A DNA stretch of 57,135 nt from assembly GCF_900167105.1 (NCBI RefSeq), contig NZ_FUXE01000015.1, positions 1 through 57,135 on the forward strand, read 5' to 3'. Below, piece after piece: positions 1 to 57,135 of the stretch. Positions within the stretch are counted from its first letter, which is position 1, and every line of letters starts with the position of its first letter. The notes beneath the pieces were generated by a model, which worked only from the letters and a program-made list of their open reading frames with translations, searched no databases and had not been told where the DNA came from. This DNA comes from Porphyromonas circumdentaria. Its GTDB lineage: Bacteria > Bacteroidota > Bacteroidia > Bacteroidales > Porphyromonadaceae. Made by a program: the position numbers and the translations under genes.

Positions 1-63
1 TGCTATTACAAACGTGAGGATGTGGAAGCACTCCTCGAAAAGTCGAACCGAAAGATACAATGA
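1..63 (+). CDS. 3' end of a helix-turn-helix protein (partial)
   Basis: The window opens inside a reading frame that ends CYYKREDVEALLEKSNRKIQ and stops at TGA. The 'YYKREDVEALLEK' tail resembles the last strand and helix of MerR/excisionase-type winged-helix domains found in Bacteroidetes mobile elements. The stop overlaps the ATG of the next gene (ATGA), so the two are probably translationally coupled. Only about 20 residues are visible, so the family is inferred from the tail and from the neighbour. Confidence 0.6.
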   Translation, partial: CYYKREDVEALLEKSNRKIQ

Positions 64-353
64 CTATGGAACACGAAATCGTAAACAAAGAAACACCCGA
101 GATGAAAGAACTCATCTCAGGCATTAGGGAAGTAAGTAAACGTATTCGGGAAATTGCCCAAACGCACCGTCCGCTCTTCGGGGGAGAAATCTACCTCACG
201 GGGCGAGAGGTCTGCGAACGCCTTTTCGTCAGTCCTCGCACCTTGCAAGACTATCGGGACAAGGGCATTATTCCCTACACGCAGATTGCAGGGAAAATAC
301 TCTACAAACTTTCCGACATCAACCGACTGCTGCAAGAGAATTATAGGAGATAG
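60..353 (+). CDS. Excisionase-like helix-turn-helix DNA-binding protein
   Basis: A 97-residue protein with a charged helical N-terminus (about 1-45) and a MerR/excisionase-type HTH (about 50-95). The stretch 'LTGREVCERLFVSPRTLQDY' followed by 'RDKGIIPYTQIAGKILY' is typical of HTH_17-like proteins, which come in pairs near the integrases of Bacteroides conjugative and mobilizable transposons. It overlaps the preceding HTH fragment by 4 bp. Likely role (inference): excision factor or regulator of the element whose integrases lie at 2.7-5.1 kb. Which of the paired HTH proteins binds the attachment site cannot be told from sequence. Confidence 0.8.
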   Translation: MTMEHEIVNKETPEMKELISGIREVSKRIREIAQTHRPLFGGEIYLTGREVCERLFVSPRTLQDYRDKGIIPYTQIAGKILYKLSDINRLLQENYRR

Positions 354-426
354 AGCCTCTTGTAAGGAATGTTCCCCTGCCGTTTGGCAACCACATAGAA
401 AGAACATTCCGAATGGTCACCCCAAA

Positions 427-485
427 GATACCGAGCAATCTCGCAATCGCTCGGTATTTTTTGGGGATTGCTCGGTATCTTTTTC
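427..485 (+). terminator. Nested alternative terminator hairpins
   Basis: The 14-mer GATACCGAGCAATC at 427-440 is perfectly complementary to GATTGCTCGGTATC at 466-479. A third partial copy (GCTCGGTAT, 449-457) followed by six T can pair with the same left arm. Either pairing gives a stem followed by a T tract (458-463 or 480-484), so two mutually exclusive terminators lie between the HTH gene and the next gene. Confidence 0.6.
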
Positions 486-498
486 GCAATAAATCGAG

Positions 499-506
499 TA
501 TATTTG
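499..506 (+). promoter_or_regulatory. Putative -7 box (TATATTTG)
   Basis: TATATTTG matches the Bacteroidetes TAnnTTTG -7 element. It lies directly after the terminator and about 85 bp before the ATG at 591. No convincing TTTG -33 box sits 19-20 bp upstream, so this is tentative. Confidence 0.4.
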
Positions 507-590
507 CGTTATCAGGACAAAGCAACATCTTCCGCAAGCGAAATCCTCCGACTTCGGAAGAGGGACCAAAGGGGGAAACACTACTGAATT

Positions 591-1124
591 ATGGCAAATA
601 AACCAATGAAGCTTATGAATGATTTTATCAATGCTCTATGTAGCAATGCAAGGAATGAACGAATTCCCGAAGAACACGACTTCTTTGGCTGCTTGATAGG
701 TGAATGGAACATCATGTGGAACGACCATTTGGAAGATGCCGAACCACGAAAAGTAAAGGGCGAATGGATATTTTCCCGAGTATTGGACGGTACGGCAGTT
801 CAAGACCTCTTTATCGTTCCCTCTCGCAAGGAACGCCTGATAGATAAACAACTCGATGCCGAATACGGAACGACACTCCGTATTTTCAATCCCAAGACAA
901 TGGCGTGGGATATATTCTACGGTTGTATGGGCGAGGCTATCCGACTGACAGCCCGAAAGGTCGGCGAAGAAATTATCCTGACCGAAAACACGACGGAAAA
1001 AATGAGGTATGTATTCTCTGATACTGCGACTTCTTCTTTTCTGTGGAGAAAAGAGCGAATAAACGAAAACGGCGAGTGGCAAACCGTGGCGAAAGTAACG
1101 GCAGAGAGAAAACAAAATAAATGA
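591..1124 (+). CDS. DUF1579/nitrobindin-like cargo protein
   Basis: A 177-residue soluble protein without signal peptide. The core ('FFGCLIGEWNIMWNDHLEDA', 'GEWIFSRVLDGTAVQDLFIV', 'TTLRIFNPKTMAWDIFYGC') has the alternating strands and W/G pattern of DUF1579-like, lipocalin or nitrobindin-type small-molecule-binding barrels. The exact ligand is unknown. It is followed after 4 bp by a DJ-1/PfpI gene in the same direction, so the two form an operon, probably from the -7 box at 499. The position between HTH and integrase genes marks it as element cargo. Family assignment is by pattern only. Confidence 0.6.
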   Translation: MANKPMKLMNDFINALCSNARNERIPEEHDFFGCLIGEWNIMWNDHLEDAEPRKVKGEWIFSRVLDGTAVQDLFIVPSRKERLIDKQLDAEYGTTLRIFNPKTMAWDIFYGCMGEAIRLTARKVGEEIILTENTTEKMRYVFSDTATSSFLWRKERINENGEWQTVAKVTAERKQNK

Positions 1125-1128
1125 ACTG

Positions 1129-1725
1129 ATGATGAAACAGAAAGTCTTATTTATCTTATTGAATGAATATACCGATTGGGAGGGAGCTTTTCTCTCCACG
1201 GCTCTTCACGTGGGTGTGATACCGGGCGGTGAAATAAAATACGAAGTGCATACCGTTGCACCGACATCGGACGCTGTCCGTTCAATCGGAGGTTTCAGAA
1301 CTTTACCCGATTATTCTTTCGAGAATATGCCGAAAGATTATGCCGCCTTAGTGCTTATCGGTGGCAACCGTTGGACCTCGCCCGAAGCGAAACTTGTCAT
1401 ACCTTTGGTACAGAAGACTTTGGATAAAGGTAAAATTGTCGGGGCAATATGCAATGGTGCTTCATTCCTATGTTCACATGGTTTCTTGAACAACGTAAAA
1501 CACACAGGCAACGGTCTCGACCAACTCAAAAAATGGGGCGGTTCCGGTTACACTAATGCGGAGAATTATGTGGAAGCACAAGCCGTTAGTGACAAGAATA
1601 TTGTTACGGCAAATGGTGTAGGGCATTTGGAATTCACTCGTGAGATGCTTCTATTGCTGAAAGCCAACAATCCCGAGCAGATAGAGGCTTGGTACGATTT
1701 CTATAAAAATGGTTTCGTGAGATAA
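1129..1725 (+). CDS. DJ-1/PfpI family protein (class I glutamine amidotransferase-like)
   Basis: 198 residues with the DJ-1/PfpI Rossmann-like fold: N-terminal 'KVLFILLNEYTDWEGAFL', then 'YAALVLIGGNRWT', and the nucleophile elbow 'GKIVGAICNGASFL' with the expected cysteine near residue 108. A downstream 'ANGVGHLEFT' matches the late active-site region of the YdeA-like subgroup. Members act as chaperones, glyoxalases, deglycases or amidohydrolases; which applies here cannot be read off. It starts at the first of two adjacent ATGs, 4 bp after the DUF1579-like gene. Its stop is in frame with the SRPBCC reading frame that follows. Confidence 0.85.
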   Translation: MMKQKVLFILLNEYTDWEGAFLSTALHVGVIPGGEIKYEVHTVAPTSDAVRSIGGFRTLPDYSFENMPKDYAALVLIGGNRWTSPEAKLVIPLVQKTLDKGKIVGAICNGASFLCSHGFLNNVKHTGNGLDQLKKWGGSGYTNAENYVEAQAVSDKNIVTANGVGHLEFTREMLLLLKANNPEQIEAWYDFYKNGFVR

Positions 1726-1740
1726 AGTTATTTTTCTGAG

Positions 1741-2154
1741 ATACTAAACTTTACGTTCGTAACGTCAAACATAAGAGCCACGTTTCCATGCAATTTACAG
1801 AGCGTTTGGCAAGTTGTAACATCGCTAACAGACTATTCGTGGAGAAGTGATGTTGAAAAGATAGAGATCATATCAGACACGCAATTTGTAGAAATAACGA
1901 AGAGTGGATATAAGACAACTTTCACGATAACAAGACAAGAACCTTGTTGTCGATGGGAATTTGATTTGGAGAATGACAATATGAGAGGGCATTGGGTTGG
2001 TGTTTTCAGTGGAAATGAAAAAACAGCCTCGATTGATTTCACGGAGTACATAGAACCTAAGAAATGGTTTCCCAAACCGCTTGTAAAGATATATTTGAAG
2101 TACATGCAAGTCAGATATGTCAGGGATTTAAGGCAGACTTTGAAAAGAATATGA
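1741..2154 (+). pseudogene. SRPBCC/START-like reading frame without a canonical start codon
   Basis: In the frame just after the DJ-1 stop (TAA 1723-1725) the sequence stays open to TGA at 2152-2154. It encodes about 137 residues resembling a complete SRPBCC-fold protein: 'NIRATFPCNLQSVWQVVTSL' near the start, 'DYSWRSDVEKIEI', 'WEFDLENDNMRGHWVGVF' and a C-terminal helix 'KPLVKIYLKYMQVRYVRDLR'. No ATG, GTG or TTG occurs between 1726 and a TTG at 1966, which would delete the first half of the domain. An ATA at 1741 sits where an ATG might be expected. The gene either lost its start, uses ATA, or is reached by readthrough of the upstream TAA. The fold assignment is fairly confident; expression is not. 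Confidence 0.6.
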
Positions 2155-2184
2155 CCATAGATTTTATCTGAAAATAAAAAAGCT

Positions 2185-2652
2185 ATGCCACAAATAACCA
2201 AAGGAGGAAAGTTTATCTTCGGAATCTCTCATATTCGGGAAGATTTGACAATTCAGATACCCAAACAAGCTATCCATGAATATGCTCTTGCTGATATTGA
2301 AAACATCATTCTGATTACAGAAAGTAAAGCGACGGGAGGCTTCTGTATAACGACCTATCCACTTCTTTCTTCTTCAAAACTGTGTCATATATTGACAAAT
2401 TGTCCTCAACTAAGGGAACAGACGCTACCAATGGGCAAACTGATAACCTATAAAGGAAGGGGTTATACTTGGGTGCCAATAGGAGAAGGAGGAATGATCA
2501 GCCTAACCCCTGAATTGATGAAGGCATTAAGATTGCAAGTCCATTCTGAATTATTGGCTATCAGAAGTAGCAATATCGCTTTCACAATGGAAGCAAAAGG
2601 GCCGTTGTGGGAAAAAGCGCAGGCTTTCAATGGTGAAATTACACGATATTAG
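2185..2652 (+). CDS. AbrB-like hypothetical protein (element cargo)
   Basis: 155 residues, no signal peptide or membrane segment. The N-terminus 'MPQITKGGKFIFGISHIRED' continues into 'IQIPKQAIHEYAL', followed by 'NIILITESKATGGFCI'. This resembles the SpoVT/AbrB-like swapped-hairpin layout seen in a family of uncharacterised proteins of anaerobes. The C-terminal part has helical stretches and 'RSSNIAFTMEAKGPLWEKA'. No catalytic motif is recognised. It ends just before a strong bidirectional terminator facing the integrase genes. A regulatory role is only a guess from the N-terminal resemblance. Confidence 0.6.
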   Translation: MPQITKGGKFIFGISHIREDLTIQIPKQAIHEYALADIENIILITESKATGGFCITTYPLLSSSKLCHILTNCPQLREQTLPMGKLITYKGRGYTWVPIGEGGMISLTPELMKALRLQVHSELLAIRSSNIAFTMEAKGPLWEKAQAFNGEITRY

Positions 2653-2656
2653 TCGT

Positions 2657-2695
2657 AGAAAGGACTTGCTCCATAAAACGAAGCAAGTCCTTTCT
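2657..2695. terminator. Bidirectional intrinsic terminator
   Basis: AGAAAGGACTTGCT (2657-2670) and AGCAAGTCCTTTCT (2682-2695) form a perfect 14-bp stem with an 11-nt loop between the convergent cargo gene (+) and integrase gene (-). The stem ends are A/T rich on both sides, fitting termination in both directions. Confidence 0.8.
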
Positions 2696-2703
2696 GTTTA
2701 GTC

Positions 2704-3882
2704 TTAACCTCTCCTTTTTTGTGTGAGTTTCTCCATATCCTTTGAAATCTTGCTGTCCGTGATTTGAGCATAGATTTGTGTGCTGGCAATAGAGGAATGC
2801 CCCATCATTTTGGCAATGCTCTCCATCGGAATACCTGCCTCTAAAGTCAGTGTGCCGAAGCTATGTCGTGCCATGTGCCAAGTTAGCGGAGTGCGAATAC
2901 CACAAGCCAAACCAATCGTTTTGAGGTAAGTGGATAATTTGCCTTTACTTATCGTATCGGGAAATACCTTGTAATCCCCCTTGCTCTTCTCTTTCGTGTA
3001 AAGGGCGAGTATCTGCTCCGCTATCGGATGCAGGGGTATCAAACTCTCTACCTCCGTTTTCTGTCTTGCCTTGCGGATATATCGCTTCCCCTCGTTGTTC
3101 GTTTCGATTTGCGAAACTCTCAAACTCTGTAAGTCGGCAAATGCCAAACTCGTAAAGACAGAGAAAAGAAACATTCTTCGGCTTAGTTCTGCCCCTTCGT
3201 CCTGCAACGGGAAAGCCAAGAGCTTTGCCACATCGCCCTTGCTCAGGAAACGAGGTTTGCGCTCCACCGCTTCGTACTTTGCTTCCTCAAACGGATTGAA
3301 ACGTATTGTTCCCTGACTGACGGCTCGATACATCAGCCGACTCAACCAGCAGAGATGTCTGTTTATCGTTGCAGGAGCATAGCCCTCCTTTTTCAAATGG
3401 AAGCGATAATCATCAAAGAAGTCTATCGTAAGAGTCGTTAGGGAAATATCATCCTCTCCACGACTTCGCACAAAGGAGTTAAGTTGTCTGTCGGAACTTC
3501 GATTATTGCTATACGTCCCCTCTCTCTTGCTTTCCCGTTGGACTCTGAGTTCTTCTGCACTAAGGGCAAGAAGAGTTGTCGGAGTTCTCCCGATGCCTTG
3601 CAGGTGGTTCTTCAGAAGCTCGGCACTCACTACTCCATATTTGTAGAGCAATGTATTGTACCCCTGTTTGATTTCTCCCCGAAAGGTTTGCAGGCGTTGG
3701 TTGGTCTTCTTGTCCGTTGTCTCCCCTCGCCTCACACACCAATCGTGGGGAGTAGTGCTTTCGCCTGTGGTTATCACCACGTTCGCTCCGTCAATGGTGA
3801 TACGACAAAGGATTGCCGTTGTGCCATCTGCTTTGACTTTATTCTTGTTGATATAGAATAGGATTTTGAATGTACTGCGCAT
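2704..3882 (-). CDS. Tyrosine recombinase/integrase (second of a tandem pair)
   Basis: 392 residues. The N-terminal arm-binding region (about 1-100, 'FKILFYINKNKVKADGTTAI') is of the Bacteroidetes phage-integrase SAM-like type, followed by a core-binding domain (about 130-210) and a catalytic domain (about 215-385). Visible catalytic elements are the Arg-I region 'SLAFADLQSLRVSQ', 'LTWHMARHSFGTL' (HxxRH), 'MMGHSS' and the nucleophile Tyr in 'STQIYAQ'. The gene starts 5 bp after the upstream integrase stop, so both are likely cotranscribed. Tandem integrases with HTH genes are typical for integrative and mobilizable elements of Bacteroidetes; this one probably acts with its partner on the same attachment site. 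Confidence 0.93.
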   Translation of the reverse strand: MRSTFKILFYINKNKVKADGTTAILCRITIDGANVVITTGESTTPHDWCVRRGETTDKKTNQRLQTFRGEIKQGYNTLLYKYGVVSAELLKNHLQGIGRTPTTLLALSAEELRVQRESKREGTYSNNRSSDRQLNSFVRSRGEDDISLTTLTIDFFDDYRFHLKKEGYAPATINRHLCWLSRLMYRAVSQGTIRFNPFEEAKYEAVERKPRFLSKGDVAKLLAFPLQDEGAELSRRMFLFSVFTSLAFADLQSLRVSQIETNNEGKRYIRKARQKTEVESLIPLHPIAEQILALYTKEKSKGDYKVFPDTISKGKLSTYLKTIGLACGIRTPLTWHMARHSFGTLTLEAGIPMESIAKMMGHSSIASTQIYAQITDSKISKDMEKLTQKRRG

Positions 3883-3887
3883 AAGTC

Positions 3888-5117
3888 CTACAAGGTTAAG
3901 GTCAGGTTTTCAGTGAAAGAAAGAAATCGCTCGAACTCATCAAAGAGTTTCTTCGGAGTAACGTGGGCATATCGCTCGGTCGTTTGGATGTTGCTATGCC
4001 CCAACATTCGGCTTACCGTTTCGATGGGAACACCTCGTTCCAAAGTAATCAAGGTGGCAAAAGTGTGGCGACCGACGTGTGCCGAAAGGGGAATGGATAT
4101 ACCAGCCCTAAGTTGTAGGGCTTTGAGTTGGATAAGGTAAGCCGAATAGGCTATGGAAGCAAAAAGAGTGTTGCGTTCCTCCGATTGATACCGCTCTATC
4201 AAACGCACCGCTTCGGATAGGAGCTTTACACGACAAAGGGTATTGGTTTTCTGTCTGCGGAACTTCAACCACAATGCCCCTTCATCATCCGTAAAGAGGT
4301 GTTCCCGATTCAGGGCAATCATATCGCAATAGGCAACGCCTGTATAACAGGAGAAGAGAAAGAGATTGCGAGCGGTCTCCAACTCCACCTCATACGGCTC
4401 AAAGGTCAAGCCCAGCAACTTATCCAATGAAGCCCTATCCAAAGCCCGAGGCAATTTCTTATTCCCCCGTTCCACCTTGTTGTTCTCGAAAAGAAGTCTG
4501 TCGGCAAATCCTTTACGATATGCCAAACGACAAGCCTTCTTCAAACAGATGGAGAGGGTATAGAAATAGCTTTGTGAGAAACCTAATTCGCCTTTTATAT
4601 ACTGCTCAAAGAGAAGAAGAAAATCCTCCGTGATTTGACCGAAGGTTATATCGTCTGTTCTGAATTGTCGATGAATGAACGCCACAAAGTGCTGACGAGC
4701 CGAATGATAAATTCTCATTGATACAGGCTTTAGGTCAATCCCTACACGCATCTCCAACTCTTCCAACATCAGGTCATAGCACGCCAAGAAGGTTGTCTGG
4801 CTCTGCATACTGCCTTGAAACTGCTCCTTGATGTCTGTTGCCGTGAACACCGCACCTCGCTCGCAAAGGAGTCGATAAGCCGACTGCACCGAGAGAAGCA
4901 AACGTTCCAACTTGCCATTCGTTGCTACTGCTTCACGGCTCTTTCCGTTCAACCTGCTCTCACGAGCATTCCACAACTTCGGGTCGCACGATAGTTTACA
5001 ACTGAATTGGGCGATAGTTCGCCCATAGGTTATACGCCCCATTATCGGAGCTTGTCCCGATTTGTCCAATCCGCTCTTTTTGAGGTAGAGCAACACCTTG
5101 AATTTGTCTGTTTGCAT
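3888..5117 (-). CDS. Tyrosine recombinase/integrase (first of a tandem pair)
   Basis: 409 residues from the ATG at 5117. A TTG seven codons upstream (5138) is possible, but it overlaps a -7-like TAACTTTG on the minus strand (5143-5136), so the ATG is preferred. Domains: N-terminal arm-binding ('FKVLLYLKKSGLDKSGQAPI'), core-binding (about 110-210) and catalytic (about 215-400). Catalytic motifs are 'YTGVAYCDMIALNREHL', 'SAHVGRHTFATLI' (HxxRH), 'MLGHSNIQTTERYAHV' (H and Tyr). The two integrases are clearly diverged from each other, so this is not a recent duplication. The region upstream carries a GTTACC cluster that may be its binding sites. Confidence 0.93.
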   Translation of the reverse strand: MQTDKFKVLLYLKKSGLDKSGQAPIMGRITYGRTIAQFSCKLSCDPKLWNARESRLNGKSREAVATNGKLERLLLSVQSAYRLLCERGAVFTATDIKEQFQGSMQSQTTFLACYDLMLEELEMRVGIDLKPVSMRIYHSARQHFVAFIHRQFRTDDITFGQITEDFLLLFEQYIKGELGFSQSYFYTLSICLKKACRLAYRKGFADRLLFENNKVERGNKKLPRALDRASLDKLLGLTFEPYEVELETARNLFLFSCYTGVAYCDMIALNREHLFTDDEGALWLKFRRQKTNTLCRVKLLSEAVRLIERYQSEERNTLFASIAYSAYLIQLKALQLRAGISIPLSAHVGRHTFATLITLERGVPIETVSRMLGHSNIQTTERYAHVTPKKLFDEFERFLSFTENLTLTL

Positions 5118-5139
5118 ACGCTTCTTTTTTATGGGCAAA

Positions 5140-5298
5140 GTTACCCGTTACCAAAGCGTTTTCAGCTACGCAAAACATTGTGATACAAAGCATAAGCATC
5201 GCAACGACAGAAAGGTGAGTTACCGAACACTCTTCTGTCGGTTACCTTCTCCTGCCTCTTCGTTACCAATCGGAGAATGAACTAACGATTTGGTAACG
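5140..5298. repeat. Cluster of GTTACC motifs next to the integrase promoter
   Basis: Six copies of GTTACC occur in 158 bp: plus-strand copies at 5140, 5147, 5219, 5241 and 5262, and one inverted (GGTAAC) at 5292. Three extend to CGTTACCAA (5146, 5261 and inverted 5290-5298). The first overlaps the putative integrase -7 box. The arrangement resembles arm-type recombinase or excisionase sites; that role is inferred. Confidence 0.55.
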
Positions 5299-5436
5299 GA
5301 ACTTCTGCACAAATCCACATCTTCTGCACTTTATCTCTCTGAGCAAACCACCGAGATATGGCGCAAATCCCTCTCATTTCCATTTACTTACCTCTCATCC
5401 TCTCCCTAATACCCTTTCCCATAATAGTTGCGTATA

Positions 5437-5502
5437 AACTTTATCCATAAACCAAAACAACTTTATCTCTGGAGGAAAAGAACTTTCTCCCAGAGAGATA
5501 CT
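5437..5502. repeat. Degenerate 22-bp tandem repeats (locus 1)
   Basis: AACTTT recurs at 5437, 5459 and 5481, exactly 22 bp apart, with partial similarity across the units. Same period and AACTT core as the better-preserved arrays at 15.5, 31.2, 36.0 and 42.4 kb, so it is probably a decayed member of that family. Confidence 0.5.
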
Positions 5503-5721
5503 GATTTTTAGACCGAGAGGAGCGAGTTGCAAGGGTATTCTTTCGGATAATTGTTGAGGAGAAAGTGGAAAAAGGCGGTGAATAGGTGCTGTGTGTGAAG
5601 GTGCATTGAGTTGGGATTTTCTTTTGTCAATATAGCCAAACTCAAGATTATAAAGAAGCATTGAGACAAAAGTTCTCAAGCAAGTTAAACCTTCTATCGC
5701 CCTTTTGAACTTCTCGATAAT

Positions 5722-5809
5722 CTGCAACTGCGTTGTACTTGATACCAAAATCTGCAATTTGCTCTTTTTTTGCGATGCTTTTGTGTAGCTCTGCAACTTT
5801 ATTGTACTT
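5722..5809 (+). repeat. 19-bp imperfect direct repeat before the polyprenyl synthase gene
   Basis: CTGCAACTGCGTTGTACTT (5722-5740) and CTGCAACTTTATTGTACTT (5791-5809) match at 16 of 19 positions. The downstream copy includes most of the -7 box, so the upstream one may be a decayed promoter duplicate or an operator. Confidence 0.4.
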
Positions 5810-5811
5810 TT
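5779..5811 (+). promoter_or_regulatory. Promoter of the polyprenyl diphosphate synthase gene
   Basis: TTTTG (5779-5783), a 20-bp spacer and TACTTTTG (5804-5811) fit the Bacteroidetes -33/-7 promoter. The predicted start of transcription lies about 20 nt before the ATG at 5839. Confidence 0.65.
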
Positions 5812-5838
5812 GCTTGTTAGAGAATAAAAGGCTACAAG

Positions 5839-6819
5839 ATGGATGTATTAAGAGAAATAGCAAAACCGATAGAGGCTTTTCGTCGAGCCTTTGAGGTCTC
5901 TTTTGCAGACTCTTTCCAAAGTACCTCTGGACTGGTGCAAGAGGCTTTGAACCATGTAAATGGTACTACAGGTAAGCATATCCGCCCTTTATTACTTGGT
6001 TTATGTGCAGGAATGTGCGGGAGCACACCTTCGGAGGGGAGTGTAGATGCTGCCGTTCTTTTAGAGCTACTACACTCTGCTTCTTTGATTCATGATGATG
6101 TGATAGATCAGTCGCCCCGTCGTAGGGGAGCTTTGACGCTCAATGCTATGTACAGCAACCATGTAGCGGTCTTAGTGGGCGATTATTTGCTATCGGTTGC
6201 TTTTATGAGGGCTACCGATTCGGGCAATAAAGAGCTTATGTCTATCGCCTCTTCTGTTGGGAAAGCACTCTCAGAAGGAGAGTTGAGGCAAATAGAAGCA
6301 GCGCAGCGCAGCGATGTTACGACCGAAGAGCAATACATGGAGATTATAGAGAAAAAGACGGCGGCACTCTTTGAAGCTTTTGCTTTCTTAGGTGCTCGCA
6401 GTGTAGATGCCTCAAGTGAACAGCTTCTGCTATGCTCCTCTATTGGGAAAAATCTTGGTTATGCTTTCCAAATCAAGGATGATATATTCGATTATACTCC
6501 CTCGAAAGAGATTGGAAAACCGACGGGAAATGATATTCTCGAGGGAAAAATAACCCTGCCCCTTATCTGTGCCTATCAAAAAGCTTCTGAAGAGGAGCAA
6601 GAGACCATGCGTCATTGCATAAAAAGGGCTCAAAGCGAGGGAGAGGCTGTAACCGAATTAATAGAGATAGTACACAAGTTTGATGCTGTGTCGCTGGCGC
6701 ACGAAAAACTCTCACTGTACACCGAAAAGGCACGAGAGGCTATACTACGTTTTCCAGACTCTCTCTATCGACAATCCATGTTACAGTTGGTAGACTTCTT
6801 AGTGGAGCGTAACTACTGA
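5839..6819 (+). CDS. Long-chain polyprenyl diphosphate synthase
   Basis: 326 residues of the trans-isoprenyl diphosphate synthase family, which extend allylic diphosphates with isopentenyl diphosphate. The first Asp-rich motif is in 'SLIHDDVIDQSPRRRG' (about 92-107) and the second in 'YAFQIKDDIFDYTPSKEIGK' (about 212-231). Also visible are 'GKHIRPLL' and 'GDYLLSVAF'. The residue five before the first DDxxD is Ala, as in octaprenyl-type enzymes such as IspB, so a long chain is expected, probably the menaquinone side chain; menG is also in this window. Length fits the family. It has its own promoter and no cotranscribed partner. Confidence 0.9.
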   Translation: MDVLREIAKPIEAFRRAFEVSFADSFQSTSGLVQEALNHVNGTTGKHIRPLLLGLCAGMCGSTPSEGSVDAAVLLELLHSASLIHDDVIDQSPRRRGALTLNAMYSNHVAVLVGDYLLSVAFMRATDSGNKELMSIASSVGKALSEGELRQIEAAQRSDVTTEEQYMEIIEKKTAALFEAFAFLGARSVDASSEQLLLCSSIGKNLGYAFQIKDDIFDYTPSKEIGKPTGNDILEGKITLPLICAYQKASEEEQETMRHCIKRAQSEGEAVTELIEIVHKFDAVSLAHEKLSLYTEKAREAILRFPDSLYRQSMLQLVDFLVERNY

Positions 6820-7006
6820 TTCTATATCTCATTTCTCTTTCACTTTTCTAATCTTTTCGACGGAAAGGATTGCCCTTTATGCGCTTTCTATTCTTGGCAA
6901 AAAGGGGTTAGAAGATCTCTTTTTAAGACGCTCAAAAGCCTATTTTTTCGGCAAGATAGAACCCTATACACGGTAGAGTATTAGCGTTATGGTCTAAGTA
7001 TCAATA

Positions 7007-7038
7007 TTTTGTACTGTTTGATTTATTCTTTATCTTTG
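7007..7038 (+). promoter_or_regulatory. Promoter of the NlpC/P60 gene
   Basis: TTTTG (7007-7011), 19-bp spacer, TATCTTTG (7031-7038): a good match to the Bacteroidetes promoter. It leaves a leader of about 45 nt before the ATG at 7091. Confidence 0.7.
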
Positions 7039-7090
7039 TTTCTCGTAGTTTGTTTTCTAATGTAGTTTTTTATTTTAGAACATTGAAATT

Positions 7091-7711
7091 ATGAGTAAAT
7101 ATTGCAAGGTGGCAGTGCTTCTCTTTTTCTGTAGCTTTCTCTCCTGGGGAGTGAAGGGACAGATTGCAAGCAATCCTTCCTCTATGAAAGAGCATAGTCT
7201 ACTGCAACTAATCCTAAAAGACCAGAGAGAGTTGATAGATACTCTCACCTCCATAGCCCAAGGGGCTAAACTAACCTCCAAAGAAGATCGCATCCCCGAA
7301 ATAGTGCGCAATATCATTTCCGACGGTCGCAAATACTTGGGTAAGCCCTACAAGTGTAGAGGCATCGCTAAGTGGCCCCTTGATTGCTCTGGATTTCTAT
7401 ACTTTATCTACGGCAATCAAGGGATCTCTTTGGCTCGTACCAGCTATGCGATGCACTCGGAGTGTAAGAAGATAGAGCAACCAAGAGTAGGCGATTTGAT
7501 TTTTTTCAAGGGAACTCGCAACCACAGACCCAATGGGGTAGGGCACGTTGCAATGGTAGTAGAAATCAAAGATGGTATCATCTACATGATGCATAGTTCC
7601 TCAAGAGGAATTGTTTGGGAGAATTTCACGGGGCGTAAGAACTACGAGAAGCGATTCGTATCCTATGGCCGTGTTACTGCACTAAATACCTATTGGCAAA
7701 ATTTGGTTTAG
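7091..7711 (+). CDS. Secreted NlpC/P60 family cell-wall hydrolase
   Basis: 206 residues. An N-terminal signal peptide ('VAVLLFFCSFLSWGVKGQ') precedes a short helical linker and a C-terminal NlpC/P60 domain (about 80-200). The Cys nucleophile lies in 'LDCSGFLYFIYGNQG', the catalytic His in 'NGVGHVAMVVEI', and the third polar residue is probably the His of 'MMHSSSRGIVWENF'. 'QPRVGDLIFFKG' is the usual motif before the His strand. Such enzymes cut gamma-D-Glu-diaminopimelate or related peptide bonds in peptidoglycan. No SH3 or LysM domain is seen, so wall targeting is unclear. Probably periplasmic. Confidence 0.9.
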   Translation: MSKYCKVAVLLFFCSFLSWGVKGQIASNPSSMKEHSLLQLILKDQRELIDTLTSIAQGAKLTSKEDRIPEIVRNIISDGRKYLGKPYKCRGIAKWPLDCSGFLYFIYGNQGISLARTSYAMHSECKKIEQPRVGDLIFFKGTRNHRPNGVGHVAMVVEIKDGIIYMMHSSSRGIVWENFTGRKNYEKRFVSYGRVTALNTYWQNLV

Positions 7712-7773
7712 AGAGAATTTATGTAAACACTACAAAATTTTCCCTTTTTGCAATAAGTAGTTGTTATTTTAAC

Positions 7774-7781
7774 TATCTTTG
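7774..7781 (+). promoter_or_regulatory. Putative -7 box (TATCTTTG)
   Basis: TATCTTTG lies about 70 bp before the lipoprotein ATG at 7851. A TTTTTG at 7745-7750 is 23 bp upstream, a little far for the -33 box, so confidence is moderate. Confidence 0.5.
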
Positions 7782-7850
7782 CAGAAAGGGATTATTTTCT
7801 ATTGTTTTGTATTGTTTGTTATTAGTGTTCACTTTTGATACATATAGCGT

Positions 7851-8438
7851 ATGAAAAAAATTAGCTTATCATTAGCTCTTTTATGTACCTTGCTTTGTGG
7901 GGTACTACTTACAGGTTGCGAAGGTTTGAAGAGACCTAAAGACCCCAATAATCTCAAACCATCTGTTTCTCTTGAGGTTAAGAAAGACTTTCCTCTGGAG
8001 ATAGACTTGGCAACCTTTAATCAAACAGCTCAAAACTCTGTGTTGAGAGCCGAGGCAGAGCGCATTTTATTTGAGGGTACTTTGCAGTGGAACTTGAAAG
8101 AGATATGCGAGAAAGCAGGCTTTCAAATAGAAAATTTGAAGCAATTTGAAGTAGAGGAAGTAACTATCAAATCGCACATACCTGCCGATTATAACGTAGG
8201 TTTCTTCAGAAAGCTCACCATCTTATCGGGCAAACCTCTCAACCTTTTTGCTCAAAGTGATGATAGTAATGATCAAAATCAAATCACTTTCACCATCCAA
8301 GATAGGGATATCCTTAAGTTGTTAAAGAACAATGAGCTTGCTATCAAACTTGTAACTACTCAAAAAGTTGCCGTTCCTATGGTAGAAAAATTGGTGCTGA
8401 AGATTTCTTTCAAGGGTAAGATCAAGATAATGAAGTAA
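7851..8438 (+). CDS. Lipoprotein of unknown function
   Basis: 195 residues. The type II signal peptide ends in the lipobox 'LLTGCEG' (Cys about 23). The rest is soluble with a beta-rich pattern ('FEVEEVTIKSHIPADY', 'RKLTILSGKPLNLF') and ends in strands 'KLVLKISFKGKIKIMK'. No family is recognised. It is followed after 27 bp by an outer-membrane barrel gene in the same direction, so the two probably form an operon and may work together at the envelope. A D/N-rich patch is at 'QSDDSNDQNQ'. Confidence 0.75.
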   Translation: MKKISLSLALLCTLLCGVLLTGCEGLKRPKDPNNLKPSVSLEVKKDFPLEIDLATFNQTAQNSVLRAEAERILFEGTLQWNLKEICEKAGFQIENLKQFEVEEVTIKSHIPADYNVGFFRKLTILSGKPLNLFAQSDDSNDQNQITFTIQDRDILKLLKNNELAIKLVTTQKVAVPMVEKLVLKISFKGKIKIMK

Positions 8439-8465
8439 ATCATCAAGTAAATACTTGTAATAGGC

Positions 8466-9398
8466 ATGAATAAAAGGATTATTTTCTTCGCTTTTTTAGC
8501 TCTTTTTACTCTCTCTTCTCTTAGGGCTCAGGAGCCATTGGCAGAGGGGGTAGGGAGTTTTTCCATAGATGATACGGCCAATTCTTCTCTCTCTTTGCAG
8601 ACGATGGATAGCCATAATCCTTGGGAAACAACCCTTCAAAGTGCTCCTGTAACGGGCAAAATGAACTCGCTGGATATACACGGGGCATTGGGCTTTCGAA
8701 TGGCTTTTCCCAATGGAATACAGTTTTCCACCGCTTTTTCTCTTCTACCCGAATTGACGGCACGTGCTGGTTTTAGTTTTTTCTCTATCGCTCTTTTCAA
8801 TCGAGACATTGCATGGCAAGAAATTCACCACAAGAGTGAAAACCAACCCGAACCAGATAACCTCCTCGACCTTAGAACTTCGGTTAAGTTTAGCAACTTC
8901 CAAGGGCTTTTTTTAGTAGATTATCATCCCTTTAAAAATTGGTTTCGATTAACGGGAGGGTTCTTTCTCGGGCGCATGAAGTTCAAGTCCAATATCACTT
9001 TGATAGACCACAAAACGAAGGAACCTATAAGTTTAGACAACGAAATCTTTGATCCAGCAAGCAATGGTACTATAATCCTGCAGGATGATTCGGATAGTAG
9101 CAGAGAGATTGTTTTTAAGGTCGAAGAAAAACCATCTTTGGAGTTGACTCTCAATTTTGGGCGTATTTTTCAACCTTACTTAGGGATTGGTGGAGGATAT
9201 AGTGTACCTAAAACGCCTATATCCTTTGTTTGGGATTTGGGTTTCGTAGTAGCAGGGAAGCCAAGACTCTACTCTCCCAACGTGGTAAGAGGAGACCTAA
9301 ATAGCCTTTTGGACTATTCAAAAGAGGCGCAGGTAGCACTCTATCGCATGCAGATTTTACCCGTTGCCAATTTGGGTATATCGGTAAGGCTCTTTTAA
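8466..9398 (+). CDS. Outer-membrane beta-barrel-like protein of unknown function
   Basis: 310 residues with a signal peptide ('IIFFAFLALFTLSSLRAQE'). Alternating amphipathic strands ('GFRMAFPNGIQFSTAFSLLP', 'GLFLVDYHPFKNWFRLTGGF') and a last strand ending in Phe ('LPVANLGISVRLF') point to an outer-membrane barrel. Glycine-rich 'YLGIGGGYSVP' fits a strand turn. The substrate is unknown. It lies 27 bp after the lipoprotein gene and is followed by a bidirectional terminator. Confidence 0.7.
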   Translation: MNKRIIFFAFLALFTLSSLRAQEPLAEGVGSFSIDDTANSSLSLQTMDSHNPWETTLQSAPVTGKMNSLDIHGALGFRMAFPNGIQFSTAFSLLPELTARAGFSFFSIALFNRDIAWQEIHHKSENQPEPDNLLDLRTSVKFSNFQGLFLVDYHPFKNWFRLTGGFFLGRMKFKSNITLIDHKTKEPISLDNEIFDPASNGTIILQDDSDSSREIVFKVEEKPSLELTLNFGRIFQPYLGIGGGYSVPKTPISFVWDLGFVVAGKPRLYSPNVVRGDLNSLLDYSKEAQVALYRMQILPVANLGISVRLF

Positions 9399-9515
9399 TA
9401 CCGACTTTTGGGTGATATTATCCTCTTGAAATACCCCAATAAGCCCTTGTAAGGGAATTGGACTTAGGGTTTGTATAGGCTCTTTTCGGAGCTTCTGAGA
9501 CGATTGAATACGAAA

Positions 9516-9568
9516 AAAGTCTCATCCTTTGCTCTCTGATAGAGACGCAGGGTGAGACTTTCTCTTTT
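9516..9568. terminator. Bidirectional intrinsic terminator
   Basis: AAAGTCTCATCC (9516-9527) pairs with GGGTGAGACTTT (9550-9561) with one wobble pair, flanked by A6 on the left and a T-rich tract on the right. It separates the convergent outer-membrane gene (+) and deoC (-). Confidence 0.75.
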
Positions 9569-9583
9569 ATTAGGTAGGGAGGC

Positions 9584-10459
9584 TTAATTGAGCTCCTTAA
9601 TAGCTTTCTGTAGGTTGCTTACCAAGCTGCTCGCTCCTATGCGGAAGAGGGAGGGCGTAAGCCACTCTTTGCCGAGTATTTCCGATACGACACAATAGTA
9701 CTTTACAGCATCTTCTGCCGTGCGCACCCCGCCCGAAACTTTTATTCCTATACGTTTATTGTAGCGTTGGTAATACTCTTTTATCACGTGACACATGGTG
9801 TAAACAGCCTCTAAGGTAGCCCCAGGAAACTCTTTGCCCGTAGAGGTTTTGATGAAATCGGCACCACTAAAGAGTGAGAGGATAGAGGCTTGTCGAATCA
9901 ATTCGGGTTCCTTTAGTGCTCCTGTCTCCAATATAACTTTGAGCAGAGCTCCGCGACAAGAGGCTTTTTGCTCCTCTATTTCCACGGCAACGGGTGCATA
10001 CTCTTTGCTTAAAAAGTGATTCAAATTGAGCACAATGTCTATCTCATTAGCCCCTGAGGCCACAGTAAGTGCCGTTTCGGCATACTTAATCTCTTCAAAA
10101 GTCTGCGAAGTGGGGAAGCCTCCACTTACTGCCGCAATATGTACGTTGAGAGCTTTGAGGTACTTCTTCACCACGGGCACTTGCAGAGGGTACACACATA
10201 TCGCTGCTACATTAGGCAATCCCTCAGAGTTTCCCTCCAGTTGATTGGTATTATCCACCAATTGTTTGATGCTCTGCTCTGTGTCGGTTGCCGAGAGAGA
10301 GGTAAGGTCTATCGTACTGTGCAGGAAGTGTAACACCTCTTTTTGGTATGCCTTATCGTAGTTTTTTGTTATAATTTCTTCCACTTGTGCCGTAATCTTT
10401 TCTTGTGGAAGGGCAGGGGCAAACAGCTCAAATGTATCGGTATATTTCTTCTTTTCCAT
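9584..10459 (-). CDS. deoC: Deoxyribose-phosphate aldolase
   Basis: 291 residues, class I aldolase TIM barrel. It cleaves 2-deoxyribose-5-phosphate to glyceraldehyde-3-phosphate and acetaldehyde in deoxynucleoside breakdown. The Schiff-base lysine lies in 'FSGADFIKTSTGKEFPGA' and the second active-site lysine in 'RIGIKVSGGVRTAEDA'. 'ANEIDIVLNLNHFL' carries the conserved Asp region. It is longer than the roughly 220-260 residues of many DeoC proteins because of an N-terminal extension. It is the last gene of the mnmG-uvrC-dtd-mazG-deoC run, 6 bp after mazG. Confidence 0.95.
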   Translation of the reverse strand: MEKKKYTDTFELFAPALPQEKITAQVEEIITKNYDKAYQKEVLHFLHSTIDLTSLSATDTEQSIKQLVDNTNQLEGNSEGLPNVAAICVYPLQVPVVKKYLKALNVHIAAVSGGFPTSQTFEEIKYAETALTVASGANEIDIVLNLNHFLSKEYAPVAVEIEEQKASCRGALLKVILETGALKEPELIRQASILSLFSGADFIKTSTGKEFPGATLEAVYTMCHVIKEYYQRYNKRIGIKVSGGVRTAEDAVKYYCVVSEILGKEWLTPSLFRIGASSLVSNLQKAIKELN

Positions 10460-10465
10460 AGTGTA

Positions 10466-10795
10466 CTAACTATTTAGTTTAGGATTGTTTTTGTGTCTTT
10501 GTTGGTCTCTCTCTGTCTTTTTGGCTATGTTCTTTTGGATAGCCTCCTCTAAATCGATGCCAGTTTGGTTGGCAATGCAGGTGAGTACCCATAGCACATC
10601 GGCTATTTCATCGGCGAGCTCTTTCTTTTTGTCTCCTTCTTTAGAGCTCTGCTCTCCGTAGGTACGCGCCATAATCCTTGCCACTTCGCCTACTTCCTCA
10701 CATAGGATTGCCATGTTGGTCAGTTCCGAGAAGTAGCGAACGCCATACTCTTTAATCCATTTATCTACATCGTTTTGTAGCTCTTTGAGTGTCAT
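10466..10795 (-). CDS. MazG-like nucleotide pyrophosphohydrolase
   Basis: 109 residues, one all-alpha NTP pyrophosphohydrolase domain. 'MAILCEEVGEVARIMARTYG' carries the EExxE metal-binding motif, and 'ELADEIADVLWVLTCIANQT' carries the ExxD half that completes the Mg site. Single-domain MazG-like enzymes hydrolyse (d)NTPs to monophosphates, often for nucleotide-pool cleaning; the exact substrate is not known. It sits between dtd (33 bp) and deoC (6 bp) in a minus-strand operon that includes DNA repair and nucleotide salvage genes. Confidence 0.9.
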   Translation of the reverse strand: MTLKELQNDVDKWIKEYGVRYFSELTNMAILCEEVGEVARIMARTYGEQSSKEGDKKKELADEIADVLWVLTCIANQTGIDLEEAIQKNIAKKTERDQQRHKNNPKLNS

Positions 10796-10828
10796 TTTTT
10801 TTTGTTTATTTGTTTGACAATCAACTGT

Positions 10829-11281
10829 TTATATGTTTTCTTCGGTGTCTATAACGATAGTTACGGGTCCATCATTGATGAGAGAAACTTGCATATCTGC
10901 ACCAAATTTACCTCGAGCGATACTTTTGCCGAGTGTTTGCTCCATAAGAGAGCAGAAACGGTCGTAAAGAGGTTCGCTGATAGCTCCTTTGGCCGCTTTT
11001 ATATAGCTGGGTCTATTCCCCTTTTTGGTGTTGGCCATAAGGGTGAATTGGCTTACCATAAGCACCTCTCCCTCTACGTCCATCACGGAGCGATTCATAA
11101 CCCCTTCTTCGTCGTCGAATATACGCAGAGCGGCTACTTTCTTGCAAAGGTACTCTATTTCTCTATCGCCATCATTCTCTGTAATGCCTACCAAAATCAT
11201 TAGTCCTCGTTGTATCGAGGAGAATAGTTGGCCCTCTATCTCTACGGAGGCTTTGCGTACTCTTTGTATTACCAGTTTCAT
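10829..11281 (-). CDS. dtd: D-aminoacyl-tRNA deacylase
   Basis: 150 residues, full length for Dtd. It hydrolyses D-aminoacyl-tRNA (and glycyl-tRNA-Ala), keeping D-amino acids out of protein synthesis. The motif 'EVLMVSQFTLMANTKKGNRP' contains the SQFTL active-site segment, and 'SLINDGPVTIVID' contains the cross-dimer NxGPVT motif (here NDGPVT). N-terminus 'MKLVIQRVRKASVEIEGQLF' is typical. It begins 9 bp after the uvrC stop. Confidence 0.96.
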   Translation of the reverse strand: MKLVIQRVRKASVEIEGQLFSSIQRGLMILVGITENDGDREIEYLCKKVAALRIFDDEEGVMNRSVMDVEGEVLMVSQFTLMANTKKGNRPSYIKAAKGAISEPLYDRFCSLMEQTLGKSIARGKFGADMQVSLINDGPVTIVIDTEENI

Positions 11282-11290
11282 GGTTGTTTT

Positions 11291-13135
11291 CTATGATCTG
11301 TTACTCTTCTTTTCGTCTGTTGTTGTTCTGTTTTCTTCGGAGGGGTGGAGGGCTTCAAAGAGAAGTTTACCCCGTTGAGCTCCTATCGATTGCATAAGTT
11401 CCTCCCTACTCGCTTTTTTGAGTCGAGCAACACTTTTGTACTCTTTGAGGAGCGTTTCTCGCAGTTTGCTACCGATGCCTTTGATGTTGTCCAACTCTGA
11501 AACGGTTTGTCCCTTACTGCGTAATGTGCGGTGGAATGTGATGCCAAATCGGTGGGCTTCGTCACGAATATGTTGTAGTGTGCGGAGCGTGTCGGATCCT
11601 CTTTTGAGGAAAAGAGGAATCGGGTTATCGGGGTAGAAGACTTCTTCGAGCCGTTCGGCGAGTCCTATTACCTCTACTTGTTCCAGGATACCCAGTTCTC
11701 GTAGCGTTTCTACCGCTACCCCGAGCTGTCCCTTACCACCGTCTATGACGATGAGGTCGGGTAGTGGCTCCTCTTGGCTCAGTACTCTGCTGTAGCGACG
11801 TGTAATGATTTCCTGCATAGAGGCATAGTCGTTGGGTCCAATTACACTTTTCACGTGGAACTTTCGGTAGGAAGACTTGCGCGGCTTGCCGTTGTAAAAG
11901 ACGACGCAGGCTGCTACGGGATGCGTGCCTTGTATATTGGAGTTGTCGAAACACTCTATAAGTCTGGGGTATTTCTTCAGGCGCAAATCCTCTTTCATGT
12001 GCTGCATCAGTTGCAGAGCCCGTTGCTCGGGGTTGAGTTTCTCGGCACGTTTTAATTGGTCTAACTTGTACTGACGTACATTGTTGTAGGAGAGATCGAG
12101 CAAATGCTTCTTTTCTCCCTGTTTGGGTATGGTAAGCTTGCACCGTTTGTTGGGTTGCCATTCTATGGGATAGGGTAGTATGATCTCCTCTGCCTCGCTC
12201 TGAAAACGTTGGCGTAGCTCTATGATAGCTGTGGTTAGGAGGTCTTCTCGGCTCTCGTCGATGGGCTTTTTCCACTCCAAAGTCATAGCGCGGACAATGG
12301 CTCCCTCGTGTACCTGCATCATATTTATATAGGCCTTGCTGTCCTCTTCGTCATAGCTAAAGACATCTACATCGTGCTGTATTTGGGGGGCTACAGTGTG
12401 TTTGTTGGTGTAGTTTTGGAGCATGTCGAGTTGGTCTTTCTCTGCTGCCGCTGCTTCGTAGAGTTCTTTTTCGGCATAGGCATACATCTTGTCGCTTGTT
12501 GCCTGTATAAGTTGCTTCAAATTGCCTTTGAGTAGCTCGGTAGCTTCTTGTATCTTTTTGTTGTATTCTGCCCACGATATTTTCCCTACGCAGGGGGCTT
12601 CGCATCGTTTGATGTGATATTGAAGGCAAGTTTGGAAGGCTCCTTTTTGGATGTTTTCTTGGGTCAATTTGAGGCGACAGGTGCGTGTCTTGTAGAGTTC
12701 CCGTATGAGTTGCACCATTTTATGTGCATTCCCGACATTGGTGTAGGGGCCAAAGAATGTGCCATAGTTCTGTACTCTGTTGCGGGTAACTAATATACGG
12801 GGGAACTCTTCCTTGGTAACCACGATACTGGGGTACGACTTGTCGTCCTTGAGAAGTATGTTGTATTTGGGCTTATGGGTCTTGATAAGGCTATTTTCGA
12901 GCAGGAGTGCTTCGCTCTCATCTTCTACCACAATGTACTTTATCTCTCGTATGGAGGCTACCAAGAGCCTTGTTTTGCGGTCGGTATGCTCTTTGGTAAA
13001 GTAGCTTGCCACACGTCTTCTGAGGTTTTTGGCCTTACCGACATAAATGATAGTATCGTTTTCATCGAAGTACTGGTAGCATCCTGGGAGCTCTGGTATC
13101 GTGGGGATTATCTTTTTTATTTCCTCAAGAGTCAT
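11291..13135 (-). CDS. uvrC: Excinuclease ABC subunit C
   Basis: 614 residues, normal size. UvrC makes both incisions in nucleotide excision repair. Domains: GIY-YIG nuclease (about 14-95, 'IIYVGKAKNLRRRVASYF'), Cys-containing segment ('CLQYHIKRCEAPCVG', about 170-185), UVR-like helical segment (about 200-240), C-terminal RNase H-like endonuclease ('RLIECFDNSNIQGTHPVA' and 'PDLIVIDGGKGQL') and a helix-hairpin-helix tail ('LDNIKGIGSKLRETLLKEYK'). In Bacteroides an apt gene often lies between mnmG and uvrC (recollection); here only 45 bp separate them. Confidence 0.97.
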   Translation of the reverse strand: MTLEEIKKIIPTIPELPGCYQYFDENDTIIYVGKAKNLRRRVASYFTKEHTDRKTRLLVASIREIKYIVVEDESEALLLENSLIKTHKPKYNILLKDDKSYPSIVVTKEEFPRILVTRNRVQNYGTFFGPYTNVGNAHKMVQLIRELYKTRTCRLKLTQENIQKGAFQTCLQYHIKRCEAPCVGKISWAEYNKKIQEATELLKGNLKQLIQATSDKMYAYAEKELYEAAAAEKDQLDMLQNYTNKHTVAPQIQHDVDVFSYDEEDSKAYINMMQVHEGAIVRAMTLEWKKPIDESREDLLTTAIIELRQRFQSEAEEIILPYPIEWQPNKRCKLTIPKQGEKKHLLDLSYNNVRQYKLDQLKRAEKLNPEQRALQLMQHMKEDLRLKKYPRLIECFDNSNIQGTHPVAACVVFYNGKPRKSSYRKFHVKSVIGPNDYASMQEIITRRYSRVLSQEEPLPDLIVIDGGKGQLGVAVETLRELGILEQVEVIGLAERLEEVFYPDNPIPLFLKRGSDTLRTLQHIRDEAHRFGITFHRTLRSKGQTVSELDNIKGIGSKLRETLLKEYKSVARLKKASREELMQSIGAQRGKLLFEALHPSEENRTTTDEKKSNRS

Positions 13136-13155
13136 CTTTTTGGGAGTCTTTTTCT

Positions 13156-13171
13156 CTTTTCACGTGAAACA
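13156..13171. promoter_or_regulatory. parS-like palindrome
   Basis: CTTTTCACGTGAAACA matches the consensus ParB-binding parS (TGTTTCACGTGAAACA) at 14 of 16 positions, with a perfect right half. It lies in the 45-bp gap between mnmG and uvrC. It may be chance: several CACGTG hexamers occur in this window. Confidence 0.4.
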
Positions 13172-13180
13172 AAAGTAGCG

Positions 13181-15064
13181 TTACTTTTGACACAAAACAA
13201 TGAGAATACTGATGTCGTGTGGCGAAACACCAGGGATGCGTGCCGCTTGTCCTATGGTGATGGGGCGTATCTTGTCTAATTTTTGTCGTGCTTCTGTCGA
13301 TAGACTCTCTATTTTGAGGTAATCAAAACGATCGCCCAGTTTTATGTTTTCGAGGCGCACCATCTTATCGGCCTGCATCTTTTCACGCTCTATATAGCCT
13401 GCATATTTAATGGCAATTTCGGTAGCCTCGATAACTTCGCTACGAGAAGTCGTCATAGCATCGGTGCGCTCTTTAACCTTAGGAAGTAGTTGCAGAGCAA
13501 GGGCGAAGGTTACCTTCGTACGCAACAAAAACTCTCTTAGTTTGATAGCATGCTTTAGGGGTTGCTCTCCGATCTCTTCCAGTGTGCTGTTTACGAGCTC
13601 GGGTTTGACCGAATAGCTACTTGTAAAGGCCAATAACTCTTTGATCGCTGCCTGTTTTTGGGTGAAGAGAGCAATCCTCTCGGGCGAAGCTAACCCCAGT
13701 TCGATAGCTTTCGGGGTGAGCCTTTCATCGGCATTGTCTTGACGAAGGAGCGTGCGGAACTCTGCTCGTGAGGTAAACATGCGGTAGGGTTCGTCCACCC
13801 CTTTCGTTACAAGGTCGTCGATGAGCACCCCTATGTAGGCTTCGTTGCGTCCTAAGATAAGAGGCTCTTTACCATTCAGCGCGTTGTGCGCATTGATACC
13901 TGCCAAAAGCCCCTGTGCTGCCGCTTCTTCGTATCCCGTAGTTCCGTTGATTTGCCCTGCAAAATAGAGCCCTGATATCTGTTTGGTCTCCAATGAATGT
14001 TGTAGTTGCGTGGGGTCGAAATAGTCGTATTCGATAGCATATCCTGGGCGATAGATGCGCACATTACGTAGAGCGGGAATTGTTTTGAGGGCATTGATTT
14101 GCGTCTCTACTGGGAGCGAAGAGGAGAATCCATTCAGGTAGTATTCGTTGGTTTGCGCTCCCTCAGGTTCGAGGAACAGTTGGTGTGCCGTCTTATCGGC
14201 AAAGGTAACAATCTTCGTTTCGATACTGGGGCAGTAGCGAGGCCCTATGCTGTCAATCTGACCATTATAAAGGGGCGATTCATCCAGCGAACCTCTTAGC
14301 ACTTCATGGCACTCCTCATTGGTGTAGAGGATGTGACAGGGCAGTTGGGGCATACGTGTGGTCGATGGGGTCGTAAGAAAGGAAAAGGCGTGGAACTCCT
14401 CATCTCCCTCTTGCAAGCTCGTGAGACTCCAGTCTACGCTACGGCCGTCGATACGTGCGGGGGTACCCGTTTTCATACGTCCTGCCGAGAAACCGAGGCG
14501 GGTTAATTGGTCGGTTATGCCGTAAGAGGCGGGTTCACTTATACGTCCTCCTGGCAGCATGGTAGCACCGAAGTGCATGAGACCGCCCAAGAAGGTACCT
14601 ACGGTGAGGATAACTTTGGGAGCATAAAATTTTTTCTTCAGCGATGTTTCTACGCCCACTATGCTATCTCCGTCGAAGATGAGCTGTGTAACGTTATCTT
14701 GCCATATATCGAGCTTTTCGATTGCATCGAGCTTTTGCCGCCACTGCTCCATGAAACGCATGCGATCTATCTGGGCGCGAGGGCTCCACATAGCAGGCCC
14801 TTTGCTACGGTTGAGCATACGGAACTGAATGGAAGAAGCATCGGAAACAATGCCTGACAAGCCCCCGAGGGCATCTATCTCCCGTACAATTTGCCCTTTG
14901 GCTATACCTCCCATGGCGGGGTTACAGCTCATTTGGGCTATTTTGTTCATATCGAGGGTTATGAGGAGTACATGCGAACCCATGGTTGCCGCTGCTGCTG
15001 CTGCCTCGCACCCTGCGTGTCCACCCCCTACTACTATAATATCGTAATCGAATGTATGCGTCAT
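13181..15064 (-). CDS. mnmG: tRNA uridine-5-carboxymethylaminomethyl modification enzyme MnmG (GidA)
   Basis: 627 residues. With MnmE, MnmG adds carboxymethylaminomethyl (or aminomethyl) to the wobble uridine of certain tRNAs, using FAD and folate. N-terminal FAD-binding dinucleotide fold: '[20 protein letters not shown]'. The segment '[20 protein letters not shown]' carries a conserved Cys. The second signature is '[20 protein letters not shown]'. The C-terminal helical domain ends '[18 protein letters not shown]'. First gene of the minus-strand operon; its 3' end overlaps a small hairpin (13170-13189). Confidence 0.97.
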
Positions 15065-15711
15065 TTTCTTCTCCTTGGAGCAATGGTTATTATCAAAGCA
15101 AAATTAGTTATTTACCTTTTATTGAGACCGTTGCATCGGCTCTAAAAACTCTTTTGGCTTGATGGTACCCTAAATAGAGACCATTGCCGTTAGTTGTTAC
15201 CCTTGTGGAGGGTTATTAATTTATTGGTTATAGTTCTTATTATCAATTTATTAAGTGCAATTTTCGGATTGTTTGCTTTGTGTGAAAATCCCTTTTTATT
15301 GCCTCTCTAAGCCTTGGGGGTATAGAATTTCTTCTACAGCTCTCTAATTATGTTTAGTTGGAAGAGGGTCGTTTTTTCCGTTGATCAAGTCTTCTGCTTT
15401 TGAGGTAGGAGAGGAAAGAGGGTTTGAGGCAGGGCTTCGGTATCCAAAGGCTATGTCTCTTTTTTTGGGGGGGTAGGGGTGTTACTTGAAAAAGCCTATA
15501 ATCTCTTGAAAAGTTTCCTCCTATAGAAACTTAAGTTTCCACCTATGATAACTCGAGTTTCCTTCTGTGACAACTTTCCCTTGCACGTGTGGTAAATAAG
15601 CACTCGTGCCATGCTCTTAAGTTGTACTTGTGGAATGAACTGCTCAAAAAAGAGGCTGGCCATAATGGATGATGACACAGCCTTGCATTTCTTATGAGAC
15701 GGCACTTGCTA
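15065..15711. other. Intergenic region without a supported gene
   Basis: About 650 bp, AT-rich. It holds T7 and G7 homopolymer tracts near 15460-15473 and a three-unit 22-bp repeat array (15512-15577). Open frames here are short and cross the repeats, so none is called. Confidence 0.6.
15512..15577. repeat. 22-bp tandem repeats (locus 2)
   Basis: Three units begin AGTTTCC at 15512, 15534 and 15556, exactly 22 bp apart, with a common AGTTTCCnnCTnTnnnAACT pattern. Where units join, a palindrome forms (GAAACTTAAGTTTC at 15526-15539). The period is not a multiple of three, so this is not coding. Confidence 0.8.
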
Positions 15712-16176
15712 CTATTCTACCATTCGGTACCAGACAGTAAAAGAACCGTCCTTTTCGTACTCAACGTGTATTTCAAAGTCTTTACTTTCTTTGATTTTAT
15801 CTGCTATTTCGTATGCTATTCTAACGGCATCGAGCTTTCCTTTGCCCCCGAGCACCCATCCTTCATCTTTTGGAGGGTTATCGGCTCTTAGTTCGTTATT
15901 TTGTCTTACTAAAAGATTGGCGAAAGCTGTTGATACTATATAATCCTCTTGAGTTAAGGTTGTATACCCCTTTGATGAGGCACTATACAAGATATAAAAG
16001 CTTTCAGTAGGGTATTTTTCCATTCCATCAGTGATAACCTTCCCAAGTTGAGTCTCTTTTATTTGAGTCTCTTTAAGATTCGGTTTGATACCATTTTTAT
16101 TGCCTTGACATGACGCTAGAGTCAATAAAGACAATCCTATGGATAAAAGTAGGTATAATCCTTTTTTGTATTCCAT
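15712..16176 (-). CDS. Lipoprotein of unknown function
   Basis: 154 residues. The signal peptide 'GLYLLLSIGLSLLTLASCQG' ends in a lipobox with Cys about 24. The mature part has 'MEKYPTESFYILYSASSKGY', a mid helix, and a C-terminal 'IHVEYEKDGSFTVWYRMVE'. No known domain is recognised. It is monocistronic, with AT-rich spacer on both sides. The mature domain is small, so a binding or inhibitory role is as likely as an enzymatic one. Confidence 0.7.
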   Translation of the reverse strand: MEYKKGLYLLLSIGLSLLTLASCQGNKNGIKPNLKETQIKETQLGKVITDGMEKYPTESFYILYSASSKGYTTLTQEDYIVSTAFANLLVRQNNELRADNPPKDEGWVLGGKGKLDAVRIAYEIADKIKESKDFEIHVEYEKDGSFTVWYRMVE

Positions 16177-16498
16177 ATTATTAGAGTCTTTTTGTTGTTA
16201 GTTTAATGATAATCTGTCAAGCATCTCGTAAAATTTAGAGTTATATATATATCGCACCGCAAATATATATATATGTAAAATATGATTCTTGTGGTATGTA
16301 ATATTTTCAAAATTATTATCTGCTGTTTGTCTTTAAGAATGCTACTGCGGAGTGTTTCGTATGCTTTAATTCTATATTTTTGCGTGCAAGAGACTATGAT
16401 GCTTTACGGATTATTCCTTTCAGGTAGGAATTACTTGGCGAGGAGTAGGCAGTAGGGGACCCAGCAGTAGAACTATTATTCCAAAAAGATTGAAAGCT
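16177..16498. other. AT-rich intergenic region
   Basis: About 320 bp between divergently oriented lipoprotein genes. It contains two TA-dinucleotide tracts (16242-16252 and 16263-16274) around CGCACCGCAA, able to form an 11-bp stem, and a possible plus-strand -7 box TATTTTTG at 16375-16382. No gene is supported. Confidence 0.5.
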
Positions 16499-16870
16499 AT
16501 GGTAAGATTCGGTGGCGCAAGAGGTCGTATCACCTCAAGGGTGATATGCTTTTTTATGGTGGCTTCGCTAATGGTATTCTCTTCGTGCAAGACGAGGGCT
16601 GTTTTGTCGAGCAAGGTAGCGTTGGGCATGACCCAGCAAGAGGTGGTAAAGATCTGCGGTAAGCCCTATAAACAGAGTGCACGGCGAGACCCTGCCAATA
16701 ACTTGCAGGAGGAGTACTTCTATAAGGAGAAGATTTGGGACGATGCTTGGTCGTCCGACGAAACGACGGTTAATCACGTATTCGTCTTCAACAATGGCAT
16801 TTTGATGGCTATCGAGCAGGCAGAAGAGCATCACAACAGTACCAAAAGACATACGGTAATAAATCTCTAA
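16499..16870 (+). CDS. Small BamE/SmpA-like lipoprotein
   Basis: 123 residues from the ATG at 16499; a TTG three codons upstream is less likely. The positively charged N-terminus (VRFGGARGRITSR) and hydrophobic core end in the lipobox 'MVFSSCKT'. The mature part 'VALGMTQQEVVKICGKPYKQ' matches the start of the SmpA/OmlA (BamE-like) fold, where 'GMTxxEVxxxxGxP' is characteristic, followed by strands 'EEYFYKEK' and 'HVFVFNNGILMAIEQ'. BamE proteins belong to the outer-membrane assembly machine, but many small lipoproteins share the fold, so the role is open. Confidence 0.75.
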   Translation: MVRFGGARGRITSRVICFFMVASLMVFSSCKTRAVLSSKVALGMTQQEVVKICGKPYKQSARRDPANNLQEEYFYKEKIWDDAWSSDETTVNHVFVFNNGILMAIEQAEEHHNSTKRHTVINL

Positions 16871-17017
16871 GCACTCTATATAAAAGTATCTTTGTGATAC
16901 GTAGTAATGAGGGTGGGGCAAAAGCAATTTTGTCGCCCCCTCTTGCTATTTTTGAGAGCTCCTATATTCTTTTTGCAAAACCCTATGGGGTGCTCTTTAT
17001 TTCTCTATTATCTTTTG

Positions 17018-17025
17018 TACTTTTG
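17018..17025 (+). promoter_or_regulatory. Putative -7 box before phoH
   Basis: TACTTTTG matches TAnnTTTG and lies 25 bp before the GTG start at 17051. No clear -33 box is seen. Confidence 0.45.
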
Positions 17026-17050
17026 TGCGTAACTTATTAGTAGAAAAAGA

Positions 17051-18061
17051 GTGGTAGTGACCGAACGAATTTATATTCCCGAAGATGTTGATTTGGGAGT
17101 CTTTTATGGGGTCAATAGAGAGCACTTGATTTTATTGCGTACCCTCTTCCCCAAGATACGGCTCTTAGTGGCCGATGGGGCTTTGAAGATTTTGGGCGAG
17201 GCTTCTGCCATAGATCAGTTTGTATTAGTACTGGATGCTTTGGTGGCACACACACAGAAGTACAATCAGCTCAACGAAGAGGCTATCCGACGCATCGCCC
17301 GAGGCGAAGATGCCTCTACCCCCGAGCCTGCCTACCATATACTCTATGGCACTAAGGGCAAGAGTATTGCCGCAAGGGGCAAGAATCAGCAACGCATGGT
17401 AGAGGCTTTCAATACGAAAGATATGATCTTTGCGGTGGGTCCTGCTGGTACGGGTAAAACGTTTATAGCCATCTCTTTGGCTGTAAAGGCTTTGAAAGAG
17501 CGTCGCATTCGTCGCATAATCCTCTCTCGTCCTGCAGTCGAAGCGGGCGAAAAGTTGGGCTTCTTGCCTGGGGAGATGAAAGATAAGTTAGACCCCTATT
17601 TGCAACCGTTGTACGATGCTTTGGAGGAGATGATTCCGCAGCCTCGTCTCAAAGATTATATCGAGTTAGGGACTATACAGATAGCCCCGCTGGCCTATAT
17701 GCGTGGGCGTACGCTCAACGATGCCGTAATCATATTGGACGAAGCGCAGAATACGACGGTGCATCAGATGAAGATGTTTCTCACTCGTATGGGGTACTAC
17801 TCCAAAATGATTATTACGGGCGATGTTACCCAGATAGACCTCCCGTACGGCGTGCGCTCGGGATTGAAGCATGCACAGCAAGTCTTGGGTGGCATTAATT
17901 CGATAGCCCATATCGAGTTTGAGCAGGGCGATATCGTACGCCATCCTTTGGTACAGCAGATTGTCGAGGCTTACGATAAGGACGATATCCGTAGAGCCGA
18001 GGAGCGCAAAGAGAGAACGAAAGAAGAGAATATAAATACTATAAATGAAGGCGCGTTATGA
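17051..18061 (+). CDS. PhoH family protein (predicted ATPase)
   Basis: 336 residues, starting at GTG 17051 or GTG 17057; no ATG is near. N-terminal KH-like region (about 10-75), then a P-loop ATPase domain (about 120-320): Walker A '[20 protein letters not shown]', Walker B '[15 protein letters not shown]' and '[11 protein letters not shown]'. PhoH-like ATPases are linked to phosphate starvation and RNA handling, often next to ybeY; here it is joined to purC instead. Its stop overlaps the purC start by 4 bp (ATGA), pointing to coupled translation. Confidence 0.93.
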
Positions 18062-19011
18062 AGTTAGAGACATTACTCCGCACAGATTATCATTTCCCTG
18101 GGCAGCAGAGCGTTTACCATGGTAAGGTACGTGATGTGTATTTTTTAGAGGGAGATCTTGTAGCGATGATTGCTACAGACCGCATCTCGGCATTCGATGT
18201 TGTTTTGCCCGAGGGTATACCCTACAAAGGTCAGGTGCTGAACCAAATTGCCGCTGGGCAGTTAGACGCTACCGCCGATATTGTACCCAACTGGAAGATA
18301 GCAACTCCAGATCCTATGGTTACCATAGGTCATCGATGCGAACCCTTTAAGGTAGAAATGGTTATCCGTGGCTATATTACGGGTAGTGCATGGCGTGCCT
18401 ATAGCGAGGGCGAACGTACTATTTGCGGTATTAACCTCCCCGACGGCTTGCGCGAAAACCAACGCTTCGACCAGCCCATTATAACCCCTACAACCAAAGC
18501 CGACGAGGGGCACGATGAAAACATATCTCGCGAAGAAATCATTCGTCAAGGTATCGTCTCCGAGGAAGATTATATCCTTTTGGAGCAATATACGCAGGCT
18601 CTTTTTGCACGTGGTACAGAGTTGGCACGTGAAAAGGGGCTTATACTGGTCGATACGAAGTATGAGTTTGGTAAGAAGGATGGCAAGATTTACCTGATTG
18701 ATGAGATTCATACCCCCGATTCCTCTCGCTATTTTTATGCCGAAGGGTTTGAAGAACGCTTCCAAAAGGGCGAACCCCAACGTCAGTTGTCTAAGGAGTT
18801 TGTGCGTCGCTGGCTTACCGAAAACGGCTTTATGGGTCGTGCTGGAGAGCAGATTCCCGAGATGACCCCCGAGTATTGCAAGAGTGTTTCCGACCGTTAT
18901 ATCGAGCTCTATGAGCATGTAACAGGCAAGCCTTTTGAGCGTACGGAGCAATCCCATCTCTCGGAGCGTATCGAGCAGAATATACTTCGCTTTCTTGAGC
19001 AACGTCGATAA
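18058..19011 (+). CDS. purC: Phosphoribosylaminoimidazole-succinocarboxamide synthase
   Basis: 317 residues, the longer (yeast-like) form. It joins CAIR and aspartate with ATP to SAICAR in purine biosynthesis. Visible are '[20 protein letters not shown]', '[19 protein letters not shown]', '[16 protein letters not shown]', '[14 protein letters not shown]' and '[14 protein letters not shown]'. It starts inside the phoH stop (ATGA overlap). A spacer of 114 bp separates it from menG. Confidence 0.96.
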
Positions 19012-19125
19012 ACGTCAACCTTAACGGTTTTCAGTATAGATTTATTTATCGGAGGGCATACTCTTCCTATCCGTCTTTACAGTAGGGTCGGGAAGAGGTG
19101 CTCCATCGTTTTCTGTTTCTAATTT

Positions 19126-19839
19126 ATGCTTACTCAAACAACGTCTAAAACCGAGCGTGTGCGCACTATGTTCAACGATATTGCCACACGGTATGACTTG
19201 TTGAATAAACTTATGACCTTTGGGGTAGATCGCTCTTGGCGCAACGATGCTGTCTCCCTGTTGGAAGAGGTACAACCCTCTACGCTACTCGATGTGGCGG
19301 TAGGTACGGCCGATCTCTCGCTCCAAATAGCCCAGAAGATTTCCTCTTTGCAGTCGATTGTAGGGGTAGACATTTCTAAGGAGATGCTCGAGAAGGGAGA
19401 GGAGAAAGTGGCTAAGAGCAACTTTACAACCCCTATAACTCTTATGGAGGCTAATTGCGAGGCTTTGCCCTTTGCAGAGGGGTCTTTCGATGCCGTTACA
19501 TGTGCTTTTGGAGTACGTAACTTTGAGCGTCTGGAGCAATCTCTCACCGAGATGCACCGAGTTACCGTAGAGGGGGGGCATATTGTTATATTGGAGCTCT
19601 CTATTCCGCGCAACTCATTGCTCCGTATGGGATATACCTTTTGGACGCATACGTTCGTTCCTTTTGTCGGTTCGTTTGTGGCGCACAATAGAGAGGCTTA
19701 TCACTACTTACCCCGTTCGGTGGTAGCTATGCCCCAGTACGAGGCTTTTACTTCGCTGCTTAGTCAGGTGGGTTATCGCAATGTCTCTTTTACGCCTCTC
19801 TCGGGGGGTATAGCCACTTTATACCAAGCTGTCAAATGA
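19126..19839 (+). CDS. menG: Demethylmenaquinone methyltransferase (UbiE/MenG)
   Basis: 237 residues. It methylates demethylmenaquinone with SAM in the last step of menaquinone synthesis. The UbiE signature 'MFNDIATRYDLLNKLMTFGV' continues 'DRSWRNDAV'. SAM-binding motif I is 'LLDVAVGTADLSLQ', then 'VGVDISKEML', 'EANCEALPFAEGSFDAVTCA' and 'GVRNF'. Its stop overlaps the aroE start (ATGA). Ubiquinone is not expected in this anaerobic lineage, so the menaquinone role is inferred. Confidence 0.95.
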   Translation: MLTQTTSKTERVRTMFNDIATRYDLLNKLMTFGVDRSWRNDAVSLLEEVQPSTLLDVAVGTADLSLQIAQKISSLQSIVGVDISKEMLEKGEEKVAKSNFTTPITLMEANCEALPFAEGSFDAVTCAFGVRNFERLEQSLTEMHRVTVEGGHIVILELSIPRNSLLRMGYTFWTHTFVPFVGSFVAHNREAYHYLPRSVVAMPQYEAFTSLLSQVGYRNVSFTPLSGGIATLYQAVK

Positions 19840-20591
19840 AAGAATATGCACTTATAGGACATCCAGTCGAGCATTCCAAGTCTAAGGATTTTTTCAACGA
19901 GAAGTTCCGTCTTGAGGGTATTGATGCGCAGTACATAAACGTCGATTTAGAGAGCCTGAACCGTCTGAAGCGTTTTCTCTTATTACACCCTCATTTGTGT
20001 GGTTTTAACGTAACCAGTCCCTTCAAAAGAGCTATTGTTCCCTATCTGCAGGAGTTAGACCTCGAGGCAAACTATGTAGGGGCTGTCAATACTGTGGTGG
20101 TACAAAGGCGTTTTTGGGGCAGGAGGCATCTTATTGGGTTCAATACCGATGTGGAGGGTTTCTACCAATCTATGCTCTCTATTATGAAGCCCCATTACAA
20201 CCAAGCACTTATCTTAGGTACGGGTGGGGCTGCCCTTGCCGTAGAGAGAGCCTTTAAGAAATTGGGTATTATGGCACTGATGGCGAGCCGAAGAGTGGGA
20301 GTGCAGGGTACGATAGGGTACGACCAACTTACGCCCGATTTGTTGGCTAAGTGCCCCATAGTCGTAAATGCTACGCCCGTGGGTATGAGCCCTCACATCT
20401 TAGACATGCCTCTTATTCCTTACGAGGCTTTGACGCCCGATCATCTCTGTTACGACCTTATCTATGCTCCCGAGGAGACTCGTTTTTTACGTCATGCGCG
20501 TCTGCAGGGAGCAGTTACTAAAAATGGTATCGATATGCTTTTGATTCAAGCCAATGAGAATTGGCGTATCTGGAGCGAGTATGGGAGGTAA
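19836..20591 (+). CDS. aroE: Shikimate dehydrogenase
   Basis: 251 residues. It reduces 3-dehydroshikimate with NADPH in the chorismate pathway. N-terminal 'YALIGHPVEHSKSKDFFNEK' holds the Ser-x-Ser substrate site; the catalytic Lys is in 'GFNVTSPFKRAIVP' and the paired Asp in 'IGFNTDVEGF'. The NADP glycine loop is 'ALILGTGGAALAV' and 'PIVVNATPVGMSP' is the family motif. It overlaps menG by 4 bp. Chorismate also feeds menaquinone, so the pairing makes metabolic sense. Confidence 0.95.
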   Translation: MKEYALIGHPVEHSKSKDFFNEKFRLEGIDAQYINVDLESLNRLKRFLLLHPHLCGFNVTSPFKRAIVPYLQELDLEANYVGAVNTVVVQRRFWGRRHLIGFNTDVEGFYQSMLSIMKPHYNQALILGTGGAALAVERAFKKLGIMALMASRRVGVQGTIGYDQLTPDLLAKCPIVVNATPVGMSPHILDMPLIPYEALTPDHLCYDLIYAPEETRFLRHARLQGAVTKNGIDMLLIQANENWRIWSEYGR

Positions 20592-20691
20592 GCATGGCAG
20601 AAGCTCTTTGCCGTACGGGGCAATGAGCTATCCTCAAGAGGAGAAATAATGCTTCAAAGCGACGAAGTGAGGCTTATTTTTGCCGAATATC

Positions 20692-20721
20692 TTGTTAGAT
20701 TGAAAAAATGTAGTACTTTTG
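20692..20721 (+). promoter_or_regulatory. Promoter of the tRNA gene
   Basis: TTG (20692-20694), 19-bp spacer, TACTTTTG (20714-20721), about 30 bp before the tRNA. Confidence 0.65.
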
Positions 20722-20751
20722 TCGTGCGTTTTGGAACAGATTGTTTCAAAT

Positions 20752-20825
20752 GGCGAGATAGCTCAGCTGGTTAGAGCGCATGATTCATAATCATGAGGTC
20801 CCCGGTTCAATCCCGGGTCTCGCTA
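20752..20825 (+). tRNA. tRNA-Met (CAT anticodon), elongator type
   Basis: The 74-nt cloverleaf has acceptor stem GGCGAGA / TCTCGCT with a G-U first pair, D arm GCTCAGCTGGTTAGAGC, anticodon arm CATGA-TTCATAA-TCATG with anticodon CAT, T arm CCCGG-TTCAATC-CCGGG and discriminator A. The anticodon stem lacks the GGG/CCC pairs of initiator tRNA, so it reads internal AUG. A lysidine-modified tRNA-Ile (AUA) cannot be ruled out by eye. Confidence 0.93.
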
Positions 20826-20853
20826 CGTTTTTTGAGTCTTAGAGATAGGGGGG

Positions 20854-20888
20854 AGAGTGTCGAAGTTATTTCGGCACTCTTTTTTTTG
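20854..20888 (+). terminator. Intrinsic terminator of the tRNA gene
   Basis: AGAGTGTCGAA (20854-20864) pairs with TTCGGCACTCT (20870-20880) with one wobble, followed by a run of T. Confidence 0.85.
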
Positions 20889-21091
20889 TATATATGCACA
20901 AGATTTTTTGTAGGCAGATGGGGGCAAGAGGGTTATTTCTTTAGCTTCTTTGTGTCGCTCTGAAAGAGAGGGGGGTAGTGTATGCTAAATAATTCTAACA
21001 GTTATTTCTAAAGCATCGCTTTTGCTTATTTTTGCTCTGAAATACAAATAAGTGAACGAATAGTATAAAGATTGAACCCCCAACCATCGTT

Positions 21092-22333
21092 ATGAGCGAG
21101 TTTATTAATAATTCTTCGCAGAGAAAAGAGATGCTCAAGCACCTCATTCTGCAGTTGCATAAAGGAGACAATCCAGAGGCTTTGCGCCAACAGCTTATAG
21201 AGCGTTTGCGTGCCATACCTTACAATGAAGTCGTAGAGGTAGAGCAGGAACTGATCAATAGTAAGGAGCTAAAGGAGGAGGAGATACTCCACTTCTGCGA
21301 CCTGCACACGCAAGCTCTTGAGGGAGCTATCGACCAAACCGAGGCAAAGCAGGTGCCAGCAGGCCACCCCGTAGATACTTTTAAGAAGGAGAACGCCGCT
21401 TTGCAGCAGGAGATAGAGCGTTACGAGGCTTTGCGCACACGGGTACAGTCCGAAACCCTCTCACAGGAGGAGTTGTCAGCTCTCTTTCTGCAAATTCATA
21501 AGGTGTTTAACAACTTGGCAGACGTCGACAAACATTACAAACGTAAGGAGTTTTTGCTCTTCCCTTACTTGGAGCAGAGGGGCATCACAGGTCCCCCCAA
21601 GGTGATGTGGGGTAAGCATGACGAGGTGCGTGCGCTGCTTAAAAGTGTTTTTGAGGCTATCCATGCTGGTTGTCCCGCGCAGGAAGAGCTTGTTGGGCTT
21701 ATGGAGTTGGTCTTTGATCCTGCCGTAGAGCAGATAGGAGGCATGATATTCAAGGAGGAAAATATCCTCTTCCCGATGTCTTTAGATACGCTTTCAGAGT
21801 CTGACTGGGCTAAGGTGTACGAAGAAACTATGGATTTTGGCTACTGTCTCATCGACCCTACCGACGAGTGGGAGCCCAAGGAAGAGCCGCTTCAAGAGGC
21901 ACAATATATTCAGAGCGATGCTATCCGACTCTCTTCGGGAGCCTTTAGTGTCAAAGAGTTGGAGGCACTTTTTGTCCACTTGCCGATAGATATAACCTTT
22001 GTCGACAAGGATGATAAGGTGCGTTTCTTCTCGCACAGTCCCAAGCGTGTTTTCGAGCGCAATCGCTCTATCATCGGTCGTGATGTGCGTATGTGCCATC
22101 CCCCTGGTAGCGTTCATATCGTAGAGCAGATTATTGAGGACTTTAAGAGCGGTCGTGAGCATAAGGCGGCTTTCTGGCTGAGCAACTTCCAAGGACGCTT
22201 TGTCTATATCGAGTACTCTGCCGTACGCTCGCCCGAGGGGGAATATCTCGGTGTGGTAGAAGTTACACAAGACCTAACCGAACTAAGAAAACTGGAGGGC
22301 GATCAGCGTCTGCTCTCCTATACCCAAAAGTAA
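21092..22333 (+). CDS. DUF438 / hemerythrin / PAS domain protein
   Basis: 413 residues, cytoplasmic. Domains in order: DUF438 (about 1-110, 'RKEMLKHLILQLHKGDNPEA'), hemerythrin-like HHE region (about 115-250, with 'NNLADVDKHYKRKEFLLFPY', 'MWGKHDEVRALL' and 'IFKEENILFPM' supplying His/Glu iron ligands), then PAS (about 290-400, 'LPIDITFVDKDDKVRFFSHS'). Such proteins are thought to sense oxygen, NO or redox state. No output domain (kinase, cyclase) is present, so the partner is unknown. The next gene encodes DUF1858/DUF2249 domains that often accompany this family, 68 bp on and beyond a terminator-like hairpin. Confidence 0.88.
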   Translation: MSEFINNSSQRKEMLKHLILQLHKGDNPEALRQQLIERLRAIPYNEVVEVEQELINSKELKEEEILHFCDLHTQALEGAIDQTEAKQVPAGHPVDTFKKENAALQQEIERYEALRTRVQSETLSQEELSALFLQIHKVFNNLADVDKHYKRKEFLLFPYLEQRGITGPPKVMWGKHDEVRALLKSVFEAIHAGCPAQEELVGLMELVFDPAVEQIGGMIFKEENILFPMSLDTLSESDWAKVYEETMDFGYCLIDPTDEWEPKEEPLQEAQYIQSDAIRLSSGAFSVKELEALFVHLPIDITFVDKDDKVRFFSHSPKRVFERNRSIIGRDVRMCHPPGSVHIVEQIIEDFKSGREHKAAFWLSNFQGRFVYIEYSAVRSPEGEYLGVVEVTQDLTELRKLEGDQRLLSYTQK

Positions 22334-22347
22334 TACGCTAAACCGAT

Positions 22348-22395
22348 CCCACCTCTACGACCCTATGTAGCTGTCGAGAGGTGGGAGTTTTCTTT
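22348..22395 (+). terminator. Terminator or attenuator between the DUF438 and DUF1858 genes
   Basis: CCCACCTCT (22348-22356) pairs perfectly with AGAGGTGGG (22377-22385), followed by AGTTTTCTTTT. It ends 6 bp before the next ATG, so read-through would be partial or conditional. Confidence 0.7.
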
Positions 22396-22401
22396 TAGAT
22401 T

Positions 22402-22938
22402 ATGTCAGAACAAAAGTTATTTATCACCCCCGAAACTACCGTGGCAGAGCTCTTGGAGCACTACCCTGGACTGGAGCAAAGGCTCTTGGAGCTATCACCT
22501 GCCTTTGCTAAGCTCAAGAACCCTATCCTAAGGCGTACGGTAGCACGTATTACAACCCTCCAGAGGGCTGCACAAGTGGCTGGGCTGAATGCTGTGGATA
22601 TGGTCAATACATTACGTCGGGCGGTTGGTGAGCCTCTCTTGGAAAGTGAGAGCTTTAAGGCTGCCGAGGAGGAACTTCTTATGCGTTTACCCATGGAGTT
22701 GGGCTCGCCAGAGGTTACGCTACGTTTTGATATACGTCCTCTATTGGAGCGAGGGGAGTATCCCAAAACGCAACTTATGGAGCGGGTAAAAGAGATGGGG
22801 TATAGTGATGTCTTGGAGTTGATCGCCTCTTTTCCGCCTCTGCCTGTGATAGAGATCTTGTTGGGACAAGGCTTTCAGGTAAGTAGAGCGGCTCGCTCGG
22901 AAGATGGAGCCCTGCGTTACTATGTGCGTCGCTCTTAG
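22402..22938 (+). CDS. DUF1858 / DUF2249 protein
   Basis: 178 residues. N-terminal DUF1858 (about 5-75, 'TPETTVAELLEHYPGLEQRL', 'ARITTLQRAAQVAGLN') and C-terminal DUF2249-like domain (about 105-175, 'RFDIRPLLERGEYP' and 'VLELIASFPPLPVIEILLGQ'). These small domains accompany hemerythrin/DUF438 proteins in anaerobes and may bind a redox or metal cofactor; the reaction is unknown. It follows the DUF438-hemerythrin-PAS gene, separated by a hairpin with a T tract. Confidence 0.8.
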   Translation: MSEQKLFITPETTVAELLEHYPGLEQRLLELSPAFAKLKNPILRRTVARITTLQRAAQVAGLNAVDMVNTLRRAVGEPLLESESFKAAEEELLMRLPMELGSPEVTLRFDIRPLLERGEYPKTQLMERVKEMGYSDVLELIASFPPLPVIEILLGQGFQVSRAARSEDGALRYYVRRS

Positions 22939-23379
22939 GTTGTCTCTTTGATAAGGGGGAATAACTTCATTGAACCTTTTCAGAAAGCCCATTTTACAGG
23001 TGTAAAAGTTGCTTTCTTTACGTGGTTTTTTTCTATTTGCAATCTACGTATATGTATATTTAGATTACGTTTATATATATTCAACTTGCGTATATGTATA
23101 TTCAATCTTAATATAGAGAATTGTGTGTGTTGAAAAGAGAAAGTCTGCGTGATAAAAGTATTAAAATAGTGCCTATGCAGAGAAAAGTTTACCTATGGCT
23201 CTTTCTTTTTTCTCTCTTTTTTCTCCTCTAACGCTAAGGGGGAGGGGGCAGGAACTTGCACACATTTTTTCGGAAACTACCCATATAGCCCTCCTTTTAT
23301 ATAACATCCCCTTGCTTCAATCCCAACTAAGTCAAGATGAGGCAAGGGGGAAGAAAGTCAATTATGGTAGTGTTAGCTC
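22939..23379. other. Intergenic region with a 21-bp tandem repeat
   Basis: About 440 bp. It holds the 21-bp array at 23046-23108. Because 21 is a multiple of three an open frame runs through it, but that frame reads low-complexity residues and no gene is supported. Confidence 0.6.
23046..23108. repeat. 21-bp AT-rich tandem repeat, three units
   Basis: Units start at 23046, 23067 and 23088, each of the form (A/G)CGTatATgTATATTcaatcT. Different in sequence and period from the 22-bp family elsewhere in the window. Confidence 0.75.
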
Positions 23380-24468
23380 TTAAAGATGGGGAATCATAAC
23401 CTTAACAGTCTTTGCCCCTGAAGCGGTTATGAACAGCAGACCAGAGGGGAGGTTTTTTAATTCGCACTCGCCGTTCACGAGCTTTTCTTCGCCTACTCGC
23501 TCACCTGTGGTATTGTACACGACCACACTCCCCTCGCTGTTATGTGGGTGGCGGAGGGTTAGGTCTCGTCCTCTTTGAGAGATCTCTGGCGTTATATCGG
23601 GGTTGCCTGCAATCTTCTCAACGCTATCCACAATGGCATCTTCGTACAGAAAGTCTACATACATATAGAGAGTAGACTGAAAAGCAAGATACCCCACCGT
23701 TACGTTGGTTTTTGTAGATGCTTGGTACATCTTCCACATATTGGTGTTGGTGTCGATTCCTTTATCTTCAAATCCATGCTCTTTGAGCCACTTCCAAACG
23801 GCACAAATCTTAGGTATCTTCACTCGTTCCCAAGAGGAAGCTATGAGCGTTTTACGGTAAAGTTGATTCTTTGAGTTGAACATCAAGAGCGAGACGGGGA
23901 AGTCAAGATTGTCGCTCAAGTACGCCTCTAAACCGACACGAGACTCCTCGGGTACGTTGGGGTGCATATCCCAGTAAGTAGAGGTAAAGTGCTTCAATCC
24001 GTGCTGTTCCAAAATCGCAGTAGCAGCCTCGCGCGAATGTCCCCAAGGGATATCTACCGGAGCCATTACAAAGGGAACATCTTGCTTGACCTCTACGGTA
24101 AAGGTTGCTTGCCCGAGTGGGGAGTTCAGATCGGCTTGGTCTGTAGTTCCAGGTACTGCTTTGTAGGCATTCATGGTTACTTGAGCCGTTCCGACAGACT
24201 TGGCGATGAACGTGTTTCCGTTAGAGCGAACCACACTCTCATTGTCGCTCTTGTAGCGGATTACATAACGATTTTTGCCTGCTACATGCTCAACCATTTT
24301 GGGGCTGTACTCCTTAATAGGCATACGATAGAGATAGTTTACGGGGATTTCGCAACGCTCCTTTAAGAGAACGATACGCTCCTTATCCTGTTCTTGTGCC
24401 GTAGCAATGGAGCAAGAGAAACCGAGGAATAATACGGTTATGAGGGTCTTAAGAATATATTTTTTCAT
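23380..24468 (-). CDS. Secreted protein with T9SS-type C-terminal domain
   Basis: 362 residues. The signal peptide is 'LITVLFLGFSCSIATAQEQD'. An Ig-like (BIG_2-type) stretch with 'YKSDNESVVRSNGNTFIA' and 'SVGTAQVTMNAYKA' spans about 50-130. The middle, with two 'W..KIPKI.AVWKWL'-like helical segments, is of unknown fold. The C-terminus 'GSVVVYNTTGERVGEEKLVN' followed by 'LPSGLLFITASGAKTVKVMI' is a short type A sorting domain for the type IX secretion system. It lies 13 bp after the stop of the 739-residue secreted protein, so it is probably in its operon. Confidence 0.75.
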   Translation of the reverse strand: MKKYILKTLITVLFLGFSCSIATAQEQDKERIVLLKERCEIPVNYLYRMPIKEYSPKMVEHVAGKNRYVIRYKSDNESVVRSNGNTFIAKSVGTAQVTMNAYKAVPGTTDQADLNSPLGQATFTVEVKQDVPFVMAPVDIPWGHSREAATAILEQHGLKHFTSTYWDMHPNVPEESRVGLEAYLSDNLDFPVSLLMFNSKNQLYRKTLIASSWERVKIPKICAVWKWLKEHGFEDKGIDTNTNMWKMYQASTKTNVTVGYLAFQSTLYMYVDFLYEDAIVDSVEKIAGNPDITPEISQRGRDLTLRHPHNSEGSVVVYNTTGERVGEEKLVNGECELKNLPSGLLFITASGAKTVKVMIPHL

Positions 24469-24481
24469 ACTATTGGAGTAA

Positions 24482-26701
24482 TTAGAATAGGGGTATTACA
24501 ATTTTTTGCGCCACGCTTTCACCTTTGCTATTGATTGCTCTTACGATGTAGCAAGCTCCTTGGGTCAGTTGCTCGGGAGAACAAGAAGTTCCATCCATAG
24601 CATATACAGCTACCGAATGCATGCCTTCGGGTACAATCAGTTTGCCGTTCACTACGCAGAATAGAGCCTCTACGACCTCGATAGCCTTGGTAGCAGTCGG
24701 TTGCCATGAGCCGTCCCCGAAAGGTAGCGGGAAGCCATCATTCTTACCCTCGAATATCTCCCATGGATAGAAGTCTCTCCCGAGATTGAGTTTCTTTAAG
24801 AGCGTTTCACTCTTCATCTCTGCGGCAGTCATAGCCTCTCCATACAAGGGTTTGTCGGATGTGATCTTGTAAACGTCGCCATTGTAGTAATTGTTCTTAA
24901 GGTTGAATGTTTGAGAGTCGTCCACCGCCCCTACCGTGATGGGGAATACTTCGTCGGTGCCTTCTACGATAGCTGCATTATAGCAGTAGGCAATGTTTAC
25001 CGTAGAGGGAATGCCAGGTTGTAGTAGTCCTGCAATTCCACAGGCCACAGAGCCTTCACTCGAAATTTTACCCGTATTGGCACAGTCTTGTATGGTTATA
25101 GGACCATCTTCTATGTAGCCGACAATACCAGCTATCTGACCACTTCTTGTGTAGATGGAGCCCATATTCACGCACTTAGAAATGGAAGAGCCTTGCACGC
25201 TGTTTACAGCAAGTATACCCCCAGCCCCCATAGAGCTTGTTACCTGTATGGTAGCAGCAGAAGTACACTTTTCTATGGTCGAGGGTTCCCCAAAAGCTCC
25301 ACAGGCAATACCTCCTGCATAAGAGTGCTTGGTAGCAGTTATAGTTACATCTTTCTCGACATGGCAGTCTGAAATATGAGAGCCAATGATAGCTGCTGTA
25401 ATACCACCCACTATGGCGTCGGCTTTGATTCTACTGTCCGATAGAGTTAGGTGCTCGATGCGAGCATTTTTCAAGGAGCCAAACAAAGCTACACCGATGT
25501 AATTCTTTCCGTTGAATTCGAGGGTCAATTTGCTTACTTTGTGCCCTCCTCCATCGTAGTGGCCACTGAAGTAGCGGTTGTTGGTTCCCTGCACTCCAAA
25601 GTTGGTGCCGATAGGTGTCATATTTTTGTAGTTCGACATGTCTATATCGGCTGTTTGCTTGAAGTATTTTCCAGCGAAGGTGTTCTTATCCTCATCGACA
25701 CCAGTGGATAACTCCCACAAGTGCTCTGGGGCACTAATCAGGTAGGGCGACTCTTGAGTACCATCTCCCCCACCAAAGATATAAACCCCTTTTTCGCGAA
25801 CTACCTTGGCACTAAGTTGTAGTTCGGCAGAAAGCTCGCCGCAGACCACTGCAAGGGACGACTTAATTTCTCCCAGAGAGGAGGGGGAACAGGTTATCTC
25901 CAACTCCAAAACGCCAGCAGGCTCTTCTGGAGTAAAGGTGGTCGGTTGAACCGAAAAGAACGCTTTACCCGCCTCTGCAATGTTAATGGTAATAGCCTGA
26001 TTTACGAGGTTCTTGTAGGTTAGAGCTGCCTTTAAGGTTTTGCTTTCTCCCTTGTGCATCTCTCCGAAGACTATTTCTGGTTCGTTGAATTTTAGTACGG
26101 GTTGTGTAGGCTCTTCCTCTTCGTAGTCGCTAATGGCGAGGTTGTCGATGTTGAAAGCCGATTGGAATTTCTTGCCATTCTTCAGATCAAAAGAGGAGTA
26201 GTCGGCACGGATGATGCGTACCAATCCCTCGGTAACATTGACACGTCGGCTGAATTGGCTCACTTCCATACTGGGAGTAAAGGAGTTACCCACGGGAGAC
26301 CACGTAGTTCCCCCATCTTCCGATACTTCCAGAATCCAAGCGATTTGCTTTTGCGCATGTTTCTTGTAGGCACGGTAGTCAAAAGATACGGTGCCTATCC
26401 CCCCTGGTTTATTCTCTTTTAGTTGCAGGTAGGGCATTTCTTTCATGTAGGACTTCTCTCCATAAATACGTGCCGAGCCTTTTCCGTCTACATAGTCGTC
26501 GGCATCTCCATTGCATCGGAGCGAATAGCTTACCCACTTCAAGCCGTTGAGGGTTAGTTCTAACTTTTTGTGTTGATCTCCAATAGCTTTCTTGGCATCT
26601 TCAAAATCGTAACTCCAGTTCTGACTCTCCTGAGCGCAGAGCCTCAATGAAGCGAATAGAGCCAAGCATACAAACAAAAATGCAGTAGTAACTTTTTTCA
26701 T
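24482..26701 (-). CDS. Large secreted GLUG-repeat protein with T9SS-type C-terminal domain
   Basis: 739 residues. Signal peptide 'AFLFVCLALFASLRLCAQES'. After a choice-of-anchor-like beta domain (about 25-195, 'TVSFDYRAYKKHAQKQIAWI') comes an Ig/ASH-like segment (about 200-310, 'EPEIVFGEMHKGESKTLKA'). A GLUG-repeat beta-helix region follows (about 315-640, with 'YDGGGHKVSKLTLEF', 'VGGITAAIIGSHISDCHVEK' and 'AGIVGYIEDGPITIQDCANT'). The end 'VVNGKLIVPEGMHSVAVYAM' and 'YIVRAINSKGESVAQKIVI' looks like a T9SS sorting domain. GLUG and beta-helix proteins are often adhesins; no enzyme motif is visible. Confidence 0.75.
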   Translation of the reverse strand: MKKVTTAFLFVCLALFASLRLCAQESQNWSYDFEDAKKAIGDQHKKLELTLNGLKWVSYSLRCNGDADDYVDGKGSARIYGEKSYMKEMPYLQLKENKPGGIGTVSFDYRAYKKHAQKQIAWILEVSEDGGTTWSPVGNSFTPSMEVSQFSRRVNVTEGLVRIIRADYSSFDLKNGKKFQSAFNIDNLAISDYEEEEPTQPVLKFNEPEIVFGEMHKGESKTLKAALTYKNLVNQAITINIAEAGKAFFSVQPTTFTPEEPAGVLELEITCSPSSLGEIKSSLAVVCGELSAELQLSAKVVREKGVYIFGGGDGTQESPYLISAPEHLWELSTGVDEDKNTFAGKYFKQTADIDMSNYKNMTPIGTNFGVQGTNNRYFSGHYDGGGHKVSKLTLEFNGKNYIGVALFGSLKNARIEHLTLSDSRIKADAIVGGITAAIIGSHISDCHVEKDVTITATKHSYAGGIACGAFGEPSTIEKCTSAATIQVTSSMGAGGILAVNSVQGSSISKCVNMGSIYTRSGQIAGIVGYIEDGPITIQDCANTGKISSEGSVACGIAGLLQPGIPSTVNIAYCYNAAIVEGTDEVFPITVGAVDDSQTFNLKNNYYNGDVYKITSDKPLYGEAMTAAEMKSETLLKKLNLGRDFYPWEIFEGKNDGFPLPFGDGSWQPTATKAIEVVEALFCVVNGKLIVPEGMHSVAVYAMDGTSCSPEQLTQGACYIVRAINSKGESVAQKIVIPLF

Positions 26702-27156
26702 CTCGATTGAATAACTTAAAAATGATTACAGGAGGTTCTATAAATCTCTCTTGCCACAGTTCTCTCGCAGAACCTCTTTAGGCGAGTTTTTCCGTAGTTT
26801 TTTGTTAATGCTCCGAAATTAGTCTTTTTTATTGGTTTGGGGAAATGCTTTTATTTAATTTTTGCGAGTTTCTGGAAAATGTGTTGCGTTGAGATGTTGC
26901 CTAATTTTCCGTTCTTAAAGCCCTACTTGCAGGCTCTCTTCTTGTAACGAATGAGCGTGAGCGATACTCTCTTTTCATGCTTTCTCTCTTTCGTTAAGTC
27001 GTTTCTTGCTCGAGGTTTTTACTTTGCAAGAGAAAGCAAATACACTCTATGGCATATAGATACAAAAAAGCTCCCCCAAAAACTCTCTTAGTGCGAGAAT
27101 CTTTGGGGGAGTTTGTTATTTTGAGCTCTATTCTTTAGCTCAAGAGAAAGACATTT
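26702..27156. other. Intergenic region
   Basis: About 455 bp between minus-strand genes. GAGGTTCT (26732-26739) and AGAACCTC (26769-26776) form an 8-bp stem in the leader of the 739-residue protein gene. The pepD terminator lies at 27065-27111. No gene is supported. Confidence 0.5.
27065..27111 (-). terminator. Intrinsic terminator of pepD
   Basis: On the minus strand CTCCCCCAAA (27111-27102) pairs with TTTGGGGGAG (27080-27071), followed by CTTTTTT. It lies about 45 bp past the pepD stop. Confidence 0.85.
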
Positions 27157-28614
27157 TTATGCCTTAGGAATGTTCTTCAAGACTTCGAGTAAGTGACGCC
27201 AGAAGAGATCTACCGTAGCGATTTCCATACGCTCTACAGGAGAGTGTACATCTCTAAGTGTAGGTCCGAAAGAAACCATATCGAGGTAAGGATACTTAGA
27301 GAGGAAAAGACCGCACTCAAGTCCTGCGTGAATTGCTTTAACAGCTGGTTCCTTACCGAAGAGCTTCTTGTACGCATCGATCGTTACTTGTAGGATAGGA
27401 GAGTTGGGGTTAGGGCTCCAACCTGGGTAGCCATCACGTACTTCTACCTCTGCACCTGCAAGGTCAAACACACTCTTAACCGTGTTACCTACGTCTGCTT
27501 TGAGTGATTCGCTGGACGATCTTTGGCTGGTCTCTACAACAATTTTGTTGTTCTCTTTCATCTTGATAGAGGCAAGGTTGGTAGAGGTCTCTACAAGTCC
27601 TTCGATAGCGTGGCTCATACCCATAACGCCGTGGGGGCATGCGTAGAGTGCCGAGATGAGGCGTTGTGTAGTATCTCTGTCGATGATACGTGTAGGATTC
27701 TCTACAGAAGAGAGTGTAACCTTTACGTTAGGATCTACTACTTCCAGCTCGGTACGTACATCTGCATCCAATTCGTTGATAAGGATAGCCAATTCTTCCT
27801 TACGATTCATAGGTACTCCGATAAGAGCCATCGCTTCACGAGCAATAGCGTTGTGGAGGTTACCTCCGTCTATCTGTGCCAATACCAAAGGCATCTTTTC
27901 GCGGATGGCATAGAGGGCACGGTTGAGAATCTTGTTGGCAGAGCCTAAACCTACGTGGATATCGCCGCCTGAGTGTCCGCCTTTAAGCCCGCTTACGTTA
28001 ATCTTTCCGTAGAAGTAGTCGGCAGGCGTAGCCTCGGTTGTGTAGTTGAAAGTAGCAGTTGTACCCATACCTCCTGCGCAACCGATAAACATTTCGCCCT
28101 CATCCTCACTATCGAGGTTGAGCAAAATGGTACCTTTGATGAATCCAGGGGCCAAGTTCATCGCTCCCGTAAGACCTGTCTCTTCGTCTACTGTGAATAG
28201 ACACTCGATAGGTCCATGCTCTAAGCTGTCGTCGTCGAGCAGTGCCAACTCTGCCGCTACACCGATACCGTTATCGGCTCCGAGTGTGGTTCCTTCTGCA
28301 CGTACCCACTCTCCGTCGATTACGGTGCGTATAGGGTCTGTGTCGAAGTTGTGTACTGTATCGTTGTTTTTCTCGCATACCATGTCCACATGGCTTTGGA
28401 GTACTACGGTCTTAAGATTTTCGTATCCGGGAGTTGCCGCCTTCCTAATTACGATGTTGCCAGCTTCATCTTGGCTGTAATCGAGTTTACGATCTTCGGC
28501 AAACTTCTTGAGGTATGCCAAAATCTTTTCTTCTTTCTTAGAGGGGCGTGGTACCTGAGTGATTTCGTGGAAGTAACGCCAGACAAGTTCAGGTTTTAGG
28601 TCCGTAATGTTCAT
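27157..28614 (-). CDS. pepD: Aminoacyl-histidine dipeptidase (M20 family)
   Basis: 485 residues, full length for cytosolic non-specific dipeptidase PepD, a di-zinc M20 peptidase. Metal and catalytic motifs: 'VVLQSHVDMVCEKN' (His, Asp), 'GTTLGADNGIGVAAELAL' (bridging Asp), 'LFTVDEETGLTGA' (catalytic and metal Glu), 'LLNLDSEDEGEMFIG' and 'VKAIHAGLECGLF'. The lid domain has 'NVSGLKGGHSGGDIHVGLG'. It releases amino acids from dipeptides, fitting an asaccharolytic, peptide-using bacterium. Transcribed alone, divergent from the small-membrane-protein operon. Confidence 0.96.
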   Translation of the reverse strand: MNITDLKPELVWRYFHEITQVPRPSKKEEKILAYLKKFAEDRKLDYSQDEAGNIVIRKAATPGYENLKTVVLQSHVDMVCEKNNDTVHNFDTDPIRTVIDGEWVRAEGTTLGADNGIGVAAELALLDDDSLEHGPIECLFTVDEETGLTGAMNLAPGFIKGTILLNLDSEDEGEMFIGCAGGMGTTATFNYTTEATPADYFYGKINVSGLKGGHSGGDIHVGLGSANKILNRALYAIREKMPLVLAQIDGGNLHNAIAREAMALIGVPMNRKEELAILINELDADVRTELEVVDPNVKVTLSSVENPTRIIDRDTTQRLISALYACPHGVMGMSHAIEGLVETSTNLASIKMKENNKIVVETSQRSSSESLKADVGNTVKSVFDLAGAEVEVRDGYPGWSPNPNSPILQVTIDAYKKLFGKEPAVKAIHAGLECGLFLSKYPYLDMVSFGPTLRDVHSPVERMEIATVDLFWRHLLEVLKNIPKA

Positions 28615-28659
28615 TGCTTTGTTATATAAATTTTAGTTCAATTCTTCTAATTCATTCCC

Positions 28660-28690
28660 TTTGTCTTATGGGAGTAATATACTAACTTTG
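28660..28690 (+). promoter_or_regulatory. Promoter of the small membrane protein - ompH - DUF805 run
   Basis: TTTG (28660-28663), 19-bp spacer, TAACTTTG (28683-28690): close to the Bacteroidetes consensus. The start of transcription should lie near 28697, about 15 nt before the ATG. Confidence 0.75.
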
Positions 28691-28712
28691 CCTTGTGCAA
28701 ATATAAGACAAA

Positions 28713-28922
28713 ATGATGATATTGCTCCTTATTACGCTCTTGATAGTCGGTATCGCACTCCTCCTTTTGGGGGTACGCGTTTTTTTCGTGCGCGGGGGTT
28801 CTTTCCCCGATACGCATATCGAGTCGAGCAAAGCTTTACAAAAGAAAGGGATCGGATGCGCCAACAAACAGTTGGAAGATGCTACCCATCGGCGCAATCT
28901 CTTTGATCGTATGGACGAATAA
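28713..28922 (+). CDS. Small conserved single-pass membrane protein
   Basis: 69 residues: one N-terminal membrane helix (about 2-25, 'LLLITLLIVGIALLLLGVRV'), then a cytoplasmic or periplasmic tail with 'GGSFPDTHIESSKALQKKGI' and a single Cys ('GIGCANKQ'). I recall the FPxTHI...KGIxC pattern from many Bacteroidales genomes, where the protein has no known function. It has its own strong promoter. It is followed after 53 bp by the ompH-like gene, which may be cotranscribed. Confidence 0.75.
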   Translation: MMILLLITLLIVGIALLLLGVRVFFVRGGSFPDTHIESSKALQKKGIGCANKQLEDATHRRNLFDRMDE

Positions 28923-28975
28923 GATTTCTTAAAAACTAACACTGGTCGTAAGACCCTAATTCAACGAAGTATAGT

Positions 28976-29626
28976 ATGCAAAAATTCTCTCTCAAATTAT
29001 CTGGCACTCTCTTGGGTACTTTTCTTATTTTCCTCGCTCCCTCTTGCTCTCAGGGCGGGAAGAACGATACTCCTGCTGGGGCAAAAGGAGCCGTTACACA
29101 GGAGGCTACCGTGGCACCCACTGCTCTTAAAGTCGCTTACGTACAGCTCGACTCTGTGCTCAATAATTACCAACAGTACAAAGATATGCAGCAGAGACTC
29201 GAGAAGAAGGGCAATGATAGTCGTGCCTCACTGACGGCAAAGATGAATGCCTTGCAACGTGCGGGGGCAGACTTTCAACAGAAACTGCAAAACAATCAGT
29301 TCCTAACCCGTGAAGCAGCAGAGGCAGAGCAGAATCGCCTTATGAAAATGGAGCAGGAAGTGCAGAAACTCAACGCTACTCTCTCGGAACAAATGCTCAA
29401 AGAGCAACAGGCTGCTGAGGAGAAACTCTACAATACCATAAAGGAACGTATTGCCGAGCTCAATAAAGAGTGGGGGTATGATTTGATCCTCACCAACGTA
29501 CGTGCCGACAATATGCTCTATGGCAACCCCGATTTAGACATCACGGGAGCGGTAATAGCTGGCCTGAACGAGGGCTATACCCAAGAGGCAACCCCTGAGG
29601 CTACACCTGCTCCTGCGAAAAAGTAG
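28976..29626 (+). CDS. OmpH/Skp-like periplasmic chaperone, as a lipoprotein
   Basis: 216 residues. The signal peptide ends in a lipobox 'APSCSQGG' (Cys about 25). The core (about 55-195) is a Skp/OmpH coiled coil: 'VAYVQLDSVLNNYQQYKDMQ', a long charged helix rich in Q/E/K, and 'WGYDLILTNVRADNMLYGNP'. The tail 'EATPEATPAPAKK' is proline/alanine rich. Skp binds unfolded outer-membrane proteins in the periplasm. Lipid anchoring differs from E. coli Skp but is seen in Bacteroidales paralogues. Confidence 0.88.
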   Translation: MQKFSLKLSGTLLGTFLIFLAPSCSQGGKNDTPAGAKGAVTQEATVAPTALKVAYVQLDSVLNNYQQYKDMQQRLEKKGNDSRASLTAKMNALQRAGADFQQKLQNNQFLTREAAEAEQNRLMKMEQEVQKLNATLSEQMLKEQQAAEEKLYNTIKERIAELNKEWGYDLILTNVRADNMLYGNPDLDITGAVIAGLNEGYTQEATPEATPAPAKK

Positions 29627-29657
29627 GAAACAAAACATCTAAACCCGAACACTTGTT

Positions 29658-30683
29658 ATGAAACTTTTTTACATTCTTGTTGGCCATCAGCAAGAGGGTC
29701 CGCTCTCTTTGCAAGAGGTCTTAGAGCGTAATCTGCCCGATGAAACGCTCGTTTGGTGCCAAGATTGGGCGCAATGGCAACCCTTTGCCTCGGTGAAAGA
29801 GGCTTTGGAAATGGAACTTGCCTCCCTGCAGAGTGGGGCAGACCCCTATTTCCTCTCTACGCTTACCGAACGTCTGGGCTCTTTTTCGCTTGAGGAGTTG
29901 GAGCGCCAGCCTCATTTGTTACAGCAAGCAACCTTGGTGTGGAAAAAAGGTATGCCCTCGTGGGTGGAGGTTGATAAGATCGAGGAGTTACGGCGTATCA
30001 AAGAGCGTTTCTCCTCGGAAAGAGCTACCCCAAGTACATCTCAAACAGACGGAGAGAGCCAGCGAGAGCAGGGCAATGAACCCCCTCCGATAGATCCCTC
30101 TTTTCATAGTCACAGAGAGAGCTCACAAGGGCTCTTTGGAGAGGTGCCTCCTTCGGCGCGTGGTGTCAAAGCAGACTCTTTGTGGCACTACTTTACTCGT
30201 GGCTTCACGGAGCGTTTTGCCTCTTTCTCGGGGCGCGCTCGCCGCAGTGAGTTCTGGGGCTTTGTCCTTTTCTATTATATCTTCTCTCGTTTCTTTTCTT
30301 TCTTGGGCAGAGGAGTGTGGTGTACGGGAAGATCTATCTTTTGCTTCCCTCGATTTCATACATGGAACGCGAGAATAGAGGGCTTTTTCTCGGATATGAT
30401 GGCACGATTGAACGGTTTTCTTGAGACTTTCTTTTCGTGGATGGGTTTCTCGGCTCTAACTTTCTTAGATGCTATCTTGATGTTGGTGTCTCTCCTTCTG
30501 CTGATACCTTTACTGGCAGTGGCTGTGCGCCGACTGCACGATGCGGGTTACTCTGGGTGGTACCTTCTTTTAGGGCTAATCCCCCTTGTTGGATGGATAT
30601 TCCTGCTGATTCTCTTCTGCAAAGATAGTGTGAGAGGTGTCAATAGATATGGAGTAGCTCCCAAGTACCCCAACGAGGCTTGA
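29658..30683 (+). CDS. GYF-domain and DUF805 membrane protein
   Basis: 341 residues. An N-terminal GYF_2 domain (about 1-50, 'YILVGHQQEGPLSLQEVLER', 'WCQDWAQWQPF') is followed by a second degenerate GYF-like segment (about 60-115, 'ATLVWKKGMPSWVEV'), a low-complexity linker (about 120-170) and a C-terminal DUF805 domain with several membrane helices (about 175-335): 'RRSEFWGFVLFYYIFSRFF', 'RRLHDAGYSGWYLLLGLIPL'. GYF domains bind peptides; DUF805 proteins are inner-membrane proteins of unknown function. It starts 31 bp after the OmpH-like stop. Confidence 0.85.
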   Translation: MKLFYILVGHQQEGPLSLQEVLERNLPDETLVWCQDWAQWQPFASVKEALEMELASLQSGADPYFLSTLTERLGSFSLEELERQPHLLQQATLVWKKGMPSWVEVDKIEELRRIKERFSSERATPSTSQTDGESQREQGNEPPPIDPSFHSHRESSQGLFGEVPPSARGVKADSLWHYFTRGFTERFASFSGRARRSEFWGFVLFYYIFSRFFSFLGRGVWCTGRSIFCFPRFHTWNARIEGFFSDMMARLNGFLETFFSWMGFSALTFLDAILMLVSLLLLIPLLAVAVRRLHDAGYSGWYLLLGLIPLVGWIFLLILFCKDSVRGVNRYGVAPKYPNEA

Positions 30684-30753
30684 AATCGTTACATATAGGT
30701 AAATTCTATAGCTAAATAGATGCTATCTTAATGTCTTATGGTGAGTAATTATA

Positions 30754-30761
30754 TACCTTTG
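30754..30761 (+). promoter_or_regulatory. Putative -7 box of the rubredoxin gene
   Basis: TACCTTTG lies about 36 bp before the rubredoxin ATG. No clear -33 box was found. Confidence 0.5.
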
Positions 30762-30796
30762 CCACTGCTTAGAAAAATAAAAAAGGAAGTAAAGAT

Positions 30797-30967
30797 ATGA
30801 GTATGCAAAAGTATATTTGTGAGCCATGTGGTTATATTTATGACCCAGCTGAAGGAGATCCAGATAGCGGTATCGCTCCAGGAACACCATTTGAAGCCAT
30901 TCCAGACGATTGGTCTTGCCCCGTGTGTGGTGCAGAGAAGAGTGACTTCGAGCCTTATTTCGATTAA
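30797..30967 (+). CDS. Rubredoxin
   Basis: 56 residues, read from ATG 30797 to TAA 30965-30967. Both iron-binding CxxC knuckles are present: '[17 protein letters not shown]' near the N-terminus and '[13 protein letters not shown]' near the C-terminus, with '[17 protein letters not shown]' giving the aromatic core. A one-Fe electron carrier of the cytoplasm, used in anaerobes for oxygen and superoxide detoxification. The purine-rich 'AAAAGGAAGTAAAG' before the ATG is a plausible ribosome site. The gene has its own -7 box and terminator. Partner (rubrerythrin, superoxide reductase) is not in the window. Confidence 0.95.
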
Positions 30968-31013
30968 AGGATAAAGGTTTACAATACCTTACAAGTTTTG
31001 AATTACACAGAAG

Positions 31014-31049
31014 CTCCGATGAGGGAATCTCTCTTGTCGGAGTTTTTTT
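31014..31049 (+). terminator. Intrinsic terminator of the rubredoxin gene
   Basis: CTCCGA (31014-31019) pairs with TCGGAG (31037-31042), followed by T7. Confidence 0.8.
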
Positions 31050-31246
31050 GTCTATATATAACCTCCCCATAGCGTGCAGGGGCATATCGCAGGCGGTTTG
31101 CCGCTTCTAATAGCTGCTTTCCTACTTCTTTATGTCCCTACGGCAGTCTTTTTATAATGCCTCAAAGGGGAGGTGTGAGGCGCATTTTGATGAATGCTCT
31201 ATGAGGTTGATTATAGGTGCGTTATGATGCTGTACGAGAGCCTAAA

Positions 31247-31378
31247 AGTTTGCATACGAGCGAACTCGAGTTTCCTCCTGTGCAAACTTGAGTTACCATA
31301 CGAGGGAACTTTCGTTTAGACCTATGCAAACTTCGCTTAATACTCGTGCAAACGTTGTACAACAGACGTGCTTACAAA
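31247..31378. repeat. 22-bp tandem repeats (locus 3), the longest array
   Basis: Six consecutive 22-bp units start at 31247, 31269, 31291, 31313, 31335 and 31357. Units one to three begin AGTT(T/A); four and five keep a GCAAACnTT core; the last is decayed. Consensus AGTTTCCnnCnnTGCAAACTTn. The unit sequence varies, the 22-bp spacing does not. Confidence 0.8.
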
Positions 31379-31498
31379 AGATAGAACCCATGGCATCGAA
31401 ACGTAAAGGGCTTTTTGCCTGGAAAAAACTACTGGAAAAATCCCTAACCCATCTCAAAAAAGGGGATAAAAAGGCACTATAATCATAACAAGTGGGGA

Positions 31499-31529
31499 TT
31501 GTCTATCCTCTTACTACTCAATACTTTTG
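31499..31529 (+). promoter_or_regulatory. Promoter of the methyltransferase gene
   Basis: TTG (31499-31501), 20-bp spacer, TACTTTTG (31522-31529). It implies a transcript start near 31536 and an untranslated leader of about 110 nt. Confidence 0.6.
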
Positions 31530-31537
31530 CTCCCGTT

Positions 31538-31621
31538 GTTACTTCTTATCACTCGCACCTCCTCGTAGGGGGTGTGCATTCCCTTGCCCGATAGTTATCG
31601 AGCATTAGCGGGAGAAGTAAC
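31538..31621 (+). promoter_or_regulatory. Multi-hairpin mRNA leader before the methyltransferase gene
   Basis: GTTACTTCT (31538-31546) and AGAAGTAAC (31613-31621) form a perfect 9-bp closing stem. Inside it are a GC-rich imperfect hairpin around 31554-31577 (GCACCTCC ... GGGGGTGTGC) and CGATA-GT-TATCG (31590-31601). A further palindrome CGAGTAACTCG follows at 31622-31632, and the start codon is at 31648. This resembles a junction-type regulatory RNA. No known riboswitch class was recognised; function is inferred. Confidence 0.4.
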
Positions 31622-31647
31622 CGAGTAACTCGTAGCTTAAACAGTAG

Positions 31648-32490
31648 ATGCAAAAGATAGAAACAAGATTGAGCAACGTGCCCGAGACCATGCTCATAAC
31701 CCTCTGGGCTAAAGCGATAGAGACCAACCGTACAGATGCCTTGCTTAGAGATTGGAAAGCACTGGAACTGATGCGGAAGATAGAGTACGATTTTTCTAAG
31801 TTCAAAAAGGCGAAGTTCTCTCAAGCTGGGTGTGTAGTGCGCGCTCGACTTATCGATGCCGAGATAGAGCGTTTCTTGTCGCTTCACCCCGATGCTGTGG
31901 TGATACAGTTAGGAGCTGGGCTTGATGCCCGTTACGAACGTTTGGGATGCCCCGAAGTTACCCACTGGTACGATTTAGACTTGGACGAGGCGACCCAATT
32001 GCGCCGTACCCTACTTGCCGAGAGTGAGCGCAATACGTTCCTTTCGGCCTCTCTTTTCGATACTGAGTGGATGGAGCAAGTGCGTGCGCATAATAAGCCT
32101 ACACTCGTTGTCATAGAGGGAGTGCTGATGTACTTTGCCCCCGCGGAGGTGAAAGCCTTTTTCCAAAATCTCTGTACCCACTTGGATAATGCGACGATAC
32201 TTTTTGATATGCTCGCTTATGCTCTGGTGGGGCGCGCGAAACAGCACGACTCGCTCTCGAAGGTGAGTCCCGATGTTGAGTTCAAATGGTCATTATTAGA
32301 GAGCCGTGAGATGGAGACTTGGCACGAGAAAATTAAGCTGGAAAAGGAGTATTACATGAGTGATTATTGCGAAAATCGCTATCCAATCCTCTTTCGGGCA
32401 CTTTATAAAATACCCTATTTTTGGCGTCGTTGTAATCAACGCATCGTGCGCTTGGGCATTACGGCTCTCGATACCACCCCACGAGCCTAA
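31648..32490 (+). CDS. SAM-dependent methyltransferase (LCMT/PPM1-like family)
   Basis: 280 residues of the leucine carboxyl methyltransferase-like family (TcmP/PPM1 type). SAM motif I is 'AVVIQLGAGLDARYERLG', followed by 'WYDLDLDEATQLRR' and motif 'PTLVVIEGVLMYFAPAEVKA'. N-terminal helices ('VPETMLITLWAKAIET') are typical. In bacteria these proteins methylate carboxyl or hydroxyl groups of small molecules or, rarely, proteins; the substrate cannot be told. It is preceded by a 110-nt foldable leader. It ends near a convergent glycosyltransferase gene (-). Confidence 0.88.
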   Translation: MQKIETRLSNVPETMLITLWAKAIETNRTDALLRDWKALELMRKIEYDFSKFKKAKFSQAGCVVRARLIDAEIERFLSLHPDAVVIQLGAGLDARYERLGCPEVTHWYDLDLDEATQLRRTLLAESERNTFLSASLFDTEWMEQVRAHNKPTLVVIEGVLMYFAPAEVKAFFQNLCTHLDNATILFDMLAYALVGRAKQHDSLSKVSPDVEFKWSLLESREMETWHEKIKLEKEYYMSDYCENRYPILFRALYKIPYFWRRCNQRIVRLGITALDTTPRA

Positions 32491-32526
32491 AAGCCGACGT
32501 ATCCCTCTCTCGGGAGTGGCGGCAAG

Positions 32527-33660
32527 TTAGCCGATTAGGTACTCGATATTGCGGTAGACCTCCTCAACAGCCTCCCCAAAGGTAATCGGCATGAGCGATG
32601 GGCGTTGGCTGTGCCACATAGGTAGACGAGCCACCATCTGTTGCAGGGTTTGCCCTATCTCCTCTACATTGTAGGCATCGAAGAGAGCTATGCTCCCCCC
32701 CTCTTGGGCTATGGAGGCAATACCCGATTGACGGCTCACGGCGGTCGGTAGTCCCATGATTAGGGCTTCGTTGGCTACAGCTCCGAACCGCTCCAACGTG
32801 CTGGGAAGTACGAAAGCATCTGCCGCCGCATAGTGTTTGTAGAGCTCTCGCCCCTCTTGTTTACCACAGAAGAAAATCTGCCGTGCGACACTACTTTGCG
32901 ACGCATACTTCTGTAAAGTCTCGGCCTCGTGTCCCTCGCCCACGAGGAGTAGCTGCACCTCGGGCGAATGGCTAAAGGTGCGCTCAAAAGCGATGAGCAG
33001 GCGCATCAAATTCTTCTCGGGAGCCAATCTACCTACAAAGAGGAGTAGTTTGCTCCTTTCGCCTGCTTTTTGACAGAATATATCACGTAGGGCTCTCGCC
33101 TCTCCTTGCACAAGAGCATATTGCTCACGAAGGAAGGCTTCATTTTGTATGATGGGCATCGTAAAGAAGCGGTTGCTTCTGGGGAAATGCTCCCGATAGA
33201 GCTGTTCGGTACGTTTGTCGCAGAGCATCCAACCGTCTATGTTGGCATAGTTTATGACCTGTTTTTTGAGGCTCCAGCTGTCTCGTATTAGCTCTTGCGC
33301 TATGGGGTAACTGTCGTCGCAGACCACTACAAGGCGCATCGGATGTGAGGAAAAGGCTTTGTAAGCCCAGAGCGTCGCGGTAATTAGATTTACCTCGCTC
33401 ATAAAAACGATATCATATTGTCCCCGTCGGCATATATTCCAGAGTTCCTCTCGCCAGTTCGGTAGTAGGTTAGGTCCTGCTTTGAGCACCTTGTAGGGAA
33501 AGCGTATGCGTTGCTCCCAGTGCGAGGCATCGAGCGTTTGCTCCTGCATCGAGGGGTACTCGAAGTATATGTCGGGCTGATAACGTTGATAGAAATCGTT
33601 GAAGAAGTCTATGCGATAGGGTGCTAAGGCTCTGTGGATAACCAATATACGAGGCTTCAT
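32527..33660 (-). CDS. Glycosyltransferase family 4-like protein
   Basis: 377 residues, GT-B fold. N-terminal 'RILVIHRALAPYRIDFFNDF' is the acceptor domain. The C-terminal donor domain has 'LLLFVGRLAPEKNLMRLLIA', 'LLLVGEGHEAETLQKYASQ', 'FFCGKQEGRELYKHYAAADA' and the ExxxxxxxE motif in 'STLERFGAVANEALIMGLP'. These retaining enzymes build polysaccharides, lipopolysaccharide or glycolipids. No other glycan gene is adjacent, so the product is unclear. It points toward the methyltransferase gene (convergent). Confidence 0.9.
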   Translation of the reverse strand: MKPRILVIHRALAPYRIDFFNDFYQRYQPDIYFEYPSMQEQTLDASHWEQRIRFPYKVLKAGPNLLPNWREELWNICRRGQYDIVFMSEVNLITATLWAYKAFSSHPMRLVVVCDDSYPIAQELIRDSWSLKKQVINYANIDGWMLCDKRTEQLYREHFPRSNRFFTMPIIQNEAFLREQYALVQGEARALRDIFCQKAGERSKLLLFVGRLAPEKNLMRLLIAFERTFSHSPEVQLLLVGEGHEAETLQKYASQSSVARQIFFCGKQEGRELYKHYAAADAFVLPSTLERFGAVANEALIMGLPTAVSRQSGIASIAQEGGSIALFDAYNVEEIGQTLQQMVARLPMWHSQRPSLMPITFGEAVEEVYRNIEYLIG

Positions 33661-33803
33661 AAAGGATAAATTTTAGTGGGTGAGAGGGCTTGGGAGCTTC
33701 TGAAAGAAGCATTTAAATGCGTCGATGGAGCAGTTGTGATATGGAGAAGGGTAGGGTGTATTGTCTCAAAACAACCAGAGTACAGCATAACCCAAGCGCA
33801 AGA

Positions 33804-34568
33804 TTATAGAGATTGTAGCACTCCGCTTGCGTGCCAGTAGGGAAGCACAGGGTAGCGATCCTCCTCAAGGCATACTGGTATAGTGGCCAAACGTCCCAAG
33901 CGTTCCAATCGTTGGTAATGCTCAAAGCGACTTGTGTAGCTACACAAATCATCCCTATGTAGTCGGTAAGCCTCTAAGGGGAAGAGTAGGGCATCGTTGT
34001 ACGTTAAGGGGCAATCTGGTTCGGTAGCGATATTTTCAGAAGAAGAAACTGTACATTCTTTTGCAATGCGTTCGTAGAGAGCGGCGGCAAAAAGGGTATC
34101 TTCGGCACAAACGGTACCTTTCCATCCCGCTGCGATAACCATTACTTCGGGGTAATCTTTCGATAGAATATGCCGAACGAGCCGAGAGAGATTGCCGAAT
34201 GAGCCTACACAGAGGTTGCGATACCCCAACTGAAGGGCCATATCTATCGAACGTGTGCCGTTGGTCGTGGTAAGTACGACGTGTTTGCCTCGGACGATTT
34301 CGGGAGTGTACTCTTCGGGGTCATTGCCCAAGGGTGCAAAGTCGCATCGCAAAGCATTGCGCTCGGCAGCCACAAGGTATTGGGGTTGGTTGAGATAGCT
34401 TTGTGCTTCCTCTTCGGTTGCTACGGGGCGTACAGAGCGTGCGCCGTGATAGAGTGCCGAGAGGATCGTAGCCGAGGCGCGGAATACATCTGTAACTACG
34501 AGCAAAGCCTCCAGAGGAGGTTGGTATAGTGATAGAAGATCGGGAGAGGGAGAGAGCGTTATGCGCAT
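33804..34568 (-). CDS. ComB-like 2-phosphosulfolactate phosphatase family protein
   Basis: 254 residues. Conserved blocks of the ComB family are 'ALLVVTDVFRASATILSALY' (metal-binding Asp region), 'VVLTTTNGTRSIDMALQLGY', 'LCVGSFGNLSRLV' and 'VMVIAAGWKGTVCAEDTLFA'. ComB removes phosphate from 2-phosphosulfolactate in archaeal coenzyme M synthesis; bacterial homologues have unproven roles, so only the family is assigned. A 143-bp spacer separates it from the glycosyltransferase gene; the small membrane protein gene lies 23 bp upstream and may be cotranscribed. Confidence 0.88.
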   Translation of the reverse strand: MRITLSPSPDLLSLYQPPLEALLVVTDVFRASATILSALYHGARSVRPVATEEEAQSYLNQPQYLVAAERNALRCDFAPLGNDPEEYTPEIVRGKHVVLTTTNGTRSIDMALQLGYRNLCVGSFGNLSRLVRHILSKDYPEVMVIAAGWKGTVCAEDTLFAAALYERIAKECTVSSSENIATEPDCPLTYNDALLFPLEAYRLHRDDLCSYTSRFEHYQRLERLGRLATIPVCLEEDRYPVLPYWHASGVLQSL

Positions 34569-34591
34569 GATAGAGTTAGATTAAGAGGGGC

Positions 34592-35050
34592 CTACTCTCC
34601 TTCTCCAGTGGGATAAATCTCCTCGAAAAGTTGTTCTAAGCTCTTTACAAACTCTTCGCCCTCTTGGAGTTTTAGGTATTCTGTTCCGTCGCCTTTCCTT
34701 ATTTTCACCTCCTGCGTATAGGGGAGATAACGTACCTCTTGCAGTTCGGTGAGGCGTGCTACGGGGTGTAGTTTGCGACCATAATCGTTGCCCGCCATAA
34801 GGAGATAGGCTTCGTGGTCTATGGAGTAGTAGGTGTTTTGACGGAAAAAGTAGATAATCCCTACGGGAATCATGCCCACGGGAGGTATAAGCGTCCACCA
34901 CGGAGCTGGTGTATGGATAGCGATAAGCACTGTAAAAATGCCTAAGGCTATAGCATATAAACAAGCCAAAACAATAGCTATCTGCCGATTTTTTATACTG
35001 CGTCGCAGGTAGTACCTTTTGTGGGTTTCCTTTTGAGGCTTTGCATTCAT
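34592..35050 (-). CDS. Two-helix membrane protein, PH-like
   Basis: 152 residues. Two membrane helices ('QIAIVLACLYAIALGIFTVL', 'WWTLIPPVGMIPVGIIYFF') are joined by a short turn, followed by a soluble tail 'YYSIDHEAYLLMAGNDYGRK' and 'TELQEVRYLPYTQEVKIRKG' resembling the strands of bacterial PH (bPH2-like) membrane proteins. Function unknown. It starts the minus-strand run that includes the comB-like gene. Confidence 0.65.
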   Translation of the reverse strand: MNAKPQKETHKRYYLRRSIKNRQIAIVLACLYAIALGIFTVLIAIHTPAPWWTLIPPVGMIPVGIIYFFRQNTYYSIDHEAYLLMAGNDYGRKLHPVARLTELQEVRYLPYTQEVKIRKGDGTEYLKLQEGEEFVKSLEQLFEEIYPTGEGE

Positions 35051-35107
35051 ATCGTTTTCTTTAGTATCTGAAAGCTATTGTTTGGGCTTTGGGTCGTATC
35101 GGGTAGC

Positions 35108-35755
35108 TTAGAATCGGTAGGCTATACCGATTGAGAGGTCAATAAGTGAGCCAGGACTAAAGAGAGAGTAGTAAGCAAGGTGGTTGGTTGCTTGGGGTTC
35201 TTGCATTGTAGCTCCTTTCTTTCCAAAGAGAGGAACAAACTTTAGTCCGCCATCTATCGAGATATGCCATTTCTCCTTACGGGAGAGGGGAACCATACCC
35301 CCTATGCCAATGCCTCCTCCTGCATAGTAAGGACGACCGTCCACAGCACTTTCCGCCCAAAAATGACCGCCTGTAGCGGTGAGGCGTCCATAGAGACCTT
35401 TGCCCACTCTCCCGAGTAAATAGTACTTCATATGCGTTCTAAGGGCAATCGTAGGGGTAGAAACAAGCCAAAGATTACTTGTAACCTCTCCCGAGATACT
35501 CCATTTGTTGCTCAAAGCCTGCTCGAAACCGATATTAGGCCCTAAGATAAAGGTAAATGGGCGTAAGGTAAGAAAGGTACCGCTACCTCTCGTTGCCTCG
35601 GAAGGAGCCTCCTTGGAGCGCATACTCATCTTGTTACCCGATGTAGAGATGGCTTGATGGGAAAAAGAACTTGCCTCTTGGGCTTGCAATACTACTGTGC
35701 CACTGAGGGCAAGGGTTAAGGCGCAACCGAGTGCCTTTCGACTAAATTTTTTCAT
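35108..35755 (-). CDS. Outer-membrane beta-barrel protein
   Basis: 215 residues. Signal peptide 'GCALTLALSGTVVLQAQEA'. After a low-complexity stretch (about 28-60), strands such as 'FTFILGPNIGFEQALSNKWS', 'GLYGRLTATGGHF' and 'YAGGGIGIGGMVPLSRKEKW' lead to a final Phe ('IDLSIGIAYRF'), the usual outer-membrane barrel signature. Function unknown; it resembles small OmpA-/OprW-like barrels. It is monocistronic. Confidence 0.75.
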   Translation of the reverse strand: MKKFSRKALGCALTLALSGTVVLQAQEASSFSHQAISTSGNKMSMRSKEAPSEATRGSGTFLTLRPFTFILGPNIGFEQALSNKWSISGEVTSNLWLVSTPTIALRTHMKYYLLGRVGKGLYGRLTATGGHFWAESAVDGRPYYAGGGIGIGGMVPLSRKEKWHISIDGGLKFVPLFGKKGATMQEPQATNHLAYYSLFSPGSLIDLSIGIAYRF

Positions 35756-35970
35756 TGTGTTTGTGTATTAACTTAATTTCAATGGGTGTTTGAGCGCAAA
35801 TATAGTTAATAATTACACAAATGACAATGAATTGCTTGCTTTTGGGCACTCTGTAGATTCCAGTATCAAGTGCAATGCTCTTCTACGCTACAGAGCGTCT
35901 CTTCCAAAGTGTACACAACCTTAAAATTCTTTCTTTTGTACCTGTTTTTCCCTCCTCGAACCTTGTAAAA

Positions 35971-36058
35971 AGTTTCCATATATGCAAACTTCACTTCCCA
36001 TATATGCAAACTTTAGTTTCTATCTGTGCAAACTTTTCTTCTCTCCTATGCAAACTGC
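35971..36058. repeat. 22-bp tandem repeats (locus 4)
   Basis: Four units at 35971, 35993, 36015 and 36037. All share TGCAAACT in the second half (ATATGCAAACTTC, ATATGCAAACTTT, CTGTGCAAACTTT, CTATGCAAACTGC). The best-conserved copy of the family in this window. Confidence 0.85.
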
Positions 36059-36144
36059 AAGGATTACGATTTTATTGAAATAAAAAGAAGATTGTGCCGA
36101 AAAAGTATCGATACTGTCCCGTGGCAATACTTCCTGTGTTTCGC

Positions 36145-36190
36145 AAAAAAGTCCGTTGTAAAAGACTTTTTAGGAGCCTATGCAACGGAC
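36145..36190 (-). terminator. Intrinsic terminator of the efflux operon
   Basis: Minus strand: GTCCGTTG (36190-36183) pairs with CAACGGAC (36158-36151), followed by TTTTTT (36150-36145). An inner alternative pairing AAAAGTC / GACTTTT exists on the plus strand. Confidence 0.8.
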
Positions 36191-36217
36191 GTATGTAGCG
36201 GTATAAAAGTGGAGACC

Positions 36218-37579
36218 TTATCTGCGATAAAGATCGAGGAATATAGTCTTCAATACAAAGTCGTACTTCGCCCGCAAGGCATCTATTTGTGCCATGAGAA
36301 GTTTATTCTCTGCTTGTTCCAGTTCGTAAGTTGTACTGCGTCCCTCTTCAAAGGATATGCGTACCGCTTCTGCCGACGAACGGGCTGCCCGCTCGGCATT
36401 GCCCGATGCTACGATAGTGCGCTCTGCGGCTACTGCATTGGCGTGAGCTTTGAAAATCTCTTTGTAAAGCCCCAAATCGGCATCTATCTTGTCGGTTTTG
36501 GCAGATATTAAGTCGATTTTGGCCTGACGAATAGCCTGCGAGGTGGCGAAGGCATCGAAAATAGGTATTGAGAGCGTTACCCCGAGGAAGAAGCGTCCGT
36601 TGTGTTTGAGTTGCTCTGCAAGCGATTGATTCATAGCTCCTTGATTTTTCCCGAGCAGACGGAAGTAGGCGTTGCTATAGCCTGCATTGAGCGAGAGTTG
36701 AGGCCAATATCCAGTGCGAGCCGTACGTATGCGCTCTTCGGCAGCGGCGATGCCAAAGTCGGTAGCTTTGATTTCGGGGCGACGGGCAAGTGCCTCCTGA
36801 TAGATGGAGGCAGGGGGAATGATTTTGCTACGTGCCTCTTGGATGAGTTGCTCTATGTCGGGGGTGATGATCTGTAGAGGGGCTTCGCCGTAGTACTCTA
36901 CTGCTACCGATAGATCTACCCGTATAATAGCTGCAGCATTCTCGGCTTCGATGAGCGATGCCTTATCTGCTTCGAGTTGTGCCTCTACCTCGCTTATCTT
37001 CGAAGAAGGCCACTTACCTCCCTCTACAAAAGCGCGTGTTTGTGCCAATGTACGCTCGGTTTGAGCAATGCGCAGGCGAGCAACGCGTATGATCTCCTCT
37101 TGCAATAGAAGATTGTAGAAGAAGCCTGCCACGCGGAGTTCCGCACGCTCACGCAATCCTGCCAGAGCAGCGTCCGATTGTGCCTCACGTAAACGAGCCA
37201 TTTTAAGGGCAGAGGGGCGACGTAACCCCGTAAAGAGATCGTATGAAGTTGCTATGGTTATGGATGAATTGGCCGATGAGCGTTCCTGATAGATACCTGT
37301 ATTGTCTTGCGCTCTTCCGAGCTCCCAATTTTCCTGTACCGAGGCTTGCAACGAGGGTAGGTAAGCACTCTTGGCTTTATCTAAGTTGAGGCGCATCATA
37401 GCACTGTCTATAAGCTGTCTGCCCACATTACTATCGAAGAAAACACTACGCGCTACACACTCTTCGTAAGACATAGGTCGGTGGAGCGACTCATATATGG
37501 TTTCCAATTGCTGTGCTGCCATGCGAGGGGCAGTGAAGAGCATAATGCCGAGTAAGAGTAGGTATTTACAATGCTTCAT
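36218..37579 (-). CDS. TolC family outer-membrane efflux protein
   Basis: 453 residues with signal peptide ('YLLLLGIMLFTAPRMAAQQ'). Two outer-membrane-efflux repeats (about 40-230 and 250-445) with long amphipathic helices, e.g. 'RIAQTERTLAQTRAFVEGGK' and 'AEERIRTARTGYWPQLSLNA'. TolC proteins form the outer-membrane channel of tripartite pumps. Last gene of the minus-strand operon, 57 bp after the adaptor gene, followed by a strong terminator. Confidence 0.93.
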   Translation of the reverse strand: MKHCKYLLLLGIMLFTAPRMAAQQLETIYESLHRPMSYEECVARSVFFDSNVGRQLIDSAMMRLNLDKAKSAYLPSLQASVQENWELGRAQDNTGIYQERSSANSSITIATSYDLFTGLRRPSALKMARLREAQSDAALAGLRERAELRVAGFFYNLLLQEEIIRVARLRIAQTERTLAQTRAFVEGGKWPSSKISEVEAQLEADKASLIEAENAAAIIRVDLSVAVEYYGEAPLQIITPDIEQLIQEARSKIIPPASIYQEALARRPEIKATDFGIAAAEERIRTARTGYWPQLSLNAGYSNAYFRLLGKNQGAMNQSLAEQLKHNGRFFLGVTLSIPIFDAFATSQAIRQAKIDLISAKTDKIDADLGLYKEIFKAHANAVAAERTIVASGNAERAARSSAEAVRISFEEGRSTTYELEQAENKLLMAQIDALRAKYDFVLKTIFLDLYRR

Positions 37580-37636
37580 ATAGGAAGTTTATCAAAAATG
37601 ATTGTATCTAAAAAGAAAGTGACCACGAAGGTACTA

Positions 37637-38737
37637 CTAATCATTTAGCTTTACACCACGCACTTTCTCGCCTGCTTTGAGTCCTTTCTTCACTTCGATG
37701 TTGATGCCGTCAGAGACCCCTGTTTCGATTTCTCTCCGTTCGGTGCGGAGCTTGGGAGCCTCCTCGAGAACTACCTCGACAAATGTTTTCTCGCCCTCGA
37801 ACTGTAGGCAAGCCTCGGGTACGGAGAGCACTTTGTAGCTGGCATTGAGTATAACCTCTGCATTGGCACTGTACCCTGCTCGTATTGCTTTACCCTCGGG
37901 AAGCTGTACGTTGGCTTTGATTTCGTAGAAGTTGGTACCCATATTGTCGGTTCCCTTAGGGGCGATGTATTCTATTTGCGCTTTGAAACGCTCTTTGCCA
38001 AGGGCTCCTATGGTGATGTAAGCTGGCATACCGAGGCGGAGCTTCCCTATCACAGTCTCATCGACTTTGCCCGTGAAGAGGATATCGTTCATATCGGCGA
38101 TGCTTGCCACCGTAGTACCGTCATTGAAAGTGTTGGCTTGAATCACCGAGTTTCCTACCTTGAGGGGGATGTCGAGTATCATACCCGAGATGGTGGCACG
38201 TACCAGAGTGGTAGAGGTAGAGGCGGTACCTGTCGATTTACCCGTGAGAACGATTTGCAACGCCTCTTGCGAGGAGGTTACCTCCTCTTGCGCTTGTCGA
38301 TAAGTTGCTTCTATGCTCTCGAATTCTTCCCGTGCGATTACCTCTTTGTCGAGCAGTACTTTGCCACGTTGGTACTGTTCGTTTGCCTTTTTGTAGGCAA
38401 TCTCTGCCAGTCGCACACGGCTCTCGGCACTTGTTACCTGCATCATTTCGGGCACAACGGCTATGCGGGCTATAATATCTCCTTTCTGTACAATGTCGCC
38501 TGCCTCGTGCATAATCTCTGCCACGATACCCGAGAGTTGGGGTTTGAGCAGTACCTCATTGCGAGGTTCTATACGTCCTGTAAGTACGGACTTATTCTCG
38601 ATAGTATCGGTTTGTCGCACCTCCTCGATGGCATAGCGGTCGGGTTGCTTGCGAGACTTCTGGAAGAGGAAGACGAAAACAGCCACTATAACCACGGCAA
38701 AGAGGGACCATCCTAAGATTTTGAAAAACTTTTTCAT
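37637..38737 (-). CDS. HlyD/MacA-like periplasmic adaptor
   Basis: 366 residues with one N-terminal membrane helix ('ILGWSLFAVVIVAVFVFLFQ'). The lipoyl-like domain has 'LKPQLSGIVAEIMHEAGDIV' and 'QKGDIIARI'; then an alpha-hairpin of coiled coil (about 95-165, 'LAEIAYKKANEQYQRGKVLL'), returning lipoyl and beta-barrel parts ('VGNSVIQANTFN', 'LRLGMPAYITIGAL'). Adaptors link the inner-membrane transporter to TolC. Downstream gap to tolC is 57 bp. Confidence 0.93.
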   Translation of the reverse strand: MKKFFKILGWSLFAVVIVAVFVFLFQKSRKQPDRYAIEEVRQTDTIENKSVLTGRIEPRNEVLLKPQLSGIVAEIMHEAGDIVQKGDIIARIAVVPEMMQVTSAESRVRLAEIAYKKANEQYQRGKVLLDKEVIAREEFESIEATYRQAQEEVTSSQEALQIVLTGKSTGTASTSTTLVRATISGMILDIPLKVGNSVIQANTFNDGTTVASIADMNDILFTGKVDETVIGKLRLGMPAYITIGALGKERFKAQIEYIAPKGTDNMGTNFYEIKANVQLPEGKAIRAGYSANAEVILNASYKVLSVPEACLQFEGEKTFVEVVLEEAPKLRTERREIETGVSDGINIEVKKGLKAGEKVRGVKLND

Positions 38738-38763
38738 CGTATTTGTATCTGTCTTATTGTTTT

Positions 38764-40029
38764 TTATTCATCACGGAGTGCCTCAATGGCTTTAATCTTA
38801 ATAGCGCGTGTTACGGGAAGTAAGCCCCCTAAAATACCGCTCACCACCACAATAAATACCGCCAAGAGTGCCACCTCAAAGGGAATAATAGGATGATAGA
38901 TAAAGGAACTGGGGCTACTCTCAAGCAGACTGTTTACTCCTATCATAAGCAGTATACTCGGTATGAAACCTGCCATACCTGCCAGTGTGCTAAGAGTAAC
39001 CGACTCTAAGAGTATTTGCCAAATGATGTCTCTCGGGCGGGCACCGAGGGCACGCCTTACACCTATCTCTCGCGTACGCTCTCGTATCGTTACGAGCATG
39101 ATGTTACTTACCCCCACAATCCCCGATATGATGGTGCCGATACCTACGAACCAAACCAAAAAGTAGATAGATATAAGGAGCATATCCATCATTTGGAAAA
39201 ATTGAGAAAGGTCGAAGCTCATCATCGCTCCCGTATCGTCGGGGGCAACGTCGTGAAGCATCCTTAGAGTGTGGTTCACACGGTCGAGTACCCTTTGGGT
39301 ATCTTGTATATGAGGTGAAACTGAGAAGACAAGGGCATCTATGAGCTCTCCATCTCCATTTTTGTGTCGTATGGCTTCATTGGTTAGCAACATCATACGG
39401 TTGGTAGAGCCGAACATGTTTATGTTCTCCGAGGCTTGCTTTACCACACCTACTACCGTGTAACTGCTCCCTTTGTACTCTACCTGCTGGCCTATGGCAG
39501 GCTCTGAACCGAAGAGTTGTTCTCTGATTTCCTGTCCTATGAGGCAGTGGTTACGCTCTTCTCGCTCATCTATTTCGTTGAGCAGTCGCCCCTCCAGTAC
39601 TCTAAGGGATAGTATCTTGAAGTAGTCGGTATGTACGCCCAAAACGTTGTGTACGGGTACGCGCCTGTCGGCATGTATAAGGGTCTCTTCGCGTCCCGAG
39701 TTGAAATTGACAGGTGTGATACAGGTAATCTCGCTGTGGCGTTGGCGGAGTGTCTCGATGTCGGCTTTAGTAAACGACCATACACGCCCTTTGGCAAAAC
39801 CTTTGTAGGCTTGAGTTGTTGTAGTAGGTATAGTCGTTAGCGTATTATGGGCTATTCCCCTCAACTCGCGCTGCATGGAGTTGTTGAAGCCATAACCTAC
39901 GCTGAGCAAGATAACCAGTAGAAAAATACCCCAGAAGAGCCCCATGGCGGTAACTACCGTACGCCTGCGATTGCTCTTTAGCGTGGTGAAAACTTCCCTC
40001 CACGTATCACTGTCGAATAGCTTTTTCAT
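38764..40029 (-). CDS. MacB-like ABC transporter permease (second of two)
   Basis: 421 residues. One membrane helix near the N-terminus ('TVVTAMGLFWGIFLLVILLS'), a large periplasmic MacB_PCD domain (about 45-265, 'LTTIPTTTTQAYKGFAKGR', 'ERNHCLIGQEIREQLFGSEP'), then three helices of the FtsX domain (about 290-415, 'WFVGIGTIISGIVGVSNIML', 'VRRALGARPRDIIWQILLES'). No ATPase domain is fused, unlike E. coli MacB. It lies 30 bp after the first permease gene. The two permeases share layout but little sequence, so the pump may be a heterodimer. Confidence 0.92.
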   Translation of the reverse strand: MKKLFDSDTWREVFTTLKSNRRRTVVTAMGLFWGIFLLVILLSVGYGFNNSMQRELRGIAHNTLTTIPTTTTQAYKGFAKGRVWSFTKADIETLRQRHSEITCITPVNFNSGREETLIHADRRVPVHNVLGVHTDYFKILSLRVLEGRLLNEIDEREERNHCLIGQEIREQLFGSEPAIGQQVEYKGSSYTVVGVVKQASENINMFGSTNRMMLLTNEAIRHKNGDGELIDALVFSVSPHIQDTQRVLDRVNHTLRMLHDVAPDDTGAMMSFDLSQFFQMMDMLLISIYFLVWFVGIGTIISGIVGVSNIMLVTIRERTREIGVRRALGARPRDIIWQILLESVTLSTLAGMAGFIPSILLMIGVNSLLESSPSSFIYHPIIPFEVALLAVFIVVVSGILGGLLPVTRAIKIKAIEALRDE

Positions 40030-40059
40030 ACCTTTTCGTCTCTCTCCTTATATACACTG

Positions 40060-41349
40060 TTACTGCTCTCTCATAGCCTCTATGGCGGGTATACGTACCG
40101 CTTTGCGTGCTGGCATATAACCTGCTAAGGCTCCTGCTACCACCATCACTGTAAGGGAAGCCACTGCAACCCATACGGGGATTACAGGGTTTTGGAAGAA
40201 GATAAAGGTCATCCCCTCCATGATCTGCCGTGAGCCGAGCCCCGAGGTATTGAGGTAATAGTCTGCTCCAAAGAGGAGGACTACTGCAAGGGTGAGGCCG
40301 ATAAGCCCCGAAATGATGGTCACGAAAATCGCCTCCGTGAGTACCATGCCCACGATGTGCCGTGGGTGCGCTCCCAACGCCTTACGTATGCCGAACTCTC
40401 GCATACGCTCCTGCACCGATACCAGCATAATGTTGCTCACGCCCACCACACCTATGGCAAGTATCGAGAGCCCGATGAACCAGAGGAAAATATCTAAGCC
40501 TAAGAATACTTTGTGCATCATGCCCGAGGTTTCGAGCATATCGTTAGACATGCTAACCGCCCAGTCATCTTCGGGAGAGAACCCTTTGACCAACGCCAAG
40601 GTCTGGCGTACTCGTTGCTCCAACTCTTTGAAAGAGGCTTTGTCCCTTATACTGGGGCAGTAGAGGAATAGATTGCTGTAAGCCGCTCCCTCGTCGGGAA
40701 ATTGTGCCGCCATGGTCGTAAACGGCGTGTAGCAGACGGCATTGCGGGAGCCCGAGAGCTTGTAAACGCCCACTACCGTATAGGAAAAGGGGCCTAAGAA
40801 GATAAGTCGCCCGAGTATAGAGCCGCCTTTGGGACGCAGGCGTCGGGCGGTATTGTCGTCTATCACCACGTTGCGCGTGCCATTCTTTATATCTCCTAGC
40901 GTGATGAATCTACCCTCAACGATGGGAACTTGCTGTATCTGCTCGTCGTATTCCGAGAAAACGCCCCGTATCTCCAGTCCGAAATTGGAGGTTACTATTT
41001 CACCCTCCATAGAGGCGTTATCTACCCACTTGTTGAGTTGCGGATAGATGCCCTCGATTTCGGGAAATTTGCGCTGGAGGAGTTGCAGATCCGAATCGTA
41101 TAGCTTTATCATGCGCCCCTTTTCATACCCTCCATAGGGTAGGCGAGTGGTGTAGCTCGAGAGGGTGCAACTACCCGATCTCATTCCTACGGCGGCAACA
41201 TTGGCATTGATACCATTGCGTAAGCCCGTGCCTGTACCGAGTAGTAATATGAGCAAAAGTACGCCCCAACCGACCGAGAAACCCGTCAGAAACGTGCGTA
41301 GTTTATTGCGCAAGAGCGATGCCGACACCTCTGTGTACCAGTGAAACAT
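40060..41349 (-). CDS. MacB-like ABC transporter permease (first of two)
   Basis: 429 residues with the same layout: N-terminal helix ('FLTGFSVGWGVLLLILLLGT'), periplasmic MacB_PCD domain (about 50-270, 'VAAVGMRSGSCTLSSYTTRL', 'ARRLRPKGGSILGRLIFLGP') and FtsX domain with three helices (about 285-425, 'IGLSILAIGVVGVSNIMLVS', 'FGIRKALGAHPRHIVGMVLT'). It transports or senses substrates driven by the separate ATPase encoded 121 bp upstream. The substrate is unknown; MacAB-type pumps export peptides, macrolides, toxins or lipids. Confidence 0.92.
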   Translation of the reverse strand: MFHWYTEVSASLLRNKLRTFLTGFSVGWGVLLLILLLGTGTGLRNGINANVAAVGMRSGSCTLSSYTTRLPYGGYEKGRMIKLYDSDLQLLQRKFPEIEGIYPQLNKWVDNASMEGEIVTSNFGLEIRGVFSEYDEQIQQVPIVEGRFITLGDIKNGTRNVVIDDNTARRLRPKGGSILGRLIFLGPFSYTVVGVYKLSGSRNAVCYTPFTTMAAQFPDEGAAYSNLFLYCPSIRDKASFKELEQRVRQTLALVKGFSPEDDWAVSMSNDMLETSGMMHKVFLGLDIFLWFIGLSILAIGVVGVSNIMLVSVQERMREFGIRKALGAHPRHIVGMVLTEAIFVTIISGLIGLTLAVVLLFGADYYLNTSGLGSRQIMEGMTFIFFQNPVIPVWVAVASLTVMVVAGALAGYMPARKAVRIPAIEAMREQ

Positions 41350-41470
41350 GGGGTTATTGCTTTAGGGGTTGTTTACTATGGGTTGCTTTGCTATACTATC
41401 AGGTTGTTGTACTGCTGTACGTCCCTTTTCGGGGTGCTTTGTTGCAAGCTTTCAAGGCTCTTATAACCTC

Positions 41471-42136
41471 TTAGCCGACTATGATGCCATCTCGTATATG
41501 TATGGTGCGGTCGCACATTTCGGCGACACTTGTTTCATGGGTTACTACGATGAGGGTGCGCCCTTCCTTATTGACCTGTTTGAGTAGCTCCATTACTTCG
41601 AGGGTCGTTTGGCTGTCGAGTGCTCCTGTCGGTTCGTCGGCAAGGATTACTTTCGGCTCTGTGATGAGGGCGCGAGCTATAGCTATGCGCTGTTTCTGCC
41701 CGCCCGAGAGTTCGCTGGGCAAGTGGTGGCCCCACTCTTCCAATCCTACGGCGCGGAGCAATTTAAGGGCTTTCTCTTTTCGGAGGGCACGCCCTACCCC
41801 CTGGTAAAATAGGGGGAGGGCAATGTTTTCCACGGCATCTTTATAAGCGATTAAGTTGAAAGACTGAAAGATGAATCCAATCTCTCTACTCCGCACATCG
41901 GCAGCTTGGCTTTCCGTGAGGTTGCGTAGCGAACGCCCATTCAAAAGGTATTCCCCCTTGTCGAAGGTATCCAGCAATCCGAGGATGTTGAGCAGTGTAC
42001 TTTTGCCCGAACCCGAAGCACCCATGATAGCCACCATTTCGCCCTCTTGTATTTGAGCATTGATGCCTTTGAGTACGTGCAGCGGTTGTGCTCCAGGGTA
42101 GGTTTTTTCTATTCCACTCAGTTCTATTAGTGCCAT
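41471..42136 (-). CDS. ABC transporter ATP-binding protein (MacB/LolD type)
   Basis: 221 residues. Walker A '[20 protein letters not shown]', Q-loop '[20 protein letters not shown]', signature '[15 protein letters not shown]', Walker B '[16 protein letters not shown]' and His switch '[15 protein letters not shown]'. The ATPase energises the two downstream MacB-like permeases. First gene of the efflux operon, preceded by a clear minus-strand promoter (42244-42213) and a leader of about 70 nt. Confidence 0.95.
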
Positions 42137-42212
42137 CGTGCGTTATTTTTAGACTCGCAGCAAAGAGCTTTGGAGGTGTTTGCTTTGAGTGTTTTATCTT
42201 AATAATACAGCG

Positions 42213-42244
42213 CAAAGATATTTAATACATCTGTATTGTCCAAA
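42213..42244 (-). promoter_or_regulatory. Promoter of the efflux operon
   Basis: Minus strand TTTG (42244-42241), 20-bp spacer, TATCTTTG (42220-42213): matches the Bacteroidetes consensus and lies 77 bp before the ATPase start codon. Confidence 0.75.
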
Positions 42245-42415
42245 CGATATACCCAGAAAAGTGCTTACTTGTTTCTTTTTCAAAGGGAATAGCCTCGCGA
42301 AAGAGCCATGTGGGAAAGCCTGAAAAAGCTGTTTTACAACTATTTATCGAGCTTTTAACGGGCAATAAATCCAAAAGGATAAAGTGTGCCAAAGGTTGCT
42401 ATGTGCGATGGAGAA

Positions 42416-42503
42416 AGTTCTCTCCTATGCAAACTTCAGTTTCCACTAATGGAAACTAAAGTTTAGATATATCAAAACTTGAGTTTGTATAGGAGGAAAC
42501 TCC
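42416..42503. repeat. 22-bp tandem repeats (locus 5)
   Basis: Four units begin at 42416, 42438, 42460 and 42482 with AGTT(T/C). The second is nearly an inverted repeat of itself (AGTTTCC ... GGAAACT). Confidence 0.8.
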
Positions 42504-42786
42504 AGCCATGTTCTACCTGCACTTTGCCAACCTCTAATCCTGCTCTCAATCATCCTCTAAAAAATCAAGAAAAAGAGGCTTTTCAACTCTTCAGATGGAG
42601 CAAACAAATTTGAGTAGCAGTGTATGTCTTCTAAAAATTTTAATTACCTTGGCGCAAGATATTTGCAGTTTTTCAATCATTAACTGTCTGTTTTTTCAAA
42701 AGTATATCAACTTGTAAAACTATTAAACGATAAAGGATAGACTATTCTTTCAAAGAAGAAACGATAATCTTACAAATAAAAAGCGT

Positions 42787-44409
42787 ATGAAAACTAACAG
42801 ATTGTACACATGGATTGTGGCACTTTTCGTTGCCATAGTTTTTGTCCCACTAACCCGAGCACAAAATGCTGTAATAGGGGGTGAGGACACAAAGGTCGAT
42901 TATGCCAATTGGCTATTGGGCATGAAGACAAAGCTCTGCGTTGCCGATAATGGATGGATGTACATCATGAGCTATACGGTCGATGAGGCGGGAAATACGG
43001 TCGTTAAAGTGTTTCGCTCCATAGACGATGGAGTAACCTTTGAAAAACTAAAGCAGTGGAAAGCACCCGATAAATGGGTTTATCCGCAGGTTGATATTAT
43101 GGTAACGGGTAAGAATAAGTCGGATATTAAGCTCTGGGTGGCAGAACTGGCCAACAATGCAGAGGAAAATAGGGGAGCGATGAAAATAAAAACTTTCGAT
43201 GCCGACTTGATGGAGGCTACAGAGATACTCTCCAAGGAGTTTAATGGTCGGTTGTATGCCGTTTCCATCGCCTCTGACTACCAGTCGCCCTCCTCGCACT
43301 CGGAACCTTTTGGGGTTGCCATTGCCCTTACGGGGTATGATGAGGGTAAGAACGAGAGCTTCCTTCACTACTATTACTCTTTGGATGGAGGAAAGAGTTT
43401 CGCCGACAAGGGTATCTACCATCAGAGCGAAGAGCATGGACTCGGGAGTGTGAACCTCTCTCTGGGAAGTACTTCTGAAGGTATGAATCATGATGGATGG
43501 TCTTTGATGGGAGTTGTCTTTGAGATGAATGTGGGGGAAATCGGCTTCCTGACCAACTTCATAAACTACGATGACGCGTACAAGATGACACAACCTATAA
43601 AGGTAAATGACGAGGGGGACAATACGTATGACCCCAAAATCCAAATGATGCTTAATAGAGAGAGCAACAACACAGTAGCGGGGAAGGCGTGTCATAACTT
43701 CATAATAACCTACACAGATTGGTCAGAAGAAGAAGGGCTAAATATTATCTATCTCTACCCCAAGGAAAGTTTTTCCTATAAAAAAGGTGATACCCACTCC
43801 TCTATGGATGACTTGAATAGACTGGCTTTTGCAAAATCTGTTGAAAATGACCATGCTGCCAGCATTAAGTACGATACGCGCAATAACCGTTATAGGTTCT
43901 CTTGGGTACATGAGAAGGTAAAGGGTGAAGAGTGGGAAATCCTGTACCGATGGGCCGATTACGATAAAATAAATGACCCAAATGGTTGGAGCGAGAGTTA
44001 CATATGTGCTACTTCTTCCCATCCTCTTTTTTGCACGAGCGTAGAATTCAATCCTGTGAAGGAAAAGGCTTGCTGGGCTTGGGTAGAAGAATTTACTGAC
44101 GAAACGATAGTAGGGACACTATGGATGGACGCTGAGTGGGAGAGACTTACTGCAACGGAAGAAATCATCTTCCACAAGGTCGGAATGGAGCTTTACCCCA
44201 ATCCCGCGCATGACTACACGACGATACGCTTGGAAAAAGAGGGCAACTACCAAGCTATGCTCTACGATGTAGAGGGTAAGATGGTTAGAAGCTTCGCTTT
44301 CGAGGGTAATGAATATAAACTGGAAGTGCAAGATTTGCCATGTGGCAACTACTACCTGCGCACTACATCGGGTAACGATAGTTACACGGCCCAACTCTTA
44401 GTAGAGTAA
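42787..44409 (+). CDS. Secreted BNR/sialidase-like protein with T9SS sorting domain
   Basis: 540 residues. Signal peptide 'YTWIVALFVAIVFVPLTRAQ'. The main domain (about 30-440) is beta-propeller-like with Asp-box-type sequences 'FRSIDDGVTFEKLK' and 'YYSLDGGKSFADKG'. The C-terminal 75 residues ('GMELYPNPAHDYTTIRLEKE', 'LPCGNYYLRTTSGNDSYTA') are a clear type A sorting domain for T9SS export and surface attachment. No catalytic Arg triad or Tyr of a sialidase was identified, so binding rather than cleavage is possible. Monocistronic, with a terminator at 44486. Confidence 0.82.
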   Translation: MKTNRLYTWIVALFVAIVFVPLTRAQNAVIGGEDTKVDYANWLLGMKTKLCVADNGWMYIMSYTVDEAGNTVVKVFRSIDDGVTFEKLKQWKAPDKWVYPQVDIMVTGKNKSDIKLWVAELANNAEENRGAMKIKTFDADLMEATEILSKEFNGRLYAVSIASDYQSPSSHSEPFGVAIALTGYDEGKNESFLHYYYSLDGGKSFADKGIYHQSEEHGLGSVNLSLGSTSEGMNHDGWSLMGVVFEMNVGEIGFLTNFINYDDAYKMTQPIKVNDEGDNTYDPKIQMMLNRESNNTVAGKACHNFIITYTDWSEEEGLNIIYLYPKESFSYKKGDTHSSMDDLNRLAFAKSVENDHAASIKYDTRNNRYRFSWVHEKVKGEEWEILYRWADYDKINDPNGWSESYICATSSHPLFCTSVEFNPVKEKACWAWVEEFTDETIVGTLWMDAEWERLTATEEIIFHKVGMELYPNPAHDYTTIRLEKEGNYQAMLYDVEGKMVRSFAFEGNEYKLEVQDLPCGNYYLRTTSGNDSYTAQLLVE

Positions 44410-44485
44410 GCTCAATAACTCGGAGCGAATACCCTGCTTGTATAGGGTACTCGCACTGCTCTCGCCCGTAACGAGAGTAAACAGA

Positions 44486-44525
44486 AAGAGGCTACGTTGG
44501 TAATACGGCGCAGCCTCTTCTCTTG
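44486..44525 (+). terminator. Intrinsic terminator of the BNR-like gene
   Basis: AAGAGGCT (44486-44493) pairs with AGCCTCTT (44512-44519), followed by CTCTTG. The T tract is short. Confidence 0.6.
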
Positions 44526-44591
44526 TATATCCAGCACCCTAAACGTAGCGTATAGCTCTGAAAAGTCTTACTAAGGGCATAAAAAGATGTC

Positions 44592-44623
44592 ACCGATGCA
44601 GAGTTATTTTGCTCTGCATCGGT
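44592..44623. repeat. Perfect 12-bp hairpin
   Basis: ACCGATGCAGAG (44592-44603) and CTCTGCATCGGT (44612-44623) flank the 8-nt loop TTATTTTG. No T run follows on the plus strand; on the minus strand a TTTTT lies a few bases beyond, so it may be a terminator there. Confidence 0.7.
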
Positions 44624-45316
44624 TCTATCGAACTAGTTGAAAAGAATGAAAAAGTAAGTATGAAGATTAAAAATGATAGTAGTATGAATTGTGTGTTACC
44701 CACCTATATAAGGATTATTTATCTTTCCCCAATTAAATTGTAAGCGATGGTTTTCTTTCAAAGAATTGGTTACAGTTCGGTTTGGGTCTCTATTCTCCCG
44801 CATAGCCTACGCTTAGGCGACGGACAAAAAGCCTCACTTCCACGACAGGGAGTTATTCGGGAGAGAAAGTTGACACAGATTGTACAAACCAATACGCTCC
44901 ATCGAAATACAGGCCTTTACGCGCACAAAAATACAATGAAGAGGAGCAGATTTCCAAAATAATGAAATACCTATTAATAATTATTTTCTCTCTTTTAATA
45001 CATAATTATAGGGGTGTGATCTCCTTTTCATGAGGTTAGAAGGCTTTTTCTCCTTCATAAAAATGGGTCGGAGTGGCACCCTATCTCCCAAAAGTAAGGA
45101 GGTACTTTTGTGCTCAGAAACGCAAAGAGTAGAAACACTTTTTGAAGCTGAGATCTTTGAAATTTGAGTAAGGCACACAGGGCTATCGGGACAATCTTTG
45201 GAGCCGTGTAAAGAGTGTCGTAGAGCATCGCCTCTCCCACCCTATCCACTATCCTTATTGTAAAGAGATCATGAAAAACACCAATAGTAATAACCTTAAA
45301 ACAATAATCTAAAACT

Positions 45317-45814
45317 ATGGCATTAAAATTCAAATTAATCGAACGAGAAATGAAAATCGGCAAAAAAGCAGGTCATAAACTCTTCTTTGCCCAGCAAGTA
45401 ACACAGGGTAGAATATCCTTTGACAAGCTATGCAATATCATAGCCGAGAGTTCTACCGTCTCTTCTGCCGATGTCAAGGCCGTTATCGACCGTTTGGCAC
45501 ATGTATTTGGCCAATTCCTCACCGAGGGATTCATCATCGATTGTGGCGAACTCGGCTCTTTCCGCCCCACTCTCGGAAGTCAGGGTGTAGAGAAAGAGGA
45601 GGAGTTCAAAACCCATAAACACCTTCGCAAGCCTCGCATCCGCTATTTGGCTCCTCGCAGTTTCAATGCACTTACTCTGGCAGGGTTTCAACGTATCGAC
45701 AAGAACCCCAATAAACCAGATGGCAATGGCACAGCACCGCTACCTCCTTCACCAGGAGGCTCTGTACCTCCCCCTCCTGCACAGGGAGGAGAAGAGAGTG
45801 GTGAGGGCATCTAA
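45317..45814 (+). CDS. HU-like (HU-HIG type) DNA-binding protein with proline-rich tail
   Basis: 165 residues. The first 120 or so ('MALKFKLIEREMKIGKKAGH', 'QVTQGRISFDKLCNIIAESS', 'VIDRLAHVFGQFLTEGFIID') form an HU/IHF-like fold of the Bacteroidetes 'HU-HIG' type. 'GELGSFRPTLGSQGVEKEEE' covers the DNA-binding arm region. The last 40 residues are a proline/glycine-rich tail ('PPSPGGSVPPPPAQGGEE'). Many paralogues occur in Bacteroidales genomes. The gene is followed by a small membrane protein gene, a common pairing in this order. Confidence 0.85.
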   Translation: MALKFKLIEREMKIGKKAGHKLFFAQQVTQGRISFDKLCNIIAESSTVSSADVKAVIDRLAHVFGQFLTEGFIIDCGELGSFRPTLGSQGVEKEEEFKTHKHLRKPRIRYLAPRSFNALTLAGFQRIDKNPNKPDGNGTAPLPPSPGGSVPPPPAQGGEESGEGI

Positions 45815-45971
45815 TCACACCTCGTAAGGCTTTCTTCGGCTCCAAATAACACACCCGATGCAGACTGTAAACCCTTCTGTTTCTATTTGTTTGCAGAGCT
45901 CCTTGTCTTTGTAGCTAACCCCTACGCGGCAAGGGGCTTATTTTATTAACCTTTTAATCTAACAAACAACT

Positions 45972-46178
45972 ATGGACATTGTAAACATTATTGCCGCTTT
46001 AGGCGGTTGGGAATTGGTACGATTTGTTCTGAACTATCTCTTTTACCGTCGTCGAGAGGGCGAGCCCCCTTCTTGCTCAAAGAAAGACTTCGACGGAGAG
46101 GCTAAACCTCAGGAAGAGGAGAATCCCAAGGCGCAAGAGGGAGAAGAAGAGGACGTGACAGCCTCTCCCGAAGAGTAA
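45972..46178 (+). CDS. Small membrane protein with acidic tail
   Basis: 68 residues: 'MDIVNIIAALGGWELVRFVL' forms an amphipathic or membrane helix, then basic 'YRRREGEPPS' and a Glu/Lys-rich tail. I recall the 'GGWE..' start from short proteins next to HU-like genes in Bacteroidales. Function unknown; 157 bp after the HU-like gene, with an imperfect CCCCT / AGGGG hairpin in between. Confidence 0.6.
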   Translation: MDIVNIIAALGGWELVRFVLNYLFYRRREGEPPSCSKKDFDGEAKPQEEENPKAQEGEEEDVTASPEE

Positions 46179-46294
46179 AACACCTCCCCGACACCCCCTG
46201 GTAGTAAGAGGTGTCCCGTGCAACAGAATTTTGTGAGACTTTGTAGGATAGTTCTTTTTTACAATGCTCTCCAAAGAGGGTGCCTATCTACGAC

Positions 46295-46483
46295 AAGGGG
46301 CTGTGTCAAAATTCATTTTTGGCGCAGCCCCTTCTACGGTTTATGAGAAATCTTCCCCTAAAAAAGTAAAACTTTGGTATTTAACTAAAAATATGTAGAT
46401 TTGCAAAAGAAAGAGGCTCTTGTGTTCTTTTTTTTCTGGTAATCTGGTTTTAATAACAAACAATAATGATATAAATCAACAAA
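46295..46483 (+). repeat. Duplicated upstream block, copy 1
   Basis: About 189 bp nearly identical to 55456-55643, with only a handful of substitutions. It starts with a terminator-like hairpin (AAGGGGCTG / CAGCCCCTT, 46295-46333) and ends at the start codon. Confidence 0.9.
46373..46403 (+). promoter_or_regulatory. Promoter of repeat-protein gene 1
   Basis: TTTG (46373-46376), 19-bp spacer, TAGATTTG (46396-46403). The same boxes recur at 55534-55564. Confidence 0.75.
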
Positions 46484-47908
46484 ATGAAAAAACTTTCACT
46501 GAGGAACATGTCCGTGGCGATAGCTACGCTGTTCATTGTAATGTTTGCGATGCCTTTTATGGCAAAAGCGCAGACCCAATACGGCCTCATTATAGCAGGG
46601 GTTTCAGTAACGTCGGAGAATTGTAATGACCTCTCCGTTATTGATGGCGTTAGCGGAACGGTTAAGTACGCCCCGAGTAGTAACACCCTCACGCTGGAGG
46701 ATGCAACGATTAATGTCGGATATGAGAGAAATTGCATTTGGGTGAAAAATACAAGGGAAACAGACCTTATAATCGTAATCAAGGGAACATGCAGACTCTT
46801 CTCTGATGGAGTTCCTGTTTATATTGAGAAAAAAACAACCATTACAGGTGGAGGAACTCTTTTTTCGGAATCAGCCAATGACGTCGGAATTTACTTGAAA
46901 GGTACCCATCTTACTATTGATGGCTGTCGTGTAGAAGCCAAAGGTATACAGGGCATAGGGGGCCCTGATGGAAATCTCACCATCAAGAAGGCAACAGTAA
47001 CCGCAGAAGGGAGCAGAGGTTCAATCGGTGGCGGCTTAGCATCGCTTACGCTCGAGGGCTGTGAAATCACCGAACCAGCAGGGGCGGTATTTAACGAAGG
47101 TAAGTATGCCGTATGTGATGCTGAAGGCAATCTCATCACCAGTAAAGTTGTCATAAAACCTACGGAAGAAGTTATCAAATACAACCTCAAGATAGCAGGG
47201 GTTGAAGTAACGTCAGAGAATTGTAATGACCTCTCTGTCATAGATGGAGTGAGCGGAACGGTAGAGTATGATCTGGATACTGAGACCCTCACCTTGGAGG
47301 ATGCAACGATTGAGGTAGGAGATGATAGAAACTGCATCGAATCAAGAGTAGAAGATCTTACGATTGTAGTCGAAGGAACATGTAGACTCTCTTCCACCAC
47401 TTTTTCTGCATGTAATCTTAGGAGGAATACAACTATTACGGGCGGAGGAACGCTTTCCGCGGCATCAGTCGAGTCTTGTGGAATTTACCTGATTAGACTT
47501 ACTATTGATGGCTGTCGTGTGGAAGCCAAAGGAGAATATGGCATAACGGGGGAGGATGGAGAGATAGGGGAGCATCTTACCATCAAGAATGCAACGGTAA
47601 CCGCAGAAGGGAGCACTGGCTCCATCTGCGACTTGGCATCGCTTACGCTCGAGGGGTGTAAAATCACCCATCCAGCAGGGGCGGCATTTAACGAAAGTAA
47701 GCATGCCGTATGTGATGCCGATGGCAATATCATCAAAAGTAAGATTGACATAAAGCCTGGCGACCCAGATGCTATTGAACGCATTAGCCTGGAAGAGCCT
47801 GCTTATCGTGGCATATACAACCTACTCGGTATTAAACTCAATATCCCGTTTGAGCAACTGCCTTCTGGGGTCTACATTGTAGATGGCGTGAAAGTGTTTA
47901 AGAAGTAA
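46484..47908 (+). CDS. Secreted beta-helix-like repeat protein, paralogue 1
   Basis: 474 residues. Signal peptide with 'VAIATLFIVMFAMPFMAKAQ'. Two tandem units of about 200 residues begin at 46580 and 47180 with 'IAGVxVTSENCNDLSVIDG' and 'VSGTV.Y'. Each has 'TLTLEDATI', 'ITGGGTL', 'LTIDGCRVEAKG', 'LTIKNATVTAEGS' and 'SLTLEGC.IT', typical of parallel beta-helix or carbohydrate-binding repeats. The C-terminus 'YRGIYNLLGIKLNI' and 'LPSGVYIVDGVKVFKK' is the short Bacteroidetes end motif that may serve T9SS export. Unit identity suggests recent amplification. A terminator follows at 47930. Confidence 0.85.
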   Translation: MKKLSLRNMSVAIATLFIVMFAMPFMAKAQTQYGLIIAGVSVTSENCNDLSVIDGVSGTVKYAPSSNTLTLEDATINVGYERNCIWVKNTRETDLIIVIKGTCRLFSDGVPVYIEKKTTITGGGTLFSESANDVGIYLKGTHLTIDGCRVEAKGIQGIGGPDGNLTIKKATVTAEGSRGSIGGGLASLTLEGCEITEPAGAVFNEGKYAVCDAEGNLITSKVVIKPTEEVIKYNLKIAGVEVTSENCNDLSVIDGVSGTVEYDLDTETLTLEDATIEVGDDRNCIESRVEDLTIVVEGTCRLSSTTFSACNLRRNTTITGGGTLSAASVESCGIYLIRLTIDGCRVEAKGEYGITGEDGEIGEHLTIKNATVTAEGSTGSICDLASLTLEGCKITHPAGAAFNESKHAVCDADGNIIKSKIDIKPGDPDAIERISLEEPAYRGIYNLLGIKLNIPFEQLPSGVYIVDGVKVFKK

Positions 47909-47929
47909 GTAAAATCCTAAAGAGAAAAG

Positions 47930-47974
47930 AGAGGGCTGCGGCAAAACTGAATTCGCCACAGCCCTCTTTCTTTT
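47930..47974 (+). terminator. Intrinsic terminator of repeat-protein gene 1
   Basis: AGAGGGCTG (47930-47938) pairs with CAGCCCTCT (47959-47967), followed by TTCTTTT. The inner part resembles the hairpin at 46295. Confidence 0.8.
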
Positions 47975-48062
47975 GTCCCCAATAGGCTTAAAGGGGCAAT
48001 TTTGACGATTACAAACCTTCTCCGATGAAACGAAGCAATGGAAAAACAAATGATGTGAGGCG

Positions 48063-49601
48063 TTAAAGCCCCCACGAAGCACGGTCGAGGCCTCTATAAA
48101 GTATCGCTTCGGCGATATGTTCTGCCGTAACGGCTTCGGAGTTGGCAAGGTCGGCAATGGTACGAGCTACCTTTAGAATGCGGTCATAGGCGCGTGCCGA
48201 CAAGCCCAGACGCTCCATCGCCTGCTTCAGTCGCTTCAGTCCCTCCTCATCGGGGCGCGCATACAAAGCGGTAAGTTTCGGGGGCATCTGAGCGTTACAG
48301 TGGATATGAGGGAATGCCTTAAACCGCTCCGTTTGTCGCTCTCGAGCCTTCAAAACTCGCTCCCGAATGCGTAGAGAAGACTCCGCTGGTGTCGCATCGG
48401 AAATCTCTTCAAATGCTACAGGGGCAATCTCCACCTGTATGTCGATGCGGTCCATCAAAGGCCCCGAGACTTTTGCAAGATACTTCTGCACCGCTCCCGA
48501 AGCACAGGAACACGTTCGGGTCGGGTGGTTGTAGTAACCGCATGGGCAGGGATTCATAGCTGCCACAAGCATAAACGATGCAGGATAATCGACCGTCGCC
48601 TTGGCGCGGGCTACGGTTATGGTACGTTCCTCCATCGGCTGACGCATCAGTTCGAGTACATTACGGTTAAACTCTGCTAACTCATCTAAGAAAAGGACAC
48701 CATTGTGCGCCAAACTTATCTCGCCCGGACGGGGATTTACCCCTCCACCGACAAGCGCAGGCACCGAAACCGAGTGATGCGGTGCTCTGAAAGGACGATG
48801 CGAAAGAAGTGTGGTATGAGGGGGAAGTTTCCCTGCCACGGAATAGACCTTAGTAGTCTCTAAGGCTTCGCTTAGGGTAAAAGGAGGCAATATGCCTGCC
48901 ACTCTCTTTGCCATCATCGATTTGCCCGATCCAGGGGCTCCTACCATAAGGATATTATGCCCTCCAGCCGCCGCCACTTCGAGGGCACGCTTTACATTTT
49001 CTTGTCCCTTAACATCGCTGAAATCATAGAGTACTTCGCCCTGCTGACGCCCAAACTCAGCTCGAGTATCTACCTCGATGGGCGATAAAGAGATCCGTCC
49101 CTCGAGAAAATCTACCACTTCAGAAAGCGTATCGGCTGCATAGACTTTGAGCCGATTGACCACAGCTGCCTCTCGGGCATTGGCATGGGGAACGAGCAAG
49201 CCCTCGAAGCCTTCTGCCCTTGCCTTTATAGCTATCGGTAGTACTCCCTTTACAGGTCTCAGATGACCATCGAGCGAAAGCTCTCCGACCATCATATAAC
49301 GAGCCAAATGGGCACTTTGCAACTGACCGCAAGCAGCAATCATTCCTACCGCTATGGGCAGGTCATAAGCCGTTCCCTCTTTCTTGAGATCGGCAGGACT
49401 TAAATTGACCACCATCCGTTTGCCATGGAGACGAAAACCCGAGTTTTGTGCTGCCGTATGGATGCGGTCATAGCTCTCACGCACAGAAGCATCGGGCAAA
49501 CCTACGATAGAAAATGTAGTGCCCTCTGTGGCGTTTACCTCTACGGTTACCGTGTGGGCGTCTACACTCACCAAAGCAGCTGTAAAGGTATTGACCAACA
49601 T
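48063..49601 (-). CDS. YifB/ComM family Mg-chelatase-like AAA+ ATPase
   Basis: 512 residues. N-terminal S5-like (Lon-related) domain (about 1-170, 'LSPADLKKEGTAYDLPIAVG'), then the AAA+ core: Walker A 'MVGAPGSGKSMMAKRVAGIL', Walker B 'GVLFLDELAEFNRNVLELM', 'RPFRAPHHSVSVPALVGGG', and a cysteine-rich loop 'NPCPCGYYNHPTRTCSC'. ComM drives branch migration during natural transformation in Haemophilus; the Bacteroidetes role is inferred by family. It is convergent with repeat-protein gene 1. Confidence 0.95.
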   Translation of the reverse strand: MLVNTFTAALVSVDAHTVTVEVNATEGTTFSIVGLPDASVRESYDRIHTAAQNSGFRLHGKRMVVNLSPADLKKEGTAYDLPIAVGMIAACGQLQSAHLARYMMVGELSLDGHLRPVKGVLPIAIKARAEGFEGLLVPHANAREAAVVNRLKVYAADTLSEVVDFLEGRISLSPIEVDTRAEFGRQQGEVLYDFSDVKGQENVKRALEVAAAGGHNILMVGAPGSGKSMMAKRVAGILPPFTLSEALETTKVYSVAGKLPPHTTLLSHRPFRAPHHSVSVPALVGGGVNPRPGEISLAHNGVLFLDELAEFNRNVLELMRQPMEERTITVARAKATVDYPASFMLVAAMNPCPCGYYNHPTRTCSCASGAVQKYLAKVSGPLMDRIDIQVEIAPVAFEEISDATPAESSLRIRERVLKARERQTERFKAFPHIHCNAQMPPKLTALYARPDEEGLKRLKQAMERLGLSARAYDRILKVARTIADLANSEAVTAEHIAEAILYRGLDRASWGL

Positions 49602-49623
49602 AAAGTAATAGATGTTAGGGGGA

Positions 49624-50862
49624 TTATCGGTAAGTCTGTTTTTTGCGGACGCTATCGAGGGCTGGCGTTAGTTTATTGCCTCGATACAATATGCGATTTT
49701 CTTTTGTTATGACGACGAAATAGGGCATCTCCTGTACTCCCAAGTGGCGCGAGATATAGCGAAATAGGAGCGGAGAGGGATACTCTGTATAGTAATGTGT
49801 GCTGCGCGCCAAAGAGTCTTGCCATACCACCTTTCGATGGGTGGTATCTGCTCTTACAAGTGTATCGGTACGAGAGGGGATTAGGGTGAGTATCCGAAGC
49901 GATTGGGAGAGAGTATCGGCTCGTAGGGCTTGATACATACCTTGCAAATGCTCATTTCCCCAGAGCGAATCGGTCATGGCAATGAGAAGATAACGCTCTG
50001 CAGTGCCCTTCTCTTCCCACTCTTTACGGAGCGATTGGGGCATAGGGAAGTACTCCTTTATCCGCCACAAAGTATCGGCTCCTCTACTTTTCCAATAGGC
50101 TATATAATTACTCAACCGAAGAAGCTCCATGGGGAGTTGCTCCTCTGGATAGATCTTAAGAAACGCCAAGGCTCCTTCAAAAGAGGCGAAATACTCTTCT
50201 GCCAGTGCGGCGATACCCTCTTTCTCTTTGTTGGCAACGATGAAGTGCGCAGCTTGGGTCTGTATGAAACGCTCCAAACGTCGTCCCTCCTGCACAAGGA
50301 GACTTCTCTCATTTTTTTTCATTGTAGCTCCCTGCTCTCGTAAGCGTAGGTCTATACGATCCAACTCTTGTAACGTTTTTTTCTCTTTACGCACAAATTG
50401 ACGTCTTAGCTCCGCCTCGGGATACCCTCGGGACGTATGCAAACGTGGGGATGCAAAGTCGAGCTCAACGCGTACCTCCCTGCGAGGCGCAAGTTGTACT
50501 GCAAAAGCCCACTCTCCCGTAGTAGGGTAGAGAAAGGCTTTTGCCGTACTGGTTAATGGAAAGTATAATGTTTCTTTGCCCGACTTTCCCGTAAGGCAAA
50601 GAGTATCTACCGATACTTTCTCCAGAGAGTCGGTCATGTGTACCACTAATGTGGTGGTATCTCTCGCTGCCCCCTCCCAATGCAACTGCAAAACCGCCTC
50701 TCGCGGAGGTGTGGAAGAGCAAGCAAAAAGGGAAAAAGCTATTGCAATAAGAGAACTTTGCGATAGAAAAGACAAAAACGAAGAGGAGAAGAGCCTATTA
50801 GATAGAGTATAACCCCAGTGCTTTTCAGGGTAATTCGGCTCTCTCCTCTTCGTGATATTCAT
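49624..50862 (-). CDS. Lipoprotein with thioredoxin-like C-terminal part
   Basis: 412 residues from the ATG at 50862. An upstream ATG at 50934 would overlap the neighbouring gene, so it is rejected. A long N-region leads to 'LIAIAFSLFACSSTP' with lipobox Cys. About 60-150 is beta-rich (DUF4369-like), 150-290 helical (charged), and the last 130 residues ('RSTHYYTEYPSPLLFRYISR', 'MPYFVVITKENRILYRGNKL') resemble the end of a thioredoxin fold without a CxxC. A redox role is therefore doubtful. Function unknown; 22 bp before the yifB start in the same direction. Confidence 0.65.
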   Translation of the reverse strand: MNITKRREPNYPEKHWGYTLSNRLFSSSFLSFLSQSSLIAIAFSLFACSSTPPREAVLQLHWEGAARDTTTLVVHMTDSLEKVSVDTLCLTGKSGKETLYFPLTSTAKAFLYPTTGEWAFAVQLAPRREVRVELDFASPRLHTSRGYPEAELRRQFVRKEKKTLQELDRIDLRLREQGATMKKNERSLLVQEGRRLERFIQTQAAHFIVANKEKEGIAALAEEYFASFEGALAFLKIYPEEQLPMELLRLSNYIAYWKSRGADTLWRIKEYFPMPQSLRKEWEEKGTAERYLLIAMTDSLWGNEHLQGMYQALRADTLSQSLRILTLIPSRTDTLVRADTTHRKVVWQDSLARSTHYYTEYPSPLLFRYISRHLGVQEMPYFVVITKENRILYRGNKLTPALDSVRKKQTYR

Positions 50863-50917
50863 GCTACTCCTAAATATAAAATCTACGAGTATTGTATTCT
50901 TATGGGTAAAATCTGGG

Positions 50918-51493
50918 TTAGAAGCTGTATCCAAATCGGATGTAACCTCCGATGGGAATATTGCTCATAGCCCTACTGTTCAGTGAAAAAAACGGACTTA
51001 CCCCAGCTGCAAAGAAGAAGCCCTCGGTAGCAGGCTGAAAACGCCACCCAAAGATGGGGCTTATACCAATGCCATAGTACTCCTTGCGAACATAATCTGT
51101 ATCATAACCCCCCGAATAGGAATCATAGTTGTAATTACGAAAAGTCTCCACACTCCTCATAAAAGGAGTTACAACGACTCCCATTTCAAAGAAACTATTT
51201 CTGGTACCCATGAGGAAATTGAATCCAAGGGGAAGAGAAGCTATAACGAAATCGGGTGCGACAAATAGCCCCAAACCGGCACTACCCCCGAGGCCATTTA
51301 CCTTTCCTTTCTCAAAACGTGCATCATAGTTGAACGTAACCCCCAACCCTGGCGTACCTACCTCGGCGAAGAGTACCTTTTTATACTTATTGGGGTTCAT
51401 CTTAGCTTTTCTCTGTGCATGAGATGCGAGAGGGGAAGAGAGCATTGCTATAGAAGCAAGCAAAAAGATTATCTTTTTCATCATGTTGTTCAT
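50918..51493 (-). CDS. Outer-membrane protein of unknown function
   Basis: 191 residues with signal peptide ('KIIFLLASIAMLSSPLASHA'). Barrel-like strands include 'KVLFAEVGTPGLGVTFNYDA', 'GLGLFVAPDFVIASLPLGFN', 'FFEMGVVVTPFMRS' and a final 'IPIGGYIRFGYSF' ending in Phe. Probably a small outer-membrane barrel. It starts from ATG codons close together (two Met in 'MNNMMKK'). It lies upstream of the lipoprotein gene on the minus strand. Confidence 0.7.
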   Translation of the reverse strand: MNNMMKKIIFLLASIAMLSSPLASHAQRKAKMNPNKYKKVLFAEVGTPGLGVTFNYDARFEKGKVNGLGGSAGLGLFVAPDFVIASLPLGFNFLMGTRNSFFEMGVVVTPFMRSVETFRNYNYDSYSGGYDTDYVRKEYYGIGISPIFGWRFQPATEGFFFAAGVSPFFSLNSRAMSNIPIGGYIRFGYSF

Positions 51494-51621
51494 TGTGTGT
51501 TTATTAATTTAACTTTTAACACCCTATCTCGCGCCCAAAGGTAATAAAACCTTTCCTTTACAGCAAGCGGAATAAAGCCTATGAGAGCGCGCTCTTATAC
51601 CGTATCAATAGATAATATTTG

Positions 51622-51629
51622 TAATTTTG
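51622..51629 (+). promoter_or_regulatory. Putative -7 box of the uracil/xanthine permease gene
   Basis: TAATTTTG matches TAnnTTTG and lies 37 bp before the ATG at 51666. A TTG-based longer frame at 51627 would overlap this box, which favours the ATG. Confidence 0.5.
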
Positions 51630-51665
51630 CCCTCGCCTTTTACAAAAAACGAAGAATTATTTTAC

Positions 51666-52880
51666 ATGGAACAGACTCCACACTTGACCCCCATGCGTAA
51701 AACTGTCGTGGGTGTACAGTATCTATTCGTAGCCTTTGGGGCTACCGTACTGGTGCCTCTTCTCGTGGGCTTAGACCCTTCTACCGCACTCTTTTCGGCT
51801 GGTATCGGCACTCTACTCTTTCACTTAGTTACCAAGGGGCAAGTGCCCATTTTCTTGGGCAGTAGCTTTGCCTTCATTGCTCCTATCATTAAAGCCACAG
51901 AGCTATACGGTATGGGAGGCGCACTCTTTGGCATATTGGGGGTAGCTGCCGTGTATATTGTAATGTCTGCACTTATCCGCCTCTTCGGATTGAAATTCAT
52001 CAACCGCCTTTTCCCCCCTATAGTCATCGGCCCCATCATTATGCTTATCGGGCTCTCGCTATCGGGGGCTGCGGTCAATATGGCGGCCAACAACTGGTTG
52101 CTTGCACTGGTTTCTCTCGCCACGGCTATATCGGTAACGCTCTATGCCAAAGGTATCATGAAGCTTATCCCCATATTCTGCGGGATATTGGTAGGATACT
52201 TTACCGATATGATCTTCTTTGGCATCGACTTTTCGGAGGTAGCCTCTGCCCCTTGGTTTGCTCTCCCACAGGTGGTACTGCCTAAGGAATTGAGCTGGGA
52301 ACCCATACTCTTTATGATCCCCGTGGCTATTGCTCCTGTGATAGAGCATATCGGCGACGTCTACGTAGTCAATAGCGTTACGGGAAAAAACTTTGTCAAA
52401 TCTCCAGGTCTGCATCGCACCATGCTGGGCGATGGTGTAGCTTGCCTTTTTGCTTCTCTGGTCGGAGCTCCTCCTGTAACAACCTACTCCGAGGTTACGG
52501 GTGCGATGTCGCTCACCAAAGTAACCGACCCCGTAGTGCTACGCATTGCAGCTATTACGGGTATCATCTTCTCAATGGTCGGAAAAGTTAGCGCACTTCT
52601 CAAAAGCATTGACCAAGCTGTTTTGGGGGGCATCATGCTGTTGCTGTTTGGAACAATTGCTGGAGCAGGCATCTCGAACCTACTCAACAGTAAAGTCAAT
52701 CTATCAAGTTCTCGCAACATAGTAATCATATCGGTAACACTCACCACAGGTATCGGTGGGGCTATCCTGCAAATGGGTAGCTTCTCCCTATCAGGCATTG
52801 GGCTATCGGCTATCATTGCCGTACTTCTGAACCTTATCTTACCCGAAACGAAAGAGGACAAAGTGGAAGATAAAAAGTAA
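51666..52880 (+). CDS. Uracil/xanthine permease (NCS2 family, UraA-like)
   Basis: 404 residues from ATG 51666. Typical UraA-like membrane protein with about 14 helices: 'VVGVQYLFVAFGATVLVPLL', 'GQVPIFLGSSFAFIAPIIKA', 'NWLLALVSLATAISVTLYAK' and the conserved late segment 'FMIPVAIAPVIEHIGDVYVV' (Glu of the UraA site). NCS2 carriers take up uracil or purines with H+. The next gene encodes a Tsx-like outer-membrane protein, and the one after is a second NCS2-type permease. Confidence 0.93.
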   Translation: MEQTPHLTPMRKTVVGVQYLFVAFGATVLVPLLVGLDPSTALFSAGIGTLLFHLVTKGQVPIFLGSSFAFIAPIIKATELYGMGGALFGILGVAAVYIVMSALIRLFGLKFINRLFPPIVIGPIIMLIGLSLSGAAVNMAANNWLLALVSLATAISVTLYAKGIMKLIPIFCGILVGYFTDMIFFGIDFSEVASAPWFALPQVVLPKELSWEPILFMIPVAIAPVIEHIGDVYVVNSVTGKNFVKSPGLHRTMLGDGVACLFASLVGAPPVTTYSEVTGAMSLTKVTDPVVLRIAAITGIIFSMVGKVSALLKSIDQAVLGGIMLLLFGTIAGAGISNLLNSKVNLSSSRNIVIISVTLTTGIGGAILQMGSFSLSGIGLSAIIAVLLNLILPETKEDKVEDKK

Positions 52881-53027
52881 TCCCTGCTCACAAGAGAGCG
52901 ACCCCTCTCGGACAATGAACAGCACCGAATAGGAGGTTATACAGTGAAGAGCTCTGTGCCCTACTCGACAAGGCTCTCTTAACGGACTTCTACGTATCTC
53001 AAATAAACTGTATCAAATATCGATTTT

Positions 53028-53741
53028 ATGAAAAAACTATTTCTCATTATGGCAACGCTTCTTGTTGCCCTCACTACGACCTCTGTGGTAAAGGCACAGA
53101 ACGTACAGCTCCATTACGACTTTGGACACCTCGTAACCGACGATATGAAAGGACGCCCTGCCCTAACCACTACGGTAGAGATGTTCCGCCCCGACAAATG
53201 GGGTAGCACTTTCTTTTTCATCGATATGGACTACCAAAACTATGGGGTAAAAGCTGCCTACTGGGAGATTGCACGCGACCTCCGCTTCTGGGAGTTGCCT
53301 CTCTCGGTGCATTTGGAGTATAACGGAGGGCTGAGCAATGCCCTCTCTTATAAAGATGCCTACCTGCTCGGGACAAATTACTCCTACAACGCCGCGGACT
53401 TCTCCTATGGTTTTGGCATCACGCCCATGTATAAATACCTCGCCAAGCAAGCACAACCCCACTCCTATCAGCTAACTGGTACGTGGTACTACCACTTTGC
53501 TCAAGGGCTTCTTACATTCACTGGTTTTGCCGATTTATGGGGCGATAGAGACTTTGCGGGTAAGAATATGATGGTCTTCCTCATGGAGCCACAACTATGG
53601 TTCAACCTCAACAAACTCTCTTGCATAGCCGACGACTTTAACCTAAGCATCGGTACCGAAGTGGAAATGAGCTATAACTTCCCTGTCAAGAACGACCGCT
53701 TCTACGCCCTTCCTACCCTTGCTGTTAAGTGGAGCTTCTAA
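53028..53741 (+). CDS. DUF5020 outer-membrane protein (Tsx-like)
   Basis: 237 residues. Signal peptide 'IMATLLVALTTTSVVKAQN'. The mature part 'VQLHYDFGHLVTDDMKGRPA', 'DKWGSTFFFIDMDYQNYGVK', 'PLSVHLEYNGGLSNALSY' and 'AYLLGTNYSYNAADFSYGFG' ends with 'FYALPTLAVKWSF'. It belongs to the DUF5020 family, which I recall as related to the Tsx nucleoside channel of enterobacteria. Placed between two nucleobase permeases, it may form the outer-membrane half of a purine/pyrimidine uptake route (inference). Confidence 0.8.
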   Translation: MKKLFLIMATLLVALTTTSVVKAQNVQLHYDFGHLVTDDMKGRPALTTTVEMFRPDKWGSTFFFIDMDYQNYGVKAAYWEIARDLRFWELPLSVHLEYNGGLSNALSYKDAYLLGTNYSYNAADFSYGFGITPMYKYLAKQAQPHSYQLTGTWYYHFAQGLLTFTGFADLWGDRDFAGKNMMVFLMEPQLWFNLNKLSCIADDFNLSIGTEVEMSYNFPVKNDRFYALPTLAVKWSF

Positions 53742-53788
53742 ACATAGTGGAGCATCTATTCATCGTAACGTAGAAAAAATAGCAACTC

Positions 53789-55087
53789 ATGAATTTTTTG
53801 AAACTATTGGGCTTCTCGCCCGAACGACACAAAGTGCGCACAGAGCTTGTTGCAGGGCTGACAACTTTCCTTACCATGAGCTATATACTTGCCGTAAACC
53901 CCTCCATCCTGAGTGCTACAGGTATGGACAAAGGGGCGGTCTTTACCGCTACGGCTCTTGCCTCGGCTATCGGTACCATATTGATAGCTTTCTTTGCCAA
54001 ACTACCTTTTGCCCAAGCCCCCAGTATGGGTATCAACGCTTTCTTTGCTTTTACGCTCGTACTCGGTATGGGCTATAGTTGGGAAGCGGCACTTACGGCG
54101 GTTTTCGTAGAGGGGATTATCTTCATCTTGCTCACAGCGTTCAATATCCGCGAACAGATTGTACGCTGTATTCCCAAGAACCTCCGCTTTGCCATCTCGG
54201 CAGGTATTGGTATGTTCATTGCCTTTATCGGACTAAAGAATGCTGGTATTATCGTGGCTAACGAAGCTACTTTCGTTACGTTGGGCAAGTTTACACCTAC
54301 GGCTATTCTCGCCTCTTTGGGGATTATTGTCAGTGCTGTGCTCATCGTACTCAAGGTGCGCGGAGCACTTTTCTACGGTATTATCATCTGTACTTTGGCG
54401 GGGATTCCTCTCGGTGTAACCAATCTTCCCGATGGCTTCGTACCCATTTCTACGCCTCAATCCTTAGCCCCCACCTTTTTGAAGTTTGACTTTGCTGCGA
54501 TTTTCAACATGGATATGATGCTGACCATCTTTGCCCTCGTATTCATGGATATATTCAACACCATAGGTACACTCATCGGGGCGGCTGCCAATACCGAAAT
54601 GATGGACGAAAACGGCAATGTGAAAAACGTAAAAGCAGCTATGATGGCAGATGCGGTAGCAACATCGGCAGGGGCTATGCTCGGTACCTCTACGGTAACT
54701 ACATTCGTCGAGAGTGCCTCGGGTATTGCCGAGGGCGGGCGCACAGGTCTTACTTCGTTTACGACGGCTATGCTCTTTTTGCTGGCACTCTTCTTCTCGC
54801 CACTCTTCCTGCTCATACCTGCCGCTGCTACCACGGGGGCGTTAGTACTGGTTGGGGTCTTTATGTTGAGTGCTATTCAGGAGATTGATCTCTCCGATAT
54901 GTCGGAAGCGTTGCCCAGTTTTATTACGATGATTACGATGGTGCTGACGTACAATATTGCCGAGGGAATGGCACTCGGGCTCATCAGCTATACCCTTGTG
55001 AAACTCTTGAGCGGACAGTACAAACAGGTAAGTGTAACGCTCTACATCGTAACTGCGCTACTCATCTTGCGCTACATACTGCAGTAA
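53789..55087 (+). CDS. Purine permease (NCS2 family, AzgA/PbuG-like)
   Basis: 432 residues with 12-14 membrane helices. 'LGFSPERHKVRTELVAGLTT', 'FLTMSYILAVNPSILSATGM', 'LPFAQAPSMGINAFFAFTLV' and 'DIFNTIGTLIGAAANTEMMD' are hallmarks of the AzgA/PbuG/AdeQ group, which transports adenine, guanine or hypoxanthine. It starts 47 bp after the DUF5020 gene; all three are probably one operon. A terminator is at 55120-55160. Confidence 0.93.
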   Translation: MNFLKLLGFSPERHKVRTELVAGLTTFLTMSYILAVNPSILSATGMDKGAVFTATALASAIGTILIAFFAKLPFAQAPSMGINAFFAFTLVLGMGYSWEAALTAVFVEGIIFILLTAFNIREQIVRCIPKNLRFAISAGIGMFIAFIGLKNAGIIVANEATFVTLGKFTPTAILASLGIIVSAVLIVLKVRGALFYGIIICTLAGIPLGVTNLPDGFVPISTPQSLAPTFLKFDFAAIFNMDMMLTIFALVFMDIFNTIGTLIGAAANTEMMDENGNVKNVKAAMMADAVATSAGAMLGTSTVTTFVESASGIAEGGRTGLTSFTTAMLFLLALFFSPLFLLIPAAATTGALVLVGVFMLSAIQEIDLSDMSEALPSFITMITMVLTYNIAEGMALGLISYTLVKLLSGQYKQVSVTLYIVTALLILRYILQ

Positions 55088-55119
55088 CGCCGCTAAAGGC
55101 TACGCCTAACACACAAAAA

Positions 55120-55160
55120 AGCACCTATCCCTATACTCCAAAGGTATGCGGATAGGTGCT
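55120..55160. terminator. Intrinsic terminator of the permease operon
   Basis: AGCACCTATCC (55120-55130) pairs with GGATAGGTGCT (55150-55160) over 11 perfect bp. The A6 upstream supports termination on the minus strand too; the plus strand lacks a good T tract. Confidence 0.65.
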
Positions 55161-55169
55161 CACAAAATC

Positions 55170-55193
55170 AAGCACTTGATTTCCCAAGTGCTT
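55170..55193. repeat. 9-bp hairpin downstream of the permease terminator
   Basis: AAGCACTTG (55170-55178) pairs with CAAGTGCTT (55185-55193). No long T run follows. Confidence 0.6.
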
Positions 55194-55455
55194 GTGTGTT
55201 GCTCTGGCTTTAGAGGCGCAGACAAACTTTACTACACTCACAGCCATTTTAATTGGGCCAGTCTTTTCATATGGTCACTTTATTTGAGATTTAGCTAGAA
55301 TTGAAGGGGCAGAGAGGTTATTTCCCTAAAAATCCAGAGAGAATTTGAGATAGTAAATTCCCAGAGTGAATGGTCAACAGGAAATCAACTTCACTGTGTG
55401 GACTATTGGGTTATCGGGGCAGCGGAGCTTTTTGAGAGCGAGGATAGGCGATAAA

Positions 55456-55643
55456 AAGGGGCTGTGGTAAAATTCATTTTTGGCGCAGCCCCTTCTACGG
55501 TTTATGAGAAATCTTCCCTTAAAAAAGTAAAACTTTGGTATTTAACTGAAAATATGTAGATTTGCAAAAGAAAGAAGCTCTTGTGTTCTTTTTTTCTGGT
55601 AATCTGGTTTTAATAACAAACAGTAATGAAACAAATCAACAAA
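55456..55643 (+). repeat. Duplicated upstream block, copy 2
   Basis: Near-identical to 46295-46483. It begins with the same terminator-like hairpin (55456-55494) and contains the same promoter. Confidence 0.9.
55534..55564 (+). promoter_or_regulatory. Promoter of repeat-protein gene 2
   Basis: TTTG (55534-55537), 19-bp spacer, TAGATTTG (55557-55564), identical in boxes to the copy at 46373-46403. Confidence 0.75.
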
Positions 55644-57135
55644 ATGAAAAATCAAGTACTAAGGAACATGTCCGTGGCGATAGCTACGCTGTTTATTGTA
55701 ATGTTTGCTATGCCTTTCATGGCAAAAGCGCAGACCGAATATAACCTCGAGATAGCAGGGGTTCAAGTAACGTCAGAGAATTGTGATGACCTTTCCGTTA
55801 TTGATGGCGTTAGCGGAACAGTCGAGTATAATCCAGACACTAAGACCCTCACCCTGGAGGATGCAACGATTGAGGTAGGAGGAAATAACAAAAGATGCAT
55901 CGAATCAGGAGTAGAAAATCTTACGATTGTAGTCAAAGGGACATGTAATCTTTCTACTGCAAAAGCTGCTATTTTTTTAAGAGAAAATACAACTATTACG
56001 GGCGGAGGAACGCTTTCCGTGGCATCAGCCGATAACTGTGGAATTTACCTGAAAAAAACTCCTCTTACTATTGATGGCTGTCGTGTAGAAGCCAAAGGCG
56101 AATGGGGCATAGCGGGAAAGGATGGAGAGAACGGGGAGCATCTTACCATCAAGAATGCAACGGTAACCGCAGAAGGGAGCAAGGGCTCCATCTGCGACTT
56201 GGCATCGCTTACGCTCGAGGGCTGTAAAATCACCGAACCAGTAGGGGCGGCGTTTAACAAAGGTGCGCATGCCGTATGTGATGCCGATGGCAATATCATC
56301 AAAAGTAAGATTGTCATAAAGCCCACAGAAGCAGTTACCGAATATAAACTCAAGATAGCAGGGGTTAAAGTAACGTCAGAGAATTGCAACGACCTCTCCG
56401 TTATTGATGGCGTTAGCGGAACAGTCGAGTATAATCCAGACACTAATACCCTCACGCTGGAGGATGCAATGATTGAGATAGAAGGAATATGCATCGAATC
56501 AGAAGTAGAAAATCTTACGATTGTAGTCAAAGGAACATGCAGTCTCTCGTCCCATGGAACTTCTGTTAGCATTTATAAAAATACAACTATTACGGGCGGA
56601 GGAACGCTTTCCTTGGCATCAGCCTATGACGTCGGAATTTACTTGAAAGATACCCATCTTACTATTGATGGCTGTCGTGTGGAAGCCAAAGGCAATTGGG
56701 GCATAGCTGGATATGATGGAGAGAGTGGAGAGCATCTTACCATCAAGAATGCAACGGTAACCGCAGAAGGTACGGAGGGCTCCATCTGCGACTTGGCATC
56801 GCTTACGCTCGAGGGCTGTGGAATCACCGAACCAGCAGGGGCGACATTTAACGAAGGTAAGCATGCCGTATGTGATGCATCTGGCAATATTACCAATAAG
56901 ATTGTCATAAAGCCCACAGTTAAATACAACCTCAAGATAGCAGGGGTTCAAGTAACGTCAGAGAATTGCAACGACCTCTCCGTTATTGATGGCGTCAGAG
57001 GAACAGTTAAGTACAACCCGAGCAGTAATACCCTCACGCTTGAGGATGCAACAATTGATGTAGGAGATGGTAAAAACTGCATTTTCGCAAGAAAGGGAGC
57101 TGTAGCTCTTACAATTGTAGTCAAAGGAACATGTA
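55644..57135 (+). CDS. Secreted beta-helix-like repeat protein, paralogue 2 (cut by window end)
   Basis: An open frame of at least 497 codons runs off the right edge without a stop. The ATG at 55644 is aligned with paralogue 1; an in-frame ATG at 55626 is also possible. Signal peptide 'VAIATLFIVMFAMPFMAKAQ' is the same as in paralogue 1. Repeat units begin at 55740, 56343 and 56925 ('IAGVxVTSENC.DLSVIDGV'), 201 and 194 residues apart; the third is incomplete. Each unit carries 'ITGGGTLS', 'TIDGCRVEAKG' and 'TIKNATVTAEG'. Differences concentrate in the 'IEVGGNNKRCIESGVEN' and 'CNLSTAKAAIF' type segments. The unit number (at least three against two) and near-identity of shared parts point to active repeat expansion and exchange between paralogues. 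Confidence 0.85.
   Translation, partial: MKNQVLRNMSVAIATLFIVMFAMPFMAKAQTEYNLEIAGVQVTSENCDDLSVIDGVSGTVEYNPDTKTLTLEDATIEVGGNNKRCIESGVENLTIVVKGTCNLSTAKAAIFLRENTTITGGGTLSVASADNCGIYLKKTPLTIDGCRVEAKGEWGIAGKDGENGEHLTIKNATVTAEGSKGSICDLASLTLEGCKITEPVGAAFNKGAHAVCDADGNIIKSKIVIKPTEAVTEYKLKIAGVKVTSENCNDLSVIDGVSGTVEYNPDTNTLTLEDAMIEIEGICIESEVENLTIVVKGTCSLSSHGTSVSIYKNTTITGGGTLSLASAYDVGIYLKDTHLTIDGCRVEAKGNWGIAGYDGESGEHLTIKNATVTAEGTEGSICDLASLTLEGCGITEPAGATFNEGKHAVCDASGNITNKIVIKPTVKYNLKIAGVQVTSENCNDLSVIDGVRGTVKYNPSSNTLTLEDATIDVGDGKNCIFARKGAVALTIVVKGTC

Follow-up and report, generated by a model that had tools for sequence, protein, structure and literature searches.

Why does a single stretch of Porphyromonas circumdentaria DNA carry, in several separate gaps between genes, short runs of related units whose letters drift whilst their spacing stays at 22 bp? 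The stretch analysed, referred to here as the window, is 57,135 nucleotides long. The preliminary description listed five such arrays, all placed outside genes, and proposed selection on spacing. Four of the five are solid, both on reading the sequence and with a profile search, and the fifth, near position 5437, is a decayed copy that lies below detection (Table 1). With a profile built from 33 arrays of the same genome, the four clear arrays score E-values of 4.2e-21 to 7.7e-19, which are not independent values as these arrays are among the training rows; in the same search of the window the 5437 array remained under the threshold of E 1. TRF alone detects three of the four. We accept the 5437 array only as a decayed copy, on the grounds that it can be aligned with an array lying upstream of a paralogous integrase gene (L166) and that AACTT recurs in it every 22 bp; it was also aligned with an array at the homologous place in another genome. 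No called gene overlaps any of the four clear arrays, in line with the earlier claim, and the 5437 array is in the gap between the ORFs at 3888-5138 and 5839-6819. This last array is spanned by a minus-strand ORF of 133 aa (5395-5796), whose reality is doubtful.

Table 1. Positions of the 22-bp arrays, and of one array of a second family, in the window
Feature	Positions	Strand	Units	Detection or alignment
Decayed 22-bp array upstream of tyrosine integrase gene	5437..5502	+		alignment with the L166 and G006 L278 arrays
22-bp array	15512..15597	+	3 clear, 1 weak	sequence reading, TRF, profile chaining
Array of second family of this genome, period 21, TATATTCAANTTG type	23046..23108	+	3	
22-bp array	31247..31356	+	4 clear (31247-31334; orientations - + - +), weak fifth extending to 31356	
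22-bp array	35971..36058	+	4	TRF, profile
22-bp array	42416..42503	+	4 (orientations + + - -)	profile; missed by TRF

In the arrays of this genome, the unit consists of two inverted 10-base half-sites, AGTTTNCWYM, plus two bases, and it occurs in both orientations, a refinement of an earlier consensus that was about right. Two 6-bp arms, inverted relative to each other, enclose a variable centre of 8 bp. Successive units up to 100 bp apart are spaced by 22 bp in 104 of 107 cases, the remainder being 44, 44 and 58 bp. Exact spacing close to two helical turns, maintained despite drift in sequence, is a property by which a helically phased protein-binding array is recognised. Units are 68.0% identical within arrays and 66.1% between arrays, and in four-unit arrays position-matched units are 62.3% identical, compared to 62.1% for mismatched ones; this near equality indicates that position carries no ancestry. 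Of 111 adjacent pairs, 76 have both units in the same orientation, and such same-orientation neighbours are 69.5% identical, compared to 64.6% for random pairs. The units are thus not fully independent, and some tandem duplication is likely. Across species, dyad symmetry of the units is not universal. It exceeded a column-permuted control in 7/7 arrays of G005 (a P. gingivalis-like genome), 6/6 of G003, 13/16 of G010 and 13/22 of G016, in just 1/13 of G006, 2/12 of G011 and 2/8 of G027, and in 0/1 for the one array of our own genome in this cross-species sample.

The concern that the arrays might reflect chance similarity of AT-rich DNA was not borne out. A single-unit pattern allowing up to three mismatches gave 245 matches in the whole genome, compared to 67 for the pattern read backwards, and a longer pattern, the unit followed by the first arm of its neighbour, gave 108 with at most one mismatch, compared to none for its control. 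When profile matches were chained across the window and 40 stretches fetched from the same genome, 43 arrays were found, and none in reversed sequence. When the pattern and array lists were compared, 40 of the 41 unit matches with zero or one mismatch fell inside arrays. Enrichment between genes, which had been suggested as a check, was also seen, with 41 of the 43 arrays outside called genes at a coding share of 83%. Thirty arrays were called with four units, six with five and six with three, and one was called as seven units, one of them strongly negative; the extension threshold was 2 bits, and all four units exceeded 8 bits in 22 of the 30 four-unit arrays. The period-21 family is likewise numerous, its two-unit pattern giving 87 genome matches at up to three mismatches and none for the control.

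Orthologous arrays indicate how the units evolve. Ten groups were available from other Bacteroidales, mostly of the P. uenonis clade, so that arm conservation is measured in relatives rather than in the window's own arrays. With relaxed labelling of the units, divergence was 4.0% in arms, 11.3% in centres, 14.9% in linkers and 9.0% in flanks; with strict labelling the corresponding values were 2.7, 9.9, 18.9 and 8.7%. The arms diverged less than the flanks in all ten groups, by a very small margin in two, so in these relatives the presumed binding motif is better conserved than the surrounding DNA, as would be expected of a phased binding array. When pairs within groups are pooled, nine of ten indels inside orthologous arrays measure 22, 44 or 66 bp, and those in the flanks are mostly 1-4 bp; orthologues differ in unit number by whole units. 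The spacings, the indel lengths and the conserved arms together support the proposed selection on spacing. The arrays themselves turn over between relatives. Three spacers are still syntenic in the closest relative; by eye the array is missing there at one of them (L169), and alignments of the other two are poor.

The period is shared more widely than the sequence. Lag 22 was the top lag in six of eight sampled Porphyromonadaceae species; it ties with lag 21 in our own genome (G000), and is exceeded by lag 23 in G005. Over 60 stretches from six Porphyromonadaceae species there were 83 lag-22 windows, compared to 1 in Markov sequence, and 200 kb of E. coli gave 0. Beyond this family, small samples gave 5 in G141 and 3 in G096, where the stretches were drawn from contigs with pattern matches, and 0 in G043 plus G118. 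All of these counts exclude masked N and refer to stretches of genomes rather than whole genomes, those of our own genome coming in part from contigs with known pattern matches. Between species the array sequences are mostly unrelated and the 22-bp period is common to them; the units of our genome, for example, are unlike those of G005. That related species keep the 22-base spacing with mostly different letters suggests that the spacing is what matters. Among the matches listed in a literature search, none described arrays of this period across Porphyromonas.

Our preferred reading, held with moderate confidence, is that proteins bind these arrays in helical phase and that selection maintains the spacing. 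Of the two explanations offered initially, multimer binding is the better supported, and we infer the binding of a protein, its multimeric state and the effect of binding. The 22-bp step corresponds to roughly two helical turns and would bring successive sites onto one face of the DNA, and in this genome the unit, a dyad of AGTTTNCWYM and its reverse complement, is as would be expected for a dimer. About four units, or eight half-sites, would form one block, along which the putative protein may bind cooperatively; lone units are rarely kept. Site sequences would mostly differ from one Porphyromonas species to another, and between families of a single genome, with the spacing unchanged.

What such blocks might do has to be judged from their surroundings. 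Of the 82 flanking proteins, 38 were inspected singly; most have housekeeping roles or belong to no family, and they include one integrase (L166), but no regulator and no replication initiator. The 82 match 167 Pfam families, and Por_Secre_tail leads the 25 commonest of these 167 with 7 of the 82 proteins, a figure that comes without a background count. On this scope we set aside the idea of a regulon. The signal for placement near promoters is weak. Divergent spacers are weakly enriched (13/38 compared to 15/88, p 0.04, for gaps of at least 120 bp; p 0.13 for gaps of at least 250 bp), and arrays lie no nearer to, or farther from, gene starts than randomly placed ones. A scan of 35000-43500 found 7 sigma-70 sites where 10.9 were expected and 11 terminators where 8.5 were expected. 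Because the blocks adjoin varied housekeeping genes and no regulon is seen, a first guess would be that they organise or insulate the chromosome, and not that they control a single pathway. More tentatively, it is possible that Porphyromonas has an organising system in which fast-evolving DNA-binding proteins recognise species-specific sites set in an invariant two-turn lattice, about four sites at each of dozens of intergenic places, so that geometry is selected and sequence turns over. If it is spacing rather than sequence that is conserved across the genus, repeat searches based on similarity will miss this class, and the arrays point to a DNA-binding multimer at work in dozens of places.

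The main rival to the binding-array reading is a selfish or neutral origin: the arrays would be brick-like minisatellite modules dispersed by miniature transposons, and the free-standing ones remnants; copying of whole units would then fix the spacing. BrickBuilt of P. gingivalis, with 1 to 22.8 repeats in the available part of its description (PMC4596501), is a published parallel. In P. uenonis, AGTTTC-type 22-bp arrays lie inside a 317-387 bp element with an 18-bp terminal repeat, and of five elements inspected (L080, L092, L115, L129 and L151) all except L092 have exact 10-bp target duplications; a further element, L397/L402, also has a target duplication. Elements carrying such arrays thus have the terminal repeats and target duplications of MITEs, and, since arrays ride in MITEs in some species, part of their spread is selfish. 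Long inverted flanks bound some Bacteroides-type arrays, and the changes of orthologues by whole units and the slightly greater likeness of same-orientation neighbours also fit this explanation. The 19 arrays tested in our own genome share no flanks (0 matches), and their terminal repeats average 19.4 compared to 19.1 for the control, L022 alone exceeding its controls; on average they show neither the leader and tail with TIRs of BrickBuilt nor the terminal inverted repeats and target duplications of MITEs in general. The narrow unit number, the lack of positional ancestry and arms more conserved than flanks in all ten ortholog groups (two barely) are also poorly accounted for, and overall we regard a selfish or neutral origin as a doubtful explanation of the arrays. 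The same data bear on the suggestion that the arrays are BrickBuilt relatives without the MITE body. We rejected BrickBuilt identity on unit sequence and flanks, and with no average TIR excess the 19 arrays tested do not look like BrickBuilt remnants; MITE ends were seen around arrays of P. uenonis. A looser kinship of architecture survives in the MITE-borne P. uenonis arrays and in 23-bp brick-like arrays of nearly equal period.

It is less probable, and on the whole unlikely, that the arrays are targets of a recombinase or transposase, like Neisseria dRS3, a repeat characterised as the target of a phage integrase; the 6-8-6 units would then resemble core sites, and the arrays would be hot spots of rearrangement and insertion. 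The 6-8-6 layout is common to our units and to ATTCCC(N8)GGGAAT as given in the accessible text on dRS3 (PMC3898611), the orthologues L113 and L130 carry one unit centre in exactly opposite orientations, and three related places have an array upstream of a tyrosine integrase gene. Judged by eye, a 2.26-kb stretch with transposase-like ORFs (L406) has unit-like letters at its borders, and four arrays of the nearest relative appeared as synteny breaks. Counting gave no excess of breakpoints, and we rejected that role: synteny to the nearest relative is intact at 3/14 array gaps compared to 6/14 long array-free gaps (p 0.42), and at 6/11 array-free gaps of 100-250 bp and 22/22 shorter ones, so that gap length may explain the difference between array gaps and all non-array gaps (p 0.001). 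A less sensitive blastn version gave 1/13 array gaps and 4/20. A recombinase target also sits poorly with a single integrase among the 38 flanking proteins inspected, and leaves the need for about four fixed-phase units unexplained.

The structured transcript proposed earlier, in which transcribed arrays would form RNA hairpins or the DNA cruciforms, is very improbable. Ten of 12 folded array strands have z of -2.5 or below compared to shuffles (down to -8.5 for the 42416 array), but 37 arrays of our genome fold less stably (-20.9) than chimeras of its units that keep the orientations of each array (-23.7). Left-arm deviants in our own units are compensated in only 3/39, 0/36, 1/15 and 0/14 cases at pairs 1-20 to 4-17, and across 167 distinct units the arms show no significant positive covariation, so the compensatory stem changes of a structured RNA are lacking there. 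In other species, some variants in one arm have their counterpart in the other (15/50 deviants of the left arm at pair 2-19, z 5.4; 27/72 at pair 6-15, z 9.0), but junction pairs covary there too (z 7.6 and 7.3), as they would if arm types are clustered. At gathering scores, Rfam gave a single match, one tRNA, over the window and nine loci. Good single folds accompany units in opposite orientation. A CRISPR was rejected, as the 22-bp units run head to tail without spacers and no Cas family occurs among the 38 flanking proteins inspected singly.

Amongst known systems, plasmid iterons (22 bp, as in R6K) are short two-turn-phased arrays bound by protein; the arrays described here differ in being dozens of chromosomal copies and in having dyad units. 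REP and BIME sequences are dispersed intergenic repeats, as our arrays are. PINSR of Prevotella is dispersed and intergenic too, with a far longer unit, described in the accessible text as a 188-bp repeat without terminal inverted repeats (PMC4755523). The dRS3 unit of Neisseria, as far as the available text goes, is 20 bp long with 6-bp inverted ends and an 8-bp variable centre, is intergenic with almost 700 copies per genome, and is combined with RS elements of 30-160 bp, a strict 22-bp tandem not being mentioned in that part (PMC3898611); the layout of dRS3/NIME resembles that of our units and the sequence is unrelated, ATTCCC(N8)GGGAAT not being found in them. BrickBuilt likewise has dispersed, intergenic tandem repeats whose short units each span some two helical turns, whereas its 23-nt brick, in the accessible text AGAYCATARTATCCTCTCRTRTG (PMC4596501), is a consensus that our unit does not match, being unrelated in sequence to the AGTTTNCWYM dyad of period 22, and its repeat number ranges widely where our arrays have about four. 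The same partial text says that 22-nucleotide tandem repeats were described for P. gingivalis W83, exact locations not being given there (PMC4596501). These share both period and genus with our arrays, and the binding-array reading could also account for them; it could likewise give the bricks of BrickBuilt a possible function, as a protein platform carried by a MITE.

The window is one whole contig of a 2.03 Mb genome in 35 contigs. Of the five arrays that the preliminary description had placed in it, four are clear, whereas the fifth, at 5437, has decayed to below the profile threshold and is related to an array that occupies the corresponding position, upstream of a paralogous integrase gene. 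The proposed enrichment held genome-wide, the unit pattern giving 245 matches and its reversed form 67 (up to three mismatches), and a pattern of unit plus next arm giving 108 against 0 in the control (up to one mismatch). Chaining of profile hits over the window and 40 fetched stretches, chosen around clusters of pattern matches, returned 43 arrays, with none in the reversed sequence; because loci were picked in this way, this count leaves out arrays whose units have decayed badly, while off-register units at these loci would show. Unit matches with no more than one mismatch numbered 41, of which 40 lie inside these arrays (the exception is C17:154802), and the profile search gave further candidates outside them at C17:164628, C17:108545 and C25:113507. 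The intergenic location was also upheld: 41 of the 43 arrays lie outside called genes, in sequence that is 83% coding. Thirty arrays were called with four units, six with five and six with three, and one was called as seven units with a strongly negative unit inside. Array extension ends below 2 bits; all four units exceed 8 bits in 22 of the 30 four-unit arrays.

Each unit consists of two inverted half-sites AGTTTNCWYM plus 2 linker bases, and occurs in both orientations, neighbours sharing orientation in 76 of 111 cases. The spacing of successive units scoring at least 12 was 22 bp in 104 cases, 44 bp in two and 58 bp in one, and no other value occurred within 100 bp; lowering the threshold to 8 gave 22 bp in 110 cases, 44 bp in three, and 54, 58 and 66 bp once each. 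A random pair of units has about two thirds of its bases in common. Identity was 68.0% within arrays and 66.1% between them, and in four-unit arrays 62.3% for position-matched and 62.1% for mismatched units; since these values are nearly equal, the arrays did not arise by copying of a single ancestor with four units. Same-orientation neighbours were 69.5% identical, against 64.6% for random pairs, and fresh tandem duplication accounts for a small part at most. The units thus look as if each had been drawn almost independently from a single motif, held on a fixed lattice. Some of them (loci L166, L170, L171, L176, L189 and L194) carry CAAAACC in place of AGTTTCC, a variant which is the usual half-site in the few arrays seen in the closest relative, G006 (e.g. 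L264).

Orthologous arrays were compared in 10 of 15 aligned groups; groups 5, 8, 11, 13 and 14, whose flanks were badly aligned or truncated, were left out, as were rows L134 (group 0) and L056 (group 3) for the same flank problems, and groups 6 and 7 were counted largely without inspection of the alignment by eye. With one degenerate unit per side included, divergence was 4.0% in arms, 11.3% in centres, 14.9% in linkers and 9.0% in flanks, and a strict labelling, which favours conserved arms, gave 2.7, 9.9, 18.9 and 8.7%, these counts being pooled over pairs within groups and so not independent. Arm divergence equalled centre divergence in group 1 and did not exceed it in the other nine groups; it was below flank divergence in every group, though the margin was only 0.001 for group 1 and 0.004 for group 2. 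Indels within arrays were of 22 bp (five), 44 bp (three), 66 bp (one) and 1 bp (one); those in flanks were mostly of 1–4 bp. In one palindromic unit just left of an array the centre is exactly inverted between the orthologous loci L113 and L130, as if flipped.

The period recurs across the genus with mostly unrelated sequences. A sequence-independent scan of sample stretches for tandem arrays of periods 10–60 found period 22 in 3 of 9 non-coding arrays of our own genome (period 21 in the other six), 7 of 8 in genome G010, 7 of 10 in G011, 6 of 6 in G027, 3 of 5 in G003 (44 and 48 once each), 11 of 21 in G016 (period 18 second with five), 3 of 5 in G141 and 6 of 17 in the P. gingivalis-like G005 (46 in seven, 41 in two, 23 and 44 in one each). 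It was found in none of three in G096 (18, 21 and 44 once each), none of one in G043 and none of four in G118, and in 200 kb of E. coli the scan detected no non-coding arrays, whatever the period. In the lag spectrum, which takes in coding sequence as well, lag 22 ranked first in G006, G003, G010, G011, G016 and G027, shared first place with 21 in our own genome and came second in G005, behind 23. In a set of 60 stretches from six genomes, 1.2 Mb in all, 83 windows had lag 22, against 38 for 23, 27 for 21, 15 for 18, 13 for 24 and 11 for 27, with 0–1 at each lag in a Markov control; outside the family there were five lag 22 windows in G141, three in G096 and none in G043, G118 or E. coli. The units are mostly unrelated, for example CGATTTATATATAAATCG (G005), ACCAGTACTGGT (G010), CTGAGGGATATCC (G016) and AAGTCKTACGACTT (G027), although a TTTCCA-TGGAAA type, weakly caught by our profile, recurs in G001, G003, G005, G025 and G029. 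In seven other species 76 of 82 arrays had 3–5 units (maximum 10, detection minimum three). The arrays of G005, G003 and G010 show clear dyad symmetry and those of G016 show it in part, but it is not clear in G006, G011 or G027, so that the common feature is the period and not the palindrome. Our own genome also holds a second family of period 21, of the AT-rich TATATTCAANTTG type, with 87 two-unit matches against 0 in the control.

Coordinates of features in the window and in fetched loci
Feature	Location	Strand	Basis
21-bp family array	window 23046-23108 (two-unit match at 23076)		period scan and two-unit pattern
Tyrosine integrase gene	window 3888-5138
Paralogous tyrosine integrase gene	L166 2359-3588
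2.26-kb stretch between MITE ends	L406 158-2421		ORFs by eye

The exact phase of close to two turns of the helix, arms better conserved than centres and flanks, near-independent units, a narrow range of unit number and the lack of pairing described below together suggest that these are protein arrays on DNA, a reading to which we give an even chance, the binding itself being predicted.

That the arrays are instead selfish repeat modules appears rather unlikely, but a selfish component exists, since such arrays have spread within miniature transposons (MITEs). A 42-bp two-unit pattern matched at least 113 loci in the genome collection, and among the matches listed 108 were from Bacteroidales (P. 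uenonis, other Porphyromonas, Bacteroides, Phocaeicola, Parabacteroides and Bacteroidaceae MAGs); the non-Bacteroidales loci listed (L097, L137, L154, L162 and L163) had two- or three-unit matches, four of the five within ORFs of at least 200 aa. At up to one mismatch, 10 of 393 genomes in an order-level sample matched, our own included. Within the family, 15 of 38 genomes matched the shorter pattern of unit plus next arm, several with single background-level matches only, and 13 of 38 matched the profile. The usual arms in relatives are AGTTTC/GAAACT around an 8-bp free centre. Some P. uenonis arrays sit in the middle of a MITE of 317–387 bp with the terminal repeat CAGGGCTGACGCATTATA (L080, L092, L115, L129 and L151), and four of five copies inspected had exact 10-bp target duplications. 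This end, reminiscent of ISAs1, was found in all five genomes of the P. uenonis clade searched, and also bounds elements without AGTTT-type units. In our own genome, one array of 19 (L022, contig C19) stood out: its left flank and sequence about 96 bp to its right form an imperfect inverted repeat that scored 35, when no control scored more than 27. At one locus, L406, a stretch with two transposase-like ORFs, presumably IS3-like, lies between MITE ends and has letters of an array unit at its borders, as though it had gone into such a unit.

A structured transcript, the other origin that had been suggested for the fixed spacing, was not supported in our own genome: folding reached z ≤ −2.5 against shuffles in 10 of 12 array strands (−35 kcal/mol, z −8.5 at 42416), but arm changes in our own units are rarely compensated and our arrays fold less well than chimeras. 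Among 167 distinct own units, left-arm deviants were matched on the right in 3/39, 0/36, 1/15 and 0/14 cases at the four outer pairs, with no pair in significant positive covariation. On average, 37 own arrays fold less stably (−20.9) than same-orientation chimeras (−23.7), the chimera mean being below the own-array mean in 99.75% of draws. In arrays of other species some pairs covary within units, yet junction-crossing pairs do so too.

If the arrays do bind protein, a chromosome-organising or insulating role is our first guess, as no regulon was seen. The 38 flanking proteins viewed singly were mostly ordinary. Arrays were slightly over-represented between divergent genes (13 of 38 against 15 of 88 gaps of at least 120 bp, p 0.04), an excess that lost significance for gaps of at least 250 bp, and they had no preferred distance to gene starts. 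G006, with mnmG fragments 86–93% identical to ours, has its own variant of the unit. An array can be missing where synteny holds (L169, by eye), and no excess of synteny breaks was seen at arrays, 3 of 14 array gaps being intact against 6 of 14 other long gaps. The tyrosine integrase genes in the window and L166 encode an arm-binding domain; L278 of G006 holds a homologous stretch, and an array lies ∼300 bp upstream at each of the three places.

Among the entries listed by our literature searches there was no report of a constant period with changing sequence across the genus, nor of the tests described here. The 22-nt repeats of P. gingivalis are themselves not new, since PMC4596501, which describes BrickBuilt, states that tandem repeats of 41, 23 and 22 nt have been described for strain W83. 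G005 carries 23-bp repeats of the BrickBuilt type, and its two period-41 arrays are perhaps the 41-nt repeats of that paper.
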